From: Thermodesulfatator indicus DSM 15286
GTDB lineage: Bacteria > Desulfobacterota > Thermodesulfobacteria > Thermodesulfobacteriales > Thermodesulfatatoraceae
Direction: 5' to 3'
NCBI RefSeq assembly: GCF_000217795.1
Contig: NC_015681.1
Span: 434,001-498,000, forward strand
DNA: 64,000 nucleotides
Shown: one piece after another, positions 1-64,000 of the stretch
How positions within the stretch are numbered: position 1 is the stretch's first letter
Layout: every line of letters begins with the position of its first letter
Notes under the pieces: generated by a model
Seen by the model: only the letters and a program-made list of their open reading frames with translations
What the model was told of the DNA's origin: nothing
The model's database searches: none
Program-made: the position numbers and the translations under genes

Positions 1-69
1 GATGGTATCTGGAAAGTTCTCCAAGGACTTACGGATCTTAAACAAATTAGAGCTGTCTCCATAAGATAA
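1..69 (+). CDS. C-terminal end of an unidentified protein (partial)
   Basis: The first 69 bases are open in frame 1 and end at a TAA, giving the last 22 residues of a protein whose body lies left of the window. The tail ends in ...LKQIRAVSIR. It is too short to assign to a family. The 117 bases that follow up to the kinase gene are AT-rich and contain no clear hairpin terminator. Confidence 0.4.
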   Translation, partial: DGIWKVLQGLTDLKQIRAVSIR

Positions 70-186
70 AAATTTTTCGCTTTGCCAATTTTCTGAGTAT
101 TTTCCTTTATTTCCTCTAAAGCGGAGGTCTAGGTAAAAAAACATCTAAACTTGCCAAGTATCTAAAAAAGCAGCAAAATTTGATAT

Positions 187-2121
187 ATGTTAAAACTTTT
201 GCGCCAAAGTTGGCTGGTTATTTTTTTATTACCCTTAGCAGCTTCTATTTGCCTCTTTTATTATTCTTATCAGCGCTCTCAAATTATTGAGCAGGCCGAT
301 AAAGAAACGGAAATTTTTATTGTTACCGCTGAAGCTACCAGACTTTACGTTAAAGAAGTCCTGCGTCCCAAAATGTATAAAATTTTTTCTGACGAGCGTT
401 TTATTCCTGAAGCCATGTCCACTTCCCATGTAGGCCGAGAAATAATGAAGCGCATAGGTAAATATTTTCCTTACATGGAATACAAAAGAGCTGCCTTAAA
501 TCCTCGTAATCCCATAAACAAAGCAGATATCTTGGAAATAAAAATAATTGACGAATTCAAACATTCAAACGTGAAAGAAATAACCAAATTACTTGACCGT
601 AAAGGAACTATATATTTTGGCAGGTTTAGACCAATTTATGCTGAAAAATCTTGTCTAAAATGCCACGGAGACCCCCGCAAAGCTCCTCGTGAATTAATAA
701 AAATTTACGGGAACACTGGAGGTTATTACTATAAGCCTGGTCAAATTGTAGCTATAGATGCCGTCTATATCCCTATAGGCCCAGCCCTAGTTACACTTAA
801 AAAACAAGTGCTTTCTAGTTTTCTTTTCGGTGTAGGACTTCTAATTTTTCTGGTTTTCTCTGTAAGACTCCTTCTTCAGTATGAATTTTTGCCCAGTTTA
901 AGAAAACTTTCTGTTTACTTAAGTAGTATTATCCATACAGAAAAATTTAAAAATCTTTCTGTTGACGATAACGTTGAACGTATCACCTCTTCTCTTGAAG
1001 ACCTCGCCCTAGAAGTAAAAAGAATACATACCGAACTCCAAAAATCAGAACAAAAATATCGCTCGCTTTTTGAATCATCACAAGATGCCATTTTAATGTG
1101 GAACAGAGAAAACAAACTGGTAGATATAAATCCTGCAGGACTCAAATTTTTTGGATTCATTAGTAAGGAAGAAGCTCTCGGTATCGAAACCATTGAACAA
1201 CTTTTCTGGGACCACCAAGATGCCATTGCCTTTATAAGTAAATTAGTTGAAAAAAGCCAGATAAAGGATTGGGAAACCATAGTAGTAAATCGTGAGGGAA
1301 AACGTTTTCAGGTTTTAGTTACCGCTAGTAAAGCCATCGAAGTAAACGGCTTGACCCTTTACGTTGGCCTTTTTCGCGATATAACCGAAAAGAAACTTAT
1401 AGAAAAACATATTATCACCACGGAAAAATTAGCCGCTGTGGGGCAACTAGCTGCGGGGCTAGCTCACGAAATAAACAACTCCTTAAGTGTAATCAAGTGT
1501 TATGCCAATCTTTTAGCTAAAACCAACTCAAAAGACGAACAGGCATTAAAAGACCTAGAAACAATCAAAAAGCACGTCAAAATGTGTCAAGATATCTTGC
1601 AAAACCTGCTTAACTTTTCTCGGCCAACTGAGTATAAAAAAGTCAAAGCCAACATAAATGACATAATCAAAGAAGTAGCTGAACTCTTTGCCACAAGACT
1701 CCAAAAAAGAAAAATAAATCTTTATCTAGATTTATCTCCTGAGCTTCCAGCGCTTTGGGTTGATTGGGATAAAATAAAACAGGTCTTTATGAATATGTTG
1801 CTAAACGCCTTACAAGCTATCGAACAAAAAGGCGAAATCAAAGTTAGCACACATTTTGACAAAGTTAAAAATCGGGTCATTATTAAAATTTCAGATACAG
1901 GCTGTGGTATTCCTGAAACAATAATAGATAAAATATTTGATCCGTTTTTTACCACCAAAGCTCCCGGAGAGGGAACAGGGCTTGGTCTTTCCGTAAGTTA
2001 CGGTATCGTAAAAGACCATGGAGGCCAGATTTTTGTGGAAAGCCGGCCAGGTGAGGGAACAATCTTTACCATAATTCTGCCTGTTGAGACAAACGATGAA
2101 AGAAACCATCCTTATAGTTGA
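187..2121 (+). CDS. Membrane sensor histidine kinase with heme-binding DUF3365 (Tll0287-like) and PAS domains
   Basis: This is an inner-membrane two-component sensor that autophosphorylates on histidine and should donate to the adjacent NtrC-type regulator. A membrane segment lies at about residues 8-27 and another at about 208-230. Between them is a periplasmic DUF3365-type domain with a c-type heme motif CLKCH at about 157-161. A PAS domain follows (about 285-400), then the HisKA motif AHEINN with the phospho-acceptor at about H427. The C-terminal HATPase has the N box (NMLLNALQA), DTGCGIP and a GEGTGLGL G2 box. The reading frame overlaps the next gene by 26 bases, so the two are probably co-translated. 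No strong ribosome-binding site precedes the ATG. Heme binding suggests sensing of redox state or a diatomic gas, but the ligand is not shown. Confidence 0.88.
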
Positions 2122-3502
2122 TGATGAAAAAGACCTTCTTGAAGGCCTAAAACGTCTCGTGGAAATAGAACTTCATTGTCGGGTCCTTACTGCAGAAAAC
2201 GGCCAAGTAGCCCTTAAAATTCTTGAGCAACAAGAGGTAGACCTGATTTTAGCAGACGTGAGAATGCCCGAAATGGACGGGTTTTCCCTTTTAAAAGAAG
2301 TCAAAAAACTATATCCTGACATAACTTTTGTGATTATCACCGCTTACGGCACCATTGATCAGGCAGTACGTGCGGTAAAAGAAGGTGCTTATGATTTTAT
2401 TCAGAAACCTTTTGAAGATGAACAACTACTTCATGTACTCAAAAAGGGCCTGGAAAGAGGCCGTCTTATCCGAGAAAACAAGCGTCTTCAAAAACAGGTA
2501 GGGGCAAAAATTTTTGAAAATTTTGTAGGCCAAAGTACTCATTTAAAAAAAATATTCGAAACCATTCGTATGGTGGCCCCTACTGATGTAACTGTTCTTA
2601 TCTTAGGTGAATCTGGCACAGGAAAAGAACTCGCCGCCCGGGCTATTCATGCTTTAAGTCGTCGAGCCAACAGGCCCATGATCACTGTAAATTGCCCTGC
2701 TCTTCCAGAGCCTATCCTTGAAAGCGAGCTATTTGGCTATCGCAAGGGGGCCTTTACTAATGCCACCTCTGATCACCGTGGCCTCTTTGAAGAAGCCCAC
2801 AAAGGGACCATTTTTCTTGATGAAATAGGCGATATAACTTCTTCTGTACAAACCAAGCTATTAAGAGTTCTTCAGGAAAAAGAAATAAAACCCCTTGGAT
2901 CTACTCAAACCAAAAAAGTTGATGTGCGTATAATTGCTTCTACTAACCAGGATCTCGAAGAAAAAGTTAAAGAAGGAACTTTTAGGGCTGATCTCTTTTA
3001 TCGTTTAAACGTGGTTACCATTGAAATGCCACCCCTTAGAGAAATCAGAGAAGATATTCCTCTTTTGGTAGACCATTTCCTCAAAAAAACAGCCAAAGAG
3101 CTTGGCATTCCACCTAAATATGTATGTCCTGAAGTAATTGATTTTTTTATGGAATATCCGTGGCCGGGAAACATTCGCCAGCTTGAAAATGTAATTAAGG
3201 CCGCCGTAGTAACCTCTCCTTCTGATATAATCTCTCTTGAAAACATTCCTTTAACGCAGAAAAAAAATTTGTCTCCTAAAGCACTTGCGGAAGATAACGC
3301 CCAACTAGATATTGATCTTTCTCTTCCTTACAAAGTTCTTAAAGAAAAAGTTCTTTCAAACTTTACGGTAAATTATGTAAAACATCTTCTTGAGCGAACT
3401 AAAGGAAATATAACCCGAGCCGCAGAAATAAGCGGGATTAAAAGACAATCTCTCCAAAAAATTCTAAAACGCTACGGTCTGGACCCTGCCAACTTTAGAT
3501 AG
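2096..3502 (+). CDS. Sigma-54-dependent response regulator, NtrC family
   Basis: This transcription activator remodels sigma-54 RNA polymerase using ATP. An N-terminal receiver domain has the phospho-acceptor in LILADVRMPEMDG. The central AAA+ domain (about residues 140-370) has the Walker A motif GESGTGKE and the Walker B motif FLDEIGD. A C-terminal Fis-type helix-turn-helix covers about 425-465 (TRAAEISGIKRQSLQ). The sigma-54-contacting loop reads GAFTNA instead of the usual GAFTGA. The ATG at 2096 is chosen; an in-frame TTG at 2084 is an alternative. It overlaps the kinase gene, which is its likely partner. Three palindromic boxes begin at the very end of the gene, followed by a sigma-54-like promoter, so it probably activates the transporter operon downstream. 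Confidence 0.92.
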   Translation: MKETILIVDDEKDLLEGLKRLVEIELHCRVLTAENGQVALKILEQQEVDLILADVRMPEMDGFSLLKEVKKLYPDITFVIITAYGTIDQAVRAVKEGAYDFIQKPFEDEQLLHVLKKGLERGRLIRENKRLQKQVGAKIFENFVGQSTHLKKIFETIRMVAPTDVTVLILGESGTGKELAARAIHALSRRANRPMITVNCPALPEPILESELFGYRKGAFTNATSDHRGLFEEAHKGTIFLDEIGDITSSVQTKLLRVLQEKEIKPLGSTQTKKVDVRIIASTNQDLEEKVKEGTFRADLFYRLNVVTIEMPPLREIREDIPLLVDHFLKKTAKELGIPPKYVCPEVIDFFMEYPWPGNIRQLENVIKAAVVTSPSDIISLENIPLTQKKNLSPKALAEDNAQLDIDLSLPYKVLKEKVLSNFTVNYVKHLLERTKGNITRAAEISGIKRQSLQKILKRYGLDPANFR

Positions 3503-3547
3503 CACTCAAATGCCAACTCTAGTTGGCAGTGCAAACTCTAGATAGCA
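3487..3547. promoter_or_regulatory. Three tandem palindromic boxes, probable enhancer sites for the NtrC-type regulator
   Basis: Three related 18-base boxes lie at 3487-3504, 3511-3528 and 3530-3547. The middle one, TGCCAACTCTAGTTGGCA, is a perfect inverted repeat with 8-base arms. The outer ones keep the left half and end in TAGATAGCA. They start inside the last codons of the regulator gene and end about 65 bases before a sigma-54-like promoter, the usual arrangement of activator sites. Binding by this regulator is inferred. Confidence 0.6.
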
Positions 3548-3611
3548 TTTTTCAAGACCAATCATTTCTGGCCGGCCTTATTTTTCAACTATTTTGCCTG
3601 TCCCCAACTCT

Positions 3612-3627
3612 TGGAACAAAGTTTGCT
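3612..3627 (+). promoter_or_regulatory. Sigma-54-like -24/-12 promoter upstream of the transporter operon
   Basis: TGGAACAAAGTTTGCT has GG at 3613-3614 and GC at 3625-3626, exactly 10 bases apart, and a good TTGC -12 element. The expected start of transcription is near 3638. Caution: the stretch just before it (CCTGTCCCCAA) belongs to a dispersed repeat whose copy at 34690 has the same GG-N10-GC geometry, so part of the match may come from the repeat. Confidence 0.55.
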
Positions 3628-3727
3628 TACTAAAACAGTAGAAAATTCAGAAAGGAGGTGAAATGCAAATTTTAGGCGTAAAAGAAAGTTAAATGAAATT
3701 GCAAACCTAAAATGAAGGAGGAGGAAA

Positions 3728-3931
3728 ATGGCAGAAGAAAAAAAGAAAGAAGTTCACGGAACAGGTTCTTTGAGTGCTGATGCCCTTGAGGCAGAAGATG
3801 TTTTATCCGGGGCTGAGCCCTGGGAGTCTTGGGAAACCAAGTTGGTAGTAGGTTCTTTTATTGTGGCTTTTATCATTTTGCTTATCGGTCTATTTATCGT
3901 ACCGACCTCAATCATTAATGCTGGAGGTTAG
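3728..3931 (+). CDS. Small single-pass membrane protein of the YeiH transporter operon
   Basis: A 67-residue protein with an acidic, charged N-terminal half and one membrane helix at about residues 39-60, ending in a short polar tail. A strong ribosome-binding site (GGAGGAGG) precedes the ATG. It lies two bases before the next gene and is the first gene behind the sigma-54-like promoter. I do not recognise the family. The position suggests a small accessory subunit of the transporter encoded two genes downstream; this is inference from context only. Confidence 0.75.
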   Translation: MAEEKKKEVHGTGSLSADALEAEDVLSGAEPWESWETKLVVGSFIVAFIILLIGLFIVPTSIINAGG

Positions 3932-3933
3932 GC

Positions 3934-4188
3934 ATGGAGCTTCAGGCCACTATTTGGCACGACGGGAAAAACTGGGTAGTAGAAGCCGAAGGTTTTAAAG
4001 TGGAAGCTCCTGAACTTGATGAACTGGACCGCAAGGTGGCAAGAACTATCAAAAACAATCCAGATTTAGCTAGTAAAAACATCAAAAGAGTCAACATGTA
4101 TTTTGACATGATGACCATCCCCCAATGGATGCGGCAATACATGCAACATTATTTTTCCCGCATCATAGAAATTGAGGAGGTGAAGTAA
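3934..4188 (+). CDS. Small soluble protein between membrane subunit and YeiH transporter (DUF5395-like)
   Basis: An 84-residue protein with no signal or membrane segment. It starts with an amphipathic beta-type stretch (ATIWHDGKNWVVEAEG), followed by helices and a Met/Gln-rich end. It is packed two bases after the preceding gene and one base before the YeiH gene, so it is almost certainly translated with them. It resembles what I recall of small DUF5395-type proteins, but that assignment is from memory and weak. A cytoplasmic regulatory or accessory role for the transporter is inferred from the operon. Confidence 0.7.
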   Translation: MELQATIWHDGKNWVVEAEGFKVEAPELDELDRKVARTIKNNPDLASKNIKRVNMYFDMMTIPQWMRQYMQHYFSRIIEIEEVK

Positions 4189-4189
4189 A

Positions 4190-5806
4190 ATGTCACAAGA
4201 AAAAAAAGGCTGGACTTACGGCATGCTCACCCAGGAAGACTGGTGGGCGGTATGGATCGGTAGCTTTTTCATGATATTGGGCCTTTTGAGCGTATGGGGC
4301 ATTGATTTGGTCGGCTGGATTACTTACCCCAAAATTTGGGTATTCAAGATGCCCGAAGGGGCCATCCCCAAAAAAATAGTTCCCTGGTACCAGGCCTTTT
4401 ATCCTCTAGGCGCCAAGTATAGCTTGACGGCCAAAGAATTTTGGAAGTCTATTGGGCCCATTGGTGGCATACTTATAACCTATGTGGCCTTTACCATTCC
4501 CTTGTGTATTGGCGCCTATTTCATGCGCTGGAATGTTCGCCAATTTTTCTTAGGATGGACGGTTATTTTCTTTCTGACTTATCTTTGTTGGTTTATTGGG
4601 CACCACGCCTTTTTTGCCGCTACTACGGTACACCTCAAGAAAAGCCACTTTCCCGATATGTTTACCCTTTCTCTGGGTGGTGGTGCTTCTTTTATCTTGG
4701 CCCTTATTGTGGGCTTGATAATTGGAAACTTTTTTAAACCACTGGCAAGATTCTTATCCGAAGCAGCTAAACCTGAGTGGTACATCAAAACCGCTATCGT
4801 ATTTTTGGGTGTAAAAGTTGGTTATCTTCCTATTAAAATGGCTACTTTCTCCCAAAAACTCGGTCACAAAGTAGCCGGGCTTACCTTTGAACTATTCTTG
4901 GCCGGAGCTGTAGCTACCTTTGTGGCTTATCTCATCTTTTGGCCCGGTATTTACACCATCTCCCGTAGACTTTTTAAACTTCCCCGTAAAACCGCAGCCG
5001 TTCTTGGCTCTGGTATCTCCATTTGCGGTGTTTCCGCGGCCGTAGCTACGGGTGGTGCGGTTAGGGCCAAACCTGTGGTCTCTATTATGGTCTCCGCTTT
5101 GGTCGTGGTTTACGCCGTGATAGAGCTAATCGTTTTGCCCTGGTTCTTTACTTACGTATGGCCTGGCCCTGAGGGAGCCTTAATTGCCGGCCCGGCCATG
5201 GGTCTTTCGGTTAAAACAGACGGTGCTGACGCCGCCGCTGGTGAACTTCTTGACGAACTTTTGCGGGCCAAAATCGCCAAAGACACCAACGGTGCCGTCC
5301 AGTGGCCTGAAGGTATCATCACCGTAAGCGCCGTTGTTACCAAGCTCTGGATTGACATGTTCATCGGTCTCTGGGCCTTTATCCTGGCTCTACTTTGGTG
5401 CTATGTGGTAGAGAAACGTCCAGGCGAAAAAGTCCCAGCTATAGAAGTCTGGCATCGCTTCCCCAAATTCGTAATTGGTTACTTTGCGGCCTGGATTATT
5501 TACTTAACCATTTTCTTTGGTCCAGGACATGCCGGTGCTCCTGAAGGTATGGCTATTTTAAAAGCAGCCAAGGCTGGAGCGGTTCCGGTAGAAAAAGGTA
5601 TGCGAAAGCTCTTCTTCATGCTCACCTTCTTAAGCCTAGGTATTATTACCGACTTCAAAAAACTCAAAGAAGCGCAGTTCGGTAAGATGGTCTGGGTCTA
5701 CCTTATAGGGCTCTTCTTCTTCATCATTCCTGTAGCCTGTTTGATTTCCTGGCTCTTTCATCAGGGCATGGAACTTCCGAACATCGCTGGTATGGGTATC
5801 GAGTAA
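4190..5806 (+). CDS. YeiH-family putative sulfate/sulfur-oxyanion transporter with extended N-terminus
   Basis: A polytopic inner-membrane protein of the YeiH (UPF0324) family, annotated elsewhere as a putative sulfate exporter. The family core begins near residue 195 (KTAIVFLGVKVG). It includes the signature GSGISICGVSAAVA and several long hydrophobic segments up to the C-terminus (LGIITDFKKLKEAQFG). At 538 residues it is much longer than the usual roughly 340. The extra N-terminal part (about 1-180) holds three or four further membrane segments, and an extra loop lies around 325-375. Two small genes upstream belong to the same operon, and the whole set sits behind activator boxes and a sigma-54-like promoter. 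Substrate and direction of transport cannot be read from sequence. Confidence 0.85.
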   Translation: MSQEKKGWTYGMLTQEDWWAVWIGSFFMILGLLSVWGIDLVGWITYPKIWVFKMPEGAIPKKIVPWYQAFYPLGAKYSLTAKEFWKSIGPIGGILITYVAFTIPLCIGAYFMRWNVRQFFLGWTVIFFLTYLCWFIGHHAFFAATTVHLKKSHFPDMFTLSLGGGASFILALIVGLIIGNFFKPLARFLSEAAKPEWYIKTAIVFLGVKVGYLPIKMATFSQKLGHKVAGLTFELFLAGAVATFVAYLIFWPGIYTISRRLFKLPRKTAAVLGSGISICGVSAAVATGGAVRAKPVVSIMVSALVVVYAVIELIVLPWFFTYVWPGPEGALIAGPAMGLSVKTDGADAAAGELLDELLRAKIAKDTNGAVQWPEGIITVSAVVTKLWIDMFIGLWAFILALLWCYVVEKRPGEKVPAIEVWHRFPKFVIGYFAAWIIYLTIFFGPGHAGAPEGMAILKAAKAGAVPVEKGMRKLFFMLTFLSLGIITDFKKLKEAQFGKMVWVYLIGLFFFIIPVACLISWLFHQGMELPNIAGMGIE

Positions 5807-5811
5807 ATAAA

Positions 5812-5832
5812 AAGGGGGCCTTGAGCCCCCTT
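5812..5832 (+). terminator. Hairpin after the YeiH operon
   Basis: AAGGGGGC and GCCCCCTT form a perfect 8-bp stem around a 5-base loop, six bases after the stop codon. There is no T-run behind it, so efficiency is uncertain. Confidence 0.6.
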
Positions 5833-5915
5833 CCCAAAAGAAATCGCCGCGTCCACTAAATCGCCCAGTAATGGTACTTTGTTATATAAAAAGTTTCCAT
5901 TAATTAGGAGGTCTT

Positions 5916-6185
5916 ATGGCCCAAGAAAAAGTTCTTTTTAAGTCTGAAGAGCCCAAGTCTTTAGCTGAAGTGGCTGATTTTTTGAAAACTCTGGCTGAAA
6001 AAATCGTGCAAGGGAAAATAACTCTTCGTAAAGGTTCAGAAGAAATTACCCTGGCCATACCTGAAAACGTTATTCTGGAAATAAAAGCCGAAGAAAAAAT
6101 CAAGACCTCGAAAACAAAATATTCCCTTGAAATTGAAATAGAATGGAAAGAGGGAGAAACCGAAGGCCCTTTAACTCTCGGTTAA
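5916..6185 (+). CDS. Amphi-Trp domain-containing protein
   Basis: A small soluble protein of 89 residues whose N-terminal half (KVLFKSEEPKSLAEVADFLK, then a KGSEEITLAIPENV strand region) and acidic WKE end fit the amphi-Trp family of unknown function. A ribosome-binding site AGGAGG lies at 5905-5910. It stands alone after the YeiH terminator. Its stop codon overlaps, tail to tail, the stop codon of the convergent metallohydrolase gene: the two stops share TTAA at 6182-6185. No function is established for the family. Confidence 0.8.
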   Translation: MAQEKVLFKSEEPKSLAEVADFLKTLAEKIVQGKITLRKGSEEITLAIPENVILEIKAEEKIKTSKTKYSLEIEIEWKEGETEGPLTLG

Positions 6186-6943
6186 AGTTCAAAGGTTAAG
6201 AAATCTATGGCCAGAATAATTTCGCCGTCATAGAAGGCCCGACAGGGAGAAATAAGATCTGTCTCATCGCAGGGTGGATAAAAATGGGTAAGCATTAATT
6301 TTTTAACCCGAGCCTCACCGGCAATGCGTCCGCAAAGGCTCGGAGTAAGATGGCCTTCTTTTTTCATGCCCTCAGGGGCCGAACACTCAAGGATTAAAAG
6401 ATCTGCCTCGTGGGCCAGTTTTACCAAGTTTTCTGTGTAATCCGTATCTCCTGAGTAAACTAGGCTTTTCCCCTGGTATTCAAAACGATAGGCCAGGCTT
6501 TCAGGATTATGCTTGACCGGGGCCGAGCGCACGGTAAAAGGTGGGCACATAAAGGCCGCTTCGTAAGTACAAGACAGCTCCTGAATTTCGAGTAGTCCAA
6601 GAGGGGGAACCACCCATTTCCCAAAAGCACTTTTTAGCCCTTCAAAAAAAGAAGAAAAACCGTCTCCAGCTACTAAAAGAAACGGCTTTTGCCTGTTATA
6701 TCCCAAAGAATAGCGGGTAGCAAAGAAAAAGGGTATCAAATCTGTAACATGATCTGGGTGGAAATGGCTTAAGAATATAGCGTCAATATCTGGCAAAGTT
6801 AAACCTGTTTTCAATATACGTGGAATAGTCCCAGGGCCAATGTCAAGAAGGATATTTTCCTTTTCGATTTGCAAAAGATAACCGGGGGCTCCACGTTCCA
6901 GACGCGGCCAGCCGGTCCCAGAGCCTAAAACTGTAAGCCTCAT
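6182..6943 (-). CDS. MBL-fold metallohydrolase (RNase Z-like)
   Basis: A metallo-beta-lactamase-fold hydrolase of 253 residues. The zinc ligands are visible as LSHFHPDH at about residues 58-65, a later SGDTDYTE aspartate at about 156 and a C-terminal LTHFYPP histidine. The N-terminal LGSGTGWP and the overall length place it in the RNase Z/ElaC-like branch, but the exosite arm of true tRNase Z is not evident, so the substrate is open. Its start overlaps the stop of the TPR gene by 4 bases, and that gene overlaps selA, so the three are translationally coupled in one operon. Confidence 0.85.
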   Translation of the reverse strand: MRLTVLGSGTGWPRLERGAPGYLLQIEKENILLDIGPGTIPRILKTGLTLPDIDAIFLSHFHPDHVTDLIPFFFATRYSLGYNRQKPFLLVAGDGFSSFFEGLKSAFGKWVVPPLGLLEIQELSCTYEAAFMCPPFTVRSAPVKHNPESLAYRFEYQGKSLVYSGDTDYTENLVKLAHEADLLILECSAPEGMKKEGHLTPSLCGRIAGEARVKKLMLTHFYPPCDETDLISPCRAFYDGEIILAIDFLTFEL

Positions 6944-8472
6944 GCCCGTGCCTCCAGAAAAAACCTGATATTTTCGGCAAGGCTTTTTAGAGAGTCACTG
7001 GTATTAAGCTGAGAAATCACAGCCTCAGCCACTTCAAACTCACCTTTTAATTGTATATATAGCAAAGCCAAATAGCCCAGCACCTCCAGATTCTGGGGTT
7101 CCTCATTGGCCAGTGAACGAAACATTTCAAAGGCTTTATCCAGTTCGCCAAGTTCGTAATAGGCTTTGGCCAGTAATAATTTCCCTTTGTTGGAAATAGC
7201 CAGATTTTCTAAAATATCTTTTACTTTTGCCCATGAGTTATCTTTCGTCAGATGTGAAGCCAAAGATTCCGCAAAAATAGCTTCACTCGGCGCTAAAGAA
7301 TAAGCTTTTTCAAGGGCCGCCAACGGATTTTTGCCTATTTTTTGCAGGAAAAGTCCTAAGTTGTAGTGAAGCATGGGGTCTTTTGGCGAAATAGAGATAG
7401 CCCGTCTGAGGGCTTTTTCACTTTTTTCAAAGTCTCGTAGCTCAAGATATATATAAGCCAAGCTATTTAAAAGCTCTACCGGCTGCGGGGTCTCAGCTTC
7501 GGCCTCAAGATAACACTTTAAAGCGCCAAATAAGTCTCCCATATCTAGCAGAACATCTCCCAAGACATGAAGGCTATAAGGCTCAAAGACTACTGGTTTC
7601 TCATGAGGGAGTCTTTTGGCGTGCTCAAAAGCGGCCCAAAGTTCTTTTAAAGGCGAAGACGTTTTTTTAGGCGGCCTGACCCCTGCCCTTAAAGAAAGAG
7701 AAGAAAGCAGCGTTGTTAGGTTATCTATACTTTCAGTGAGGACAAAAATGGCTTCATTTTCAGATAAAAATAAATTCCCTTTTGCTTTTTTAAGTAAACA
7801 ATTTAGGGAATCTCTTGGCCCTTTGGCCCATACAAGTATGTGTCCATTAGCCTCTTTAAGTAATTTTTTGAAAAAGGCTCGATGTTCGAAAATAACGGAA
7901 ACAGGAAAGTAATCTTCTCCCTTTTCCGTAAGCCAGCAGAAACCAAAATTCTCAGATAGTAATAAAGTTTCAAGGGCCTGTTTCACGTCATCAGGTGAGG
8001 TTAGCAAACAAGAAATAGCCGAAAACTCTATCCCTTCTTGCCACAAACTTTTCAAGAATGATCTGGGTTTTATTTCCTCCGCAGGCACAAAATAAATTTT
8101 TGTTGATAGGGCATAAACTTTTTCAGGAAGGGTGACAGATTTATTTAATTTCAGAAGAAATCCAGTAAGTTTTCTTTTCTCTAACTCTCGCTTCAAAAAT
8201 TCAGGACCAGGCCGTTCTTTGATAAATCGTTCTTTAACAAGCAAGTACAAAGTTTGCTCAAAGTAAGCTAGGAGCAATGATTGCCACTTTTTTAATTCTT
8301 CTTCGGGAGGCAGAGGGTCAAATTGTAAATAAGCTATCTTTTCTCCATTAAACTTTAAAGGTAAATGTCCATCTTCTGCTGAAAGTTTAAATTTTACTGG
8401 CAAAAGAGGCGAAACGGTCTCGGAAAGTAAAGGTAAAAGATGCTTAAGGGCCCAACTAGAAAGTGTTTTCAC
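6940..8472 (-). CDS. TPR-repeat protein
   Basis: A 510-residue protein with a divergent N-terminal half (about 1-270) and a C-terminal array of tetratricopeptide repeats from about 295 to 490. Typical TPR signatures are visible, such as LNSLAYIYLELRDFEKSEKAL, followed by SPKDPMLHYNLGLFLQKIG. No signal peptide is seen. TPR arrays mediate protein-protein contacts; the partner is unknown. It overlaps the MBL hydrolase gene by 4 bases and meets selA end to end by 1 base, so it belongs to the selA operon. A role in selenoprotein synthesis is possible but not supported by any motif. Confidence 0.85.
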   Translation of the reverse strand: MKTLSSWALKHLLPLLSETVSPLLPVKFKLSAEDGHLPLKFNGEKIAYLQFDPLPPEEELKKWQSLLLAYFEQTLYLLVKERFIKERPGPEFLKRELEKRKLTGFLLKLNKSVTLPEKVYALSTKIYFVPAEEIKPRSFLKSLWQEGIEFSAISCLLTSPDDVKQALETLLLSENFGFCWLTEKGEDYFPVSVIFEHRAFFKKLLKEANGHILVWAKGPRDSLNCLLKKAKGNLFLSENEAIFVLTESIDNLTTLLSSLSLRAGVRPPKKTSSPLKELWAAFEHAKRLPHEKPVVFEPYSLHVLGDVLLDMGDLFGALKCYLEAEAETPQPVELLNSLAYIYLELRDFEKSEKALRRAISISPKDPMLHYNLGLFLQKIGKNPLAALEKAYSLAPSEAIFAESLASHLTKDNSWAKVKDILENLAISNKGKLLLAKAYYELGELDKAFEMFRSLANEEPQNLEVLGYLALLYIQLKGEFEVAEAVISQLNTSDSLKSLAENIRFFLEARA

Positions 8473-9863
8473 TAGGCCTCCCCTAATATGTTAGCTAATA
8501 CCTCAGTAATAACAGAAAACTCTTCAGGAAAAACTGTTCTCATATCAAGTAAAAAGCGTTCATTTTCTATACGACCTATAATCGGTGGAGAGGAGTTTCT
8601 TAAGGCACGCTCTAACTTAGCTGCTGTAAACTTAGGTGTATCAATAACTAAAGCATAAGATATCGGATTGGAAAGAGGCATAGCACCGCCACCTACACGA
8701 GACGTAGTCTGAATTATTTTTAGACTGACTTCTTTAGGCAATTTCTTTCTTAAGCGGCGTCTGAGCTGTTTTGCCTTTTTCTTTATTTCTTCAGGCGGCA
8801 GAGAGATAAAATACAAAGTAGGTATTTTAGAAAGGGCCTCTTTTTCATCGCGATAAAGCCTAAGGGTAGCCTCAAGCCCGGCTATGGTCATTTTGTCTAT
8901 TCTTACCGCCCGGTTAAGGGGATTTTTGCGTATTTGTTCTATAAGTTCTTTTCGGCCTACAATAATACCTGCCTGTGGGCCACCCAAAAGTTTATCTCCA
9001 GAGAAAGTTACCACATCAATTCCTGAGGCCAAAACCTCTTGGACTGTGGGCTCTTTGGGGAGCCCAAACTTGGTTAAATCAACAAAACAACCACTTCCCA
9101 AGTCTTCTACAACTGGCAGGTTATATTTTCGACCAAGCTCCACTAGTTCTTTGCCAGAGACCTCTTTAGTAAAACCGAGTAAGGCGTAATTACTTTTGTG
9201 GACTTTAAGGAGCAAAGCTGTATTTTCATTAATGGCTTCTTCGTAATCACGCAGATGAGTACGATTGGTAGTCCCCACTTCTCTCAATATGGCCCCTGAA
9301 CGGACCATCACGTCAGGGATACGAAAAGAGCCCCCAATTTCTACCAATTCCCCGCGAGAAACAATAACCTCTTTCCCAAGCGCCAGGGTGTTTAAAGTTA
9401 AAAGCACAGCTGCGGCGTTATTATTGACCACCAACGCTGCTTCAGCCCCGGTAATCTCGCGAACAATTTTTTCTATATGGACATATCGGCTACCACGCTT
9501 ACCTTCGGCCAAATCATATTCCAGATTAGAATAGTAAGCAGCCACTTCTTGTATAGCTTCTAAAGCCTCTTTGGCTAAAGGCGAACGTCCGAGATTGGTA
9601 TGGACGACCACACCCGTAGCATTTATGACTCGCCTAAGACTTGGCGTTAATTTTTCTTGTAAAACTTTTTGAGCTAATTCGAAGACTTCTTCTTTTGAAA
9701 GAGAAATTCTTTTCCCTTCTAAAATTTCACTTCTTATTTGAGAAGCTGCCTCTCTGGCCGCAAGAAGCAAAAGTTTTTCTGGAACTTGAGGAAAGCAAGA
9801 ACTAAGTCGTTCTTTAAGCTCATTTATAGGCGGAATAGAAGCAAACATAACCTGTTTTTCCAT
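8472..9863 (-). CDS. selA: L-seryl-tRNA(Sec) selenium transferase SelA
   Basis: This PLP enzyme converts seryl-tRNA(Sec) to selenocysteyl-tRNA(Sec) using selenophosphate. The N-terminal SelA domain (PPINELKERL...) leads into the fold-type I core with the conserved VVHTNLGRSPL and the PLP-lysine motif SGDKLLGGPQAG at about residue 287. Length (463 residues) is normal. The ATG at 9863 is preferred because GGGAG lies 7-8 bases upstream; a TTG at 9905 would add 14 residues. It is the first gene of an operon with the TPR and MBL genes. SelB, SelD and a tRNA(Sec) are not in this window. Presence implies selenoproteins elsewhere in the genome. Confidence 0.95.
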   Translation of the reverse strand: MEKQVMFASIPPINELKERLSSCFPQVPEKLLLLAAREAASQIRSEILEGKRISLSKEEVFELAQKVLQEKLTPSLRRVINATGVVVHTNLGRSPLAKEALEAIQEVAAYYSNLEYDLAEGKRGSRYVHIEKIVREITGAEAALVVNNNAAAVLLTLNTLALGKEVIVSRGELVEIGGSFRIPDVMVRSGAILREVGTTNRTHLRDYEEAINENTALLLKVHKSNYALLGFTKEVSGKELVELGRKYNLPVVEDLGSGCFVDLTKFGLPKEPTVQEVLASGIDVVTFSGDKLLGGPQAGIIVGRKELIEQIRKNPLNRAVRIDKMTIAGLEATLRLYRDEKEALSKIPTLYFISLPPEEIKKKAKQLRRRLRKKLPKEVSLKIIQTTSRVGGGAMPLSNPISYALVIDTPKFTAAKLERALRNSSPPIIGRIENERFLLDMRTVFPEEFSVITEVLANILGEA

Positions 9864-9945
9864 TAAGCCACTCCCACAAAATTTTCGTTCTGAAAGATAG
9901 GCCAAATAAGGATTTTTGTAAATAATAAATAAAAGAGTCGAAATT

Positions 9946-9972
9946 TAATTTTTTAAAAAATTTTTCCGAAAA
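9946..9972 (+). promoter_or_regulatory. Possible sigma-28-type promoter before the AT-rich operon
   Basis: TAATTTTT, an 11-base spacer, then TCCGAAAA resembles TAAAGTTT-N11-GCCGATAA. The same CGAAAA-type -10 is seen before flagellin. The surroundings are very AT-rich, so the -35 match has little weight. Confidence 0.3.
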
Positions 9973-9995
9973 GGAACAAAAAAAGAGGTAAATCA

Positions 9996-10853
9996 ATGGT
10001 TGTTCCACCTTTCCCGAAAAAATTTGAAAACATTCCTACGGATATGACTACCCCTGCAAATCTTATTCAGACCTTTGGCGGGGAATTGTTTACAGGATTA
10101 TTAAGAGTTTCCTTCAATAACAATCACGAATTGATAGGGCTCTTTGAAGAAGGAAGCCTTCTAGGCTTTATAGAAGAAAAAGAAAAAATTCGTCAAGAAA
10201 TTTCTATAAGTAGGGTTGAAAACATATGGAAAGCCAAAAAAGGAATAATAAACGCATATCAAAGTTATCCAGACGAAATATTTATTTTGCAAAAGTTATT
10301 AAGCAAAGGGCTAACATCTAAATTAGAAACCTTTGGCCTTGATCTTGGCAGCAAGACAGTAGCCTTAAAGAAAAGAAAAGAAAACTGCATAATAGAAATA
10401 GACACAGAAGAAAAAGCACAAGCAATTTATCTATGGGAAGGAAAGATTATTTGGAACTTAGCTGAAAAAGAAATCTTTACCGAAAATCAAAAAATAATAG
10501 CAAGAATTTACAAAGGGAAAAAACTAGATAGCAAAAAAGAGTTAGAAAAAATAAAAAAAGCCCTAAAAGAATTGTCAGCCATTTATCAAGAAAAATACAA
10601 AAAAAATTTTGTAGAAGAATTTCTCTTTTATATACATCAAAACTTAGCCGAAAAATATCCAATAATAGATCCATTTTTAGGAGCTTATGAACTAGAAAAA
10701 GGAGAACTCAAAATAAAAGAAACTGAAAAATCAAGTGAATTTATAAAACCATTTAAAATAGCCATAAACGATTTTATAAAAAAGATAAACTTTACAACGG
10801 AAGAAAAAGAAAAGATTAGTAAAATTATAATAGAGGAGGGAAAAGATGATTAA
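9996..10853 (+). CDS. Hypothetical protein, first gene of the AT-rich four-gene operon
   Basis: A 285-residue soluble protein with no signal or membrane segment. The N-terminal 80 residues (TPANLIQTFGGELFTGLLRVSF..., then GLFEEGSLLGFIEE) look like the small effector-type domains of the DUF2226/DUF4388 kind, in which a beta-hairpin is followed by an 'LLAF' strand. The rest is Lys/Glu-rich and helical. Ribosome-binding site GAGGT lies 7 bases before the ATG. It overlaps the next gene by 8 bases. Base composition is far more AT-rich than selA next door. Function unknown; context suggests signal transduction with the membrane heme sensor at the end of the operon. Confidence 0.7.
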   Translation: MVVPPFPKKFENIPTDMTTPANLIQTFGGELFTGLLRVSFNNNHELIGLFEEGSLLGFIEEKEKIRQEISISRVENIWKAKKGIINAYQSYPDEIFILQKLLSKGLTSKLETFGLDLGSKTVALKKRKENCIIEIDTEEKAQAIYLWEGKIIWNLAEKEIFTENQKIIARIYKGKKLDSKKELEKIKKALKELSAIYQEKYKKNFVEEFLFYIHQNLAEKYPIIDPFLGAYELEKGELKIKETEKSSEFIKPFKIAINDFIKKINFTTEEKEKISKIIIEEGKDD

Positions 10854-11145
10854 AACTGACGAAATAAAAAAAGAAAAAATAATTCAAGAAATATTTGGTG
10901 ACATGGACGATATATTTAAAGGTGAAGACGAAGAAAAAGAAGCGATTTACGAACAAGACCATAAAGAAAAGCTAGTGCCCATTTCTTTAATTAAGGAAGA
11001 AATAAAAAAAGAAAAAATTTCTGAAGAAGAAATAGTCCAAACAGTCAAAGAAACTATAGACGAAATAGAAGAAAAAATTAAAGAAATTATCAACAGAAAA
11101 CTTACGAAAAAGATATTAGTTAAAGTCCTTGAAAGGATTGAATAA
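10846..11145 (+). CDS. Small Lys/Glu-rich coiled-coil protein
   Basis: A 99-residue protein composed largely of Glu, Lys and Ile. It has an acidic stretch (FGDMDDIFKGEDEEKE) and a probable coiled coil from about residue 50 to the end (ETIDEIEEKIKEI). It overlaps both neighbours: 8 bases with the gene before, and a single A in TAATG with the gene after. Tight coupling indicates a subunit or adaptor of the same system. I recognise no family. The GGAGG within the upstream gene serves as ribosome-binding site. Confidence 0.65.
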   Translation: MIKTDEIKKEKIIQEIFGDMDDIFKGEDEEKEAIYEQDHKEKLVPISLIKEEIKKEKISEEEIVQTVKETIDEIEEKIKEIINRKLTKKILVKVLERIE

Positions 11146-11984
11146 TGGCCTTTACCGGCAAAGCCAAAAGCATTGAAGAAGTTTTTGACATTTTACAAAT
11201 TATTGAAAACCAAAACAAAGAAGGAAATTTATTGCTCAACAGCGAGAAAGAAAATTTTACAATAAAAATCAAAAAAAGAAACATACAAAAAATAGAGACA
11301 AATTCAAAAAACTTAAAAAAATTAAAAGACAAAGAAAACATACCTGAAACATGGAAAAGTTATTTCCATTACATAAATATTGAATGGCAAAACTTCTATT
11401 TTAATTTTGAAGAAAACAATATAAATGAAAACCAAAACAGCATTCCTATATCTCATTTTCTACTAAATTTTTGCACAGAAAGAGATGAAATAAGCCATAT
11501 AATAAAAAAGCTAACCAAAAATCCAATAGGACTAACTATAAGAGGGGAACTAAAAGAAGAAAAGTTTGACACCGTTGATTTATGGGTTTATGGAGAAATA
11601 ATCAAAGGAACACCAATAAAAGAAATTATTTTTGGAAATATTCCCTTAAAAGGGATACTTAAATCTATAAATAAACTTTTCAAAGCAGGATTAATAGAAG
11701 TAGAAATCTTATCTAAGAAAGAAACAAACAATAAAACTATTGACTTTGATAAAATTGAGAAATTTGAAGAATTTTTAGCTAAAATAGTTGGTCCTGTAGC
11801 AGGCCTACTTATTTTTGAAACTTTAGAAGAACTCAATCTTTCAAATGAAAAAATACCAGTTAATAAGGCTCAAATATTTATTGAAACTGTTGTTAATAAA
11901 ATTCCAGAAGATTGCCTATTTGAAGGAGACTTGTGCACAAAAACTATAAAAGAAAAATTTTTTGAAATTATAGGGAGGAATTAA
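11145..11984 (+). CDS. DUF4388-like protein
   Basis: A 279-residue soluble protein. The first 55 residues (FTGKAKSIEEVFDILQIIENQNKEG, then NLLLNSEKENFTIKIKKRNIQKIE) match the pattern of DUF4388/PatA-type N-terminal domains. The region at about 125-190 (GLTIRGELKEEKFDTVDLWVYG) resembles the winged-helix-like part that often follows in such proteins. These are found with two-component and gliding or chemosensory systems, but their biochemical role is not established. It starts in TAATG overlap with the coiled-coil gene and ends directly before the heme sensor gene. Strongly AT-rich. Confidence 0.65.
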   Translation: MAFTGKAKSIEEVFDILQIIENQNKEGNLLLNSEKENFTIKIKKRNIQKIETNSKNLKKLKDKENIPETWKSYFHYINIEWQNFYFNFEENNINENQNSIPISHFLLNFCTERDEISHIIKKLTKNPIGLTIRGELKEEKFDTVDLWVYGEIIKGTPIKEIIFGNIPLKGILKSINKLFKAGLIEVEILSKKETNNKTIDFDKIEKFEEFLAKIVGPVAGLLIFETLEELNLSNEKIPVNKAQIFIETVVNKIPEDCLFEGDLCTKTIKEKFFEIIGRN

Positions 11985-13004
11985 ATGACAAACAAATTTT
12001 CAATATTGACAAAATATATAGCTTTTTGGATTATCCTGGGATTGGGCCTTATAGGATGTACAATCGTAACTATTTACCAATTATATACTTGGTTTTTATA
12101 CGAAAAGGCTAAAACTGTAGCTGAACAAGTCATTATGTTTAGACAATGGACAGCTTCTTACGGAGGTATATGGACTAAAGATAAATATGACAATCACTTT
12201 GGCTATTTATTGAAGGCTAGTAACGAAAAAACGAGTTTGCTTAGTACTAACGAAAATTTAATTGGTGAAGAAGTCAACACGATCTTTTATTTACATAACC
12301 CCGCCTTAGCTACCAGAGAGCTCTCAAGTCTATCAGAGAAAAAAGCAAAAGAATTTAGATGGATATTTAAAGTAGTTTCTGATAGACCTATTAGTCCACA
12401 AGGAATACCTGATCAATTTGAAAGGGAAGCTATCAAAACATTAAGGAAAGAGAAAAAAGAAGAGCTTGGTAAATTTATAAAAGATGGATTTTTTAACTTC
12501 AGTAGCTATAAGTATCGCTATGTAAAAGTCATAAGAGTTAAAAAAGGGTGCCTTAAATGCCACGGAACTCCTGAAGAGTTAGATCCTCGTTTTAAACAGG
12601 CTATTTTAGACAAATATGGACCCGCTGCTAAAAGAGGCATGAATTACAAAGAAGGAGATATAAGAGGAGTTATTAGTGTTACTATCTTTCCTGATTTCAG
12701 AGGAACGGCTGCACAATTCTTAAAACCAGTACCTGAAAACTTTTTTCTTCTGCTTATTTTGGTGACAATTATTTTCATGACTTTTGGTAGCTTTGTAGCG
12801 GTTTACTGGATGATAACACGCATTAAACAACTGAGAGATGCCGCCCGAAACATCAGTATTGGAAAACTGGAAGTTGACTTAGGTGTTAAAGGCTTAGACG
12901 AAAACAAAGTAAAAGATGAATTAACCCAGGTGGCTATTGCTCTAGAAAGGTTAAGAATAAGTACCAAGATTCTTATTGAAAGATTTAAAAATCGGAAAAA
13001 ATAA
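11985..13004 (+). CDS. Membrane heme sensor: DUF3365 (Tll0287-like) domain with HAMP, no kinase
   Basis: A 339-residue inner-membrane protein. A membrane helix lies at about residues 11-33. A periplasmic DUF3365 domain follows, with the c-type heme motif CLKCH at about 189-193 in the context KVIRVKKGCLKCHGTPEELDP. A second membrane helix spans about 248-275, and a HAMP-like region (ITRIKQLRDAARNISIGKLEV) covers about 277-320. The protein ends soon after HAMP, so it has no kinase or methyl-accepting domain of its own. The three genes before it, all cytoplasmic, are the obvious output candidates. It follows the DUF4388-like gene without a gap (ribosome-binding site AGGGAGG). Confidence 0.8.
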   Translation: MTNKFSILTKYIAFWIILGLGLIGCTIVTIYQLYTWFLYEKAKTVAEQVIMFRQWTASYGGIWTKDKYDNHFGYLLKASNEKTSLLSTNENLIGEEVNTIFYLHNPALATRELSSLSEKKAKEFRWIFKVVSDRPISPQGIPDQFEREAIKTLRKEKKEELGKFIKDGFFNFSSYKYRYVKVIRVKKGCLKCHGTPEELDPRFKQAILDKYGPAAKRGMNYKEGDIRGVISVTIFPDFRGTAAQFLKPVPENFFLLLILVTIIFMTFGSFVAVYWMITRIKQLRDAARNISIGKLEVDLGVKGLDENKVKDELTQVAIALERLRISTKILIERFKNRKK

Positions 13005-13007
13005 AAA

Positions 13008-13030
13008 GAAGGGGGGCGTTACCCCCCTTC
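13008..13030. terminator. Bidirectional terminator between converging transcripts
   Basis: GAAGGGGGG and CCCCCCTTC form a perfect 9-bp stem with a 5-base loop. It has an A-run on the left, which is a T-run for the minus strand. It lies between the heme-sensor gene and the convergent cytochrome gene. Confidence 0.75.
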
Positions 13031-13033
13031 GAA

Positions 13034-14335
13034 CTATTTACCGTGAGTAGCCCGCATCTGTTTGGCTAGCTCTTTGATTTCTCCGAGGTCTTTTACCATC
13101 ATGGCCCAGCCGTACCAGTAAGCATAGTCAGGATTAATGTGGAAGAAGGACTGATAGGCCCTCATGCGGTGCTTCATATACATTTCAAAAAGAACCTGTT
13201 CAATATACTCAAGCTTGTCGTAACCAGCTCCATAATCAGTTCTCATAAAATACAAGAAGTCCGGATAAGGATAGGCCTGATTACCACGCTTTTTGAGGAT
13301 ACCGTCTTTGTAGAGGTCAGCCACAATGTTTATGGCTTCAGCTAAGAGCATATCAATCTGCTTGTAATACTGGTCAGCCTGTTTGAACTGAAAATCAACG
13401 TAATCCTTGGAATGGCAACGATAGCAGACCTGTTTCATTTTGTTACGCTCACGGTCAAAGTCTTCTTTGGTAAGACGGGCTAATTGGAGGTCTTTAACTA
13501 CCTGCAAGCGAGCGGTAGGCTTACCGGTCATAGGGTCAAGCACGCCCAAAGCCTTCAAAATAGTAACCTGCGCTGCGGCCCAATCTTTATCCTCAGGTAA
13601 AGGTAATCTTACTCCCAGGAATCCCCAGGCTGTACGGTTTTCGTGGTCGCCATTAGGCATGTGGCAGTCCTGACACTTAGGCGCCGCTGCTCCTTCAGGT
13701 AAGTTTCCAGCTAGCTTGGCAAAATAGCGGGTGCCGTGCTTTGAGCTTGACCACATTTCCCACTGGGGATGGTCGTAGCCCATGTGGCATTGCTGACAGG
13801 CATGGGGATCTAGAGCCTCTTTTTTGGAAAAAGCGTGCCTTGTGTGACATTCATCACAGGAGTTGTTTTGGTAGCGATAACCTTGAGCATGAAGTTTTTG
13901 CTTTTCTTCTTCACTCTTTATCCCCATGTTATGACAACCACCACAACCCTTACCACCTTCCATTAATTCGTCAGGCTCAAGATGGGTAACGGGAAGGGCG
14001 TTTAAAGCCTTCCAGCCGAGATTGTGTTTGCCACGGACAAATTGATCAAACTGTTCCTGGTGACATTCAGCACACACGTGCTCATCTGGAAGCTTAGCCT
14101 TAGCAGCATCTTTTACTGAAGTATGCGCTGTTCCATGACAATCGGCACAGGAAATATCTTCCGCCGCATGTTTACTGGCACGCCAATCCATCACCTGACC
14201 TGGACTAATCTTTTCGTGACACGAAATACAAGCTTTCTTAATCTTTTCTTCATCTTGAGCAGCCATACTATAACTAACTGAAAATAAAAAAGCTAAAACT
14301 ACCCAGATACTTAAAAAACATTTCCCCTTCTTCAT
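13034..14335 (-). CDS. Octaheme cytochrome c of the hydroxylamine oxidoreductase (HAO) family
   Basis: A secreted multiheme cytochrome of 433 residues with a cleavable signal peptide (hydrophobic stretch about 9-25). Eight CxxCH motifs are visible in order: CISCH, CADCH, CAECH, CGGCH, CDECH, CQQCH, CQDCH, CYRCH. The number, spacing and long helical C-terminus after the last heme fit the HAO/octaheme family (periplasmic oxidation or reduction of hydroxylamine or nitrite). The ATG at 14335 follows AGGAGG by 5-6 bases; a GTG one codon earlier is possible. The C-terminus contains Tyr residues (INPDYAYWYG), but whether one aligns with the heme cross-linking Tyr of true HAO needs an alignment. No NrfH-type quinol partner gene lies beside it. 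Confidence 0.85.
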   Translation of the reverse strand: MKKGKCFLSIWVVLAFLFSVSYSMAAQDEEKIKKACISCHEKISPGQVMDWRASKHAAEDISCADCHGTAHTSVKDAAKAKLPDEHVCAECHQEQFDQFVRGKHNLGWKALNALPVTHLEPDELMEGGKGCGGCHNMGIKSEEEKQKLHAQGYRYQNNSCDECHTRHAFSKKEALDPHACQQCHMGYDHPQWEMWSSSKHGTRYFAKLAGNLPEGAAAPKCQDCHMPNGDHENRTAWGFLGVRLPLPEDKDWAAAQVTILKALGVLDPMTGKPTARLQVVKDLQLARLTKEDFDRERNKMKQVCYRCHSKDYVDFQFKQADQYYKQIDMLLAEAINIVADLYKDGILKKRGNQAYPYPDFLYFMRTDYGAGYDKLEYIEQVLFEMYMKHRMRAYQSFFHINPDYAYWYGWAMMVKDLGEIKELAKQMRATHGK

Positions 14336-14338
14336 CAC

Positions 14339-14496
14339 TCCCTCCTTATTTTTATTTGATCAACAAGTGATTAAAACTTTATAGTCTCTAAAAATTAAAT
14401 AGAATAAACAAAGAAATTTGGCAAGCTTTTTCTTAAACTAGCATTAAAGAGTCTTAAATACAGAAAAATAACAGCATAAATAATCGTAATTTGATA
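14339..14496. other. AT-rich intergenic region upstream of the cytochrome gene
   Basis: Contains the ribosome-binding site and, presumably, the promoter of the cytochrome gene. No convincing -35/-10 pair, hairpin or operator was identified. Confidence 0.4.
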
Positions 14497-14536
14497 TATT
14501 AATGGAATCACTAAACAGGCGACAATTGAGTCATTG
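14497..14536 (-). repeat. Left remnant of dispersed repeat (copy A), split by the IS110 element
   Basis: These 40 bases (ending GGCGACAATTGAGTCATTG) match, in reverse complement and with few differences, the right flank of copy C at 46938-46978. The rest of the same repeat resumes on the other side of the insertion element at 15771. Confidence 0.8.
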
Positions 14537-14577
14537 TATGGTTTTAAGTAAAGGGCAAAAGCATTAAAGTAAAAAAA

Positions 14578-14745
14578 GTTGGTAGGGAGGGACAGGCTGT
14601 TGAGTCATGGAACGTTTGCTTTTTAGCAAACTGTTCGATCGCAAGATTAGCCGTCCTTCCCTGTGTTTGAACAGTATCCGGGACGTTTCCAATTACGGAA
14701 ACTGTCCGTATACAAGGCTAAACCTGGAAGGACCTCCCTACCAAC
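14578..14745 (+). ncRNA. IS110 bridge RNA (target- and donor-binding loops visible)
   Basis: A 168-base region closed by a perfect 13-bp stem (GTTGGTAGGGAGG at 14578-14590 with 14733-14745). Inside are two stem-internal-loop-hairpin units. Target loop: stem GACAGGCT/AGCCGTC with one bulge, left guide TTGAGTCAT (14600-14608), hairpin 14614-14631, right guide TCGCAA (14639-14644). Donor loop: stem CCTTCC...GTTT/AAAC...GGAAGG, left guide ACAGTATC (14671-14678), hairpin 14681-14707, right guide ATACAAG (14710-14716). The guides match the left target flank, the complement of TTGCGA in the right target flank, the element's right end (15763-15770), and the complement of the CTTGTAT end junction, respectively. 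Confidence 0.88.
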
Positions 14746-14785
14746 AATCTTTATTTTATCTCAAAGAAAGGAGAATTGAAGACCT

Positions 14786-15754
14786 ATGAAAAATTTATCT
14801 TTTCTTGGGGTGGATGTGGCCAAGGATACATTGGTTATTTTTGATGGCCAGAAGGTTTACGAGTTTCAAAATGAAAGGGGTTTAAAGAAATTTAAGAGGA
14901 AGTTTTTTAAGAAGAAAGAAGACAGGAAGAAAAGGGTGGTGATATACGAGCCCACAGGGCCATATTCGGCATTTCTGGAGGAGTTCTGTGCTACGAATAT
15001 GATAAAAGTAGTATCCCTTAACCCCAGAAAAGTCCCCCGTTTAAGAGAAGTATTAGGTCATAGAGCAAAAACAGATAATCTTGATGCGAAACTGTTATAC
15101 GAATATCACAAGATAGTTAGCGAAGAAGAGATCAAAGAAATAGAATATAACGAAAATTTAGAGAAATTATCTTTATTGTTAAGTGAGTATCAATTATATC
15201 AAAACATAGAAAACAAGTTATCTAATTTTCTAGACTATTTAGATAGAGTACCAGTAGATAGTAAAGAAAGCAAAAAACACATACAGAAAAACTTAGAAGA
15301 AACAAGGCAGAGGCTTCAGAAGATAAAGAAAGAGATGGAGGAATTAGTAAATAAAGATGACGACATAAACAAAGGGGTTAAAGAAATAGAGAAAGTTAAA
15401 GGTATAGGGAAGATGATAGCGACATATTGTTACATCTTTTTTCGGAAGAGGCGGATAAGAAACCGGCGGGAGGTAGTAGCTCTAGCAGGATTGGACCCGG
15501 AAGTAAAGGAATCTGGTAAGAGGAAGCTGGTAACCAGGATAAGCAAGAAAGGGGATAATAGGTTAAGGAGTTTGCTTTTTATGGGGGCGCTTAGTGCCAT
15601 AAGATGTAAAGAAGGGGGACTAAAAGAGTATTACGAAAGTTTGATAAAGAGAGGAAAACCGAAGAAAGTGGCCATAATAGCCTGTGCCAGAAAATTATTG
15701 ATATTTGCTTTCTATAATTACAAAAAATGGCAAATGGAAGCTCAAAGTGCTTGA
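14786..15754 (+). CDS. IS110-family transposase (DEDD recombinase)
   Basis: This RNA-guided serine/DEDD recombinase of 322 residues moves the surrounding element. The N-terminal RuvC-like DEDD domain shows GVDVAKDTL (first Asp), YEPTGPY (Glu) and RAKTDNLDAKLL (two Asp). A coiled-coil linker spans about 130-205. The C-terminal Transposase_20 domain contains KVKGIGKMIA, then ALAGLDPEVKESGKRK, which holds the probable catalytic serine, and RISKKGDNRLR. The start ATG follows a strong ribosome-binding site (AAAGGAGAA). The gene appears full length with no frameshift. The long upstream and short downstream non-coding ends put it in the IS110 rather than the IS1111 group. Confidence 0.95.
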   Translation: MKNLSFLGVDVAKDTLVIFDGQKVYEFQNERGLKKFKRKFFKKKEDRKKRVVIYEPTGPYSAFLEEFCATNMIKVVSLNPRKVPRLREVLGHRAKTDNLDAKLLYEYHKIVSEEEIKEIEYNENLEKLSLLLSEYQLYQNIENKLSNFLDYLDRVPVDSKESKKHIQKNLEETRQRLQKIKKEMEELVNKDDDINKGVKEIEKVKGIGKMIATYCYIFFRKRRIRNRREVVALAGLDPEVKESGKRKLVTRISKKGDNRLRSLLFMGALSAIRCKEGGLKEYYESLIKRGKPKKVAIIACARKLLIFAFYNYKKWQMEAQSA

Positions 15755-15770
15755 CAAAAACCACAGTATC

Positions 15771-15907
15771 TTGCGAGCGAAGCGAAGCAATCCCTGAGAC
15801 TGCTTCGACCTCTAACAAGACCTCGCAGTGACAGCGAAGGTTACTTTGCTTTAGCGATTATGTCAGCGGCGATACTTTGTCGTGTAAAAAACACTCGGAT
15901 TAATAAA
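15771..15907 (-). repeat. Right part of dispersed repeat copy A
   Basis: About 137 bases that match, in reverse complement and with only a few substitutions, copies B (46066-46215) and C (46804-46936). They end in the shared segment TTTACACGACAAAGTATCG read on the minus strand. It begins exactly at the IS110 right end. Confidence 0.85.
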
Positions 15908-16270
15908 CTAAATCGACACCTTTGCAAAATGCTTTACTTAAGAGACTGCTTCGCTTGCAGTGACAGAATGGTAGATGGCAAATAGTTGATGGCCCTCACT
16001 TTTCACTTCTCATCTATATTTGTAAGCCCCTATAGAGGTACCAATAGGGAAAAGAATCCCTGAGAGTGCATAGGCCTCTGTGATAGAGGAAGAAAAAACT
16101 TTTTCCTGTCCCCAAAACAAAAATTTGCTCACGGCCACTATCTGCGCTAACATAGGGTGGAAGACCTTTACAAAATACTTATTCAAGAGGCTGCTTCGCC
16201 TATCTGGGCTCGCAGTGACAGCGGAAAAGAGTCATTGCGAGGCTGCGCCAGCAGCCGAAGCAATCTAAAT
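15908..16270. repeat. Mosaic of REP-like intergenic repeats
   Basis: This 360-base gene-free stretch holds several degenerate pieces of the genome's repeats: AAGAGACTGCTTCGC...GCAGTGACA at about 15949, a CCTGTCCCC piece at about 16107, GAGGCTGCTTCGCC...CTCGCAGTGACAG near 16188-16220 and GTCATTGCGAGGCTGCGCC near 16232. The short ORF at 16080-16268 runs through these repeats and is not believed to be a gene. Confidence 0.6.
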
Positions 16271-16328
16271 TTATGTTTTTTTGAATTTTGCAAAGATCTC
16301 AAGAAGACTACATAATCCAGGAGGCCCT

Positions 16329-17144
16329 ATGGGTGAAGCTATAACAGAACTTAAAGGCACTGACAGGATCATCGTTCCTATAAAACTTGAGCCACACACC
16401 AAATTTAAGTTTACCTGTGGTCCTGGTGTTCCCTGTTTCAAACTCTGTTGCTCTGAACTTTATCTACCCCTTACCCCTTATGACATACTTCGTCTGCGTA
16501 ATCGGCTAAAACTCACCACTGACCAGTTTCTCGTGGCTTACACTGAGCCCTTCATTCTGCCGAAGTCCAAACTTCCGGTAGCTCGCTTAAAAATGCGGAA
16601 TGACGAACATAAAACCTGTCCCTTTGTCTCGGAAAAGGGCTGCCAGGTTTATGAAGACCGGCCGCTTGCCTGTCGCTATTATCCACTAGGCCTGGGTATC
16701 TTTCGCAACCGGGACGAAGGCCGCAACGAGGACTTTTACTACCTGGTCAAAGAAGGTTTTTGCCAGGGGCTTGACTCCGGCCCAGAAATCACCGTTGAAG
16801 AATACCGCCAATCTCAAGGTATCCCCGAGTTTGAAGAGCCTGTCCTTGAATGGGCCGAAATCATCATGAAGAAAGAATCCCTTGGTCCTATAGACGTTCC
16901 CCAAAAGAGCCTGGAACTCTTCTTTATGGTTAGCACCAACCCAGAAAGATTTAGGAGTTTCGTCTTTGAAAGCCGCTTCCTGGAAATATATGAGGTTGAC
17001 AAGGAAACCATCGAAAAAATCAAAGAAGACGATCTGGCTCTCTTACAATTCGGGTTCAAATGGCTAAAAAGTGTTCTTTACGGTGAAAATTTAATCCCCA
17101 TCAAGAAGGACTTACCTAAAAAGAAAAAGATGAAACCTTTTTAG
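16329..17144 (+). CDS. YkgJ-family cysteine-cluster protein
   Basis: A 271-residue protein with the YkgJ/UPF0153 zinc- or iron-chelating cysteine cluster. It has CGPGVPCFKLCC near residue 32-43, then CPFVSEKGCQVYEDRPLACRYYP around 98-120. The C-terminal third is helical and Lys-rich. The family is of unknown function, and its cysteines probably bind metal. The ATG at 16329 is chosen because AGGAGG lies at 16319-16324; the longer frame from 16281 starts within repeat sequence. It is followed 13 bases later by the DUF3135 gene, so the two probably form an operon converging on ftsZ. Confidence 0.85.
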   Translation: MGEAITELKGTDRIIVPIKLEPHTKFKFTCGPGVPCFKLCCSELYLPLTPYDILRLRNRLKLTTDQFLVAYTEPFILPKSKLPVARLKMRNDEHKTCPFVSEKGCQVYEDRPLACRYYPLGLGIFRNRDEGRNEDFYYLVKEGFCQGLDSGPEITVEEYRQSQGIPEFEEPVLEWAEIIMKKESLGPIDVPQKSLELFFMVSTNPERFRSFVFESRFLEIYEVDKETIEKIKEDDLALLQFGFKWLKSVLYGENLIPIKKDLPKKKKMKPF

Positions 17145-17157
17145 TGAGGAGACATCT

Positions 17158-17547
17158 ATGGTCAATCAAGAACACTTTGACGACTGGTTTGAAAGAATGG
17201 CCAGACTTGCCAAAGAAGACCCTGAGGCCTTTGAAAAAGAACGCCTGGCTCTTATAGAAGAAACCATTTCTCAGGCTCCCCCTGAAAATCAAGAAAAACT
17301 TCGTAAATTTCAGTGGCGTATTGACATGGAAAGGAAAAGGGCCAAGACCCCTCTTGGTGCCTGTATAAAGCTTTATGACATGTTACTTGACATGGTTTAC
17401 GGCGAAGGCGGCTTTCTGGAATCCTTGCAAACTTTAAAAAATATTCTCACTGACGTTAAAGAAGGCCGCACTCCTACCCTTCCATCAGAGCCAGAAGCCC
17501 GAGCAAAAATAATCCCCTTCCCTGCTGACAAGGCCAAGAAACACTAG
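17158..17547 (+). CDS. DUF3135 domain-containing protein
   Basis: A 129-residue soluble protein. The pattern FDDWFERMARLAKEDPEAFE, with the downstream block FQWRIDMERKRAKTPLGACI, is characteristic of DUF3135, a short proteobacterial family of unknown function. A ribosome-binding site (GAGGAG) precedes the ATG. It overlaps the 3' end of ftsZ on the other strand by 4 bases. No catalytic motif is seen. Confidence 0.8.
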   Translation: MVNQEHFDDWFERMARLAKEDPEAFEKERLALIEETISQAPPENQEKLRKFQWRIDMERKRAKTPLGACIKLYDMLLDMVYGEGGFLESLQTLKNILTDVKEGRTPTLPSEPEARAKIIPFPADKAKKH

Positions 17548-18698
17548 TCCGCCTTGCGCCGTAAAAAGGCCGGAACTTCGAGCTCTTCCTCTGAAGGGAG
17601 CTTTTCCAAAATACGCTTTTTGCGTCTTCTTTCAGAAAGCTTGGCAAGCTTGGGTTCAGGTTTTTCAGGCGTAACTTCTCTTCTCATACCATCTACATCA
17701 AGGTTAACCACTTCAGCTAAAGGCTCAGCCGCTTCTTCTTCGGCTCCGATACCAGTGGCCACTACTGTTACCCGCATCTCGTCGCCAGCCTGCTCGTCAA
17801 AAACCACACCCCAGAAGATCTTGGCCTCTTCGTGGGCCTCTTTGGAGACGAGCTCAGAGATAAACTCAGTTTCCTCCATGGTCAGGCTTTCAGCAGAAGC
17901 CGTAATGTTTAAAAGAACACCTTTGGCTCCTGAGATAGACACATCATCAAGAAGCGGGCTTGAAATGGCCTTTTGCGCCGCCTCTTCGGCCCGGTTTTCT
18001 CCACTGGCCACTCCAGTGCCCATAAGAGCCATACCCATTTCACTCATCACTGCCCGCACGTCAGCAAAATCAAGGTTTACGTAGCCCGGAAACAGTATCA
18101 AATCAGAGATACCTCTTACCGCGTAATAAAGCACGTCGTCGGCCTGGCGAAACATGTCCAATAACTTGGCCTTGGGAGAGGCTAGCGCTCGCAGGCGATC
18201 ATTAGGAATGGTAATGATGGTATCAACCTCGCGTTTTAGTTCTTCAAAACCTTTTTGGGCGATCTTGGCCCTTGGCTTTCCTTCAAAGGAAAAAGGCTTG
18301 GTCACTACGGCGATAGTTAAGGCCCCTAATTCTTTGCTGATGCGGGCCACAATAGGAGCCGCCCCGGTGCCTGTGCCACCCCCAAGCCCTGCGGTTATAA
18401 AAACCATATCCGCTCCGGAGAGGGCCTCTCTTATCTCGTTTTCAGCCTCAATAGCCGCCTCTTTACCAACTTCCGGATTACCACCGGCTCCTAAGCCTTT
18501 GGTAAGCTCTTTGCCAAGCTGGATTTTTACCGGTGCCGGGGAGAGATCAAGCACGCGGTAATCGGTGTTAGCCACGATAAATTCTACTCCCCTAAGCCCT
18601 TTGCTTATCATATTGTTAACGGCGTTTCCGCCGGCACCACCCACACCAATTACTTTAATCTTGGCCTGATATTCGCTTTCTAAAATTTCAAAGCTCAT
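17544..18698 (-). CDS. ftsZ: Cell division protein FtsZ
   Basis: The tubulin-like GTPase that forms the division ring. Visible features are KVIGVGGAGGNAVNNMI at the N-terminus, the tubulin signature GGGTGTGAAP at about residues 105-114, the T7 loop region NLDFADVRAVM and a basic linker. The C-terminal FtsA-binding peptide ends VPAFLRRK. Length 384 is normal. It is the last gene of the dcw cluster in the direction of transcription, and its start overlaps the ftsA stop by 4 bases. Confidence 0.98.
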   Translation of the reverse strand: MSFEILESEYQAKIKVIGVGGAGGNAVNNMISKGLRGVEFIVANTDYRVLDLSPAPVKIQLGKELTKGLGAGGNPEVGKEAAIEAENEIREALSGADMVFITAGLGGGTGTGAAPIVARISKELGALTIAVVTKPFSFEGKPRAKIAQKGFEELKREVDTIITIPNDRLRALASPKAKLLDMFRQADDVLYYAVRGISDLILFPGYVNLDFADVRAVMSEMGMALMGTGVASGENRAEEAAQKAISSPLLDDVSISGAKGVLLNITASAESLTMEETEFISELVSKEAHEEAKIFWGVVFDEQAGDEMRVTVVATGIGAEEEAAEPLAEVVNLDVDGMRREVTPEKPEPKLAKLSERRRKKRILEKLPSEEELEVPAFLRRKAD

Positions 18699-19888
18699 AG
18701 CCCCCTCCCCAGGATTTCAAATATTTTTTTAAGCGGGTTTTTAGGTTGCGTTTTTTGTTTCTCAAGATTCATTTCGCGGCCAAAAAGCACCAGGCCCACG
18801 GCGGTGGCCAGACGCGGATGGTTGACCTCTTCGGTTAAACCGGGAAGCTTTTTCGGATAACCGATTCTTGTAGGTAACTCAAAGATCTGGTCGGCCAGTT
18901 CGAGAAGCCCTGAAAGCAAAGAAGACCCCCCGGTAATTACGGCCCCTGAACCAAGCCGGGGTTTGAGCCCGGAATTTTCAAGCTCGGTGTTTATAATTTC
19001 CAGCAACTCTTCTACCCTAGGTTCAAGGATTTCCGCCAGCACCTGCCGCGAAAGCCTCCTGGCCGGACGGTTTCCGAGCCCCGGCACTTCTATGTACTCT
19101 TCCCTGGGCACCAGCGGTGCCAGGCAACTACCGTAATGAACCTTTAATTTTTCCGCCGCGGCCATAGTGGTTCTCAGCCCAACAGTGAGGTCACTGGTAA
19201 GAATTTGCCCCCCTACTCCCACCGCACTGGTATAGCGCAGGTTACCTTCAAGAAAGATGGCTATATCAGTGGTTCCGCCACCAAAGTCTATCAAAGCCAC
19301 ACCGAGCTGTTTTTCCTCTTCGGTAAGCACAGCCTGCGCCGAGGCAAGAGGCTGTAAAACTACGGCATCCACCGTAAGACCGGCTTTTTCCACACACTTA
19401 ACCAGGTTATGCACCGCCGAAGCCCCGGCCGTAACAATGTGCACCCTAGCCTCAAGGCGCACCCCGCTCATGCCAACTGGTTTTTCAATGCCGCTTTGTT
19501 CGTCAACAATGTATTCCTGCGGGATAGCGTGTAAGATAAGCCGGTCGTTGGGCAGGTTGATGGCCTGAGCCGCCTCAAGCACCCGCTGAACGTCTTCTTC
19601 AGTAACCTCTCCTGACTTTAAAGCAATAACCCCATGGCTTTGCTGGCTACGTATGTGGCTTCCGGCAATCCCTACGATGACGTTGGTAATTTCTTCGCCA
19701 CAGGCCTCTTCTGCCTGCTGCACCGCCTCAATTATGGCACTCACTGTGCTTTCAATGTTTACCACCACTCCACGGCGAAGGCCTGAGGCATTGGCCATGC
19801 CAAGGCCAATAGCCCTTAGTTCACCATCTATCTCCTCCGCCGCGAGACAACATACTTTAGTGGTCCCAACATCAAGCCCTACAATCAT
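18695..19888 (-). CDS. ftsA: Cell division protein FtsA
   Basis: The actin-fold membrane anchor of the Z ring. N-terminal phosphate-1 motif VGLDVGTTKVCCL, the SHS2 insertion (1C domain, about 85-160), phosphate-2 motif ALIDFGGGTTDIAIF and adenosine motif VITGGSSLLSG are all present. A basic C-terminal tail (PKNPLKKIFEILGRGL) forms the amphipathic membrane-targeting helix. Length 397 is normal. It overlaps ftsZ by 4 bases and follows ftsQ by 6 bases. Confidence 0.97.
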   Translation of the reverse strand: MIVGLDVGTTKVCCLAAEEIDGELRAIGLGMANASGLRRGVVVNIESTVSAIIEAVQQAEEACGEEITNVIVGIAGSHIRSQQSHGVIALKSGEVTEEDVQRVLEAAQAINLPNDRLILHAIPQEYIVDEQSGIEKPVGMSGVRLEARVHIVTAGASAVHNLVKCVEKAGLTVDAVVLQPLASAQAVLTEEEKQLGVALIDFGGGTTDIAIFLEGNLRYTSAVGVGGQILTSDLTVGLRTTMAAAEKLKVHYGSCLAPLVPREEYIEVPGLGNRPARRLSRQVLAEILEPRVEELLEIINTELENSGLKPRLGSGAVITGGSSLLSGLLELADQIFELPTRIGYPKKLPGLTEEVNHPRLATAVGLVLFGREMNLEKQKTQPKNPLKKIFEILGRGL

Positions 19889-19894
19889 TTAGTC

Positions 19895-20665
19895 TTAACT
19901 CCTTCGGCCTTTCTTGAATATCAAAGCCGCTGAATTTTCGGGATAATCAAGCCTTACTGTCTTTACTCTCTGGTACTGCTTAGTGTCATAGAGATAAACA
20001 AAAATGCGGTCAAGCTTTTTGTAAGCCTTTTCGTAATCATCCAGCTTATTTCCGGCAAACTTTATCAACAGGGCGTCCCGGGTAAGCAGCAAAAAGCCAT
20101 CGGGCAAAAACTTTATCTGGGAAATATTGGCGTAAGGCGGCACCAAAGTTTCACTTTTCTTGAGCTTGGCCAGAAGTTTTAAAACTTCTACTTTTTGAGC
20201 ATCCAAGCGCCGATTTTTAATTTCTTTTTCAGAAACCCCTTCAAGGGCTGGCAACTCTTTTAATAAATTTTTGGGCGCTCTAGCAAAAATATGGCCTTTT
20301 TCATTCACCAGCCAGATCTCTCCGTTTATGGAAAGCATAGCCAGTGGTTTTTCTTCTCTTACTTTTATAAAGATTTTGTCAGGCAATTTTCGGGAAACAA
20401 AGGCCTCCGCCACCCAAGGGTGAAGTTCAAGGCGCTTTTTTATATCTTGAAGATTAAGGGCAAAAATATTGGTCCCAAGGAGAAGGTCCGCCTTTTCAAA
20501 AACTTCTCGCTTATTGAGAAAACGCTTACCTTCTATGGTTATTTCTACGCCTGAAAGGGCAAAGTAAGGGCTTTTTTTGATATAAACCCCTCCTGCTACC
20601 AGAGCAGCCAAAACCGTAAGCCCCATTAGAACTATAAGAAACCGTTTACCCTTCACCCACCACAC
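19895..20665 (-). CDS. ftsQ: Cell division protein FtsQ
   Basis: A bitopic divisome protein linking early and late components. A membrane helix lies at about residues 9-28, followed by the POTRA region (SPYFALSGVEITIEGKRFLNKREV) and the FtsQ beta domain. The GTG at 20665 is chosen: AGGAGGAG lies just upstream inside murB, and this start limits the overlap with murB to 20 bases. The longer frame to 20806 would add 47 residues of murB-antiphase sequence with no FtsQ character. Length 256 is normal. Confidence 0.92.
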   Translation of the reverse strand: MWWVKGKRFLIVLMGLTVLAALVAGGVYIKKSPYFALSGVEITIEGKRFLNKREVFEKADLLLGTNIFALNLQDIKKRLELHPWVAEAFVSRKLPDKIFIKVREEKPLAMLSINGEIWLVNEKGHIFARAPKNLLKELPALEGVSEKEIKNRRLDAQKVEVLKLLAKLKKSETLVPPYANISQIKFLPDGFLLLTRDALLIKFAGNKLDDYEKAYKKLDRIFVYLYDTKQYQRVKTVRLDYPENSAALIFKKGRRS

Positions 20666-21536
20666 GAAGCTCCTCCTCAAGTTCCATCCCAAAAAGCTGA
20701 AAAACCCTTTCTTTGGCAAAATTAATAAGACGCAAAATATCCTGGGCTCTTGCCCCATCCCGATTGACGATAAAATTGGCGTGTTTGCGGGAAATTTCTG
20801 CTCCACCGGCCCGCAAACCTTTGAGACCTGCCTGGTCGATCAAGGCCCCTGCGGAAAAACCAGGGGGGTTTTTAAAAATACAGCCCGCAGACGGCTCGTT
20901 AAGGGGCTGAGTCTTTTTCCGTCTGAAGAGATAATCAGCTATGCGCTTGTTTATGGCCTCTTGAGAGTCTTTTTTAAGACGCAAATTAACGGCTACAATC
21001 ACCGCCTCATCAGGAATACTTGAAAAACGATACGAAAAAGTGAGCTGCCCCCGCGAAAGAGAAAAAAAACGCCCTTCTTGATAAATCGTAACTTCTTCCA
21101 CCAGGGAGCCTATCTCCTGGCCAAAGGCCCCGGCATTCATTTTGACGGCTCCACCAACGGTAGCCGGAACTCCTGCCATAAATTCAAGGCCTGACAAACC
21201 GCGTTCGGCACAAAGTGTAAGGAACCTAGCCAGCGGCACTCCAGCCCCAGTCCGAACTAATTCGTCTTCAAATTCTACGAAATCAAGTTTTTCAAGAGAG
21301 ATAAAAGCTCCCCTAAAACCACCGTCTCTCACCAAAAGATTGCTTCCTCCGCCTAAAAAATAAGTAGGTATATTTTCCGCTTCAAATATTTCAAAACCGC
21401 GGGAAAGTTCCAAAAAATTGCGCGGATAAAACAGATAGTCTGCCGGCCCGCCCACTCTAAAAGTGGTGAGGCGAAAAAGGGGCACTTTTTCTTTTACTAA
21501 AAGACCTTCTTTAGCAAACAGATTAGTAATCTTCAT
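20646..21536 (-). CDS. murB: UDP-N-acetylenolpyruvoylglucosamine reductase MurB
   Basis: A flavoenzyme making UDP-MurNAc from UDP-GlcNAc-enolpyruvate with NADPH. The FAD-binding PCMH-type region shows TTFRVGGPADYL, GGGSNLLVRDGGF and AGVPATVGGAVKMNAGAFG. The catalytic region has SYRFSSIP and EPSAGCIFKNP, and the type I family glutamate is expected near the C-terminus. Length 296 is normal. It overlaps murC by 4 bases and ftsQ by 20. Confidence 0.97.
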   Translation of the reverse strand: MKITNLFAKEGLLVKEKVPLFRLTTFRVGGPADYLFYPRNFLELSRGFEIFEAENIPTYFLGGGSNLLVRDGGFRGAFISLEKLDFVEFEDELVRTGAGVPLARFLTLCAERGLSGLEFMAGVPATVGGAVKMNAGAFGQEIGSLVEEVTIYQEGRFFSLSRGQLTFSYRFSSIPDEAVIVAVNLRLKKDSQEAINKRIADYLFRRKKTQPLNEPSAGCIFKNPPGFSAGALIDQAGLKGLRAGGAEISRKHANFIVNRDGARAQDILRLINFAKERVFQLFGMELEEELRVVGEG

Positions 21537-22921
21537 GCCACCTCGCGCTCTCGCAATCCTAGTTCTTCTAAAAGCTTCTCACCCAGGCGATAAACGTTTC
21601 CCGCACCCATGGTCACAAAAACATCTCCGGGCTTTAAGACATCCAGGGCTCTCGCCAGCGCCAATCCCTCTCCTGAAACAAAGTAGGTAGGTCCTTTCCG
21701 TCTTCGGGCAAGGGCTTCGGCTAATTTTTCTCCCGTAATCCCGGCAATGGGCTTTTCTGAAGCCGGATAAATCTCCGTTACCAAAAGCACATCTGCCTCG
21801 TCAAAACACTTAATAAAATCATCAAAAAGGGCCTTGGTGCGCGTATAGCGGTGCGGCTGAAAAAGAATTACCAAGCGCCTTTTGGGAAAAGACTTCTTAA
21901 AAGCCGCTATGGTGGTCTCAATCTCTCTGGGGTGATGGGCGTAATCGTCAAACACGAGGATATCGCCAGCTTTGCCTTTTAAGTCAAAACGCCTTCTAAC
22001 CCCTTTGAAATCCGAAAGGCCCTTTCTTATATCTTTAAAAGAGATCTCAAGAGTTCGGGCCAAAGCCACGGTGGCCAGAGCATTTAAAATGTTGTGTTTG
22101 CCAGGAAAGGGCACCACCACCTCGCCCAGGATCTTGTCGTTTTCAAACACGGCAAAAACCGAACGAGCCCCTTCTTTTATAACCCGCGCCCTGTAAAAGG
22201 CCTGCTCCTCGAAACCGTACGTGAGGTATTTGGCAGAAGGCTTTCTTTTTAAAAGCTTTTTAACGCCCGGATCGTCAAGGCAGACTATCACTTTGCCTTT
22301 GACTTGATCTACAAATCTGACAAAGGCCTCAAGGATTTCGCCAAAATCCCGGTAAAAGTCTAGGTGTTCTTTATCAATGTTGGTGATAATGGCGTGCTCA
22401 GGAGTCATTCTAAGAAAAGAGCCGTCACTTTCATCGGCTTCCGCCAAAAGATATTCCCTTTCTTCTCCCAGCCAGGCGTTGCCGTCAAAGCCGTTTACTT
22501 TGCCTCCCACCACCACCGTGGGGCTTAGACCGCCTTTGGTTAACACCGAAGCCAGCATGGAAGTAGTGGTGGTTTTTCCATGGGCGCCGGTAACCACCAG
22601 ATTGTGCCGATGAAGGGCCATGATTTCCACAAGCATTTGCGCCCTTGGCACCACCTTCAAACCCAGCTCGCGCGCCCGTTTGATCTCGGGGTTATCCTCA
22701 GACACCGCTGACGAATAAACTACAAGCTCGGCCCCTTCCACCTGCTTGGGATGATGGCCGTAGTAAACAATGGCCCCCTCTTCAGCAAGCATCCTCGTAG
22801 TTTCAGAGGCATTTAAGTCAGACCCCGAAACATCAAAACCAAGACGCAGGAGCAGGCGAGCTAGCCCACTCATGCCTATTCCGCCAATTCCTATAAAATG
22901 AACCCGTTTATATTCACGCAT
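21533..22921 (-). CDS. murC: UDP-N-acetylmuramate--L-alanine ligase MurC
   Basis: The first amino-acid ligase of the peptidoglycan stem peptide: ATP-dependent addition of L-Ala to UDP-MurNAc. N-terminal Rossmann motif HFIGIGGIGMSGLA, P-loop VTGAHGKTTTTSM, and the Mur-ligase centre ITNIDKEHLDFY and FDDYAHHPREI are all clear. Length 462 is normal. It overlaps both murG and murB. No ddl gene follows murB, unlike many dcw clusters. Confidence 0.97.
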   Translation of the reverse strand: MREYKRVHFIGIGGIGMSGLARLLLRLGFDVSGSDLNASETTRMLAEEGAIVYYGHHPKQVEGAELVVYSSAVSEDNPEIKRARELGLKVVPRAQMLVEIMALHRHNLVVTGAHGKTTTTSMLASVLTKGGLSPTVVVGGKVNGFDGNAWLGEEREYLLAEADESDGSFLRMTPEHAIITNIDKEHLDFYRDFGEILEAFVRFVDQVKGKVIVCLDDPGVKKLLKRKPSAKYLTYGFEEQAFYRARVIKEGARSVFAVFENDKILGEVVVPFPGKHNILNALATVALARTLEISFKDIRKGLSDFKGVRRRFDLKGKAGDILVFDDYAHHPREIETTIAAFKKSFPKRRLVILFQPHRYTRTKALFDDFIKCFDEADVLLVTEIYPASEKPIAGITGEKLAEALARRRKGPTYFVSGEGLALARALDVLKPGDVFVTMGAGNVYRLGEKLLEELGLREREVA

Positions 22922-23981
22922 AAGCGATTAATTCCTCCAATTCTTTGACAATTATTTCAGCCGCATTTTGCGGAAGCACGCCAGAAAGGCTTTGCGCCAT
23001 CTTCTGACGCCGTCCTTCATCAGCAAGAAGAGCGCTTAAAGTATCCAGTAGCTTTTCCTCTGAAAGTTCCTCCTCACGCATGACAAGAGCCCCGCCTCGC
23101 CTAGCCAGCACCTTAGCGTTATGAAACTGGTGGTCACCTATGGCGTAAGGGTAAGGGATAAAAATCGCCGGCTTTTGCAAGGTAGCCACCTCAGCCACGG
23201 TAGAAGCCCCGGCTCTAGCCAGCACCAGATCCGCCTGGGCGTAAGCCCAGCCCATATCGTGGAAAAAGGGCTTAACCACCACTTTGTCTGAAAACTCCCG
23301 GAAAGCCTCTTTTACCCAGGAAAAATCCCGCTCTCCTGTTTGATGGAAAAGACGAACTGTGGGCACTCTTTCAAAGAGAAGCGGGAATACCTTGACTATA
23401 AGTTCGTTTAAGCGGTGTGCTCCTTGTGAACCCCCGGTTACCAGGAGCCCTATCCCGTCATGTTCCCGAAGGCCGCAAGTTATTTCCTTTCTTACCGGCA
23501 TGCCAGTGACGACCGTGCGCTCTTCAGGAAAATGGGCCTTACTTTCCGGAAAGGTGACAAGAATACGATGGGCTAATTTAGCCAGAAAAAGATTGGCCCG
23601 TCCGGGTACGGCGTTTTGTTCGTGAATGGCCCTTTTGATGCTTGCGAGGCGGGCCGCTAGCATTACAGGCACGGAAGCATATCCTCCCACACCTAGCACC
23701 ACCTGGGGAGAAAACTCTTTTAAAATTTTTAAAGCCTTGCCCGTGGCCACAAACATCTTGCCAAGGGCGCGCACTTTGGCGCTAAAGGCCCTACCTAAAA
23801 CCCCTTCTACCGGCAAATACTTCACCTGATAAGGAGTTCTTTCCGCCACCAGTTTTTCAATTTTTCGCCCACTACCAACCAGTAGCACTTTGCCTCCAAG
23901 CGCCGTAATTTCTTCGGCCACCGCCAAGGCCGGAAAAAGATGCCCCCCGGTGCCGCCTCCAGTTATCACCACTTTCATCAA
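22914..23981 (-). CDS. murG: Undecaprenyldiphospho-muramoylpentapeptide N-acetylglucosaminyltransferase MurG
   Basis: A GT-B glycosyltransferase that makes lipid II from lipid I at the cytoplasmic membrane face. N-terminal glycine-rich loop ITGGGTGGHLFPALAVAEE, GVGGYASVPVMLAA, the second glycine loop LVTGGSQGAHRLNEL and the acceptor/UDP-GlcNAc region ARAGASTVAEV are present. Length 355 is normal. Its start overlaps the murD stop by 4 bases, so there is no room for ftsW, which normally stands between them. Confidence 0.97.
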   Translation of the reverse strand: MMKVVITGGGTGGHLFPALAVAEEITALGGKVLLVGSGRKIEKLVAERTPYQVKYLPVEGVLGRAFSAKVRALGKMFVATGKALKILKEFSPQVVLGVGGYASVPVMLAARLASIKRAIHEQNAVPGRANLFLAKLAHRILVTFPESKAHFPEERTVVTGMPVRKEITCGLREHDGIGLLVTGGSQGAHRLNELIVKVFPLLFERVPTVRLFHQTGERDFSWVKEAFREFSDKVVVKPFFHDMGWAYAQADLVLARAGASTVAEVATLQKPAIFIPYPYAIGDHQFHNAKVLARRGGALVMREEELSEEKLLDTLSALLADEGRRQKMAQSLSGVLPQNAAEIIVKELEELIAYA

Positions 23982-25369
23982 TGGTAAGTCACCAACTGAG
24001 AACGGTTATCTTCACCCAAAAACTGGGGAGCGTAACCTTTTACCAACTCTTTAAAAACATCGCCGCGTTCCTGATAATTTTCAAACTGATCAAAGCTAGC
24101 CGCGGCTGGAGAAAGCAAAACAGTATCTCCAAGAGTAGCCTCTGAAATAGCCACTGCTACTGCTTCTTCAAGGTTTTCTACAATTTTCATATCCGTACAT
24201 TCACGCAGATCCTCGGCCATAACGTAGCGAGACTCTCCCATAAGGATTAAAAGCTTCACTTTTCTTTTTATTTCACCCATCAAAGGCCGATAAGAAGAGC
24301 CTTTATGCTTACCACCCATGATGAGAATAATAGGCGCACTAAGACCCCTTAGGGCCTTTAAAGTGGCGTCAACATTGGTGGCTTTAGAATCATTAACAAA
24401 GTAAACCCCACCAAAAGTTCCCACGAACTCTAGGCGATGGGGAAAACCGATAAAGCTTTTGATAGCCTCTTTGATTCCTTGAGGGGTAGCTCCTAGCAGA
24501 CGAGCAGCCAACGCCGCCACCGTAAAGTTCAGACGATTATGCTCTCCCAAAAGCTTAAAGCCAGCGAGAGAATACTCTTCAGGCCCGCTTGGCAGGTGTA
24601 AAACAAAAGAGCTTCCTTTAAGCTCAGCCCCATTAGTCCCTTTTTTGCCAAGGAAAAACATTTTTGATTTTGGAGTTGGAAGAATTTCTAAAAGCTCTTC
24701 TGGCAAAATAACAAAATCTTCGGGGGTTTGATTTTCGTAAATACGAGCCTTGGCCAGGGCGTATTCTTTAAAGCCTGCATAGCGTTCCAGGTGATCAGGC
24801 GTAATGTTTAAAATCACCGCCACTTGAGGCCTGAAAGTATCAATACTTTCAAGCTGGAAACTTGAAGTCTCAAGCACCAAATAATCAGCCTTCTGGCCAT
24901 TTATAATAAACTCAGAAAGGGGCGTGCCGTAATTTCCCCCTACAAAGACCTGCTTGCCTGAAAGTCGCAAAATATCTGTAGCCATAGCCGTAGTAGTGGT
25001 TTTTCCGTTGGTGCCGGTAATAGCTAGGATTTTTTTTCCGGGCAAAAGGAAGCGATAACCTAACTCAAGCTCGCCTATCACGGGGATATTTCTTTCACGA
25101 GCCGGAGCGGCTGCATCAGGAGGCACACCAGGGCTTATAACCACCAAATCCGTCCCTTCAAAAACCTCTGGACGATGGGCTCCGGTATCGAAAAGAACAC
25201 CCTGTTCCTCAAAATTATGCACCAGAGATTGAGGTAATTTTTCTTTTGGGCGACTATCAGAGACGACCACCCTGGCCCCTGCAAGCAAAAGCAAGCGCGT
25301 GGCCGCTTGCCCTGAACGCCCAAACCCAAGGACTACCACTTTTTTACCGGCTAATTTGCCTTCTAACAT
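23978..25369 (-). CDS. murD: UDP-N-acetylmuramoylalanine--D-glutamate ligase MurD
   Basis: Adds D-Glu to UDP-MurNAc-L-Ala. N-terminal VVVLGFGRSGQAA, P-loop ITGTNGKTTTTAM, the central NITPDHLERY with the carbamate-lysine region and FVNDSKATNVDATLKAL are the family landmarks. Length 463 is normal. It lies 6 bases after mraY in transcription order and overlaps murG by 4 bases. Confidence 0.97.
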   Translation of the reverse strand: MLEGKLAGKKVVVLGFGRSGQAATRLLLLAGARVVVSDSRPKEKLPQSLVHNFEEQGVLFDTGAHRPEVFEGTDLVVISPGVPPDAAAPARERNIPVIGELELGYRFLLPGKKILAITGTNGKTTTTAMATDILRLSGKQVFVGGNYGTPLSEFIINGQKADYLVLETSSFQLESIDTFRPQVAVILNITPDHLERYAGFKEYALAKARIYENQTPEDFVILPEELLEILPTPKSKMFFLGKKGTNGAELKGSSFVLHLPSGPEEYSLAGFKLLGEHNRLNFTVAALAARLLGATPQGIKEAIKSFIGFPHRLEFVGTFGGVYFVNDSKATNVDATLKALRGLSAPIILIMGGKHKGSSYRPLMGEIKRKVKLLILMGESRYVMAEDLRECTDMKIVENLEEAVAVAISEATLGDTVLLSPAAASFDQFENYQERGDVFKELVKGYAPQFLGEDNRSQLVTYH

Positions 25370-25375
25370 ATCCCC

Positions 25376-26452
25376 TTACCTCAACTTCAAAGTACTTACG
25401 GCTAAAAGCCCCAAAAATATAGCCGCAATCCAGAAGCGCACAATTACTTTTGGCTCAGGCCAGCCCAGCTTTTCAAAATGATGGTGAAGTGGAGCCATAC
25501 GAAAAATGCGTTTCCCTCCAGTTAGCCGAAAGTAGACCACCTGAAGCATTACAGACAAGGCCTCAGCCACAAAAACACCGCCAGCAATCACCAGTAAAAG
25601 TTCCTGCTTGGAAATTATTGCCAAAGCCCCAAGAGAAGCCCCTAAAGAAAGTGAACCAACGTCCCCCATAAAAATTTCTGCTGGATAAGAATTATACCAG
25701 AGAAACGCAAGCGCTGCTCCTAAAAGTGCTCCGCAAAATATACAAAGCTCACCAGCCCCTGGCACATAGGGAACATGCAAATATGAAGCCAACTTGAAGT
25801 GTCCGGCCAGATACACAAAAAGGAGATAAACGCCTGTGGTTACAATAAAAGGCCCAGTAGCCAAACCATCGAGGCCGTCAGTCAAATTGAAGGCGTTAGA
25901 CGCGCCTACTACCACTATCATTACAAAGGGAAAATAAAGAAAACCAAGATCTGGTCTGAATTCTTTGAAAAATGGCACCGCTAACTTAGTATCAAATGAG
26001 CCGTACTTTAGGGCTAGGAACAAAAAAACTCCAGCTGTCAGAGATTGAAGTAAGAGCTTTTCTTTAGCGGTAAGCCCTAGACTTTTTTGTCGAGAAACCT
26101 TACGCCAATCGTCAAAAAAGCCGATTAAACCAAAAATCAGAAAAAGCCCAAGGGTTATCCAAATATAAATGTTAGTAAGTTTTCCCCAGAGTAAGGTAGC
26201 TATTATCACGGCCAGGATAATAACCACACCTCCCATAGTGGGAGTGCCCGCCTTGTGCTGGTGGTCAGGGCCAATTTCCCTTATAACCTGACCAAATTGC
26301 CGGGCTCGCATGTAGGCTATAAAACGCGGCATCAATATGAACACAATAAGGGCGGAAGTAAAGATGGCACAAATAGTCCTAAAAGTAATGTAGCGAAAAA
26401 CATTAAAAATAAAGTGCCATTCATGTAATGAATAAAGTAAGTGGTAAAGCAT
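25376..26452 (-). CDS. mraY: Phospho-N-acetylmuramoyl-pentapeptide transferase MraY
   Basis: An integral membrane enzyme making lipid I from UDP-MurNAc-pentapeptide and undecaprenyl phosphate. About ten membrane segments are visible. Signatures include QHKAGTPTMGGVVI, GFFDDWRKV (Asp-Asp of the active site), NAFNLTDGLDGLA and the C-terminal HHHFEKLGW loop. Length 358 is normal. It directly abuts murF (one-base spacing) and precedes murD by 6 bases. Confidence 0.97.
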   Translation of the reverse strand: MLYHLLYSLHEWHFIFNVFRYITFRTICAIFTSALIVFILMPRFIAYMRARQFGQVIREIGPDHQHKAGTPTMGGVVIILAVIIATLLWGKLTNIYIWITLGLFLIFGLIGFFDDWRKVSRQKSLGLTAKEKLLLQSLTAGVFLFLALKYGSFDTKLAVPFFKEFRPDLGFLYFPFVMIVVVGASNAFNLTDGLDGLATGPFIVTTGVYLLFVYLAGHFKLASYLHVPYVPGAGELCIFCGALLGAALAFLWYNSYPAEIFMGDVGSLSLGASLGALAIISKQELLLVIAGGVFVAEALSVMLQVVYFRLTGGKRIFRMAPLHHHFEKLGWPEPKVIVRFWIAAIFLGLLAVSTLKLR

Positions 26453-27826
26453 CTAAGTTTTTTCCTCCAAGAGCCAATCGACAATTTTTTCCATAGCCAT
26501 GGCGCGCGAGCCTTTCACAAAAACAAGGCTCCCCTGATTAACGACTGACCTTAAAGCTGAAAAAAGGGCCTCTTTATCAGAAAAGATGTTAACCTTTTCG
26601 CCACCTCCGCGGGCAATGTCTCTGGCATATTCGCCTACGGCCAGTATTTGGTCACAAACCTGGGCCAGCACCCGCCCCACCTCTTCATGATAAAAAGGAG
26701 CTTTCTCGCCAAGCTCTTTCATGTCTCCTACCACGGCCACTACCCGAGAAAATTCCTGCCGAATAGCTTTTAAGACCTCGGCCGCGGCCTTAAAAGAAGC
26801 GGGGTTGGCGTTGTAGGTATCGTCTAAGATGATAATACCTCCCGCTTGCTTAACTTCCATGCGGTGAGGAGCAGGTTTTAATTTTTCAAGTTTGGGCAAA
26901 AGTTCTGGCAAGCTCAGGCCTGCGGCTAAAGCCCCGGCCAAGGCCGCCAGGGTATCAAAGACAAAAGGTCTTCCAAGAAGAGGAATTTCTACATCGTAAT
27001 CCTCTCCCTCAAAAGAAATTTTTACTCGAGTGCCTTTTAAACTAACCGAGAGAATCCTTCCCCTTAGGTCAGATCCTTCTTCAAAACCAAAAGAAATCTC
27101 ACGGCCTTTATGTTTAAGCGAGTAAACATGTTCCTTTACTTCTTTCTGGTCATAAGGATAGACCCACACTGCTTGTGGCGCTTTAACAAAAACGTCTATC
27201 TCTTCTTTGAAGACATTTTCCGGCGTGCCCAGACCTTCCAGATGAGAAGGTGCAGAGCCCAGAAAAATGGCTACCTCAGGTGAGGCTATCTCCGTTAACC
27301 TCGCAATTTCTCCAGGAAGATTGGTGCCAAGCTCAAGTACCAAAAATTCAGCCTCGGGTAGGGTATTCAAAATGGTCAAAGGGAGCCCGATAAGGTTATT
27401 CCAGTTCCAGGGAGTCTTAAAAGTTTGATAGTCTTCAAGCAAAGTAGCCAGAATTTCTTTGGTGGTGGTTTTACCGCAGGTGCCACTTATGGCTATTACC
27501 TTGGCTTTGAGCTTTTTACGCCAGTAAGCCGCAAGATCTTCCAGAGCTTTTACAGTATCAGAAACTTTTATTACCGAGATAGCCTTATGCAGTTTAAAAA
27601 TATTTATCTCCTCGGGCCAATGAGAAACCAGCAGACCCCTAGCACCATTTTCAATAGCTTCAAGCACAAAGTCGTGTCCGTCAAAACGTGGACCTTTTAT
27701 GGCCACGAAAAGCTCTCCCGGCTTTATAGTCCTGGTATCATGGCTAACCCCGGTAAAAGACACACCCATATCCCCATTAAGGAGTATTCCACCAGTAGCC
27801 CTAACCACGTCTTCAGTAGAAATCAT
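26453..27826 (-). CDS. murF: UDP-N-acetylmuramoyl-tripeptide--D-alanyl-D-alanine ligase MurF
   Basis: Adds the D-Ala-D-Ala dipeptide to the stem tripeptide. The N-terminal substrate domain has DTRTIKPGELFVAIKG. The P-loop is ISGTCGKTTTKE, and the later DDTYNANPASFKAA is the MurF signature. Length 457 is normal. It overlaps murE by 4 bases and abuts mraY. Confidence 0.97.
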   Translation of the reverse strand: MISTEDVVRATGGILLNGDMGVSFTGVSHDTRTIKPGELFVAIKGPRFDGHDFVLEAIENGARGLLVSHWPEEINIFKLHKAISVIKVSDTVKALEDLAAYWRKKLKAKVIAISGTCGKTTTKEILATLLEDYQTFKTPWNWNNLIGLPLTILNTLPEAEFLVLELGTNLPGEIARLTEIASPEVAIFLGSAPSHLEGLGTPENVFKEEIDVFVKAPQAVWVYPYDQKEVKEHVYSLKHKGREISFGFEEGSDLRGRILSVSLKGTRVKISFEGEDYDVEIPLLGRPFVFDTLAALAGALAAGLSLPELLPKLEKLKPAPHRMEVKQAGGIIILDDTYNANPASFKAAAEVLKAIRQEFSRVVAVVGDMKELGEKAPFYHEEVGRVLAQVCDQILAVGEYARDIARGGGEKVNIFSDKEALFSALRSVVNQGSLVFVKGSRAMAMEKIVDWLLEEKT

Positions 27827-29265
27827 GCTTCCTCCTCAGTGAGCAGTTCCCGCAGGACCTCGCGGTCGGAAAAAGGAATACGTTTGCCAGAAATTTCCTG
27901 ATAGTCTTCGTGGCCTTTGCCGGCCACTAAAAGCACATCGCCTTTTTCCAAGGCAGAAACGGCTTTGACCATAGCCTGGTAACGATCAGGTTCCACTAAA
28001 AAGGGAGTCTTTTTCATCCCTGCCATGATGTCGTTTATTATGTCTTCTGGCTTCTCGGAACGAGGATTATCAGAAGTAAGAATGACGATATCTGCCAGGT
28101 CTTCAGCCACCTGTCCCATAAGTGGCCGTTTTCCTTTATCTCTATCGCCTCCACAGCCGAAAAGAACTATAAGCCTCCTGGCCATGGGTTTAAGGCTCTT
28201 TAAGGCCACGGCCAGGGCCTCTGGGGTATGGGCGTAGTCAACAAATATCAGGGCCCCGTTCTTCTGGCCGACGGGCTCAAGCCGCCCTGGAGGAGGCTTA
28301 AGCTCACGAGAACAGGAAAGGAGGTCTTCAAAAGAAAAGCCGAGGGCCAGGCCGCATCCTATAGCTATGAGGAGATTTTCCAGTTGAAAATCTCCGTAGA
28401 GGGTCGTCGCCAAGGGATACTTTTGGTGGCCGTATTCCAAAAGAAAGGAGTAGCCCGCTTGAGAACGCTCTGTCACCATCCCCCTAAGATCCTCCCCTAT
28501 CTTAATAACGGGCGCAGAGATTTCCTCAGCGAGCCTCCTTCCCCATGGGTTGGCCACGTTTATCACGGCCTGGCCCGAAGCTCTCAAGTATTCGGTAAAA
28601 AGTTTTTTCTTGGCCTGGTAATAGGCCTCCATGGTGCCGTGGTAATCAAGATGGTCGCGGCTAAGGTTGGTAAAACCCGCCACGTGATAGGCAAGACCGG
28701 CCACTCTATCCTGATCAAGGGCGTGGGAAGAAACCTCCATGACCACGTGCCGATAATCAGCCTGGCGCATAGCCGCCAAAAGGGCTCTTAGTTTTACCGG
28801 GCCTGGCGTGGTAAGCGAGGCCCTTGAAAGCCCTAGCCCGGTATCATAAAAAATCGTACCAATGAGCCCTACCCCGCCGGTGAGCTTGACCAAAATCTGG
28901 TAAAGAAAATAAGTAACCGAGGTCTTGCCGTTGGTTCCAGTAACCCCTATAAAAATAAGGTCTTTTTCCGGGTAATCGTAAAAAGCGCTGGCCAGCTCAG
29001 GAAGGGCCTTACGTGTGTCAGGTAAAACCACCTGGGCAATGTTGTCTGGCAAATCGAGCTTTCTTTCCGCCAAGATGGCCACGGCCCCGGCCTCAAGGGC
29101 TTGCGGGATAAATTTATGCCCATCAGCCGAGGTGCCCCGGCAGGCTACAAAGGCATACCCCGGCTTTACTTCGCGAGAATCATCAGTTAAGCCAGCTATC
29201 GGCGTCTCTGGCCGATGCAAAAACTCGGGCCTTAAATTTTTTATAAGCTCTTCAAGACGCTTCAT
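27823..29265 (-). CDS. murE: UDP-N-acetylmuramoyl-dipeptide ligase MurE
   Basis: Adds the third stem-peptide residue. Signatures: LTDDSREVKPGYAFVACRG, P-loop GVTGTNGKTSVTY, NLSRDHLDYHG, VDYAHTPEAL and the substrate-selecting motif TSDNPRSEKPEDII. DNPR at this position is the motif of enzymes that add meso-diaminopimelate, so the peptidoglycan is probably of the mDAP type. Length 480 is normal. It overlaps the FtsI-like gene and murF by 4 bases each. Confidence 0.97.
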   Translation of the reverse strand: MKRLEELIKNLRPEFLHRPETPIAGLTDDSREVKPGYAFVACRGTSADGHKFIPQALEAGAVAILAERKLDLPDNIAQVVLPDTRKALPELASAFYDYPEKDLIFIGVTGTNGKTSVTYFLYQILVKLTGGVGLIGTIFYDTGLGLSRASLTTPGPVKLRALLAAMRQADYRHVVMEVSSHALDQDRVAGLAYHVAGFTNLSRDHLDYHGTMEAYYQAKKKLFTEYLRASGQAVINVANPWGRRLAEEISAPVIKIGEDLRGMVTERSQAGYSFLLEYGHQKYPLATTLYGDFQLENLLIAIGCGLALGFSFEDLLSCSRELKPPPGRLEPVGQKNGALIFVDYAHTPEALAVALKSLKPMARRLIVLFGCGGDRDKGKRPLMGQVAEDLADIVILTSDNPRSEKPEDIINDIMAGMKKTPFLVEPDRYQAMVKAVSALEKGDVLLVAGKGHEDYQEISGKRIPFSDREVLRELLTEEEA

Positions 29266-30617
29266 CTAAGAACCAGCCTGCATTTGGTAATTTTTTTAAG
29301 AGGAGTGCCAGGAGCAGGCCACTGGCTAACTGTAACTCCAAAACCCTGAAACTCAGCCTCAAGCCCAAGAGCTGAAAGCGTCTCCAGGGCCTCTTTTAAA
29401 GTCAGGCCTCTGAGGTCTGGCATCCTGTTTTCGGGAATTTTTCGGGGAGGTTTCTTTTCATTAGCAACCTTATAAAACCGGCTATCTTTCACCGCCTGAG
29501 GAATAAAACGGGTGTAGTAACACGGAAGCCCGTAAGCCTTAACACCTTCCAGATAAACCAAGAAGGCCTCTTTAGGATTTTTCCGCGGCCAGAGCCCGGC
29601 TATCACAAAAGAGCCCACTTTGTAACTTCCGCCCCACCACCACACACCGCCTCTTTCAAGAGGCGTAATCTTATCAAGGTTTTTGGTTTCTACCGAAATA
29701 GTTTCTTCTTCCTTGCCAATCCTGATTTCTTTGGCAAGTTTAGGTGAAAAAAGTTTTCCTGTGGAAAGCGCCGCCAAAGCCCTTACCAGCTGAACTCCAG
29801 AAGCCCTAACGTCTTCTAAAGAAGAGATAGCAGGAGGCAAAAGCCCCGGCTCTTCGTTAGGCAGGTCAATACCAGTGGCCTCACCAAAACCCAAATCCCT
29901 CAAGAACGAGGCCATATCTTCATAAGAGCTTTTTTCAAAATTACCTTCAAATACCTTGCCTAAAACCTCCAAAGGGATGCGAGGTTTAAACAAGATTTCT
30001 TTGTCTCCTTTACTTACCAGAGCCTTTATCCTTCCTGTTTCTAAATCAAGGATAATGGCTCCGCCCCTTTTAGCCCTAAGTCTTTTTAGGCTACGGTTCA
30101 GGTCTTCAAAAAGGGCTTTTTGCTTTTCTATTTCTATGGAGGTTACGAGGTAAGACCCTTTACGTCTCAAAAGCTTGTAATAATAAGCCTCAACTCCTGA
30201 AAGCCCATCATCGCCAAGAAAAGCACTGCATATATCTTTATATGGATAACTTCTTTCAAAATAATTTTTAGGGAAAACCCCTTCTATTTCAGGCACGAAC
30301 TTCACCCTTTGAAACAAAACCGGCTCTTTGTGGGTAGCCAGAAACAGAGAGAGTTCCTCTTCTTTTTTACCAAGGGCCTTGGCTAAAGTTTCTATATTTT
30401 TAGGCGAGGGCGAAAAGGCCCCTGGCACCAGAAGTAATCCGGTACGGGTTATTGACTCGGCAAGAGTACGTCTCTCAAGGTCATAAACCGGTCCAAGGGA
30501 TCTTACACCACTTTTTTCAGGAAGAATTGGCTCAGGGGACGAAAAAAGATAGGCCTTTTCTCCTGCCAAAATAAGTAAAGCTATTCCTATCAGGCCCAAA
30601 AGCCAGACTTTTTTCAT
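29262..30617 (-). CDS. ftsI: FtsI-like penicillin-binding protein homologue, transpeptidase motifs degenerate
   Basis: It occupies the ftsI position and keeps the overall FtsI plan: N-terminal membrane helix (about 5-20), a pedestal region with GPVYDLERRTLAES, and a transpeptidase-fold stretch from GAIILDLETGRIKALV (about 186-201) through LRDLGFGEATGIDLPNEEPGLLP. A C-terminal PASTA domain lies at about 398-451. The three active-site motifs appear lost. The SxxK position seems to read ILFK (208-211), SxN reads SSY (230-232) and KTG(T) reads KVGS (333-336). About 60 residues normally between the first two motifs are mostly gone. At 451 residues it is shorter than the usual 550-650. It overlaps murE by 4 bases and follows ftsL by 1 base. 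Probably a structural divisome protein rather than an enzyme; this is inference. Confidence 0.85.
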   Translation of the reverse strand: MKKVWLLGLIGIALLILAGEKAYLFSSPEPILPEKSGVRSLGPVYDLERRTLAESITRTGLLLVPGAFSPSPKNIETLAKALGKKEEELSLFLATHKEPVLFQRVKFVPEIEGVFPKNYFERSYPYKDICSAFLGDDGLSGVEAYYYKLLRRKGSYLVTSIEIEKQKALFEDLNRSLKRLRAKRGGAIILDLETGRIKALVSKGDKEILFKPRIPLEVLGKVFEGNFEKSSYEDMASFLRDLGFGEATGIDLPNEEPGLLPPAISSLEDVRASGVQLVRALAALSTGKLFSPKLAKEIRIGKEEETISVETKNLDKITPLERGGVWWWGGSYKVGSFVIAGLWPRKNPKEAFLVYLEGVKAYGLPCYYTRFIPQAVKDSRFYKVANEKKPPRKIPENRMPDLRGLTLKEALETLSALGLEAEFQGFGVTVSQWPAPGTPLKKITKCRLVLR

Positions 30618-30618
30618 T

Positions 30619-30936
30619 TTACCTCAACCTAACCACCTGTTCTTTTTTAGGAGGATGGAGGCCAAACTCTTTGGCCTTTTTCAAAACTACTTCTTTTGAA
30701 GTAAGGGTTTGGTATTCGCGGTCAAGCATAGTTACTTGATGCGAAAGAAGGGCTACTTCTTTTTTCAAACTCCTGTATTGAAAGTACTTTTGCCCTAGTA
30801 AGGCCCCTCCCACCAAAAACAAAACAGCAAGCATCCCTAAAACAAATTTTTTAGCCCAGACTCCCCATAGAGAGAGGGTTGTGGCCTGGCTTTTTCTGGT
30901 TTTATGGTTAAGCACATAGGCTGTTCTTGCTCCCAT
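30619..30936 (-). CDS. ftsL: Cell division protein FtsL
   Basis: A small bitopic divisome protein (105 residues) with a cytoplasmic basic N-terminus, a membrane helix at about 31-48 and a periplasmic heptad-repeat coiled coil (about 52-85) that pairs with FtsB/FtsQ-type partners. It is recognised by topology and by position between rsmH and the ftsI homologue, since FtsL sequence conservation is low. It has a GGAGG ribosome-binding site and lies 9 bases after rsmH. Confidence 0.85.
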   Translation of the reverse strand: MGARTAYVLNHKTRKSQATTLSLWGVWAKKFVLGMLAVLFLVGGALLGQKYFQYRSLKKEVALLSHQVTMLDREYQTLTSKEVVLKKAKEFGLHPPKKEQVVRLR

Positions 30937-30945
30937 TTTTCCCTC

Positions 30946-31833
30946 CTAAATCCTTTCAGCGGCCCGAAGTTTGGCACTCCGAGCCCTGGGGTTTCGTCTA
31001 ATTTCTTCTGGCGACGGGGCAATCGGCTTCTTGGTGAGCACTTTTAACCTCTCGTCAGCTTTAAAGGCCTGTTTGACCAAACGGTCCTCAAGAGAGTGGA
31101 AAGAAATAATCACTAACCTTCCGCCTGATTTAAGAAGGTCCGGAGCTTCTCGCAAAAACTTGGCCAGATTATCAAGCTCTTTATTCACGGCAATGCGCAG
31201 AGCCTGAAAAGTCTTGGTGGCCGGATGCGTCTTTCCACGTCTGGCCTTTGGCGGATAAGCCCGCCAGACAATATCTGCCAGTTGCTTGGTGGTCTTTATA
31301 GAATCTTTTTTCCTTTCTTCACAAATAGCCCGGGCAATACGGCTGGCAAAACGCTCCTCACCAAAAGATTTAAGAAGTTCTTCTAACTGAATAACACTGA
31401 GCTGATTTACTAAATCTTTAGCGGTTTGAATAATTCTTTTATCCATACGCATATCAAGGGGTTCGTCGAGCTTGAAACTAAAACCACCGCCGCTTCCTTC
31501 AAGCAAATAAGACGAAATACCCAGGTCTAAAAGAATGCCATCAACAGGGAGGCGCGAAAGGTCTTCAAGTACCTTCCTAAGATTGGCAAAATTTTCACGC
31601 ACAAGCACATAGCGGCCCTTAAAAGCTTTGAGCCTTTCTTCGGCAAGGGTCAGGGAGTCTTCATGCCAGTCAAGCCCAATAAGAAAGCCATCAGGCGCAC
31701 TACGCTCCAAGATTGCCAGACTGTGCCCCCCCAGCCCCACCGTGCCATCTACGTAAGTGCCACCTGGGGCTACTTTTAACCACTCAAGCGCCTCGTCAAG
31801 CAAAACGCTCTCATGCCGGGTTTTTGGGCACAA
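30946..31833 (-). CDS. rsmH: 16S rRNA (cytosine(1402)-N(4))-methyltransferase RsmH (MraW)
   Basis: A SAM-dependent methyltransferase modifying C1402 of 16S rRNA. Motifs: HESVLLDEALEWL, the SAM loop YVDGTVGLGGHS, DGILLDLGISSYLL and the C-terminal IISFHSLEDRLVK. The start is uncertain. TTG at 31833 gives a normal N-terminus and a 23-base overlap with mraZ. ATGs at 31893 and 31923 are in frame but would place 20-30 extra residues inside mraZ. No strong ribosome-binding site distinguishes them. Confidence 0.93.
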   Translation of the reverse strand: MCPKTRHESVLLDEALEWLKVAPGGTYVDGTVGLGGHSLAILERSAPDGFLIGLDWHEDSLTLAEERLKAFKGRYVLVRENFANLRKVLEDLSRLPVDGILLDLGISSYLLEGSGGGFSFKLDEPLDMRMDKRIIQTAKDLVNQLSVIQLEELLKSFGEERFASRIARAICEERKKDSIKTTKQLADIVWRAYPPKARRGKTHPATKTFQALRIAVNKELDNLAKFLREAPDLLKSGGRLVIISFHSLEDRLVKQAFKADERLKVLTKKPIAPSPEEIRRNPRARSAKLRAAERI

Positions 31834-32272
31834 AGTAGCCGGCGACTGAGGCGCTGATTTCTGGGTAATTTTCGCGCACCCGGTTAAACTCATTTTCAAG
31901 ACGCCCTGGACTCCAGATTTCAAAGTAGTTAATCATGCCAAGGAGGACGACTTCTTTGTCTATACCGACCTCCTGCCTCAAGTGCTGAGGAATCAAGATT
32001 CGCCCCTGGCGGTCTGGCTGGCACTCTTCCGCTGAACCAAGAAAATACCTCTTGTAAAGCCTAAGCTCTGGCGGATCAAAAGGCGAAATCAAAAGCTGCT
32101 CTTCAAGTTTTTGCCACTCAGGCCAGGGATACACCTGCAAACACTCCGGAGTATTGGTAACAATAAGGGCAGCGTTCCCATATTTTTGTTTAAGCACCTC
32201 CCGAAAGCGCGCCGGAATACTCAAGCGCCCCTTCGGGTCAAGGTTATGGGTGGAACGCCCCCGAAAACTCAA
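31811..32272 (-). CDS. mraZ: Transcriptional regulator MraZ
   Basis: A SpoVT/AbrB-fold DNA-binding protein that autoregulates the dcw cluster. Two MraZ repeats are visible: HNLDPKGRLSIPARFRE near the N-terminus and CQPDRQGRILIPQHLRQ in the second half. The TTG at 32272 is preferred because GGAGG lies 5 bases upstream and it yields the typical MSFRG start. The GTG at 32278 overlaps the ribosome-binding site. Four GTGG operator repeats lie immediately upstream. Confidence 0.93.
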   Translation of the reverse strand: MSFRGRSTHNLDPKGRLSIPARFREVLKQKYGNAALIVTNTPECLQVYPWPEWQKLEEQLLISPFDPPELRLYKRYFLGSAEECQPDRQGRILIPQHLRQEVGIDKEVVLLGMINYFEIWSPGRLENEFNRVRENYPEISASVAGYFVPKNPA

Positions 32273-32274
32273 AA

Positions 32275-32308
32275 CCACCTCCGACCACTTTTTACCACTT
32301 TATACCAC
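32275..32308 (-). promoter_or_regulatory. MraZ-box operator: four GTGG repeats at 10-bp period
   Basis: On the minus strand GTGG occurs at exact 10-base steps (CCAC at 32275, 32285, 32295 and 32305 on the plus strand), with AT-rich spacers such as TATAAA and TAAAAA. This is the known architecture of MraZ operators, direct repeats one helical turn apart next to mraZ. Confidence 0.8.
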
Positions 32309-32311
32309 TCA

Positions 32312-32340
32312 AGCTAGTAAAAATTTATCGGAAATGTCAA
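32312..32340 (-). promoter_or_regulatory. Probable sigma-70 promoter of the dcw cluster
   Basis: A perfect TTGACA -35 box (32335-32340 on the plus strand as TGTCAA) is followed after 17-18 bases by a poor -10 (CTAGCT/TAGCTT). Transcription would begin at or just inside the MraZ repeats, as expected for autorepression. Confidence 0.5.
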
Positions 32341-32396
32341 GAGAAACTTTAAACACAAAATATATGGCTTATTTTTATCGAATAACACACTATTTT

Positions 32397-32431
32397 GTGG
32401 TTATCTGGAGGTAATAGGTGGTAAAAAGTGG
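32397..32431 (+). promoter_or_regulatory. Second, divergent set of MraZ-box-like GTGG repeats
   Basis: On the plus strand GTGG occurs at 32418 and 32428 (GTGGTAAAAAGTGGGG, 10-base period), with another at 32397. The spacer TAAAAA is the same as in the operator at 32295, but the orientation is reversed. No gene starts directly to the right. Confidence 0.4.
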
Positions 32432-32454
32432 GGATAAAAATGAAACGTCACTAC

Positions 32455-32818
32455 AATGACAAAATAAAGGGCTCGGCTCGCAATGACACCCCCACCCGTC
32501 ACTGCAATGACACCCCTCACCGGTCACTGCAAGGAGCCGGTCCCTACTGTCACGGTGAGCGCAGCGAAGCAGTCTCAGAGATTACTTCGTCGGCGCTACG
32601 CGCCTCCTCGTAATGATCCGGGTCCGTAATGACCCGGTTGGGCCACATCGTCGGCTCTACGGGTATCCTCGCGTGCATAAGTAAGTAAGAAGTAATAATT
32701 ATTTACCATCAGCCACCACCCATCAGCCATCAGCCATCAACCAGCCTGTCACTGCGAGGAGCCGAAGGGAGATCCCTTCGCTGGCGCTCGGGACAGGCGA
32801 AGCAGTCTCAGAAAACCT
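32455..32818. repeat. REP-like repeats and CATCAGC heptamers between dcw and the AAA-ATPase gene
   Basis: A gene-free stretch filled with variants of GTCACTGC(A/G)AGGAGCC...GAAGCAGTCTCAG (for example 32515-32575 and 32746-32815). It also has an imperfect CATCAGC/CACCCATCAGC heptamer run at about 32707-32740. The short ORF starting at 32428 is composed of this sequence and is not believed. Confidence 0.7.
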
Positions 32819-32869
32819 TTGCCCTGAAAAAGCTCAGTAATAATTTATGAAATCTGTTATAATGTTCGT

Positions 32870-34411
32870 ATGAAAAGGCTCCCTGTAGGCATCCAGAGTT
32901 TTGAAAATATTCGCACGGAAAATTATTACTACGTTGACAAAACCCAGTTCGTAAAAAAACTGGTTGACGAAGGAAAATATTACTTCCTGTCCCGCCCGCG
33001 GCGTTTTGGAAAAAGTCTTTTCCTCGACACTCTTCGCCAAGCCTTCCTGGCCAAAAAAGAGCTCTTCCAAGGCCTTTATCTGGAAAATAACTGGGACTGG
33101 GCAATAAAATACCCGGTTATTTACATTTCGTTTGGCAGTGGAGTGCACAGGAGTGTTCAGGAACTCCAGGAAACTGAAAATGTCATTCTTAAAAAACATG
33201 AAGAAAAATACCAAATTCAATCGGACTTTTCTTCCATTAAAGACAGATTTGCAGACATTATAGAAAAAATTTACCAAAAATACGGCCAAAAAGTAGTAGT
33301 TCTCATTGACGAATACGACAAACCCATCCTTGACAACATAAACAAAATAGAAATTGCTACCGAAATACGTGAAGAACTTAAAAACTTTTACTCCGTCTTA
33401 AAAGACGCTGACCCGTTTCTCAAGTTCGTCTTCATCACCGGTGTTACCAAGTTCAGCAAGGTCTCTCTCTTCTCTGGCCTGAACAACCTTGAAGACATAA
33501 CCATTTCGCCGTCTTTTGCCGCCATTTGCGGTTATACGCAAAAGGAATTTGAGATCGTTTTTGCCGACCGCCTTGACGGCGTTGACCTGGACGAAGTCCG
33601 CCGCTGGTATAACGGCTACTCCTGGCTTGGCGAGCCTGTTTACAATCCTTTTGACATCTTGCTCTTTCTGCGGGACAAAATCTTTAGGCCTTACTGGTTT
33701 GAGACGGGCACGCCAAGTTTTCTCATAAAGCTGATTATTGAAAAGCGTCTTAGTGTGCCAGCTTTTGAAAACCTTGAGCTTGGTGACGAGATTATTGAAA
33801 GCTTTGATGTGGATAGAATTTATCCTGAAAGCCTTCTTTTTCAGACAGGCTATCTCACCATAAAGGAAGTTAAAAAACGAAGGGCTATTTTGAAGTACCG
33901 CCTTGGCTGGCCAAACCTTGAGGTCAAAGTAAGCTTTAACAATTATCTCTTGAATACCTTTCTTGACCTTATAGAAAAAGAAAAGAATCTAGACCGTGTT
34001 TACGAGGCGCTTGAGAAAAACGACATCGAAGGCCTAAAGGAAGCTTTCCGGGCCTTTTTCGCCTCCATACCCCATGATTGGTACAGGAAGACCGAACTTC
34101 ACCATTACGAAGGCTTTTACGCCAGCGTGTTTTACGCCTACTTTGCGGCGCTAGGGGTTGAGGTGAGAGTAGAAGATGCCACCAGCCACGGCCGTTTAGA
34201 CATGGCCGTATTGTTTGACGGAATATGTTATCTTTTTGAATTCAAAGTAGTTGAGCTTGAGGGAGAAAGCAAAGCCCTTTCGCAGTTAAAAGCCAAAAAG
34301 TATCACGAAAAATACCTTGGCAGGTGCCAGAAAGTTTATCTCATAGGCGTTGAGTTCAGCAAGAAAGAGCGAAACATCGTCGGCTTTGAGTGGGAAGAAG
34401 TTTCTTCGTAA
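32870..34411 (+). CDS. AAA-ATPase-like protein with C-terminal PD-(D/E)XK nuclease-like domain
   Basis: A 513-residue protein of the widespread AAA-ATPase_like/PDDEXK_9 (DUF1703) family. The N-terminal GIQSFENIRTENYYYVDKT and the Walker A SRPRRFGKS (about residues 42-50) lead to the Walker B-like VVVLIDEYDKPILD. The C-terminal domain has GRLDMAVLFDG...LFEFKVVE, the D...ExK core of the nuclease fold (about 440-465). Such genes occur in many copies in anaerobes and are suspected to be selfish or defence-related; no activity is established. It stands alone between two blocks of dispersed repeats. Confidence 0.88.
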   Translation: MKRLPVGIQSFENIRTENYYYVDKTQFVKKLVDEGKYYFLSRPRRFGKSLFLDTLRQAFLAKKELFQGLYLENNWDWAIKYPVIYISFGSGVHRSVQELQETENVILKKHEEKYQIQSDFSSIKDRFADIIEKIYQKYGQKVVVLIDEYDKPILDNINKIEIATEIREELKNFYSVLKDADPFLKFVFITGVTKFSKVSLFSGLNNLEDITISPSFAAICGYTQKEFEIVFADRLDGVDLDEVRRWYNGYSWLGEPVYNPFDILLFLRDKIFRPYWFETGTPSFLIKLIIEKRLSVPAFENLELGDEIIESFDVDRIYPESLLFQTGYLTIKEVKKRRAILKYRLGWPNLEVKVSFNNYLLNTFLDLIEKEKNLDRVYEALEKNDIEGLKEAFRAFFASIPHDWYRKTELHHYEGFYASVFYAYFAALGVEVRVEDATSHGRLDMAVLFDGICYLFEFKVVELEGESKALSQLKAKKYHEKYLGRCQKVYLIGVEFSKKERNIVGFEWEEVSS

Positions 34412-34423
34412 ATAGCTTTGCCT

Positions 34424-34735
34424 GTCCCTGAGATTGCTTCGCTCGCTAACGCTCGCTCGCAATGACGAATTAGAAAATCGGGCTCGCAATGACTCACTTC
34501 TGGTGTCACTGCGAGCGCAGCGAGCAGTCTTTAGTACCATCAGCCATCAGCCATCGGCCATCAGCCAGCAGCCATCAACCAGCCCGTCACTGCAAGGAGC
34601 ACTCCCCCTTCTGTCACTGCGAGGAGCCGAAGGCGACGAAGCAGTCTCCTGCACCATCAGCCACCAGCCATTAGCCATCAGCCAATTTGCCTGTCCCCAA
34701 AACCTGGTACCCAAATTGCAAATAAAAATGCACAA
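34424..34735. repeat. REP-like repeats, CATCAGC heptamers and CCTGTCCCC elements
   Basis: A mosaic of GAGATTGCTTCGCTCGC...CTCGCAATGAC, GTCACTGCGAGCGCAGCG (about 34505), a CATCAGC-type heptamer run (34538-34580), GTCACTGCGAGGAGCCGAAG (about 34612) and a second heptamer run (34654-34685). It ends with CCTGTCCCCAA at 34690. ORFs drawn across it are artefacts of the repeats. Confidence 0.7.
34705..34720 (+). promoter_or_regulatory. Sigma-54-like GG-N10-GC element before the pse locus
   Basis: TGGTACCCAAATTGCA has GG and GC 10 bases apart. It lies 5 bases after a CCTGTCCCCAA repeat, in the same geometry as the element at 3612. It is either a promoter for the gene at 34754 or simply part of the dispersed repeat. 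Confidence 0.3.
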
Positions 34736-34753
34736 AAACTGTGGGAGAGTGTT

Positions 34754-35029
34754 ATGGAGTTTTACTTCGTTGAAAAGGACCAGGTGCTAGAGTTAAACAT
34801 TGACGGCGAGCAAGTAACTTACGTATTCCTCAAAAACGAGCCAGGCAAAATAACCTCTGATAGACTTTATTTTGCCCCTTCAGACGAAATCAAACGCGTT
34901 ATAGACCGCTTCCGCGAGGCAGGCTATAAAGACTTTTCCGTCAAAGTCTTCACCGATAAGAGTCAAATTTTTGGCATTTCAAGTAAAGACCGCAACATAG
35001 CTTTTTTTGAGGGGGGCAAACTGTGCTAG
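34754..35029 (+). CDS. Hypothetical protein upstream of pseB
   Basis: A 91-residue soluble protein, rich in charged residues and predicted beta/alpha (MEFYFVEKDQVLELNIDGEQ..., DEIKRVIDRFREAGY). No membrane segment, metal motif or known domain is recognised. The GTG start of pseB lies 7 bases inside its 3' end, so it is translationally coupled to the pseudaminic-acid genes and may belong to flagellin glycosylation. The ribosome-binding site (GGGAG) is moderate. Confidence 0.7.
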   Translation: MEFYFVEKDQVLELNIDGEQVTYVFLKNEPGKITSDRLYFAPSDEIKRVIDRFREAGYKDFSVKVFTDKSQIFGISSKDRNIAFFEGGKLC

Positions 35030-36021
35030 ACGACAAAGTGATTCTTATCACAGGCGGTACTGGTTCTTTCGGGTATAAGTTTACGGAACTAACCTTTAAA
35101 AAATTCAAACCAAAAAAGATTATTATTTTTAGCCGTGATGAATACAAACAATTTGAAATGGCTAAAGTTTTTCCAGAAAAAAAATATCCCATTCGTTTTT
35201 TTATAGGAGATGTAAGAGATAAAGAACGCCTTTACCGCGCTTTTGACGGCGTAGATATCGTTATTCACGCGGCAGCTCTTAAACAAGTACCCACGGCAGA
35301 ATATAACCCATTTGAAGCTGTAAAGACGAACATTCTAGGAGCAGAAAACGTTATCAACGCTGCCATAGACAGAGGTGTGAAAAAAGTAATAACATTATCC
35401 ACAGATAAAGCAGTAAGTCCCGTAAATCTTTACGGAGCAACAAAACTCGTAATGGAACGCTTATTTGTAGCTGGTAATGCTTACGCAGGATCTAAAGAAA
35501 CCAGTTTTTGTGTAGTACGTTACGGAAACGTAGTGGGTAGTAGAGGAAGTGTAGTTCCGTTTTTTTTGAAATTAGCTAAAGAAGGAAAAAAAGAATTCCC
35601 TATCACGGACGAAAGAATGACCAGATTCTGGATAACATTAGAAGAGGGAGTAAAGCTAGTTTGGAAAGTAATAGAAACTGCTAAAGGAGGAGAGGTATTT
35701 GTTCCCAGAATACCTTCTATGAAAATAGTTGACCTTGCTAGAGCAATATCTCCAGAATGTAAATTTAAAATTATAGGTATTCGTCCAGGCGAAAAAGTTC
35801 ACGAAACTTTAATTTGTGAAGAAGAAGGGCGTAAAACTAAAAAATTGGATGATAACACTTTTGTTATTCTTCCTCAATTTCAGTGGAGAGCAAACCTTTT
35901 AAAACAATATGAAAAACTACCATCCGTACCGGAAAAATTCATTTATAGAAGCGATAAAAATGATTGGTGGCTTTCCGTAGACGAACTCAAAGAAATGTTA
36001 AAAGGGGTAAAGGTTGATTAA
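35023..36021 (+). CDS. pseB: UDP-N-acetylglucosamine 4,6-dehydratase (inverting) PseB
   Basis: The first enzyme of CMP-pseudaminic acid synthesis. A short-chain dehydrogenase fold with TGGTGSFGYKFTEL for NADP, GDVRDKERLYRAF, HAAALKQVP and a catalytic STDKAVSPVNLYGATK region (YxxxK variant). Length 332 is normal. It starts at GTG, overlapping the preceding gene by 7 bases, and overlaps pseC by 8 bases. The order pseB-C-F-G/H-I follows the pathway closely. Confidence 0.95.
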   Translation: MLDDKVILITGGTGSFGYKFTELTFKKFKPKKIIIFSRDEYKQFEMAKVFPEKKYPIRFFIGDVRDKERLYRAFDGVDIVIHAAALKQVPTAEYNPFEAVKTNILGAENVINAAIDRGVKKVITLSTDKAVSPVNLYGATKLVMERLFVAGNAYAGSKETSFCVVRYGNVVGSRGSVVPFFLKLAKEGKKEFPITDERMTRFWITLEEGVKLVWKVIETAKGGEVFVPRIPSMKIVDLARAISPECKFKIIGIRPGEKVHETLICEEEGRKTKKLDDNTFVILPQFQWRANLLKQYEKLPSVPEKFIYRSDKNDWWLSVDELKEMLKGVKVD

Positions 36022-37174
36022 GTATATTCCTTACGGAAAGCAATACATAGATCAAGACGATATTAAAGCCGTTGAGGAAGTTTTAAAAGCAGACTTTATT
36101 ACTCAGGGGCCAAAAGTTCCTGAGTTTGAAAAAAAACTTGCTGAATACTGTGACGCAAAGTACGCAGTAGTTTTTAATTCTGGAACCTCGGCTCTTCATG
36201 CAGCTTACTTTGCCGTCGGCCTAAAAGAAGATGATGAGTTTATTACTACTCCCATTACCTTTGTAGCCACAGCTAACGCTGGACTTTTTTTAAGAGCTAA
36301 ACCCATTTTTATAGATGTGGAAGCTAATACGGGAAACATAGATGCATCCAAAATAGAAGGAAAAATAAGTTCACAAACAAAACTAATAGTTCCTGTTCAT
36401 TATGCAGGGCATCCTTGCGACATGGAGAAAATTAAAGAAATAGCTGATAGATATGGTCTTTCTATAGTTGAAGATGCTTGTCATGCATTAGGAGCAAAGT
36501 ATAAAGGATCCAAAATAGGAAGTTGTAAATATTCTGATGCTACTGTTTTTAGCTTTCATCCCGTTAAACACATAACAACCGGTGAAGGTGGAGCTGTTTT
36601 AACTAATAGAGATGATATTTATGAAAAACTTTTAATGTTTAGAAATCATGGAGTAACAAAAGAGGAAGAAAAATTCGTTAAAATGAAAGAAGGTGATTGG
36701 TATTACGAAATGCAGTTTTTAGGTTTTAACTACCGTATGACCGATATTCAGGCAGCTTTAGGGATTTCTCAGTTAAAGAAACTTGATAAATTTGTAGAAA
36801 GAAGAAGAAAAATTGTAGAAATTTATAATAAGGCTTTTGATTATAATCCATATTTTGATATTCCAGTTGAAAAAGATTATGCTTATCACTCTTATCATTT
36901 ATATCCTATAAGATTAAAAAACAACTATAAGGACAAGAAAAAAGAAATATTTCAGCTTCTAAGAAGGAAGGAATTGGGTGTTCAGGTTCATTACATACCG
37001 GTTTATATGCATCCATACTATCAGCAGTTAGAATACAGAGAAGGAGAGAGTCCAGTAGCAGAGGAGTTTTATAAAAGAGAGATAAGTTTGCCTTTATATC
37101 CTGCTATGACGGAAGAGAATGTAAACTTCGTTATAGAAACTGTTTTTAATATGTTTAAAGAGGCAACTAAATGA
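36014..37174 (+). CDS. pseC: UDP-4-amino-4,6-dideoxy-N-acetyl-beta-L-altrosamine transaminase PseC
   Basis: A PLP aminotransferase of the DegT/DnrJ/EryC1 family acting on the PseB product. Visible: FNSGTSALHAAYFAVGL, PVHYAGHPCDM, VEDACHALGAKYKG and the PLP-lysine region FSFHPVKHITTGEGGAV (about residue 182). Length 386 is normal. It overlaps pseB by 8 bases and pseF by 4. From here to about 39.5 kb the DNA is distinctly AT-rich. Confidence 0.95.
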   Translation: MIKYIPYGKQYIDQDDIKAVEEVLKADFITQGPKVPEFEKKLAEYCDAKYAVVFNSGTSALHAAYFAVGLKEDDEFITTPITFVATANAGLFLRAKPIFIDVEANTGNIDASKIEGKISSQTKLIVPVHYAGHPCDMEKIKEIADRYGLSIVEDACHALGAKYKGSKIGSCKYSDATVFSFHPVKHITTGEGGAVLTNRDDIYEKLLMFRNHGVTKEEEKFVKMKEGDWYYEMQFLGFNYRMTDIQAALGISQLKKLDKFVERRRKIVEIYNKAFDYNPYFDIPVEKDYAYHSYHLYPIRLKNNYKDKKKEIFQLLRRKELGVQVHYIPVYMHPYYQQLEYREGESPVAEEFYKREISLPLYPAMTEENVNFVIETVFNMFKEATK

Positions 37175-38007
37175 AAATAGGAGCAATTATTCAAGCAAGG
37201 ACGACATCTACAAGATTACCAAAAAAGGTTTTAAAGGAACTTCCATATGGTAGTGGTATTACTGTTTTGGAACAGGTTATACGTAGAGTAAAAAGATCAA
37301 AACTACTTGATGAAGTAATAATAGCAACTACAATCAATTCTGAAGATGACCCAATAGTTGAGATTTCAAAGAGAGAGGGAATAAAATGCTTCAGGGGAAG
37401 CGAAAAAAATGTTCTTGAAAGGTACTATTTGTGTGCCAAGGAGAACAAAGTTGATGTAGTAGTAAGGATAACAAGTGATTGTCCTTGCATTGATTGGGAA
37501 GTTATAGATAAAGTGGTAGATAGATTACTTGAAAAAGGTTTAGACTATGTAGGAGTGGAGAGAAGCTATCCTCATGGATGTGGGGATGTAGAAGCGTTTA
37601 CCTTTAAGACTTTAGAAATAACATATAAAGAAGCAAATAATGATTTTGAAAAAGAGCATGTTTGTCCTTATATTTACTTTACTAACAAAGATAAATTTAA
37701 AATTAATTTTTTAAAAGCACCTTCGTATTTAACTGCTCCAGATATAAGAGTAACTCTTGATACAGAAGAAGATTACGCTTTACTCTGTGCAGTTTTTGAT
37801 TATTTATATTCTCGAAACAACTACTTTCAAGCAGTTGACATAATTAACCTTTTCAAAGAGAAGTCTTGGCTTAAACTAATAAACAGGAAAGTTTTACAGA
37901 AAAAGATTTTCCATTCCTTAGAAGAAGAACTTGAAGAAGCTAGAAAACTGTTAGAACTACAGGAATTAAACAAAGCAAAAGAAGCAATAGAAAAGTGGAT
38001 GGTTTGA
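37171..38007 (+). CDS. pseF: Cytidylyltransferase for pseudaminic acid (PseF role)
   Basis: A nucleotidyltransferase that should activate pseudaminic acid to its CMP form. N-terminal IIQARTTSTRLPKKVL is the signature of SpsF/NeuA-like enzymes, followed by RITSDCPCIDWEVIDKVVD and TLDTEEDYALL. The C-terminal 40 residues are a helical Glu/Lys-rich extension not typical of the family. Length 278. It is identified as the PseF of the pathway by its place between pseC and the pseG-pseH fusion; the sequence branch is SpsF-like. Confidence 0.8.
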   Translation: MKIGAIIQARTTSTRLPKKVLKELPYGSGITVLEQVIRRVKRSKLLDEVIIATTINSEDDPIVEISKREGIKCFRGSEKNVLERYYLCAKENKVDVVVRITSDCPCIDWEVIDKVVDRLLEKGLDYVGVERSYPHGCGDVEAFTFKTLEITYKEANNDFEKEHVCPYIYFTNKDKFKINFLKAPSYLTAPDIRVTLDTEEDYALLCAVFDYLYSRNNYFQAVDIINLFKEKSWLKLINRKVLQKKIFHSLEEELEEARKLLELQELNKAKEAIEKWMV

Positions 38008-39464
38008 GGGTCTATATCCTTACAGAAGGTAGCAGTAGTATAGGTTTTGGCCACGTCACAAGATGCTTATCTTTATACCAAGCTTTTGAGGAAAGAGGTA
38101 TAAAACCAAAGTTTATTGTAAATGGCGATAAATCTATAGTAGAACTTCTAAAAGGCACAAATTATGAAATAGTTAACTGGTTAAAAGAACAACAAAAAAT
38201 CTTTAAAATAGTGAAAGATTCGGATATAGTCGTTGTTGATAGCTATTTGACAGATAAAAACTTTCATGAAAATTTATCTAAACTCGTAAAACTTCCTGTC
38301 TATATAGATGACAACAAGCGAATAGATTATCCAAAAGGCGTAGTTGTTAATGGAAATATTCATGCAGAGGGCTTAAACTATCCCAGAAGAAAAGAGGTAA
38401 TATACTTACTTGGGACTAAATACATTCCTTTAAGAAAGGAATTCTGGGAAGTTCCAGAAAAAGAGATAAGAAAAACAATACAAAGTGTTATGGTAACCTT
38501 TGGAGGAGATGATATAAAAAAGATGACCCCAAAGGTCTTAAAATTACTAAATGAAAATTATCCTGAACTAAAAAAGAATGTCATTATAGGAAAAGGATTT
38601 CATAATGTTGATGAAATAAAAACTGTAGCTGATGAAAATACGAACTTAATATACTATCCTAATGCAGAAGAGATAAAACAAGCAATGCTTGACTATGATA
38701 TTGCCATTTCAGCAGGTGGTCAAACACTATACGAGCTTGCAAGGGTTGGCGTTCCTACGATTGCAGTTGCTGTTGCTGATAATCAACTTAAAAATGTAAA
38801 AGGGTGGGAAAAAACAGGTTTTATAGAATATACTGGATGGTGGAAAGATAAATATGTGTTAGACAATATTATTTTTTCAATAGAAAAGTTGAAAGGGTTT
38901 GATGTTAGACTAAATAGATATATTATAGGAAGGAGACTTGTAGACGGTATCGGAAGCCTAAGAAATATAAGTAAAGTTCTAAAAATTCTAATAAATAAAG
39001 AATTAATCTTTAGAGAGGTAAAAGAAAGAGATATTTGGGACATATATGAGATTTCTAATGATAATACTGTAAGGCAAGTATCGTTTAATTCTAATCATAT
39101 AGATAAAGAAGAACACAAAAGATGGTTTGCAAATAACTATAGGAACAACTTTTATGTAATTGTGTTTCGAAGGAAAGTAATAGGTCAAATAAGATTTTCC
39201 GTTAAGAGTGAAAACAATGAAGCAATAGTCAGTATTAGTTTACATAGAAATTATAGACAATTGGGATTAGGAAAATTTCTTTTGAAAAAAGGTCTTAAGA
39301 AATTCCTAGAAGGAAATAAAAGTATAACTAAGATTATAGCTCTTATAAAGAAGTCAAATTACAAATCTAAATCTTTATTTGAAAGTGTAGGTTTTGAGAA
39401 AGCAGAAAATAACGGTGAGTGGTTTAGATATGAACTTACGAGGGATAAACATGAAGGAATTTAA
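37995..39464 (+). CDS. pseG: Fusion of PseG (UDP-sugar hydrolase) and PseH (N-acetyltransferase)
   Basis: A two-domain protein of 489 residues. The N-terminal part (about 1-335) is PseG, the GT-B-like hydrolase releasing UDP from the trideoxy-altrose intermediate: TEGSSSIGFGHVTRCL, VVDSYLTDKNF, MVTFGGDD and ISAGGQTLYELARVG. The C-terminal part (about 338-485) is a GNAT acetyltransferase matching PseH: FREVKERDIWDIYEISND and LHRNYRQLGLGKFLL for acetyl-CoA. PseH acts two steps before PseG, so the fusion joins neighbouring activities. The GTG at 37995 is used; a TTG at 38004 is possible. It overlaps both neighbours. Confidence 0.9.
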   Translation: MDGLRVYILTEGSSSIGFGHVTRCLSLYQAFEERGIKPKFIVNGDKSIVELLKGTNYEIVNWLKEQQKIFKIVKDSDIVVVDSYLTDKNFHENLSKLVKLPVYIDDNKRIDYPKGVVVNGNIHAEGLNYPRRKEVIYLLGTKYIPLRKEFWEVPEKEIRKTIQSVMVTFGGDDIKKMTPKVLKLLNENYPELKKNVIIGKGFHNVDEIKTVADENTNLIYYPNAEEIKQAMLDYDIAISAGGQTLYELARVGVPTIAVAVADNQLKNVKGWEKTGFIEYTGWWKDKYVLDNIIFSIEKLKGFDVRLNRYIIGRRLVDGIGSLRNISKVLKILINKELIFREVKERDIWDIYEISNDNTVRQVSFNSNHIDKEEHKRWFANNYRNNFYVIVFRRKVIGQIRFSVKSENNEAIVSISLHRNYRQLGLGKFLLKKGLKKFLEGNKSITKIIALIKKSNYKSKSLFESVGFEKAENNGEWFRYELTRDKHEGI

Positions 39465-40503
39465 AATTGCTAATAGGAAAGTGGGAAATAATGACTCTGT
39501 ATTAATAATCGCTGAGCTTTCAGCAAACCACAAACAGGATATTGAACTTGCCAAAGATACGATCCATGCTATGAAAGAATCAGGAGTTGATGCTGTAAAA
39601 CTTCAAACTTATACACCGGATACTATTACTATTGATTGTAGTAGTGAATATTTCCAGATTAAAGGTGGAACTCTATGGGATGGAAAAACTCTATATGAAC
39701 TTTATAAAGAAGCTTATACTCCATGGGAATGGCACTATGAGTTAAAAGAACTTGCTGAAAAGTTAGGACTTATTTTTTTCTCCACGCCCTTTGATAAAAC
39801 AGCAGTTGACTTTTTAGAAAAGTTAAATGTCCCTGCTTATAAAATAGCTTCTTTTGAGATAACAGATATTCCACTTATAGAGTATGCAGCTTCAAAAGGA
39901 AAACCGATGATAATTTCTACTGGGATAGCAACTCTTTGTGATATTCAAGAAGCAGTTGAAGCTTGTAAAAGAGTTGGAAATGAACAAATAATACTCTTAA
40001 AATGTACTTCTGCTTATCCTGCACCTTTAGAAGAAGTAAACTTGAAAACAATTCCAAACATGGCAGAAACCTTCAACTGCATAGTGGGACTGTCAGACCA
40101 CACTCTTGGAATTTCTGTTCCAATTGCAGCCGTGGCTCTTGGAGCGAAGGTTATAGAAAAACACTTTATCTTATACAAAGAAATAGAGACACCAGACAAA
40201 GAATTTTCTCTGACTCCAGACGAATTCAAAGATATGGTAAATGCCATAAGAGAAGTTGAAAAAGCCCTGGGCCAGGGATCTTACGAAATTACAGAAAAAG
40301 TAAAAAAAGCTAAAGAGTTTGCAAGGTCTTTATTTGTCGTAAAAGACATTAAAGAGGGAGAAACTTTCACAGGAGAAAATATTCGTTCCATACGTCCTGG
40401 TTACGGTTTACATCCAAAATATTTAAAAAACGTTATTGGTAAAAAAGCTAAGAAATTTCTTAAGAAAGGCACACCTTTAAAGTGGGAACACATTGATTTT
40501 TAA
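39451..40503 (+). CDS. pseI: Pseudaminic acid synthase PseI
   Basis: Condenses the 6-deoxy-AltdiNAc sugar with phosphoenolpyruvate. An NeuB-type TIM barrel (IIAELSANHKQDIELAK, DAVKLQTYTPDT, GLSDHTLGISVPIAAVALGA) is followed by a C-terminal SAF/antifreeze-like domain from about residue 290 (ARSLFVVKDIKEGETFT). The ATG at 39451 is chosen because GAGGG lies 7 bases upstream and it gives the normal 350-residue length; the frame is open further up to 39394. Confidence 0.95.
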   Translation: MKEFKIANRKVGNNDSVLIIAELSANHKQDIELAKDTIHAMKESGVDAVKLQTYTPDTITIDCSSEYFQIKGGTLWDGKTLYELYKEAYTPWEWHYELKELAEKLGLIFFSTPFDKTAVDFLEKLNVPAYKIASFEITDIPLIEYAASKGKPMIISTGIATLCDIQEAVEACKRVGNEQIILLKCTSAYPAPLEEVNLKTIPNMAETFNCIVGLSDHTLGISVPIAAVALGAKVIEKHFILYKEIETPDKEFSLTPDEFKDMVNAIREVEKALGQGSYEITEKVKKAKEFARSLFVVKDIKEGETFTGENIRSIRPGYGLHPKYLKNVIGKKAKKFLKKGTPLKWEHIDF

Positions 40504-40579
40504 TTGAAACCTTTGCAAATTATGACAAAAAGGCTTGCAATAATAGGGCAAGCTGGCACTGTTTAATTATCCCCCTTAA

Positions 40580-42586
40580 CTAAGCCAAAACGTAGAACAC
40601 CGGTTCTACTTTTGACGGAGGTAGCACGTTTGGTTTTATTTCTTCTAGCTCGCCAGCGGCTATTTTATCTCTCAAAACTTCAAGGTTTGCCAGAGCCTTG
40701 TCAGCAAATTCGATAAAAACCTTTTTGGCCCCTTCCACAAAGCCCTGAAACTTTTCCGGCGGAAGTTTAAAACTACAGGTTAAAAGCAAGTGCTGAAAGT
40801 GCTTAACACTACCCCCAAACATTATGTGGCTAATTTCGTTTTCTTTTTCCCAATTTTTCTGAATCTCCCAAAGGTTGTCTATCAAAACGAACAGATCGTG
40901 TGGTGTTTTAAGCTCGGTTGAAAAAGCCTCTTTCATTAACTTAAGGTTTCTCGCCGAAGAGGCTAGAACAAGCTCAGCTATTTCTAAAGGTTTAATTTTG
41001 GCCTGATACCGATTGCTGGCAAGCTCTTCTAGCGGAATAAGGTCTTTTCGGCCGTTTGGGCAGGCCTTATCAATAGAAACAGGAATGGTACCTTCAATGG
41101 GTAAGGTATCGCTGAGATTATAAACCTTGACGGGATATTGCTTCAAAAGGAACTCCATCACCTGCTTGGTATAAAGGAAAATGCCTGTAGTATAAACGAT
41201 TTTCCCGTCTTTGCGCTCATAAGGGATGGTATCTTCAAGTTTTTTGATGTTAAAACGGCTCTTTTCGTCGTAATAAATGGTTTTGGTGGAGTGGTGCCTT
41301 TCAGGCTCAATAAAACCTAAGTCAACTCCTGCCAGGTAAATCTCTTTAAAACCCATATTTATGGCCAAAGCCAAACCGGTATTGGTCACCGTAGGATTAC
41401 AAAAGGCAAGCTCTTCAAACTTGCCGTAACGGTAAAGTATCTTTCCGCCAACATCGTTATACTTGGGAAACATGATTGGCTCTCTGGTAAGGGAAAAAAT
41501 CCGCGAATCCACATTACAGGAAGCTATTATCGGAATCTCCTCCAAAAATTCCTTTTTAACTAAATTAAGAGCGGTGTAATTAACAGCCGTTCTTTCAAGC
41601 TCTACGTGAAAATCAGGTTTAATATCTGCCTTTTCCAAGGCTTTGGTGGCGGTGCCGCAGGAAAAAATAACCAGAGAGTTTCTCTTTTCTCTAAGCCATT
41701 CAAGCTGAGCGTCAAGCGAAGGCCCAGAACCTACTATACAGGCCGAGCAATTAGGAACCAGCTTCTTTTTGAGATTGATAACGGGAACCTGCTGGCTAAT
41801 GTTCTTCAAGGTGTGTATTAGAGAGACTACCTCGTCGTCGTAAAATCCCCAACCCCTGAAAAACGCCTGCAGAAAATAGAGAAACTTTTCTTCAAACTTC
41901 TCCCAGAAAGGGCTCCTGAACATGCTAAAATTGTAAGCAAAAGAGAAATACAAAAAGCTGACGTCTTCTATAAAAAGCCGAATAAGGGCCTTGGCCAGGT
42001 TTTCAGGGTCGTCTTCAATGAGGATGTCGAGCCGGCGGCCAGGTTCTTTAAAGTATCTGGCTATTTTGGGCCAATCAAGTACATAAAGGCTCGGTTTGAA
42101 AAGCTCCACGTCCATCTCAAGGATAACGAGATTTTTAATGTTAAGCCTATCTAGCAGGAACTCAAGTTGATAACCAAAAAGGAGCCCTTCCATCAAGAGG
42201 CATTGCATATTTTGCCCGTCAAAGGAAAAATCATTTTCTTCCTTGCCTCCCAAAGAGGCAAAGCTATCACAGAGCTTCCGTAAATAGGTATGAACAATGG
42301 TTTCTAATTCGGGAACACTTAAAGACGCGGGAGACTTGAGGCTCCGCGGACTTTTTAAAAAATTTTCAACCTGCGTTAGAGAAAAGTGTTTAGGGCTTAC
42401 GGGGTAAACATAAGCGTTATCCACTATCAGGTTGATCTGGGTGGTTGAAATAATATCAATTTCAACCTTGGGCTTACCTTTAGTGAGTAGCTTTTCGTAA
42501 ATTTCAGGAAATTCTTTTTCAAAAAATGCCAGATTTTTTTTAAACTTTTCTTCAAGTTGTTTTTGGATATTCATAGGCGGATTCAA
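40580..42586 (-). CDS. Maf-type motility-associated glycosyltransferase (6-HMP-PPK/MptE-like, DUF115)
   Basis: A 668-residue cytoplasmic protein with the DUF115/MAF_flag10 core: CSACIVGSGPSLDAQLEWL, LVIFSCGTATKALEKADIKPDFHVE and IYLAGVDLGF. An N-terminal all-alpha/beta region and a C-terminal helical region complete the family plan. Maf proteins transfer nonulosonic sugars such as pseudaminic acid onto flagellin. The pse genes end 77 bases away on the other strand and the flagellin gene lies 300 bases upstream on the same strand, so this is the likely transferase for the large flagellin. Confidence 0.88.
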   Translation of the reverse strand: MNPPMNIQKQLEEKFKKNLAFFEKEFPEIYEKLLTKGKPKVEIDIISTTQINLIVDNAYVYPVSPKHFSLTQVENFLKSPRSLKSPASLSVPELETIVHTYLRKLCDSFASLGGKEENDFSFDGQNMQCLLMEGLLFGYQLEFLLDRLNIKNLVILEMDVELFKPSLYVLDWPKIARYFKEPGRRLDILIEDDPENLAKALIRLFIEDVSFLYFSFAYNFSMFRSPFWEKFEEKFLYFLQAFFRGWGFYDDEVVSLIHTLKNISQQVPVINLKKKLVPNCSACIVGSGPSLDAQLEWLREKRNSLVIFSCGTATKALEKADIKPDFHVELERTAVNYTALNLVKKEFLEEIPIIASCNVDSRIFSLTREPIMFPKYNDVGGKILYRYGKFEELAFCNPTVTNTGLALAINMGFKEIYLAGVDLGFIEPERHHSTKTIYYDEKSRFNIKKLEDTIPYERKDGKIVYTTGIFLYTKQVMEFLLKQYPVKVYNLSDTLPIEGTIPVSIDKACPNGRKDLIPLEELASNRYQAKIKPLEIAELVLASSARNLKLMKEAFSTELKTPHDLFVLIDNLWEIQKNWEKENEISHIMFGGSVKHFQHLLLTCSFKLPPEKFQGFVEGAKKVFIEFADKALANLEVLRDKIAAGELEEIKPNVLPPSKVEPVFYVLA

Positions 42587-42831
42587 TTATAACCCGGAAA
42601 ATTTTATAGAATAAAACTTCATTATAAAGCTATGTAGCCAACAGTAATAAGAATTTAAAATTTTTACTCACTCTTAACCTTTTGCATCTTTAGTTAAATT
42701 ACTTAGCCCTTCACTGTGGCAGTCCCATTATTGGCACGGCTCATCCGTAAGAGCAAAAGCAATCATTTAAAATGGAAGACTTTTAGTTTTATAGGAGATT
42801 ACCACTCTTGAACGGAAATGCAATAAAATTA
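42587..42831. other. Intergenic region between flagellin and the Maf gene
   Basis: Apart from the flagellin terminators to its right, this region should hold the promoter of the Maf gene. I see no convincing sigma-28 or sigma-54 element and no repeat of the kinds found elsewhere in the window. Confidence 0.3.
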
Positions 42832-42880
42832 AGGGCCGGGTACACCCGGCCCTAAGATAAACGGCGGGCTAAAGCCCGCC
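42832..42880 (-). terminator. Two hairpins terminating flagellin transcription
   Basis: Read on the minus strand just after the flagellin stop: GGCGGGCT and AGCCCGCC (8 bp, 42863-42880), then AGGGCCGGGT and ACCCGGCCCT (42832-42853) followed by TTAATTTTATT. The second looks like a classic intrinsic terminator. Confidence 0.85.
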
Positions 42881-42885
42881 TCGTT

Positions 42886-45405
42886 TTATCTACCCTGCAG
42901 GAGCTGGACTGCCATCTGCGGGATGGTGTTGGACTGGGCCAGAGCAAACATACCCGCCTGCATGAGCACCTGCATCTTGCTAAAGTTTGAGCTTTCTGCC
43001 GAGAAATCAACTTCGCGGATACCCGCTTCAGCGGCTTTCAAGTTCACCTGAGTTACGGATATGTTAGCCACCGTGGATTGTAGCTGATTCTGAGCAGAAC
43101 CGAGTTCCGCCCGAATGCCGTCTATGTCAGCAATAGCTGCATCAACGATGGTAAGTGCGACCTGCGCCCCTTCGTAAGTAAGTACATTTATATCTGAAAG
43201 CTTTTTAGTCTCAACCTGCCCTATTTCTCCTGTAGATTTAAGAACTACACTTGAATTTATACCAGCTGAAGTATCTGTATTTAACATGCTCCCTGCTTTG
43301 AGCACCATGTCGTTTGTAAGGGTTACTTCATCACTACTAGTAGATACGACATATTGAGAGTTAACTGTATCTAAAGTATAATTAGTACCAACTACATACA
43401 TGTCCTGCTCAAGCACTGTACCTGCTGTAACCTTTACTACAGAGCCGTCACCAGTATTAAGCTCCCATCTAGTATCATTTGAATCATAAGTAAATTCAGC
43501 CGTTGAAAGATACATATCCTGATTCACAACTGTTCCCGCCGCAAGCTTAGTTCCGGTGATTAACTTAGAGCCAGCACCTATAACGGTATCCTGGTTAAGA
43601 GTGGTGTCTGAAGCTACTTCCACCTCATCGGCGTCGTTAATAACCGAGCCCTGCGCCAGAACAGAACCTGCTTTTAACGTAGAACCCTGTACTAACCTTG
43701 ATTCCTGCGTGGTATTTATTGTTGCACCTGTAGCTACTGTAACATCTCCACCAATAATGGAACCGGCTTTAAGGGTAGAACCATCTGCAATAGTAGAGCC
43801 GGCCAGAAGCTCCATGTCGGCATTAAAAGTAGCATCAGCTGTTATTTCAAAATCTGCCCCCAAGATACTTCCAGCCGCTATTTTACTGCCACTTGCAATT
43901 TGAGTGTTAGTCACAGAGCTGTATTTTAAAACTATGTCTGTATTAAGGGTTACGTCATTTGCTAGGACAGCGCCTCCATCACCTATGACCGTACCGTCAG
44001 CCACGTTAAGGGCCTCTGCCAAAGTACCGTAAACCACCGTCCCCGCACCAATAGTTGTGCCAGCCTTAAGCTGGCTTCCAGCTTTAACTAGCATGTCGGA
44101 ATTAAGAGAGGCCTCACTTACGGTAATATCTCCAGTAATCTGAGTGCCTTCAGCAATTATTGAACCTGTTTTAAGCGTTGAACCAGCTTTTACCAGGGTT
44201 ACCTGGGTAGTAGTGGAAGCTCCACTTATAGTGAGATCTCCTCCAACCAGAGAGCCTGCCTTTAAAGTTGAACCACTTAATATGGTAGAACCCGCAGCCA
44301 GCACGGAATCGTCGTCAAGGGTTACATCTCCGTTGAGCTCAATGTTGGCCCCGATACCTAAGCCCCCTGCACCCTTAATCTGAAAGTCAGCCACACCCTT
44401 TTGAATCAAGCGAATGTGGCCTAGAGTGGAAAGATCTTGCCCACTTTTACCGAGAACAGTTGAAAGGCCACTGTCAGCTTCTACCTTTATGGCCCGTCCG
44501 TCAACCGAATTTAACACCAGTTTACCATCTTCAGTAACGGTGGCTTCAACTCCAGTTTGAAGGCTTTTGGCATTGATAGCCGAAACCAAAGCACCATCGG
44601 CATCAGCCGCTTGAACCGTAATATCCCCAATATCTACGCCGTTTATTTTGAGACCGGAAATAGTGCCTGCCTGAATGACATCAGACTGAGATTCCACCAC
44701 CGCCACCGCGGTAACTCCAGTAACACCGGAATAGCGGTTAATCTCATTGGCCAGAGCTCCCGCACCGTTGGCAGGATTGTTGTTGTAGTTTAGCTCTATG
44801 GTTTCCGTAGTAACAGAAAGACCTGAGGCCGCGTTGGTAATGGTAAGCTGCATAGGGCCGATAGTGTTAAGATTCATTATAGCGGTTTTGGTTCCGCCAA
44901 CGGCATTTGTTTCCGCACTGCGGATGCTGAGTGAGGCCGTAACGTAAGAAGCCGAACCGATCTGAAACTTCTTGTTCACGAAAGAACCGGAAAGGAGCTT
45001 CTGCCCGTTAAACTCCGTGGTGCGGGCAATGTTGTTTAGCTCGGTAAGCAACTTGTTAATGTCACGCTGGATGGACTTGCGGGTCTCAGCGTTCTGAGTG
45101 GCGTTAGCCGCCTGGGTAACCTTTTCTTTCAAGGTGTTCAAGATGTTACCGTACTCAATAAGCGCACCGTCAGCCACCTTGATGAGCGAGATACCCTCGT
45201 TGGCGTTACGAATGGCTTGCCCCAAACCTGTGGCCGTCATCTTAAGGCCGTCAGCAATAGCGAGCCCTGCGGCGTCGTCCGCCGCCCAGTTAATACGAAG
45301 ACCTGAAGACAAACGCTCAAGAGACTTCTGCAAGGACTGCGAAGTTTTGTTGAGCTGGTTTCTGGCCCTTAGGGCCGCAATGTTAGTGTTGATGTTGAGT
45401 GCCAT
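42886..45405 (-). CDS. fliC: Flagellin with long repetitive central domain
   Basis: The major filament protein at 839 residues, against about 270-550 usually. N-terminal D0/D1 (ALNINTNIAALRARNQLNK..., LERLSSGLRINWAADDAAG) and C-terminal D1/D0 (AQNQLQSTVANISVTQVNL..., SNTIPQMAVQLLQGR) are canonical. The centre carries two flagellin-IN-like stretches and then, from about residue 370 to 745, some nine imperfect repeats of 35-50 residues. These are built on (L)KAGS.LKAGS.I.GDV.V and end in LN.DM, which suggests a beta-solenoid or bristle-like surface domain. It is made from a sigma-28 promoter with a CsrA-type leader, and is probably glycosylated with pseudaminic acid. Confidence 0.95.
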   Translation of the reverse strand: MALNINTNIAALRARNQLNKTSQSLQKSLERLSSGLRINWAADDAAGLAIADGLKMTATGLGQAIRNANEGISLIKVADGALIEYGNILNTLKEKVTQAANATQNAETRKSIQRDINKLLTELNNIARTTEFNGQKLLSGSFVNKKFQIGSASYVTASLSIRSAETNAVGGTKTAIMNLNTIGPMQLTITNAASGLSVTTETIELNYNNNPANGAGALANEINRYSGVTGVTAVAVVESQSDVIQAGTISGLKINGVDIGDITVQAADADGALVSAINAKSLQTGVEATVTEDGKLVLNSVDGRAIKVEADSGLSTVLGKSGQDLSTLGHIRLIQKGVADFQIKGAGGLGIGANIELNGDVTLDDDSVLAAGSTILSGSTLKAGSLVGGDLTISGASTTTQVTLVKAGSTLKTGSIIAEGTQITGDITVSEASLNSDMLVKAGSQLKAGTTIGAGTVVYGTLAEALNVADGTVIGDGGAVLANDVTLNTDIVLKYSSVTNTQIASGSKIAAGSILGADFEITADATFNADMELLAGSTIADGSTLKAGSIIGGDVTVATGATINTTQESRLVQGSTLKAGSVLAQGSVINDADEVEVASDTTLNQDTVIGAGSKLITGTKLAAGTVVNQDMYLSTAEFTYDSNDTRWELNTGDGSVVKVTAGTVLEQDMYVVGTNYTLDTVNSQYVVSTSSDEVTLTNDMVLKAGSMLNTDTSAGINSSVVLKSTGEIGQVETKKLSDINVLTYEGAQVALTIVDAAIADIDGIRAELGSAQNQLQSTVANISVTQVNLKAAEAGIREVDFSAESSNFSKMQVLMQAGMFALAQSNTIPQMAVQLLQGR

Positions 45406-45412
45406 AACTCTA

Positions 45413-45454
45413 CCTCCTTGTAGTTTTTTTATTTTTGTTTGGGCTTCCCTGCCC
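45413..45454 (-). promoter_or_regulatory. Flagellin mRNA leader: CsrA-type hairpin plus GGA in the Shine-Dalgarno
   Basis: In the roughly 55-base leader a hairpin GGGC-AGGGAA-GCCC (45441-45454) presents CAGGGAAG, close to the CsrA consensus CARGGAUG. A second GGA lies in the Shine-Dalgarno sequence AAGGAGG (45413-45419). This two-site layout is that of CsrA-repressed flagellin mRNAs, and csrA and fliW are in the same locus. Confidence 0.6.
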
Positions 45455-45466
45455 TTCTGTATTTAC

Positions 45467-45493
45467 TTTTCGGCACCTGTTCGGAGAACTTTA
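45467..45493 (-). promoter_or_regulatory. Sigma-28 (FliA) promoter of flagellin
   Basis: Read on the minus strand: TAAAGTTC, 11 bases, GCCGAAAA. This differs from the consensus TAAAGTTT-N11-GCCGATAA at two positions. Transcription would start near 45460. Confidence 0.85.
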
Positions 45494-45509
45494 AAAAATT
45501 TTTTAGGGT

Positions 45510-45690
45510 GTGAGACTGCTTCGCTGCGCTCGCAGTGACAGGCTGGTTGATGGCTGATGACCGATGGCTGGTGGTGCTTGAGACTGCTTCGCTACGCTCG
45601 CAGTGACAGGTGGGGGTGCTCCTCGCAGTGAAGGGATGGAGACGGCCTCGCCTTAGGGACGGCTCCTCGCCGTGACAGGATGGAGGTAAC
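45510..45690. repeat. REP-like repeats upstream of the flagellin promoter
   Basis: Two copies of GAGACTGCTTCGCT(G/A)CGCTCGCAGTGACAG separated by GATGGCTGATG-type heptamers, then a degenerate CTCCTCGCAGTGA piece. The ORFs at 45429-45701 and 45592-45777 run through this and are not believed. Confidence 0.7.
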
Positions 45691-45697
45691 ACAGTAA

Positions 45698-46033
45698 TCA
45701 AATCTGAAAAGAACTGTAGTTTTTAAAGGCTTTAGATTTTTGCGAAAATTCTTTGATGTAACTAGAAATTTTATCACGTAACGCCAAAAGGAGTTCCCGA
45801 CTCTTTTCTTCCTGTTTCAAAATGACTTCCAAATAATCTATAAACTCCCGTTGCCAGGGCAGATTACGCAAAATAGCACTATATTTTCTTCTTTCGTAGA
45901 GAAAAGCATTCAAGGCTTCAAGGTCTTTGGTAGAAAATTGCCGCTGACCCAAAAGTCTTTCCAAAAAAGAGGCCTCTTCTTTCTGGAAAGAAATAAATGC
46001 CTCAAGGTTTTGCACATCTTTGAAATTTTTCAT
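45698..46033 (-). CDS. Small helical protein, possible FliT/FlgN-type export chaperone
   Basis: A 111-residue protein, almost entirely helical and rich in Leu, Glu, Lys and aromatic residues (FISFQKEEASFLERLLGQRQ, LKQEEKSRELLLALRDKI), with no signal or membrane segment. Size, composition and position downstream of fliS resemble FliT-like chaperones for FliD, but FliT-type sequences are weakly conserved and I cannot confirm it. It is isolated between repeat copies, about 270 bases after fliS. The ribosome-binding site is poor. Confidence 0.5.
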   Translation of the reverse strand: MKNFKDVQNLEAFISFQKEEASFLERLLGQRQFSTKDLEALNAFLYERRKYSAILRNLPWQREFIDYLEVILKQEEKSRELLLALRDKISSYIKEFSQKSKAFKNYSSFQI

Positions 46034-46065
46034 AATATCAATCCAAGTATTTAATCGCTAGTCCA

Positions 46066-46225
46066 CAATCGCCGCTACTATTAATCCGAGTGTTTTTTTA
46101 CACGACAAAGTATCGCCGCTGACATAATCGCTAAAGCAAAGTAACCTTCGCTGTCACTGCGAGGCCTCGTTAGAGGTCGAAGCAGTCTCAGGGATTGCTT
46201 CGCTTCGCTCGCCACAACCAGACGT
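46066..46225 (+). repeat. Dispersed repeat, copy B
   Basis: Begins CTATTAATCCGAGTG, contains TTTACACGACAAAGTATCG and GCTGACATAATCGCTAAAGC, and ends in the palindromic CTGCGAGGCCTCG...GATTGCTTCGC segment. It is nearly identical to copy C and to the reverse complement of copy A (15771-15907). Confidence 0.85.
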
Positions 46226-46276
46226 ATTTCGCGACGATAACTCAAAATTGCCACTTATCTTACTCCTATAATAACT

Positions 46277-46296
46277 CCGGGAGCAAAAACCCCCGG
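46277..46296 (-). terminator. Hairpin after fliS
   Basis: CCGGGGG and CTCCCGG pair across a 6-base loop, immediately after the fliS stop codon on the minus strand. There is no strong T-run. Confidence 0.5.
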
Positions 46297-46299
46297 AAA

Positions 46300-46740
46300 T
46301 TAGCCAGCATTTACAGCCAACCTTTCAGAAGCTTGAGATGGCTTAGTCTTTTCCTGGGAGGGCAGGTTTAATACTTGCTCTACCCAAATACGCTTTAATT
46401 CAGAAAGATAGCGAATGCTCCTCTCTATAACCTCCTCGGCTTGTTTGTAGTTACCGTTAAGTTGAGATAACTCGCGTATAATGGCACCATAAAGACCATA
46501 AAGAAATTCGGCGGCTTCGCCACCCTTTTCAAGGTTTACACCGGCCTGCAACTCGCCAACAAGCGCAATGGCTCGACCTAAATGCTTACCTCTTTTAAGG
46601 GGTTCATCAAAAAAATTTTTAGTCAAACTAAGTTCCTTAATGGCCTCCTCAAAAAGGAGTTTAACAATCTTTTGAGGGTCCTCTACTGTAGTTACCGCAT
46701 TCTTACGATAAGCATTTAAAGCAGCGTTATACATAAACAA
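46300..46740 (-). CDS. fliS: Flagellar export chaperone FliS
   Basis: The chaperone that keeps flagellin unfolded before export. The N-terminal NAALNAYRKNAVTTVEDPQKIV is the family signature (NAYxxxxV...DPxK), followed by the four-helix body with LFEEAIKEL and RAIALVGELQAGVNLEKGGE. Length 146. The leader contains a hairpin with the same AGGGAA loop as flagellin. The gene is monocistronic, flanked by repeat copies B and C. Confidence 0.95.
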   Translation of the reverse strand: MFMYNAALNAYRKNAVTTVEDPQKIVKLLFEEAIKELSLTKNFFDEPLKRGKHLGRAIALVGELQAGVNLEKGGEAAEFLYGLYGAIIRELSQLNGNYKQAEEVIERSIRYLSELKRIWVEQVLNLPSQEKTKPSQASERLAVNAG

Positions 46741-46755
46741 CCTCCTTGTTTTTTT

Positions 46756-46775
46756 AACGTCCTTCCCTGAACGTT
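46756..46775 (-). promoter_or_regulatory. fliS leader hairpin with CsrA-type AGGGAA loop
   Basis: AACGUUC-AGGGAA-GGACGUU forms a 7-bp stem (one G-U pair) with the same six-base loop as the flagellin leader hairpin. It ends 9 bases before the Shine-Dalgarno AAGGAGG. Probable CsrA site. Confidence 0.55.
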
Positions 46776-46777
46776 TA

Positions 46778-46804
46778 TTTTCGTAGTAACCTCTCCAAAC
46801 TTAT
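46778..46804 (-). promoter_or_regulatory. Probable sigma-28 promoter of fliS
   Basis: Minus strand: (A)TAAGTTT, 11 bases, TACGAAAA. It resembles the flagellin promoter, with a weaker -10. It abuts repeat copy C. Confidence 0.5.
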
Positions 46805-46980
46805 TTATTAATCCGAGTGTTTTTTTACACGACAAAGTATCGCCGCTGACATAATCGCTAAAGCAAAGTAACCTTCGCTGTTACTGCGAGGCCTCGTTAG
46901 AGGTCGAAGCAGTCTCAGGGATTGCTTCGCTGCGCTCGCAATGACTCAATTGTCGCCTATTTAGTGATACCATTAATAAT
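46804..46980 (+). repeat. Dispersed repeat, copy C (uninterrupted reference copy)
   Basis: Same body as copy B, continuing through GCTGCGCTCGCAATGACTC into AATTGTCGCCTATTTAGTG and ATACCATTAATAATTA. Its reverse complement contains GAGTCATTGCGAGCG, the uninterrupted version of the IS110 insertion site in copy A. A degenerate REP-like piece (CCATTGCGAGGGGCGAAGC) follows at about 47040-47075. Confidence 0.85.
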
Positions 46981-47102
46981 TAACGTTTTATTTAACGAAC
47001 TGCTCCCCCCCGGCTGGCTCGCCGTGACAACGTAGAAAAGCCATTGCGAGGGGCGAAGCGCCGAAGCAATCCCTATTTTCTAAGTTTTGCAAAGAACTCA
47101 TA

Positions 47103-48782
47103 TTATTTCTTCTGGTTCAGCCCCATCATGCTCTTAAATTGAACGTCTAAATAAGAAGAAAGATTATTTAACTGCTGAACATACTCATCAAGGGCCATAA
47201 ACTGGCGCTGAAGCGTAGCTATATAACGGTCTACTCTTTCCTGAGACATAGCAATATTACGCTTAACATCTTCTATATTTCTTTCAGTGGTTTTCTGCTC
47301 AAGCGCAATAAACCCTGTTGGCCCTATATATTTTTGTAAAGTATCATTTATTTTTTCGGCAATTCCTTGAAAATTATTATCGTCATCACCAAGAAAAAGC
47401 TTTTTAATCTCTTCAGGGTGTTCGGCAAAAGCCTTTTCTAACTTTTTCTCATCAAGAGTAATACTACCATCACGATTAAAATTTAGACCCAGGTCAAAAA
47501 GAGATCTTATGTGTTCATTACCACTAAAAGAAACCGTTAATACGTTTCTAATGTCTCTCATTAAGCTTTCTGCTGCATTACTACGATAAAGAGGCCCTTC
47601 TTCGCCAGTCTCCACATCAAAAGACATTTTATCTCCAAGCTCCTTAACAAAGGAGCTTATTTCATCTATAAAAGACTTAAACTTTTCTTTTATATCGTCA
47701 TAATTTGCTGAAACACTTAAAGAAGAAGTTCCTATTTCTTTTAAATTAATAGTTACTCCGGGAATTATATCATTAATGGAATTGCTATTTCGTTGGTAAG
47801 AAATACCATCTACTGTTAAAAAGGCATTTAAACTTTCTCCGTTACTATTAACCTCAGAAAAGAGAGTCGGTGTGTCAGGGCTTTGAGTAACAGAAATAGC
47901 ATCAGGAGAACGCAATTGAACAGTATAATTGCCGTCTGAGTTCCTCATAAGGTAAGCCTTAAGAGAAGAGTTATCACTGGCATTGTTTATCAGATCCACC
48001 AGGCCACTCAGGGTGGTCCCGTCAGGGACATCTACAGTAATAGATGCTTCCCCTACGTTTATGTTTAAAGTGATTGTACTGCCGGTGTTATTAATAACAT
48101 CTTCGGGATTGGTATATTGAGCTGAACTCCAGATATTCGGTGTTCCGGTAATTTCTTCAAAACTCACGCCTGAAAGTTCCTGAGTAACCACTATGCGGTG
48201 GTCTTCGCCTGCATCTTTGGCTTTAAGAACCAGACGATAGGGATTGGTGGCCGCTCCGGTATTTACTACCTTGGCTTCTACGCCAGGATTATCTTCGGAG
48301 TTATTTATAAGATCAGCCAGGCCTTCTAGAGTTGTTCCCTGGGGGACTAATACCGAAAAGTTCTTATCACCTACTTGAATTTGTAAGACGTCGTCTCCTG
48401 AGGGAGTAATAACGCTACTGCTCTCAGCAAAACCTTGAGACTGCCACAAGCTCTTTCTGGCCAGTTGATTAACTTCTACGGTATAATTCCCTTCTAAAGC
48501 ACCGACATCGGCTTCAGCGGTAATAGCGCTACCAGATACAGAAACCTGCCGGGTTAGATAAGTGCTTTCCAGCGAAAAATCGAGGCTTTTAGACTTCAGG
48601 GAAAGCACTTTAGTATTAAGCCAGTCAAACTCGGTGAGCCGTTTTTCATAAAAGTCTTTCTTGGCCTCGAGGGCTTTGATGGGCTTTTCTTCAATAGTGC
48701 GTAGGTTGTCTAAAAGGCCCTGCAAGTCAAGGCCTGAACCTAAGCCTAAAACATTTATTTTTCCAAAAACTTCATCTGCCAT
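47103..48782 (-). CDS. fliD: Flagellar filament cap protein FliD
   Basis: The hook-associated protein 2 that caps the filament and folds incoming flagellin. The N-terminal LGLGSGLDLQGLLDNLRTIE matches FliD_N, and the C-terminal FliD_C coiled coil ends LNNLSSYLDVQFKSMMG. The middle has two flagellin-IN-type modules (at about residues 130-190 and 235-290, each with GTTL.GL.DLINN). Length 559 is slightly above usual. A sigma-28-like promoter lies inside the end of fliW. Confidence 0.95.
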   Translation of the reverse strand: MADEVFGKINVLGLGSGLDLQGLLDNLRTIEEKPIKALEAKKDFYEKRLTEFDWLNTKVLSLKSKSLDFSLESTYLTRQVSVSGSAITAEADVGALEGNYTVEVNQLARKSLWQSQGFAESSSVITPSGDDVLQIQVGDKNFSVLVPQGTTLEGLADLINNSEDNPGVEAKVVNTGAATNPYRLVLKAKDAGEDHRIVVTQELSGVSFEEITGTPNIWSSAQYTNPEDVINNTGSTITLNINVGEASITVDVPDGTTLSGLVDLINNASDNSSLKAYLMRNSDGNYTVQLRSPDAISVTQSPDTPTLFSEVNSNGESLNAFLTVDGISYQRNSNSINDIIPGVTINLKEIGTSSLSVSANYDDIKEKFKSFIDEISSFVKELGDKMSFDVETGEEGPLYRSNAAESLMRDIRNVLTVSFSGNEHIRSLFDLGLNFNRDGSITLDEKKLEKAFAEHPEEIKKLFLGDDDNNFQGIAEKINDTLQKYIGPTGFIALEQKTTERNIEDVKRNIAMSQERVDRYIATLQRQFMALDEYVQQLNNLSSYLDVQFKSMMGLNQKK

Positions 48783-48802
48783 CGTTGCCCTCCCTTATAC
48801 CT

Positions 48803-48830
48803 TCATCGGCACGCACCACGGATAAGTTTA
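48803..48830 (-). promoter_or_regulatory. Possible sigma-28 promoter of fliD
   Basis: Minus strand: TAAACTTA, 12 bases, GCCGATGA. The -10 is good, but the -35 is imperfect and the spacing is one base long. Confidence 0.45.
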
Positions 48831-49313
48831 AAATTCCGCCTCTGCCTGAGCGGGGTTTTCTTCCCCAGATTTATTAAAACGGCTCAAATGTGGCCTAAGA
48901 GGCTCTTTTAGAGGATATCGCCTGGCATCAAGAACCACCTGTTTGGCCAGCTTTCGTGGAATATTAACGGCAATGGGCCCTAACAAATTGACGGTTATGT
49001 CTGCGGGATTCTCTTTAGGTATGGTAACAATAGTTAAAAAACCGAGTTCATCGTTGCTTTTTATGTGCAGTTCCTTGCGAGCTTCTTCGGGTATCTCCGG
49101 CCGATAATCCGGGAAAAACAATTCAGGATTTATAACCACAAAGGCAAGTTCAGGCACATCAACCGCCTGTAACCACAAAAAGGGAGAGTCTTCCCTGTGC
49201 GGAATCAAAACGTAGCGTTTGGCTTCGGGAAACCCCAAAATGCCGCTGGTAAAAAATATTATCTTATCTTCTTCTATTTTTATTTTCCCAAACCTGGTGG
49301 TTTCAATTTCCAT
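48828..49313 (-). CDS. fliW: Flagellar assembly factor FliW
   Basis: The CsrA antagonist that is itself titrated by cytoplasmic flagellin. Signatures FGKIKIEEDKIIFFTSGILGFPE, PFLWLQAVDVPELAFVVINP and the central VTIPKENPADITVNLLGPI are those of FliW. Length 161 is normal. It lies near csrA but is separated from it by a repeat-containing gap. Together with csrA and the leader hairpins it completes the flagellin homeostasis circuit. Confidence 0.95.
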   Translation of the reverse strand: MEIETTRFGKIKIEEDKIIFFTSGILGFPEAKRYVLIPHREDSPFLWLQAVDVPELAFVVINPELFFPDYRPEIPEEARKELHIKSNDELGFLTIVTIPKENPADITVNLLGPIAVNIPRKLAKQVVLDARRYPLKEPLRPHLSRFNKSGEENPAQAEAEF

Positions 49314-49322
49314 GTTTCCTCC

Positions 49323-49480
49323 TAATCAAAACATTTTTACACGACAAAACATCAAGTGAGGCGACCTAGCCGCAGCGAAATATTTGCTCTCTGTCACTGC
49401 GAGAAGGCCGTTTGGCCGACGAAGTAGTCTCTTTGCCAAGATTACTTCGCTCGCCGTGACAGCCCAAAATTATCATCTGT
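49323..49480 (+). repeat. Divergent fourth relative of the dispersed repeat (copy D)
   Basis: Shares TTTTTACACGACAAA and the terminal CTGTCACTGCGAG...GATTACTTCGCTCGC palindrome with copies A-C, while the middle has drifted. It fills the gap between csrA and fliW. Confidence 0.55.
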
Positions 49481-49500
49481 TTTATGCTCCCAGTAACAAC

Positions 49501-49731
49501 CTACTTTTTCCCTTCACTAAAAAAATCAAGATCATCAAGGCCTACTGAAATATGAGCCGCCCTAACGTTTTCGTCTTGTATTTTCTGATAGACTTCCATA
49601 CGATGTACTGGTACGTGAGAAGGGGCCTTTATGCCTAGTTTTACCTGTTTGCCTTTGACCTCTAGAACCACTATTTCTACCTCATGCCCAATAGCTATGG
49701 ACTCTCCTGTTTTGCGAGTTAATACCAGCAA
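49501..49731 (-). CDS. csrA: Carbon storage regulator CsrA
   Basis: An RNA-binding dimer repressing translation at GGA motifs, here probably of flagellin. [45 protein letters not shown] is the full canonical sequence. Length 76. The start is TTG, with AGGAG 6 bases upstream. It follows flgL by 11 bases, in the common flgL-csrA-fliW order. Confidence 0.97.
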
Positions 49732-49742
49732 GTCGGACTCCT

Positions 49743-50693
49743 TTAGCTCAGATAGTTAACCAGACTTAGGTTCATAACCTTGGCGGTAGCGGCCAAGGCC
49801 GCCTGGTAAGCCGTTTCCTTGGCTTTAAGCCTGGTGGCCACTTCTAGTAGATCAGCGTCTTGAGCATCGCTTAGGTTCTCTTTGATGGTAGTTTTCAAGT
49901 CATCATAAAGGTTACTTTTTAAATCAAGATGATCCATCCGCGCCCCTAAAGCCGCTCGTTCGTTGGTCAGGTGAGTTAATACCTTGTCAAGTCGGTCTAT
50001 ATGAACCCCGAGTTCTTCTAACTCCCTGTGGGGGTCCGATTGATTGTCAGCCTCAAGGGTCTTTTTAAGGCCTATGAGGGTATCAAAAATACCTGAAGTC
50101 ATAATGGCCTCTCTTCCGTTTCGGCCAATTAAAAGCTTGCCATCGGGAGAATACGAAAAATCCATATCTTCTTCGCCACCGCGGTATACTACATATTCTT
50201 TCACTTCTCCGTTTGGTAAGGCCTCCTTTATCAACTCAAAAGGAGGATGCCCGTCCTCATAACCCGTAGGCTTATCGCCGCCAAAAACGTAGCGGTTACC
50301 GTGGCGGGTGTTAGCCAGGGCTAGGGCCTCAGAAAGTAAGCTGTCAACCTCTTTGGCTATGGCCTCTCGGTTGGCCGGAGACATGGTGCTATTTCGGGCC
50401 TGAATGGCCAGTTGTTTAGCCCTGGTAACTATGTCTTCAAGCCCCTGATATGCCCCTTCCATGGTCCTTAAGTAGGCCTTCCCTTCCCTGATAGAAGTCT
50501 GATAGCGGTCTATTTCCTCAAGGGATTTGCGATAACCAAGGGCCCTTACCAAGTCCACCGGGGCATCCGAAGGCTTTTCGTACTTGACTCCAGAGGCTAT
50601 CTGCGTCTGAAGCTTACGGGTACTTTCAGTCAGGTTGTTTAACTGATACAACATGCTGTCATACATGGTTTTCATGCCAACTCTGAGAGGCAT
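49743..50693 (-). CDS. flgL: Flagellar hook-associated protein FlgL (HAP3)
   Basis: The junction protein between hook and filament. The N-terminal [25 protein letters not shown] aligned to flagellin D0, [29 protein letters not shown] and a C-terminal flagellin-like helix ([25 protein letters not shown]) identify it. Length 316 is normal. The ATG three codons upstream of the first Tyr region is at 50693; an internal ATG is possible. It follows flgK by 15 bases. Confidence 0.95.
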
Positions 50694-50708
50694 CTTTTAC
50701 CCTCCCGC

Positions 50709-53700
50709 TTATCTCTTGCTCTGTATTAACGTATCGAGCATTTCGTCAGCCACCGTTAATATTTTGGCCGAGGCCGAAAAGGCCTGTTGATACTTGATTA
50801 AATTGGCCATCTCCTCGTCAAGGGAGACCCCTGAGATGCTATCGCGCATCATCTTTAGTTGGTTAATCAGGTCTTCCATAAAGGTCTTTGAGTTTTTAAC
50901 GGTCTTCGTGGCAATGCCCACTTCGCCTACAATAGCCGTGTAGTAGTCAGAAATAGAAGCCTCACCAAGCTTTTCGCGACTGGCGTCGGAAAGGGCAGAA
51001 AGCCTCAAGGCATTGCGATTGTCTCCCGGCTGGGGCGCAAAACCCTGAAGGTCGTCTGTCATTGTGCGTGTTTTTATAATGTTCTTCCTAGCGAGATAGG
51101 TGGTCAGGTTACCTTCCGGTGTATTTAAAGAACTTGTCAGCTTAAAAGATACCCAATCATTCTCACCGTCGTTGTCAAGATCCGGGTCGTTTACTCGAAT
51201 GAAAAGTCTGCCAGAATCGTCTATTTCGTAAGAAAAATCAGCTATGCCATCGCTATCATAATCAAGACTGGTTAAATTGTTTAAAAAATCTTCTAAGGTA
51301 AAACTATTGCTAAACGAAATGGTTTCAGTGTGATAAGAAGTTCCATTGGGCTTAAGATAATCTACGGTTATATCTTGAGCCGGAAAAGTAGCGTTTTTGT
51401 CTACCGAAAAGTCCGTAGAAAATAGATAAAGCCCTGTGTTGGAATCAAACCTGTTGGCTTGAAGGGTGGTATCAAAAAGCCCGGAAATACCGGCGTCGTC
51501 TAAAACAAAGCTTCTGGTGTCGTAAAGGCCTGAAGTGTTTACCACCAGCCTTCCTTGACTATCGAACTCAGAGGTAAGCCCGAACTTGGCATTGGCCTCA
51601 CTGTTGTATTTTTGAAGAATCTGAACCACACCTGCTGAAGCGTCTAGGTAAAGACGAAAAGGATCTATTGTTTCATTAGCTTGGTCGGCGTCTATGGGCT
51701 TGCCATTTTCGTCGTAAAGCCAGTTTTCAATAATCCCTACGGGAAAGACCAGATCCTGATAACTATCGTCTTTCTGGTCGGTAGTTCCCTGAGTGTTTAG
51801 AAAGGTCAATCGCCCCCAGGAGTGCAGGGGGTCATTTCCTTCTATTACGAAATAGCTGGTACCTGCCGGGGCTCCACTATCAAGACTTACTACCAGCTCG
51901 TCGTTATTCACATAGGCCTTGAGTTCAGGACTAGCGTCAAAAGCAGCTGCCAGATCATCAAGGTCAATTTGTCCGTTCCCGTTGGTATCAGTTATATTTG
52001 GACTGGTGCCCAAAGTCTTAAAGTTTATACTTTTGAGTTCGTTTCCCTGGGCGTCAAAAAAACGCACCGTAGTCTGACCAGAAAAAATTAGATTTTGGGG
52101 GTCAGCTCCGTTCAACTTAACCACGTATCCACCAGGATGCGTAAAGGGCTCTAGCCCTGAAAAAATCTGTCTATCAGCGATATTTTGTAAAGATAGTTTA
52201 GTTCCGTCCGAAAGATTAAGCTCACCGTCACCGTCCCCTCCGGAAACAGACATTTTAAAAGAAACCGATCCCTCTGGCGGGTTTTCAAGAGAAATAAAAA
52301 GTTTTCCGTGATCTCCTTCGGTAAACCCGGCCCTTAACTCGCTGGTCGCATTAATTAGCGAAACCATGTCTTTTAGGCTTTTGCCGTTAGGAATAGTTAT
52401 TGATGTTCGGCCGGTTTCTTTCCCTTCGGCGTCGTAAAACACAAAATTTAAGCTAACATTGGCTACTTCGTTTATCGTGGTATTTTCGGGATCAGTAAAC
52501 CAAGTCTCACTTTCCTGACGTCCTCTAGCGGAAACATAAGTAGGTACCCAGACTCCCTGGTCTCTTAAGTAAGCCAAGAAGTTGTCAACCGGAGGGGGGG
52601 CTTCTACGCCCAGCTCAAAGTAGGCGTAATTTTTAGACGAATTAGGGTCAAGCTGTAAAACCAGACGGCCGTCACCATCAAAATAGGCCCTCAACCCCTG
52701 AATACCGTCAAGTTTATTGATTATGTCTCTTAAGGTATCGCCTGAAGAAATATCAATGGAAAGCTCCCTTTCTTTGAAACCGTTTTCTGTGTCGTGGAGT
52801 ATCTGCTGGCCTTTGTTATCAAAAAAGCGTATGTAAAGCTTATGCGGCGGATCATTAAAAACGATAGAGTCTGGATTTTGAATGGGAAGACGGCTTTTGT
52901 AAGTGCCAACGAGGCTATTTTCACTACGCCAGGCCTCACGATCAAGACGGGCCGCGGCCAGATACTCAGGGTTTACCGAAAGCTTCTCGTTAAGGCCAAT
53001 GCTTCCCGCGTCAAACCCGGTAAAAAAGGTGTTTAGGCCCGTGGCCGCTAAAATACCCGCGGTGTCATTTGAAAAGGCAAAACCATAGCCTTCCTTGGCC
53101 TGAAAAACAAGGCGCCCTCCCCGCACCAAAGCCTTAACGGAACTATCGGGATCAAAGCCAAGCCCTTTTAACGAGTCGTTTATCTGGCTGGCTACGTCGT
53201 CCATCGTAGCCGTGGAAGGCAAAGCAAAGTCTACTTTAACCGGCGTAATTTTTCCGTTAGGACTTTTTACCCAGACGAAAAGCGAGCCGTCGCCTTTTAT
53301 GTCCTGAAAAAAGGGAAGGCTTTTTAAAGTGCCGTCGCTCTGAAAAGTCCCTTCAAGTTCACCCTCGTAAAACTTAAGCCCCACGCCCTCGGTGTGAATC
53401 TCATTTACCGCTCGAATAAGCTCCTTGGCAAAGAGCTGAAATTTGCCCGTAAGGTTTAGTTCTTCCACCCGGTGGTTGGCGGCCTCGTCGTCAAAACGGC
53501 CAAAGTTTAGAGGGCCGGAAGTAATTTCAAAGCTAAGTTTGCCGCCATCCTGCACCGCGTCTTTCACCACCAGCCGGCCATCCTCGGTAAGATAGGCCTG
53601 GACTTTGTAGTGATAAGCCTTCTCTATGGCGTTTAAAAAGTCGCGTACGGTCTGGGTATCGTCATTGGTGGAGTAACTCCCGGTTATTTCTTCGCCGAAG

Positions 53701-54695
53701 TGGTCCGTGCCGCGAAAGGTGATATTAACACTACCCGTAAGGCCAAGCTCTTTCCAGGTGGTGTTTTCTTTAACCAGCTTGCCGTCAGGGGTAAAAACAT
53801 TGCGCGTTGAAATAACGTACTCGTAGTTCCAGTCATTAGAAATTTGCTCTACAATGCGAAGCCAGCCACCGAGTTTGCCCTGAGAGACTTCTTTGCTGGT
53901 AAGCTTTACTTTTTCGCCACTGTGGCCAAGCCAGTAAACCTCACCGCCGGCCATTTCAAGCTGCCAGTAAGAGTCAATATCTACCAGGTTATAGCCGTTT
54001 CCGAGGATTACCGCGTAAGCACCTTGATTATTCTCAAAGTAACGCACCTGCGTAAGCTCAGAGAGCTTGGCCACCAGTTTATCGCGCTGGTCACGTAGGT
54101 CGTTGGCCTGGTGAAGACCTGACTCTGCCGCGGTTATCTGACGGTTGATCTCGGCAATTTGTTTGGCAAGCTCGTTTATCTCGTTTACTACATCTCGTAG
54201 TTTAAGCCTTACATTTTGCTCAAGGTTAACGATGTTCTGATATTTGTCGCTTATGGCCTCGGCCAGCACTCTTCCCTTCTCAAGCACCACCCGTCGTTCA
54301 GGGATGCCTTCGGCCCGGTTTGAAAGCCCCTGCCAGGAGGTAAAAAAGTCATCAAGCATCTTTGAAAGCCCCAGGGGGTTAGTTTCGTTAAAAAGGCCCT
54401 GAATAAGGTCAAGCCCGGTTTCTTCGGCAGAAAGTAGGCCAAGGTCACTGCGTTTGAGATTTAAGTTGGCTTCAAGAAAAGCGTCAAAATAGCGTTTTAT
54501 CTGTTCTACCTTAACGCCACTTCCCATAGGGCCAGCTGGCCCGGGTGTTGGCGGATAAGGGACGTTAACTACCTTCTGGCGCGAGTAGCCTTCGGTATCC
54601 ACGTTGGCCACATTGTGGCCGGTTACCTGAACGCCCATCTGAAAGGCAAGGAGCGAATTTTTGGCAATGTTTAACGCACTATAAAGGCCTGCCAT
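50709..54695 (-). CDS. flgK: Giant flagellar hook-associated protein FlgK (HAP1)
   Basis: The first hook-filament junction protein, but 1328 residues instead of about 450-650. The ends are canonical: LYSALNIAKNSLLAFQMGVQ, TGHNVANVDTEGYSRQ at the N-terminus, and VSLDEEMANLIKYQQAFSAS, AKILTVADEMLDTLI at the C-terminus. The middle (about 300-1200) is a chain of at least six similar modules. Each reads roughly I.F.D..G, a T..D...INA segment and LRA....DGRLV. They start near residues 325, 470, 620, 750, 875 and 1105. Acidic calcium-type loops occur at about 900 (DTNGNGQIDLDD) and 1177 (DLDNDGENDW). It lies one base after flgN. Confidence 0.93.
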   Translation of the reverse strand: MAGLYSALNIAKNSLLAFQMGVQVTGHNVANVDTEGYSRQKVVNVPYPPTPGPAGPMGSGVKVEQIKRYFDAFLEANLNLKRSDLGLLSAEETGLDLIQGLFNETNPLGLSKMLDDFFTSWQGLSNRAEGIPERRVVLEKGRVLAEAISDKYQNIVNLEQNVRLKLRDVVNEINELAKQIAEINRQITAAESGLHQANDLRDQRDKLVAKLSELTQVRYFENNQGAYAVILGNGYNLVDIDSYWQLEMAGGEVYWLGHSGEKVKLTSKEVSQGKLGGWLRIVEQISNDWNYEYVISTRNVFTPDGKLVKENTTWKELGLTGSVNITFRGTDHFGEEITGSYSTNDDTQTVRDFLNAIEKAYHYKVQAYLTEDGRLVVKDAVQDGGKLSFEITSGPLNFGRFDDEAANHRVEELNLTGKFQLFAKELIRAVNEIHTEGVGLKFYEGELEGTFQSDGTLKSLPFFQDIKGDGSLFVWVKSPNGKITPVKVDFALPSTATMDDVASQINDSLKGLGFDPDSSVKALVRGGRLVFQAKEGYGFAFSNDTAGILAATGLNTFFTGFDAGSIGLNEKLSVNPEYLAAARLDREAWRSENSLVGTYKSRLPIQNPDSIVFNDPPHKLYIRFFDNKGQQILHDTENGFKERELSIDISSGDTLRDIINKLDGIQGLRAYFDGDGRLVLQLDPNSSKNYAYFELGVEAPPPVDNFLAYLRDQGVWVPTYVSARGRQESETWFTDPENTTINEVANVSLNFVFYDAEGKETGRTSITIPNGKSLKDMVSLINATSELRAGFTEGDHGKLFISLENPPEGSVSFKMSVSGGDGDGELNLSDGTKLSLQNIADRQIFSGLEPFTHPGGYVVKLNGADPQNLIFSGQTTVRFFDAQGNELKSINFKTLGTSPNITDTNGNGQIDLDDLAAAFDASPELKAYVNNDELVVSLDSGAPAGTSYFVIEGNDPLHSWGRLTFLNTQGTTDQKDDSYQDLVFPVGIIENWLYDENGKPIDADQANETIDPFRLYLDASAGVVQILQKYNSEANAKFGLTSEFDSQGRLVVNTSGLYDTRSFVLDDAGISGLFDTTLQANRFDSNTGLYLFSTDFSVDKNATFPAQDITVDYLKPNGTSYHTETISFSNSFTLEDFLNNLTSLDYDSDGIADFSYEIDDSGRLFIRVNDPDLDNDGENDWVSFKLTSSLNTPEGNLTTYLARKNIIKTRTMTDDLQGFAPQPGDNRNALRLSALSDASREKLGEASISDYYTAIVGEVGIATKTVKNSKTFMEDLINQLKMMRDSISGVSLDEEMANLIKYQQAFSASAKILTVADEMLDTLIQSKR

Positions 54696-54696
54696 T

Positions 54697-55029
54697 TTAC
54701 ACCTCTACGCTTAAGAGCTGCGCTCCTTTTAAGTTTCTGGCCTTGCCCTGGGGTGAATAAGAACCTTTGGGTGAAAGCTGGGCCCCTAAAAAACGGTAGG
54801 CCTCTTCAATAAAGGCCAGCCCGGCTTTAAGGAGCATCTGGTTATGCTCACTCAGGCGGGTAATCTCTTGCCGCAGTTCGCGGGAAAGCGGAGCCTTTTT
54901 AAGGCCTGGGTCTTTCAGGAGCACTTCTTTTTCTTTCAGACAATCAAGAAGTTTTTCTATGTCGCCAGAAATTATGGCCTTGCGTTCTTTTTCTAAGATT
55001 TCCACAAGCCTTTGCCAGGGATTTTTCAT
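54697..55029 (-). CDS. flgN: Flagellar chaperone FlgN
   Basis: A 110-residue helical protein (RLVEILEKERKAIISGDIEKL, LSRELRQEITRLSEHNQML) matching the FlgN family, the export chaperone for FlgK and FlgL. It has a strong AGGAGG ribosome-binding site and lies directly before flgK, so the two are co-translated. It starts the operon flgN-flgK-flgL-csrA after a repeat-containing gap. Confidence 0.85.
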   Translation of the reverse strand: MKNPWQRLVEILEKERKAIISGDIEKLLDCLKEKEVLLKDPGLKKAPLSRELRQEITRLSEHNQMLLKAGLAFIEEAYRFLGAQLSPKGSYSPQGKARNLKGAQLLSVEV

Positions 55030-55067
55030 GGCCTACCTCCTGTTTGTATTGTGACCTCGGTCTATGA

Positions 55068-55175
55068 GACTGCTTCGCTCCGCTCGCAGTGACAGAGAAA
55101 GGATGTCATTGCGAGCCCTTTTTTCTAATTCGTCATTGCGAGCGAGCGTTAGCGAGCGAAGCAATCTCTTGCAAA
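55068..55175. repeat. REP-like repeat between flgJ and flgN
   Basis: GAGACTGCTTCGCTCCGCTCGCAGTGACAG, then TGTCATTGCGAGCCC and GTCATTGCGAGCGAGCGTTAGC, form imperfect palindromes of the same family as elsewhere. The short ORF at 55089 is an artefact of it. Confidence 0.7.
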
Positions 55176-55193
55176 GTAGAAAGGCATCTCTCA

Positions 55194-55508
55194 TCATTTA
55201 CTCCCGGCCATTTTCCCGTATTTACGGCTGAGCTCCCGGTAAAGCATTTTCGAAAGACCGGTACCTCTTTCCGCCATCTTTAAAGAAACTTCCTGATAAA
55301 AAAGGTCTTCGTACATATCTCTCTGAAAACTTTTTGGCCAGAACCCGCTCTCAGGTATAGTTTTTTTAAGGCCCTTTAAAATCTGATAAAGGAAAATAGC
55401 TTCAAACTCCTGACAGGCCTTACGAAGGGCCTTGTCTTTATGCTTTTGAGCAAGCCTTTCCAGCTGATAAACACTTTTTAGGTCAAAACCTGTAAGCTTC
55501 ATACCCAC
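55194..55508 (-). CDS. flgJ: Rod-binding protein (FlgJ N-terminal domain)
   Basis: A 104-residue protein corresponding to the Rod-binding domain of FlgJ only: LRKACQEFEAIFLYQILKGLKKTIPESGF, FYQEVSLKMAERGTGLSKMLY. The muramidase domain of enterobacterial FlgJ is absent, as in many non-gamma-proteobacteria, so a separate hydrolase must open the wall for the rod. It abuts flgI (one base). Confidence 0.93.
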   Translation of the reverse strand: MGMKLTGFDLKSVYQLERLAQKHKDKALRKACQEFEAIFLYQILKGLKKTIPESGFWPKSFQRDMYEDLFYQEVSLKMAERGTGLSKMLYRELSRKYGKMAGSK

Positions 55509-56600
55509 CTACATGATGATGAGTTCGGCCTGTAAAGCCCCGGCCCTTTTTATAGCCTGAAAAATGGCAATCAAGTCCCGCGGGGTGGCCCCTACGGCGT
55601 TTAGCGCCCGCACAAGCTCCCCAATGCTAACTCCTTCTTCAAGCACCACGAGTCTAGCCTTCTCTTCTTTCACCTGAAGCTGAGTTTGGGGTACCACGGT
55701 TGTTTGCCCTGCAGAAAATGGCGGCGGCTGAATAACCTGAGGAGTCTCTTTTATTTGCACCGAGAGATTTCCGTGGGCAATAGCCACTTTGGAAATACGT
55801 ACGTTTTCACCCATAACCACGGTACCGGTGCGTTCGTCTATTACCACGCGGGCGGGTACATCTGGCTCAACAGAAAGGTCTCCAATGTCCGCTAGAAGAG
55901 AAACCACCTTGCCGCGGTAGCTAGGCGGCACGTAAAGAGCCAAAGTGCGCCCGTCAAGGGGTTTGGCGTAAGGGCCATTAAGATAGGCGTTTATGGCCTC
56001 AGCCGCCCGGGCTACGGTAGTAAAGTCAGTGTCCCGAAAAGAAAGCCGCAAAACTCCTTTGCCGTTTATGTTTACTTTGACTTCTCTTTCCACAATGGCC
56101 CCTGAAGGAATTTTCCCCACCGTAAGAAAATTTTTCTGGGCAGCGGCTCCCGCTCCGGCTGCTCCAAAACCACCCAAAGAAATTGGCCCCTGGGCCAGGG
56201 CATAAACCTGGCCGTCAGGGCCACGGAGGGGGGTTAAGAGCAGAGTGCCTCCCTGGAGGCTCTTGGCATCACCAATAGAGGACACTGTTACATCTATACG
56301 TTGACCAGCCCGCACAAAAGGTGGAAGCTCAGCGGTAACCATCACCGCGGCTACGTTTTTGAGTTTCACCTGATTGCGGTCCACGTGAACGCCAAAGCGT
56401 TCAAGCATATTCACTACCGACTGCACAGCAAACTGGCTCTGGGCCCCATCACCTGTACCCTGGAGCCCCACCATAATGCCGTAGCCAATCAAATTATTGG
56501 AGCGCACGCCCTCAATGTTTATCAGGTCTTTGAGGCGGGTGGCGTAAGCGGCGTTCAGACTAAAAAATGTGGCTAACAGCACCATCAGAAAGCGCTTCAC
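55509..56600 (-). CDS. flgI: Flagellar P-ring protein FlgI
   Basis: The periplasmic P-ring subunit of 363 residues with a signal peptide (about 1-20). RLKDLINIEGVRSNNLIGYGIMVGLQGTGD is the signature, followed by PLRGPDGQVYALAQGP and the C-terminal VSIGELVRALNAVGATPRDLI. It is encoded between flgH and flgJ, 10 bases after flgH. Its presence with flgH proves a Gram-negative envelope. Confidence 0.97.
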   Translation of the reverse strand: MKRFLMVLLATFFSLNAAYATRLKDLINIEGVRSNNLIGYGIMVGLQGTGDGAQSQFAVQSVVNMLERFGVHVDRNQVKLKNVAAVMVTAELPPFVRAGQRIDVTVSSIGDAKSLQGGTLLLTPLRGPDGQVYALAQGPISLGGFGAAGAGAAAQKNFLTVGKIPSGAIVEREVKVNINGKGVLRLSFRDTDFTTVARAAEAINAYLNGPYAKPLDGRTLALYVPPSYRGKVVSLLADIGDLSVEPDVPARVVIDERTGTVVMGENVRISKVAIAHGNLSVQIKETPQVIQPPPFSAGQTTVVPQTQLQVKEEKARLVVLEEGVSIGELVRALNAVGATPRDLIAIFQAIKRAGALQAELIIM

Positions 56601-56610
56601 AGCTCACCTC

Positions 56611-57309
56611 CTAAAATGGCCATATCACTTGAAGGGCTCGGGATAACCAGCCTGGGCCTCGAGTAGCCAGTGCGGCTGGCCCCCTGCCACTGTATTCAAT
56701 ACGCGCATCAGCAATTTGGGTAGATAATACGGTGTTATCCGCCGCTATATCCTCCGGACGCACAATGCCTGTAATGGTTATGTATTCGAGATTTTCATCC
56801 TGGCGCACAGTGCGCACCCCTTGAATTACAAGGTTCCCATTGGGAAGCACCTGCACCACTCTGGCGGTAATAGTGGCCACAATGTTGGTGGCACGCGAAA
56901 GCTGGCCCTGACCATCTGTAGAGGTGTTAATGCCCCCACTAAACATGGGATCTGCCTGGAAGCGGCGATTACTTTCCTCGAGGGCTTTTTCAAAGCCAAG
57001 CATAGCCTTGACCCCGGCGTTAGCTTCAGATTTCCTAGCAATTTTGTTGCTCACCTTGCTTGAACTCTGGTAGTTCTCAAGGATTTTAACGGTGATAACG
57101 TCTCCTACCCGCCGGGCCCGGTGGTCTTCAAAGAAAAAACTCTGGTTCCCGGCATAAAGTGATCCTTCTTTGGGCTTCTCTTGTTTGGAGACAGGCACGT
57201 AAACTTTAGGTGGCGGTGGTGGCTCTATGGCCACATTCTTGGGCGGCCCACAGGCCGAAAGCCCTAAAACCAAAAGCAGCGCACTCAAAATCGTCAATTT
57301 TTTGACCAT
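56611..57309 (-). CDS. flgH: Flagellar L-ring lipoprotein FlgH
   Basis: An outer-membrane ring subunit. A lipoprotein signal with lipobox LSAC at about residues 17-20, then SLYAGNQSFFFEDHRARRVGDVITVKI and VVQVLPNGNLVIQGVRTVRQDEN are family landmarks. Length 232 is normal. The start shares one base with the flgA stop. Confidence 0.97.
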   Translation of the reverse strand: MVKKLTILSALLLVLGLSACGPPKNVAIEPPPPPKVYVPVSKQEKPKEGSLYAGNQSFFFEDHRARRVGDVITVKILENYQSSSKVSNKIARKSEANAGVKAMLGFEKALEESNRRFQADPMFSGGINTSTDGQGQLSRATNIVATITARVVQVLPNGNLVIQGVRTVRQDENLEYITITGIVRPEDIAADNTVLSTQIADARIEYSGRGPAALATRGPGWLSRALQVIWPF

Positions 57310-58007
57310 TAGAACTTCACCTCCACGGTGCCCGCGTCAACCACCTGGGCAAAAATTTCTCTTTTGCTGGAAAGATTGCGCACCCGGATTATTTCTCCCG
57401 GGCAGCCATCCTGACGAGCTTCTCCCAGAGCAGTAACAGTAAAATTTGGCCCCTTGGCCACAATGCGGACTATTTTTCCGCGCTTAACCACCGGGGGAAC
57501 CTCAAGGGCGTAAGCCCTGATAACCTGCCCCGGCCGCACACTCACTTTTAGCCTTTTACCAAGGGCATCAGCCAGGGAAGTAAGTGCATCTTGAGGCAGA
57601 CGGCTCACCGGCCGCTTCTCAAGGGCCACGTCAACAGCGTCAATGACCTCGTGCCGACCAAGAGGCCTTTTAGCCACGAGCACCGGCACATAGGCCTCCA
57701 CAAAGCCCATCACCCGCACCCGAGCAATAACCCTTTCTTTTCGGTAAAAATCAACAAGCATGGTGTTTAACCCGAGCTTCGGACGGCCTTTTAGACGAAC
57801 AACAGAAGAGGTTCCATCTGGAAGCTCAACGCGCTCTGGCTCAACGATGAGCCTTTCAAGCTTGATTTCGCCTTTAACCCAGGTAAGCCTTTCGGAGACT
57901 TCTTTCAAAAAAAGCTTATGGAAAAAGGCCTGGTCATAAGTTTTGGCCCAGAGGTTAGGGGTCATGAAAAAAAACGTCAAAATTATGACAGGTAAAACTT
58001 TTCTCAT
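57309..58007 (-). CDS. flgA: Flagella basal body P-ring formation protein FlgA
   Basis: A periplasmic chaperone for P-ring assembly. Signal peptide (about 1-21), then a SAF-type domain VPVLVAKRPLGRHEVIDAVDV and the C-terminal VRPGQVIRAYALEVPPVVKRGKIVRI, GEARQDGCPGEIIRVRNLSSKR. Length 232 is normal. It lies 6 bases after flgG and overlaps flgH by 1 base. Confidence 0.95.
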   Translation of the reverse strand: MRKVLPVIILTFFFMTPNLWAKTYDQAFFHKLFLKEVSERLTWVKGEIKLERLIVEPERVELPDGTSSVVRLKGRPKLGLNTMLVDFYRKERVIARVRVMGFVEAYVPVLVAKRPLGRHEVIDAVDVALEKRPVSRLPQDALTSLADALGKRLKVSVRPGQVIRAYALEVPPVVKRGKIVRIVAKGPNFTVTALGEARQDGCPGEIIRVRNLSSKREIFAQVVDAGTVEVKF

Positions 58008-58013
58008 AGCCCT

Positions 58014-58796
58014 TTACCGTTTCACGTTATTGGCCATTTCAAGAAGGCTGTCGGCAGTTTGTATGGTCTTGGAGTTGGCTTCATAAGCCCGCTGGGTAAC
58101 AATCATCTGGACCATCTCTTCCACCACGTCCACGTTTGACATTTCAAGATAGCCCTGAGCAATGGTGCCAAAGCCTTCAGAGCCGGGGGTGCCTTCAATT
58201 ACATCGCCGGCAGCGTCGGTGGCCTGCAAAAGGTTTCGGCCCATAGCATAAAGGCCGGCTGGATTCGGGAAGTCATAAAGAAGGATCTGGCCAAGATTCT
58301 GGGTGGTGCCATCGCCCATGACCGCGGTCACCTGGCCGTCTTGCGTTATTTCAAGGCGCACCGTGCCCTGAGGGACGGTAATCTCTGGCTGGAGTTTGTA
58401 ACCATCAGGGGTGACGATGTAGCCGTCGCGGTCAATCTTAAATTGCCCGGCCCGGGTATAAAACTCCTCACCGTTAACGATAACTTTGAAAAAGCCTCGG
58501 CCCTCTATGGCGAGATCTAGCTCGTTGTTAGTCTGTTCGTATTCACCCTGGGTAAAGATTTTTTCCACGGAAACTGGGCGTACCCCAAGGCCTATCTCCA
58601 TGCCCACCGGCACCTGTGAACCCTCGCCGTTTAAGGCGCCGGCAAGCTTAAGCTTCTGATACATGAGGTCCTGAAAATCAGGACGACTTTTCTTAAACCC
58701 GGCGGTGTTTACGTTAGCCAGGTTGTTGGCAATCACATCAAGCTTTAATTGCTGAGCCTGCATGCCGGTGGCCGCGGACCATAAACTCCTTATCAT
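58014..58796 (-). CDS. flgG: Flagellar distal rod protein FlgG
   Basis: A rod subunit of 260 residues. [22 protein letters not shown] and [23 protein letters not shown] at the N-terminus and [20 protein letters not shown] at the C-terminus are canonical. The ATG at 58796 is chosen because AAGGAGGAG stands 3-4 bases upstream; the frame open to 58829 would begin inside flgF. It lies 10 bases after flgF. Confidence 0.97.
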
Positions 58797-58806
58797 TTTC
58801 TCCTCC

Positions 58807-59586
58807 TTAGGTTCTTCCGTAGGTCTCAATCATGCGGCTGGTGTTATCCCCAAGCCTCTGGATAGACTTCTGAATGGCTTCAAAGTGCCGCTGGATTTCT
58901 ATTAGCTTCACCATTTCTACCAGGGGCTCAACATTTGAATCTTCTATATATCCCTGACGCAGATCTGGATTTTCTACAGGTATTTCCTGGGCCCCTTCTT
59001 TGGCCACGAAAAGGTTCTCACCGTATTTTTTAAGAACTGAAGGATCGGAAAAAGTGACCACATCAAGGCGGCCGATTTCCGTGCCGTCAATGGCAATGAC
59101 ACCTGAGGCGTCAACCTGAAAGCGAACGTTATCAAGGGTAGCCAGGCCACCTTGGGCAAGCCCCGGGTCAATGACGATAGGCGCTCCATCAGCCAGCACA
59201 GGATAGCCCTGCGCGGTTACCAGTCGATGCTCGGCATCCAGGCGAAAGTTGCCGGCCCGGGTGTAGGCAATGCCGTTTGGCGTCTCTACCTTAAAAAAGC
59301 CCTCGCCCCCAATGGCGATGTCAAAGGGATTTCCCGTATGCTCAAGCGGGCCCTGTCGAAAATCCGTCTTAGGTGTCACTTCCTTGAACGCGCGCCAGTC
59401 ATCAGGAGACCTAAAGGGAAACTTACGCATAAGCACTTCGCGAAAACCGAGGACATCTCGCCTGTAACCCGGCGTAGAAACATTGGCCAAGTTGTTGGCC
59501 GTAACATCAAGGCGCCTGATAATTAAGCGCCCACCCTCTAAGGCCTCAAGCAAACCAAGCTGGGGATTAACTTTTATCGCCATCAT
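58807..59586 (-). CDS. flgF: Flagellar proximal rod protein FlgF
   Basis: A rod subunit of about 259 residues. [59 protein letters not shown] and the C-terminal [19 protein letters not shown] identify the family. The start is set at the ATG-ATG at 59586/59583, because a perfect sigma-54 promoter lies at 59600-59615. The longer frame (to 59628) would run through that promoter. The resulting mRNA would have almost no leader and no Shine-Dalgarno. First gene of the flgF-G-A-H-I-J operon. Confidence 0.9.
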
Positions 59587-59599
59587 CGGGAAATGCTTA

Positions 59600-59615
59600 T
59601 GCAAACCCGGTGCCA
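59600..59615 (-). promoter_or_regulatory. Sigma-54 promoter of the flgF operon
   Basis: Minus strand TGGCACCGGGTTTGCA is a perfect match to TGGCAC-N5-TTGCA. Predicted start of transcription is about 59590, only a few bases before the flgF ATG. Confidence 0.85.
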
Positions 59616-59629
59616 TATGTTTTGTCAAA

Positions 59630-59840
59630 ATTTCCGCCTGTCCCCAATTTTTTGCTTTCGGCTAGCAGCTAGCTGGCATTTGTTGAATAAGAGAGTGCTT
59701 CGTCGCGCATTCGCGCTCTTCGCAGTGACAAAATGGCTGATGGCTAAAGGCTAATGGCTGGAGGGCAAAATTTTTCGCCTGTCCCTAATTTTCTAATTTT
59801 TTCGCCTGTCCCCATTTCTGCTAGGAAAAATTTTCCTAGT
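59630..59840. repeat. Repeat-rich intergenic region with a 9-bp palindrome
   Basis: Contains three CGCCTGTCCC(C/T) elements (about 59634, 59769 and 59809), a REP-like GTGCTTCGTCGCGC...TTCGCAGTGACA, and GGCTGATGGCTAA heptamers. A perfect inverted repeat CTAGGAAAA-A-TTTTCCTAG lies at 59821-59839, which could be an operator or terminator between the divergent flgF and ORP-like operons. Confidence 0.6.
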
Positions 59841-59875
59841 GGGCAAATATTTCCGACACATTACTTCTTTACTTC

Positions 59876-59904
59876 TTGAAATTGTTTTTCAGAAGCGTTA
59901 GAGT
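59876..59904 (+). promoter_or_regulatory. Possible sigma-70 promoter of the ORP-like cluster
   Basis: TTGAAA (59876-59881), 17 bases, TAGAGT (59899-59904), 27 bases before the gene's ATG, with AAGGAGG between. Confidence 0.45.
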
Positions 59905-59931
59905 TTAAACAAACCTTAAGGAGGAAAATTT

Positions 59932-60480
59932 ATGAGAATAGCTATCACGGCCCAAGGGCCAACACTTGATTCCCCATTTGACATGCACTTTGGCAGAGCT
60001 CCCTACTTTATCCTGTTTGATACCGATACCGGTGAATGGCAAGCAGTAGAAAACCAGGCGGCTATGGCCCCTCAGGGTGCAGGAATTGCTGCCGCTAATT
60101 TCCTAGCCGAAAACGGCATAGATACCCTGGTAACCGGCCAGTGTGGCCCCAAGGCCTTTGCGGTCTTAAACGCCGCGGGAATAAAAGTAGCTCAGGCGCA
60201 GGCAGGCACGGTAAAAGAGGCTATTGAGGCCTTTAAGCAAGGCAAAGTCTCTTTTTTAGAAACTCCGTCAGTTGAAGCTCACTTTGGAGGCAGAGCCGGC
60301 ATAGGGCGCGGTATGGGAGGCGGTTTTGGTGGAGGCTTTGGCGGTGGAGGCGCAGGCCGGGGAAGAGGCCAGGGCGGCGGCCGAGGCCAAGGAGGCTGTG
60401 GTGGTCGTGGCCAGGGTGGTGGCCGTGGTCTTGGTGGCGGAGCCTGTCGTCGTGGCGGAAAAGGCCGGGGAGGCTTTTAA
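59932..60480 (+). CDS. NifX/ORP-like dinitrogenase Fe-Mo cofactor-binding-fold protein with Gly/Arg-rich tail
   Basis: The first 115 residues are the NifB/NifX/ORP fold (MRIAITAQGPTLDSPFDMHF, GRAPYFILFD, GIDTLVTGQCGPKAFAVL), known to bind metal clusters. The remaining about 65 residues are almost only Gly with Arg, Gln and a few Cys (GMGGGFGGGFGGGG...), a low-complexity tail common in this family in sulfate reducers. A strong AAGGAGG site precedes the ATG. It is followed 6 bases later by two MinD-type ATPases, the arrangement of the ORP operons of Desulfovibrio. Confidence 0.88.
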   Translation: MRIAITAQGPTLDSPFDMHFGRAPYFILFDTDTGEWQAVENQAAMAPQGAGIAAANFLAENGIDTLVTGQCGPKAFAVLNAAGIKVAQAQAGTVKEAIEAFKQGKVSFLETPSVEAHFGGRAGIGRGMGGGFGGGFGGGGAGRGRGQGGGRGQGGCGGRGQGGGRGLGGGACRRGGKGRGGF

Positions 60481-60485
60481 GAGCG

Positions 60486-61316
60486 ATGGTTATCGCCGTA
60501 GCTAGCGGTAAAGGCGGGACAGGCAAAACCACTGTTTCAGTGGCTCTGGCCGAGGCCCTATCAGCCAGGCTCCTTGACGCTGACGTTGAGGAGCCAAATG
60601 CCCATCTTTTTCTGCACCCGGAAATCGCCGAAGAAACACCCGTTTATCGCATGGTCCCAAGCGTAGATGAAAAGCGGTGCACCTTCTGTGGCGAATGTAA
60701 AAAAATATGCCGCTTTAACGCCATAACCGTCTTTCCAGGGACAGTACTTGTTTTTCCAGAACTCTGCCACGGTTGCTACGGCTGTTTAGAGGTATGCCCT
60801 GAAAATTGTATCACTGAAGCGCAGCTACCTTTAGGAAGAATACTTGCCGGAAAGGCCCAAGAAGTATTTTTGGCTTACGGCGAACTAAAACTGGGAGAAG
60901 CTATGGCTTCTCCTTTGATAAAGGAACTTAAGGCGCGCTACCTTGTTCCTCAAGGACTAAACATTTTGGACTGCCCTCCAGGGGCGGCCTGCCCTGTACT
61001 CACCGCAGTTCACGGATCAGATTTTTGTTTACTTGTTACAGAACCAACGCCTTTTGGCTTACACGATTTAAAGCAGGCCGTCTGTGCCTTTGAAAGTATG
61101 AACTTGCCTATGGGTGTGGTGGTGAACCGGGCCCGCGAGCCTTACGGCCCTCTTAATGACTTCCTGAGGAGTAAGAATATTCCGATTTTACTTGAAATCC
61201 CCGAAGAAAGGGCCATTGCCGAGGCTTATGCCCGGGGAAAGACCTTAATACAGGCCAAACCAGAAATGCGCGAAGTTTTTAAAAATTTATACACACGGAT
61301 AGAGGCCCTGTTATGA
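60486..61316 (+). CDS. MinD/ParA-type ATPase with inserted 2x[4Fe-4S] ferredoxin domain (first paralogue)
   Basis: A P-loop ATPase of 276 residues. Deviant Walker A SGKGGTGKTT at about residues 7-16 and LDADVEEPNAHL (switch I). The ferredoxin insert at about 58-105 has two CxxCxxC...C clusters: CTFCGECKKIC and CHGCYGCLEVC. NILDCPPGAACPV is the Walker B/switch II region. Such pairs occur with ORP/NifX proteins and may load or move a metal cluster or act with MinD-like partners; the role is not established. It overlaps the second paralogue by 4 bases. Confidence 0.92.
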   Translation: MVIAVASGKGGTGKTTVSVALAEALSARLLDADVEEPNAHLFLHPEIAEETPVYRMVPSVDEKRCTFCGECKKICRFNAITVFPGTVLVFPELCHGCYGCLEVCPENCITEAQLPLGRILAGKAQEVFLAYGELKLGEAMASPLIKELKARYLVPQGLNILDCPPGAACPVLTAVHGSDFCLLVTEPTPFGLHDLKQAVCAFESMNLPMGVVVNRAREPYGPLNDFLRSKNIPILLEIPEERAIAEAYARGKTLIQAKPEMREVFKNLYTRIEALL

Positions 61317-62170
61317 AAGAAATTCTCGTGCTTAGCGGAAAAGGCGGGACAGGCAAAACTACGGTTTGTGCCGCTTTGGCTGTGTTATTAAAAGGGGAAA
61401 AGGTTCTGGCTGACGCCGACGTTGACGCCGCCAACCTGGCTTTGTTTCTGAAAGCTCAAACATTAGAAAAAGAGCCTTTCAAGTCCGGCTGGGAGCCGGT
61501 AAAAAACGAAGACCTCTGCACCTCTTGTGGCATATGCCTTGAAAAGTGCCGCTTTGAGGCCGTACGCGAAGACTTTTCTATTGACTCATTTTTATGTGAG
61601 GGCTGTGGGGTATGTGCCTGGTTCTGCCCAGAAAAAGCCATCAGCATGGAAGAAAAAGAAGTAGGGGAATTAATGTATTCCGAAACAAAATACGGGCCTC
61701 TGGTTCACGCAGAGCTTTATCCAGGTGAAGAAAACTCTGGAAAGCTGGTAATCGGAGTCAAAAGAAAGGCTCAAGAGATAGCCAAACAAGAAAACGCCGA
61801 TTTAATCCTGATAGATGGCTCACCTGGAGTGGGTTGCCCGGTAATTGCCTCCCTTTCGGGAGTTGATGCGGTGCTTATGGTCGCTGAACCCACCATAGCC
61901 GGGCTTCACGACTTAAAAAGGCTCAAAGGACTGCTAGATCACTTTTCCATTCCCGGCTATCTCATTGTCAACAAGGCTGACTTAAATCCCGATATGACCC
62001 AAAAGTTACTCTGCGAGGAAACAGGTTTTAAGCCGCTGGGTTCTATTCCTTATGACCCGGATGTTTACGGAGCCATTCACGCGGCCACACCTTTACCTGA
62101 ATACTCAGAGGGACAGGCAACTCAGGCCCTTAAAAAAATAACTACAAAAATAGAAAACATAATTTTATAG
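61313..62170 (+). CDS. MinD/ParA-type ATPase with inserted 2x[4Fe-4S] ferredoxin domain (second paralogue)
   Basis: A 285-residue paralogue of the preceding protein. Walker A SGKGGTGKTT, DADVDAANLALFL, the iron-sulfur insert with CTSCGICLEKC and CEGCGVCAWFC, then LIDGSPGVGCPV and VAEPTIAGLHDLKR. It starts within the stop of the first paralogue, so equimolar production and a heterodimer are likely. It is followed by a second NifX-fold gene 10 bases on. Confidence 0.92.
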   Translation: MKEILVLSGKGGTGKTTVCAALAVLLKGEKVLADADVDAANLALFLKAQTLEKEPFKSGWEPVKNEDLCTSCGICLEKCRFEAVREDFSIDSFLCEGCGVCAWFCPEKAISMEEKEVGELMYSETKYGPLVHAELYPGEENSGKLVIGVKRKAQEIAKQENADLILIDGSPGVGCPVIASLSGVDAVLMVAEPTIAGLHDLKRLKGLLDHFSIPGYLIVNKADLNPDMTQKLLCEETGFKPLGSIPYDPDVYGAIHAATPLPEYSEGQATQALKKITTKIENIIL

Positions 62171-62180
62171 GAGGTAAGAG

Positions 62181-62549
62181 ATGAAAGTAGCCGTACCCAT
62201 TGAAGGCGAAATGATTGCCGAACATTTTGGCCATGCACCCCAGTTTGCCATTTATACCGTTGATGGTGATGTTTTGAAAAAAGAAATTCTGGTTCCCCCT
62301 CCGCATGAGCCAGGAGTAATCCCTCAGTGGCTCTCAAGCCTTGGCGTTGACTGTATCCTCTGCGGTATGTTAGGGCAAAGAGCTGTGGCCTTTTTTGAAG
62401 AATTTGGCATCAGAGTGGTATCAGGCGTACCCCCTATGCCCGCTGATGAGGCCGTAGCCCGGTTTCTGGCCGGCTCTTTGAGAGTTACTCCCAGGTTCTG
62501 TGGCGGTGGCCATGGCCACGGCTGCGGTGGGCACGGTCACGGACTATAA
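62181..62549 (+). CDS. NifX/ORP-like protein with His/Gly-rich metal-binding tail
   Basis: A 122-residue NifB/NifX-fold protein (MKVAVPIEGEMIAEHFGHAP, CILCGMLGQRAVAFFEEFG) ending in CGGGHGHGCGGHGHGL, a likely metal-binding tail with four His and two Cys. Compared with the first NifX-fold gene, the tail is His-rich rather than Gly/Arg-rich. It is the last gene of the cluster, with an AGGAGG ribosome-binding site and a terminator 8 bases after the stop. Confidence 0.9.
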   Translation: MKVAVPIEGEMIAEHFGHAPQFAIYTVDGDVLKKEILVPPPHEPGVIPQWLSSLGVDCILCGMLGQRAVAFFEEFGIRVVSGVPPMPADEAVARFLAGSLRVTPRFCGGGHGHGCGGHGHGL

Positions 62550-62556
62550 AAATTAA

Positions 62557-62585
62557 GGACAGGCAAAAAATGCCTGCCCCTTTTT
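62557..62585 (+). terminator. Intrinsic terminator of the ORP-like cluster
   Basis: CAGGCA and TGCCTG (with flanking GGA/CCC) pair across five A, followed by a CCTTTTT run ending at 62585. Confidence 0.85.
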
Positions 62586-62593
62586 GATTGTAT

Positions 62594-62646
62594 TTTTGCC
62601 CCCAAATTAATAAAATATGGACACCTGTTTAATTTTGGGGGCAAAA
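62594..62646 (+). promoter_or_regulatory. Long hairpin covering the purK ribosome-binding site
   Basis: TTTTGCCCCCAAATTA (62594-62609) pairs with TAATTTTGGGGGCAAAA (62630-62646) over 16 pairs with one bulged base. The right arm contains the only Shine-Dalgarno-like run (GGGGG) and touches the first base of the ATG, so the hairpin would block ribosome access. Confidence 0.6.
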
Positions 62647-63794
62647 TGAAGAAATACACGTATCCTTTGGCCCGTTTAGGTATTCTAGGCGGCGGCCAAT
62701 TGGGCAAGATGATGGCCCAGAAGGCCAAAAAAATGGGCTTTTACGTCACGGTTTTAGACCCAACTCCAGGAGCCCCAGCGGCCCAGGTCTCAGATAAACA
62801 AATTATTGGCGATTTTCACGATGCGGAAAAGATTAGAGAGCTCGTTGAACAAAGTGACGTCACCACTTATGACCTGGAACACGTAAACACAAAGGCCCTA
62901 AAAGAGCTCCTAAAAGAAGGCCACCGAATTTACCCCAGCCCTCATCTCCTTGAAGTTATCCAGGACAAGTTCAAACAAAAAGAACTGCTTTTGCGCCTTG
63001 GCGCCCCGCTTCCTAAATTCAAAAAAGTAAAAACTAAAGAAGAGCTTTCTTCTTTTGGTTTCCCTGTGGTGCAAAAGGCCTGTAGGGGAGGCTATGACGG
63101 CCGCGGTGTAGCAGTTTTAAAAAGCCCGGAAGATATAGAAAAAGCCTTACCAGGCGAAACCTATATTGAAGAGTTCGTGGAATTTGAAAAAGAGCTGGCG
63201 GTAATCGTGGCTCGGGGAGTGAGCGGCGAACTCAAGGTTTACCCCGTGGTGGAGATGGTCTTTGACGAAAGGGCTAATATCTGCGATTTGGTTATGGCTC
63301 CGGCTCGCATAGATAACAGTTTGGCTAAAGAAGCCCAGGAAATAGCCTTGGACCTCGCCCAAAAAATGGAAATAGTAGGCGTTCTGGCGGTAGAGATGTT
63401 CTTAACCAAAGATAAGCGTGTTTTGGTAAATGAACTTGCCCCGCGGCCTCACAACTCTGGCCATTACACCATTGAGGCCTGTGCTACCTGCCAGTTTGAA
63501 CAACATATTCGGGCTATCACCGGTCTCCCCCTCGGCTCCACGAGACTTTTGTCACCAGCGGTAATGATTAACCTTCTTGGCGAAGAAGGCTACGAGGGGC
63601 CACCTGTTATTGAAGGGCTAGAAGAAGCCCTATCAATCCCTGGGCTTTCTTTCCACTTTTACGGCAAAAAGATAACCCGGCCTTTCAGGAAAATGGGCCA
63701 CGTAACTATTGTTGATGATGACCTTGAACGGGCCATTGAAAACGTAGAAAAAGTCAAAAAGTTTTTAAAGATTAAAGCGGAGGAAAAGGCATGA
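62646..63794 (+). CDS. purK: N5-carboxyaminoimidazole ribonucleotide synthase PurK
   Basis: An ATP-grasp enzyme that carboxylates AIR with bicarbonate in purine synthesis. [70 protein letters not shown] and the C-terminal PurK domain identify it. Length 382 is normal. The start codon is inside the 3' arm of a long hairpin. Its stop overlaps the purE start by 4 bases (ATGA). Confidence 0.97.
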
Positions 63795-64000
63795 AAAAGG
63801 CGCTAGTAGGTATAATCATGGGAAGTGACTCGGACCTCCCGATCATGAAACAGGCCGCTGATATGCTAGAAGATTTTGATATTCCATATGAAATCACCAT
63901 TGTTTCCGCTCATCGCACCCCGGAAAGGATGTTTCACTACGCCAAAGAAGCCGAAGAACGTGGGCTTGAAGTAATCATCGCCGGTGCCGGAGGAGCAGCC
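63791..64000 (+). CDS. purE: N5-carboxyaminoimidazole ribonucleotide mutase PurE (cut by window end)
   Basis: The first 70 codons of PurE, the mutase that follows Pur[35 protein letters not shown] and [11 protein letters not shown] (nucleotide and active-site loops). The frame is open to the end of the window, so the gene continues beyond it. It is translationally coupled to purK by an ATGA overlap. Confidence 0.95.

Follow-up and report, generated by a model that had tools for sequence, protein, structure and literature searches.

A catalytically degenerate FtsI homologue in the FtsW-less dcw cluster of Thermodesulfatator indicus and its relatives

Does the gene at the ftsI position in the dcw cluster of the thermophilic bacterium Thermodesulfatator indicus DSM 15286 still encode a septal cross-linking enzyme, and what could it contribute to division if it does not? 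The FtsW–FtsI pair was long held to be universally required for septal wall synthesis, and the first organism reported to depart from this rule was C. difficile (PMC10693644, PMC12539705). We analysed a stretch of 64,000 nucleotides (the window; NC_015681.1, positions 434,001 to 498,000), in which an earlier sequence-only reading had recognized an FtsI homologue that keeps a membrane anchor and a PASTA domain without the three transpeptidase motifs. That reading suggested that the protein acts only as a divisome scaffold, with septal cross-linking done by another enzyme.

Identification of the gene at the ftsI position

The gene order of the cluster is mraZ, rsmH, ftsL, the degenerate ftsI, murE, murF, mraY, murD, murG, murC, murB, ftsQ, ftsA and ftsZ. 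The degenerate gene lies between ftsL and murE, as expected of ftsI, starting 1 bp after ftsL and sharing 4 bp with murE. Its features and neighbours are as follows.

29262–30617 (−): degenerate FtsI, 451 aa, lacking SxxK, SxN and KTG (ORF with an ATG start)
30543–30611 (−): N-terminal membrane anchor, residues 3–25 (helix in the AlphaFold model; low pLDDT at residues 19–30)
30165–30506 (−): pedestal (PBP_dimer-like), residues 38–151 (weak Pfam match and structural match to PBP3)
29478–30164 (−): transpeptidase-domain remnant, residues 152–380 (sheet and C-terminal helix retained; helical active-site subdomain largely deleted)
29955–29966 (−): lost SxxK site, now V218-L-G-K221 (alignment with intact FtsI)
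29265–29426 (−): PASTA domain, residues 398–451 (Pfam; better conserved within the family than any other segment)
30619–30936 (−): ftsL (weak FtsL/DivIC profile matches and position)
27823–29265 (−): murE (4-bp overlap with the FtsI-position gene)

The homology of the protein to FtsI is secure because it was found at E = 5e-29 by a profile of 13 intact FtsI proteins from the same phylum. Pfam identified the PASTA domain at residues 398–445 (E = 4e-9) and a Transpeptidase match restricted to model positions 113–192 of 299 (E = 3e-8); the PBP_dimer match was marginal in T. indicus and reached E ≤ 0.01 in five of eight relatives. An AlphaFold model, computed from a 9-sequence alignment including three intact FtsI proteins (pLDDT, 84; pTM, 0.71; mean pLDDT of the other four of five models, 57–69), is PBP3-like across residues ~30–390 and places a PBP3-like pedestal behind the single N-terminal anchor, as is characteristic of class B PBPs. 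Foldseek matched the model to SpoVD (E = 1e-22) and P. aeruginosa PBP3 (E = 5e-21), and VIA gave Z scores of 28.8 and 28.2 for the same two proteins, respectively, and 26.3 for FtsI of the FtsWIQBL complex. Locus order, profile, Pfam and model therefore all bear out the earlier assignment, and the structure prediction that it had called for recovered a PBP3-like fold (Z, 26–29) without most of the helical active-site subdomain. Gene position, anchor, pedestal, transpeptidase-type sheet, PASTA domain and fold are all shared with FtsI/PBP3, whereas the T. indicus protein lacks the three motifs, is ~200 residues shorter and has no FtsW partner.

Loss of the transpeptidase active site

Alignment with intact FtsI confirmed that SxxK, SxN and KTG, the motifs by which a class B PBP is recognized, are all absent. 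The loss described in the sequence-only reading therefore stands, but the motif registers that it gave (ILFK, SSY and KVGS) do not: the SxxK columns align to V218-L-G-K221 and not to ILFK (residues 208–211); the SxN segment and its flanks are deleted, and SSY (residues 230–232) adjoins the gap in an uncertain register; and the KTG strand now reads GGVWWWGGS, KVGS (residues 333–336) being the beta turn after that strand. Across the family, the SxxK columns are occupied by VLGK, SLSE, VLSK, WVGS, WISE, ALSK and PVLD, and in no aligned family member do serine and lysine co-occur there.

An alternative in which the active site has moved and the protein still cross-links is very improbable, for even though parts of the fold are retained, K221 of this one protein aligns with the SxxK lysine and an isolated S-x-Y at residues 230–232 recurs in its family (f1), the serine–lysine pair is missing from the SxxK columns throughout the family and the helical active-site subdomain is mostly deleted. 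A sequencing or assembly error was ruled out: T. autotrophicus (loci L100 and L031), the nearest named relative identified (76% identity), and every other cluster read in the order share the same architecture. The T. indicus protein, an enzyme homologue that has lost its catalytic residues and remains under selection (see below), is accordingly predicted from its sequence to be a pseudoenzyme descended from FtsI.

Absence of FtsW and the remaining wall enzymes

The cluster also lacks ftsW, as is evident from the following features.

23978–23981 (−): overlap of murD and murG at the expected ftsW site; ftsW absent
22914–23981 (−): murG (sequence and gene order)
23978–25369 (−): murD
19895–20806 (−): ftsQ (position and family-wide conservation)
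18695–19888 (−): ftsA
17544–18698 (−): ftsZ

The murD and murG genes overlap by 4 bp with no ftsW between them. We searched the genome, a single closed contig of 2,322,224 bp, for division genes family by family and found one SEDS gene (L001:2523–3611), located beside PBP2 downstream of mreBCD; no second SEDS gene that could provide an FtsW partner was present in this closed genome. The sole SEDS protein was best matched by the NCBIfam RodA model, but with a score (292.7) below the cut-off (336.7). The RodA proteins of families f17 and f54, unlike that of T. indicus, pass this cut-off easily, and the divergence of the latter might mean that its role has altered or is twofold. FtsL, FtsQ, FtsA and FtsZ are encoded in the cluster, and a candidate FtsB elsewhere in the genome.

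Three PF00905 proteins, and no further ones, were found in the closed genome, namely PBP2 (STFK, SCD and KTG), PBP1A (SAFK, SRN and KTG) and the degenerate FtsI. PBP1A is the only class A PBP with a GT51 domain, no second GT51 protein being present in the closed genome, and two YkuD-family proteins are possible L,D-transpeptidases. Another class B PBP, for which the sequence-only reading had advised a search, thus exists in the form of PBP2, beside RodA in the mreBCD locus, and the proposal that another enzyme performs septal cross-linking gains support, since no D,D-transpeptidase of the PBP1/PBP2 type other than PBP2 and PBP1A is intact. The loss of FtsW, overlooked in that reading, widens the picture beyond the degenerate FtsI alone: with FtsW lost, the protein cannot scaffold the usual FtsW–FtsI synthase.

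Distribution in the order and selection on the degenerate gene

Each of the 41 genomes of the order, which span 10 genera in three families, has a single SEDS gene; the two SEDS matches in one genome (G026) are fragments. All clusters read in the order lack ftsW (murD–murG gap, −1 to −35 bp), and in each the gene that separates ftsL from murE is motif-less; none has an intact gene at the ftsI position, so the loss of the motifs extends across the lineage, a point that the earlier reading had left to be checked. The motif-less gene encodes 522 aa in f2, about 450–475 aa in f1, 370–392 aa in genera g6, g8 and g9 of f3, and 291–340 aa, without PASTA, in genera g5, g7 and g10 of f3. Partial PF00905 matches (~115–130 positions) in f3 genera were considered as further candidates for ftsI but, once read, were classed as DacA-type carboxypeptidases; the gene that does occupy the ftsI position was located adjacent to rsmH. 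The shortest degenerate FtsI of the order (291 aa) occurs in a 99% complete MAG (G028; dcw cluster L074) in which no GT51 domain was found. RodA–PBP2 would be the sole wall synthase of these types in this MAG, and the GT51 absence could be an assembly gap.

Compared with T. autotrophicus, the degenerate ftsI has a dN/dS of 0.143, and its neighbours range from 0.04 to 0.12 (MurE, 0.109; MurB, 0.115). The best-conserved parts are the PASTA domain (93% identity to T. autotrophicus), the C-terminal transpeptidase part (90% for its face) and the first transpeptidase strands and helix. No stop codon or frameshift was present in any ftsI-position copy read across three families. It could be argued that the gene no longer functions in division and is slowly decaying, given that it shrinks progressively from 522 aa (f2) through ~451 aa (f1) and ~385 aa (f3, g8 and g9) to the 291–340 aa of the other f3 genera and that 0.143 is the highest dN/dS among the dcw genes tested. 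This explanation is improbable, however, because the reading frames are open, the dN/dS is far below 1 and near that of the neighbouring genes, the PASTA domain and the C-terminal face are well conserved between the two species, and the gene position is constant in every cluster read in the order. These observations show that the gene is maintained by purifying selection and agree with the earlier view that the gene, conserved across an order, is not a decaying pseudogene.

Possible role of the degenerate FtsI and the replacement synthase

In the P. aeruginosa complex, FtsI binds FtsL through its pedestal and transpeptidase faces (PMC7614612). The pedestal and transpeptidase regions persist in the degenerate FtsI, while the active-site subdomain has been removed. 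From gene position, the retained interface regions and precedents in other bacteria, we infer that the degenerate FtsI is a retained non-catalytic part of the divisome that positions or activates PBP1A and/or RodA–PBP2 (probability, roughly 0.7). It would stay in the FtsQLB complex, held by the pedestal and by what is left of the transpeptidase faces, and would from there recruit, position or activate a functional synthase at the division site. The best candidate for this synthase would be PBP1A, a class A enzyme, either by itself or with RodA–PBP2, because no other polymerase or D,D-cross-linking enzyme was found. Interface retention is uneven, which counts against this role: the genes of some f3 genera are reduced to 291–340 aa without PASTA, and those of f24 and f53, two other families of the phylum, to 248–318 aa.

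It is also possible, though we judge it somewhat less probable than not, that the elongation synthase RodA–PBP2 makes the septum as well, with the degenerate FtsI as its connection to FtsQLB and the Z-ring. The genome encodes no SEDS protein other than RodA, which is retained in all 41 genomes of the order and is divergent in T. indicus by its RodA-model score; moreover, MAG G028 has RodA–PBP2 without any GT51 match. This speaks against class A PBPs having a universal role and, if the MAG is complete, implies that they are not essential there. Conversely, a 99% complete MAG of family f14 (G139) contains class A-type proteins and no SEDS or PBP2 match, RodA–PBP2 are encoded with mreBCD as in ordinary elongasomes, and in C. 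difficile RodA–PBP2 serve elongation and not division (PMC10693644). The genomes do not decide between PBP1A and RodA–PBP2, and the gaps in both G028 and G139 are possibly due to assembly.

Recurrence across the phylum

Most of the 118 genomes sampled from the phylum carry two SEDS genes. The dcw clusters of f17, f54, f28, f60, f14, f24 and f53 contain no ftsW and a motif-less or stub ftsI (248–644 aa); the f24 and f53 proteins (248–318 aa) retain almost no recognizable FtsI sequence. In the four one-SEDS families where its location was read (f17, f54, f28 and f47), the single SEDS gene lies beside PBP2. FtsI was intact (SxxK, SSN and KTG) in 13 of 13 control dcw clusters with FtsW, and intact motifs were found in none of the 34 ftsI-position proteins from FtsW-less genomes, a strict co-variation that comprises only 3 independent pairs; with so small a number, a sign test could not attain 0.05.

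In a concatenated dcw protein tree, the genomes with a degenerate FtsI do not form one clade, and at least three changes are forced by the starred branches. A single ancestral loss was rejected (AU test, P = 0.0015). As the tree is a quick LG+G4 tree with compositional bias and no outgroup, the claim is limited to more than one origin, with no exact number, and the degenerate state probably arose several times. We lean slightly towards a recurrent non-canonical divisome, in which several Thermodesulfobacteriota lineages would have lost FtsW and each would use a non-catalytic FtsI to direct a class A PBP or RodA–PBP2 to the septum.

Several further features were observed in these families. At the ftsW position of f24 and f53, there is a protein of ~262 aa with 7–9 predicted membrane segments (L089:6085–6879, L090:6107–6892 and L093:6192–6983, all on the minus strand). 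It has no Pfam match, its hhalign probability against FtsW is 0.9%, and it may be either a reduced FtsW or an unrelated acquisition. In G139 (dcw cluster L098), FtsA, a degenerate FtsI and, as wall synthases, class A-type PBPs only were found. The murE and murF genes form one ORF of 978–1045 aa in f54 and f14 (L087:4632–7568, L092:8353–11424, L096:8349–11474 and L098:8479–11616).

Comparison with known systems

The nearest functional precedent is C. difficile, where septum synthesis falls to a class A PBP and the contribution of a class B PBP is non-catalytic (PMC10693644, PMC12539705). Both systems have no working FtsW/FtsI pair in vegetative division, a class A PBP as the candidate synthase and a non-catalytic class B PBP. 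In C. difficile, however, the SpoVE/SpoVD pair of the dcw cluster is intact and serves sporulation, and its PBP3 lies outside this role, whereas the present lineages, which are Gram-negative and do not sporulate, have a deletion of FtsW and an FtsI that is itself degraded. A catalytically dead PBP2B (S309A) of B. subtilis remains able to support division by acting structurally (PMC5656894), indicating likewise that an FtsI-type protein can sustain division without catalysis, but it is an engineered point mutant in a cell with FtsW and the backup PBP3, whereas the present state is natural and fixed, with FtsW gone.

The loss of ftsW from the Thermodesulfobacteria dcw cluster (PMC8871954) and its absence from cable bacteria and Desulfobulbus (Desulfobulbaceae; PMC7873302) have been published; the relevant passages of these papers do not mention a loss of FtsI catalysis, and those of the latter assume that FtsI makes the septal wall. 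In the open-access literature, we found no earlier description of an FtsI pseudoenzyme or of a loss of FtsI catalysis in these taxa. The genomes constitute a natural series in Gram-negative rods in which FtsW was deleted and FtsI cut stepwise from 643 to about 250 aa, probably several times. In this series, what FtsI does structurally can be told apart from its chemistry, and the parts that are selected once catalysis is gone become visible. The series also predicts that, in these groups, genes annotated as 'FtsI, D,D-transpeptidase' have been assigned the wrong activity.

Other features of the window

Judged by eye from its translations, the region at 35023–42586 appears to encode a pathway of the pseudaminic-acid type (PseB, PseC, PseF, PseG fused to an acetyltransferase, and PseI), with a DUF115/Maf-like protein after it, likely for flagellin glycosylation. 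An IS110-type transposase-like ORF was likewise recognized by eye at 14786–15754.
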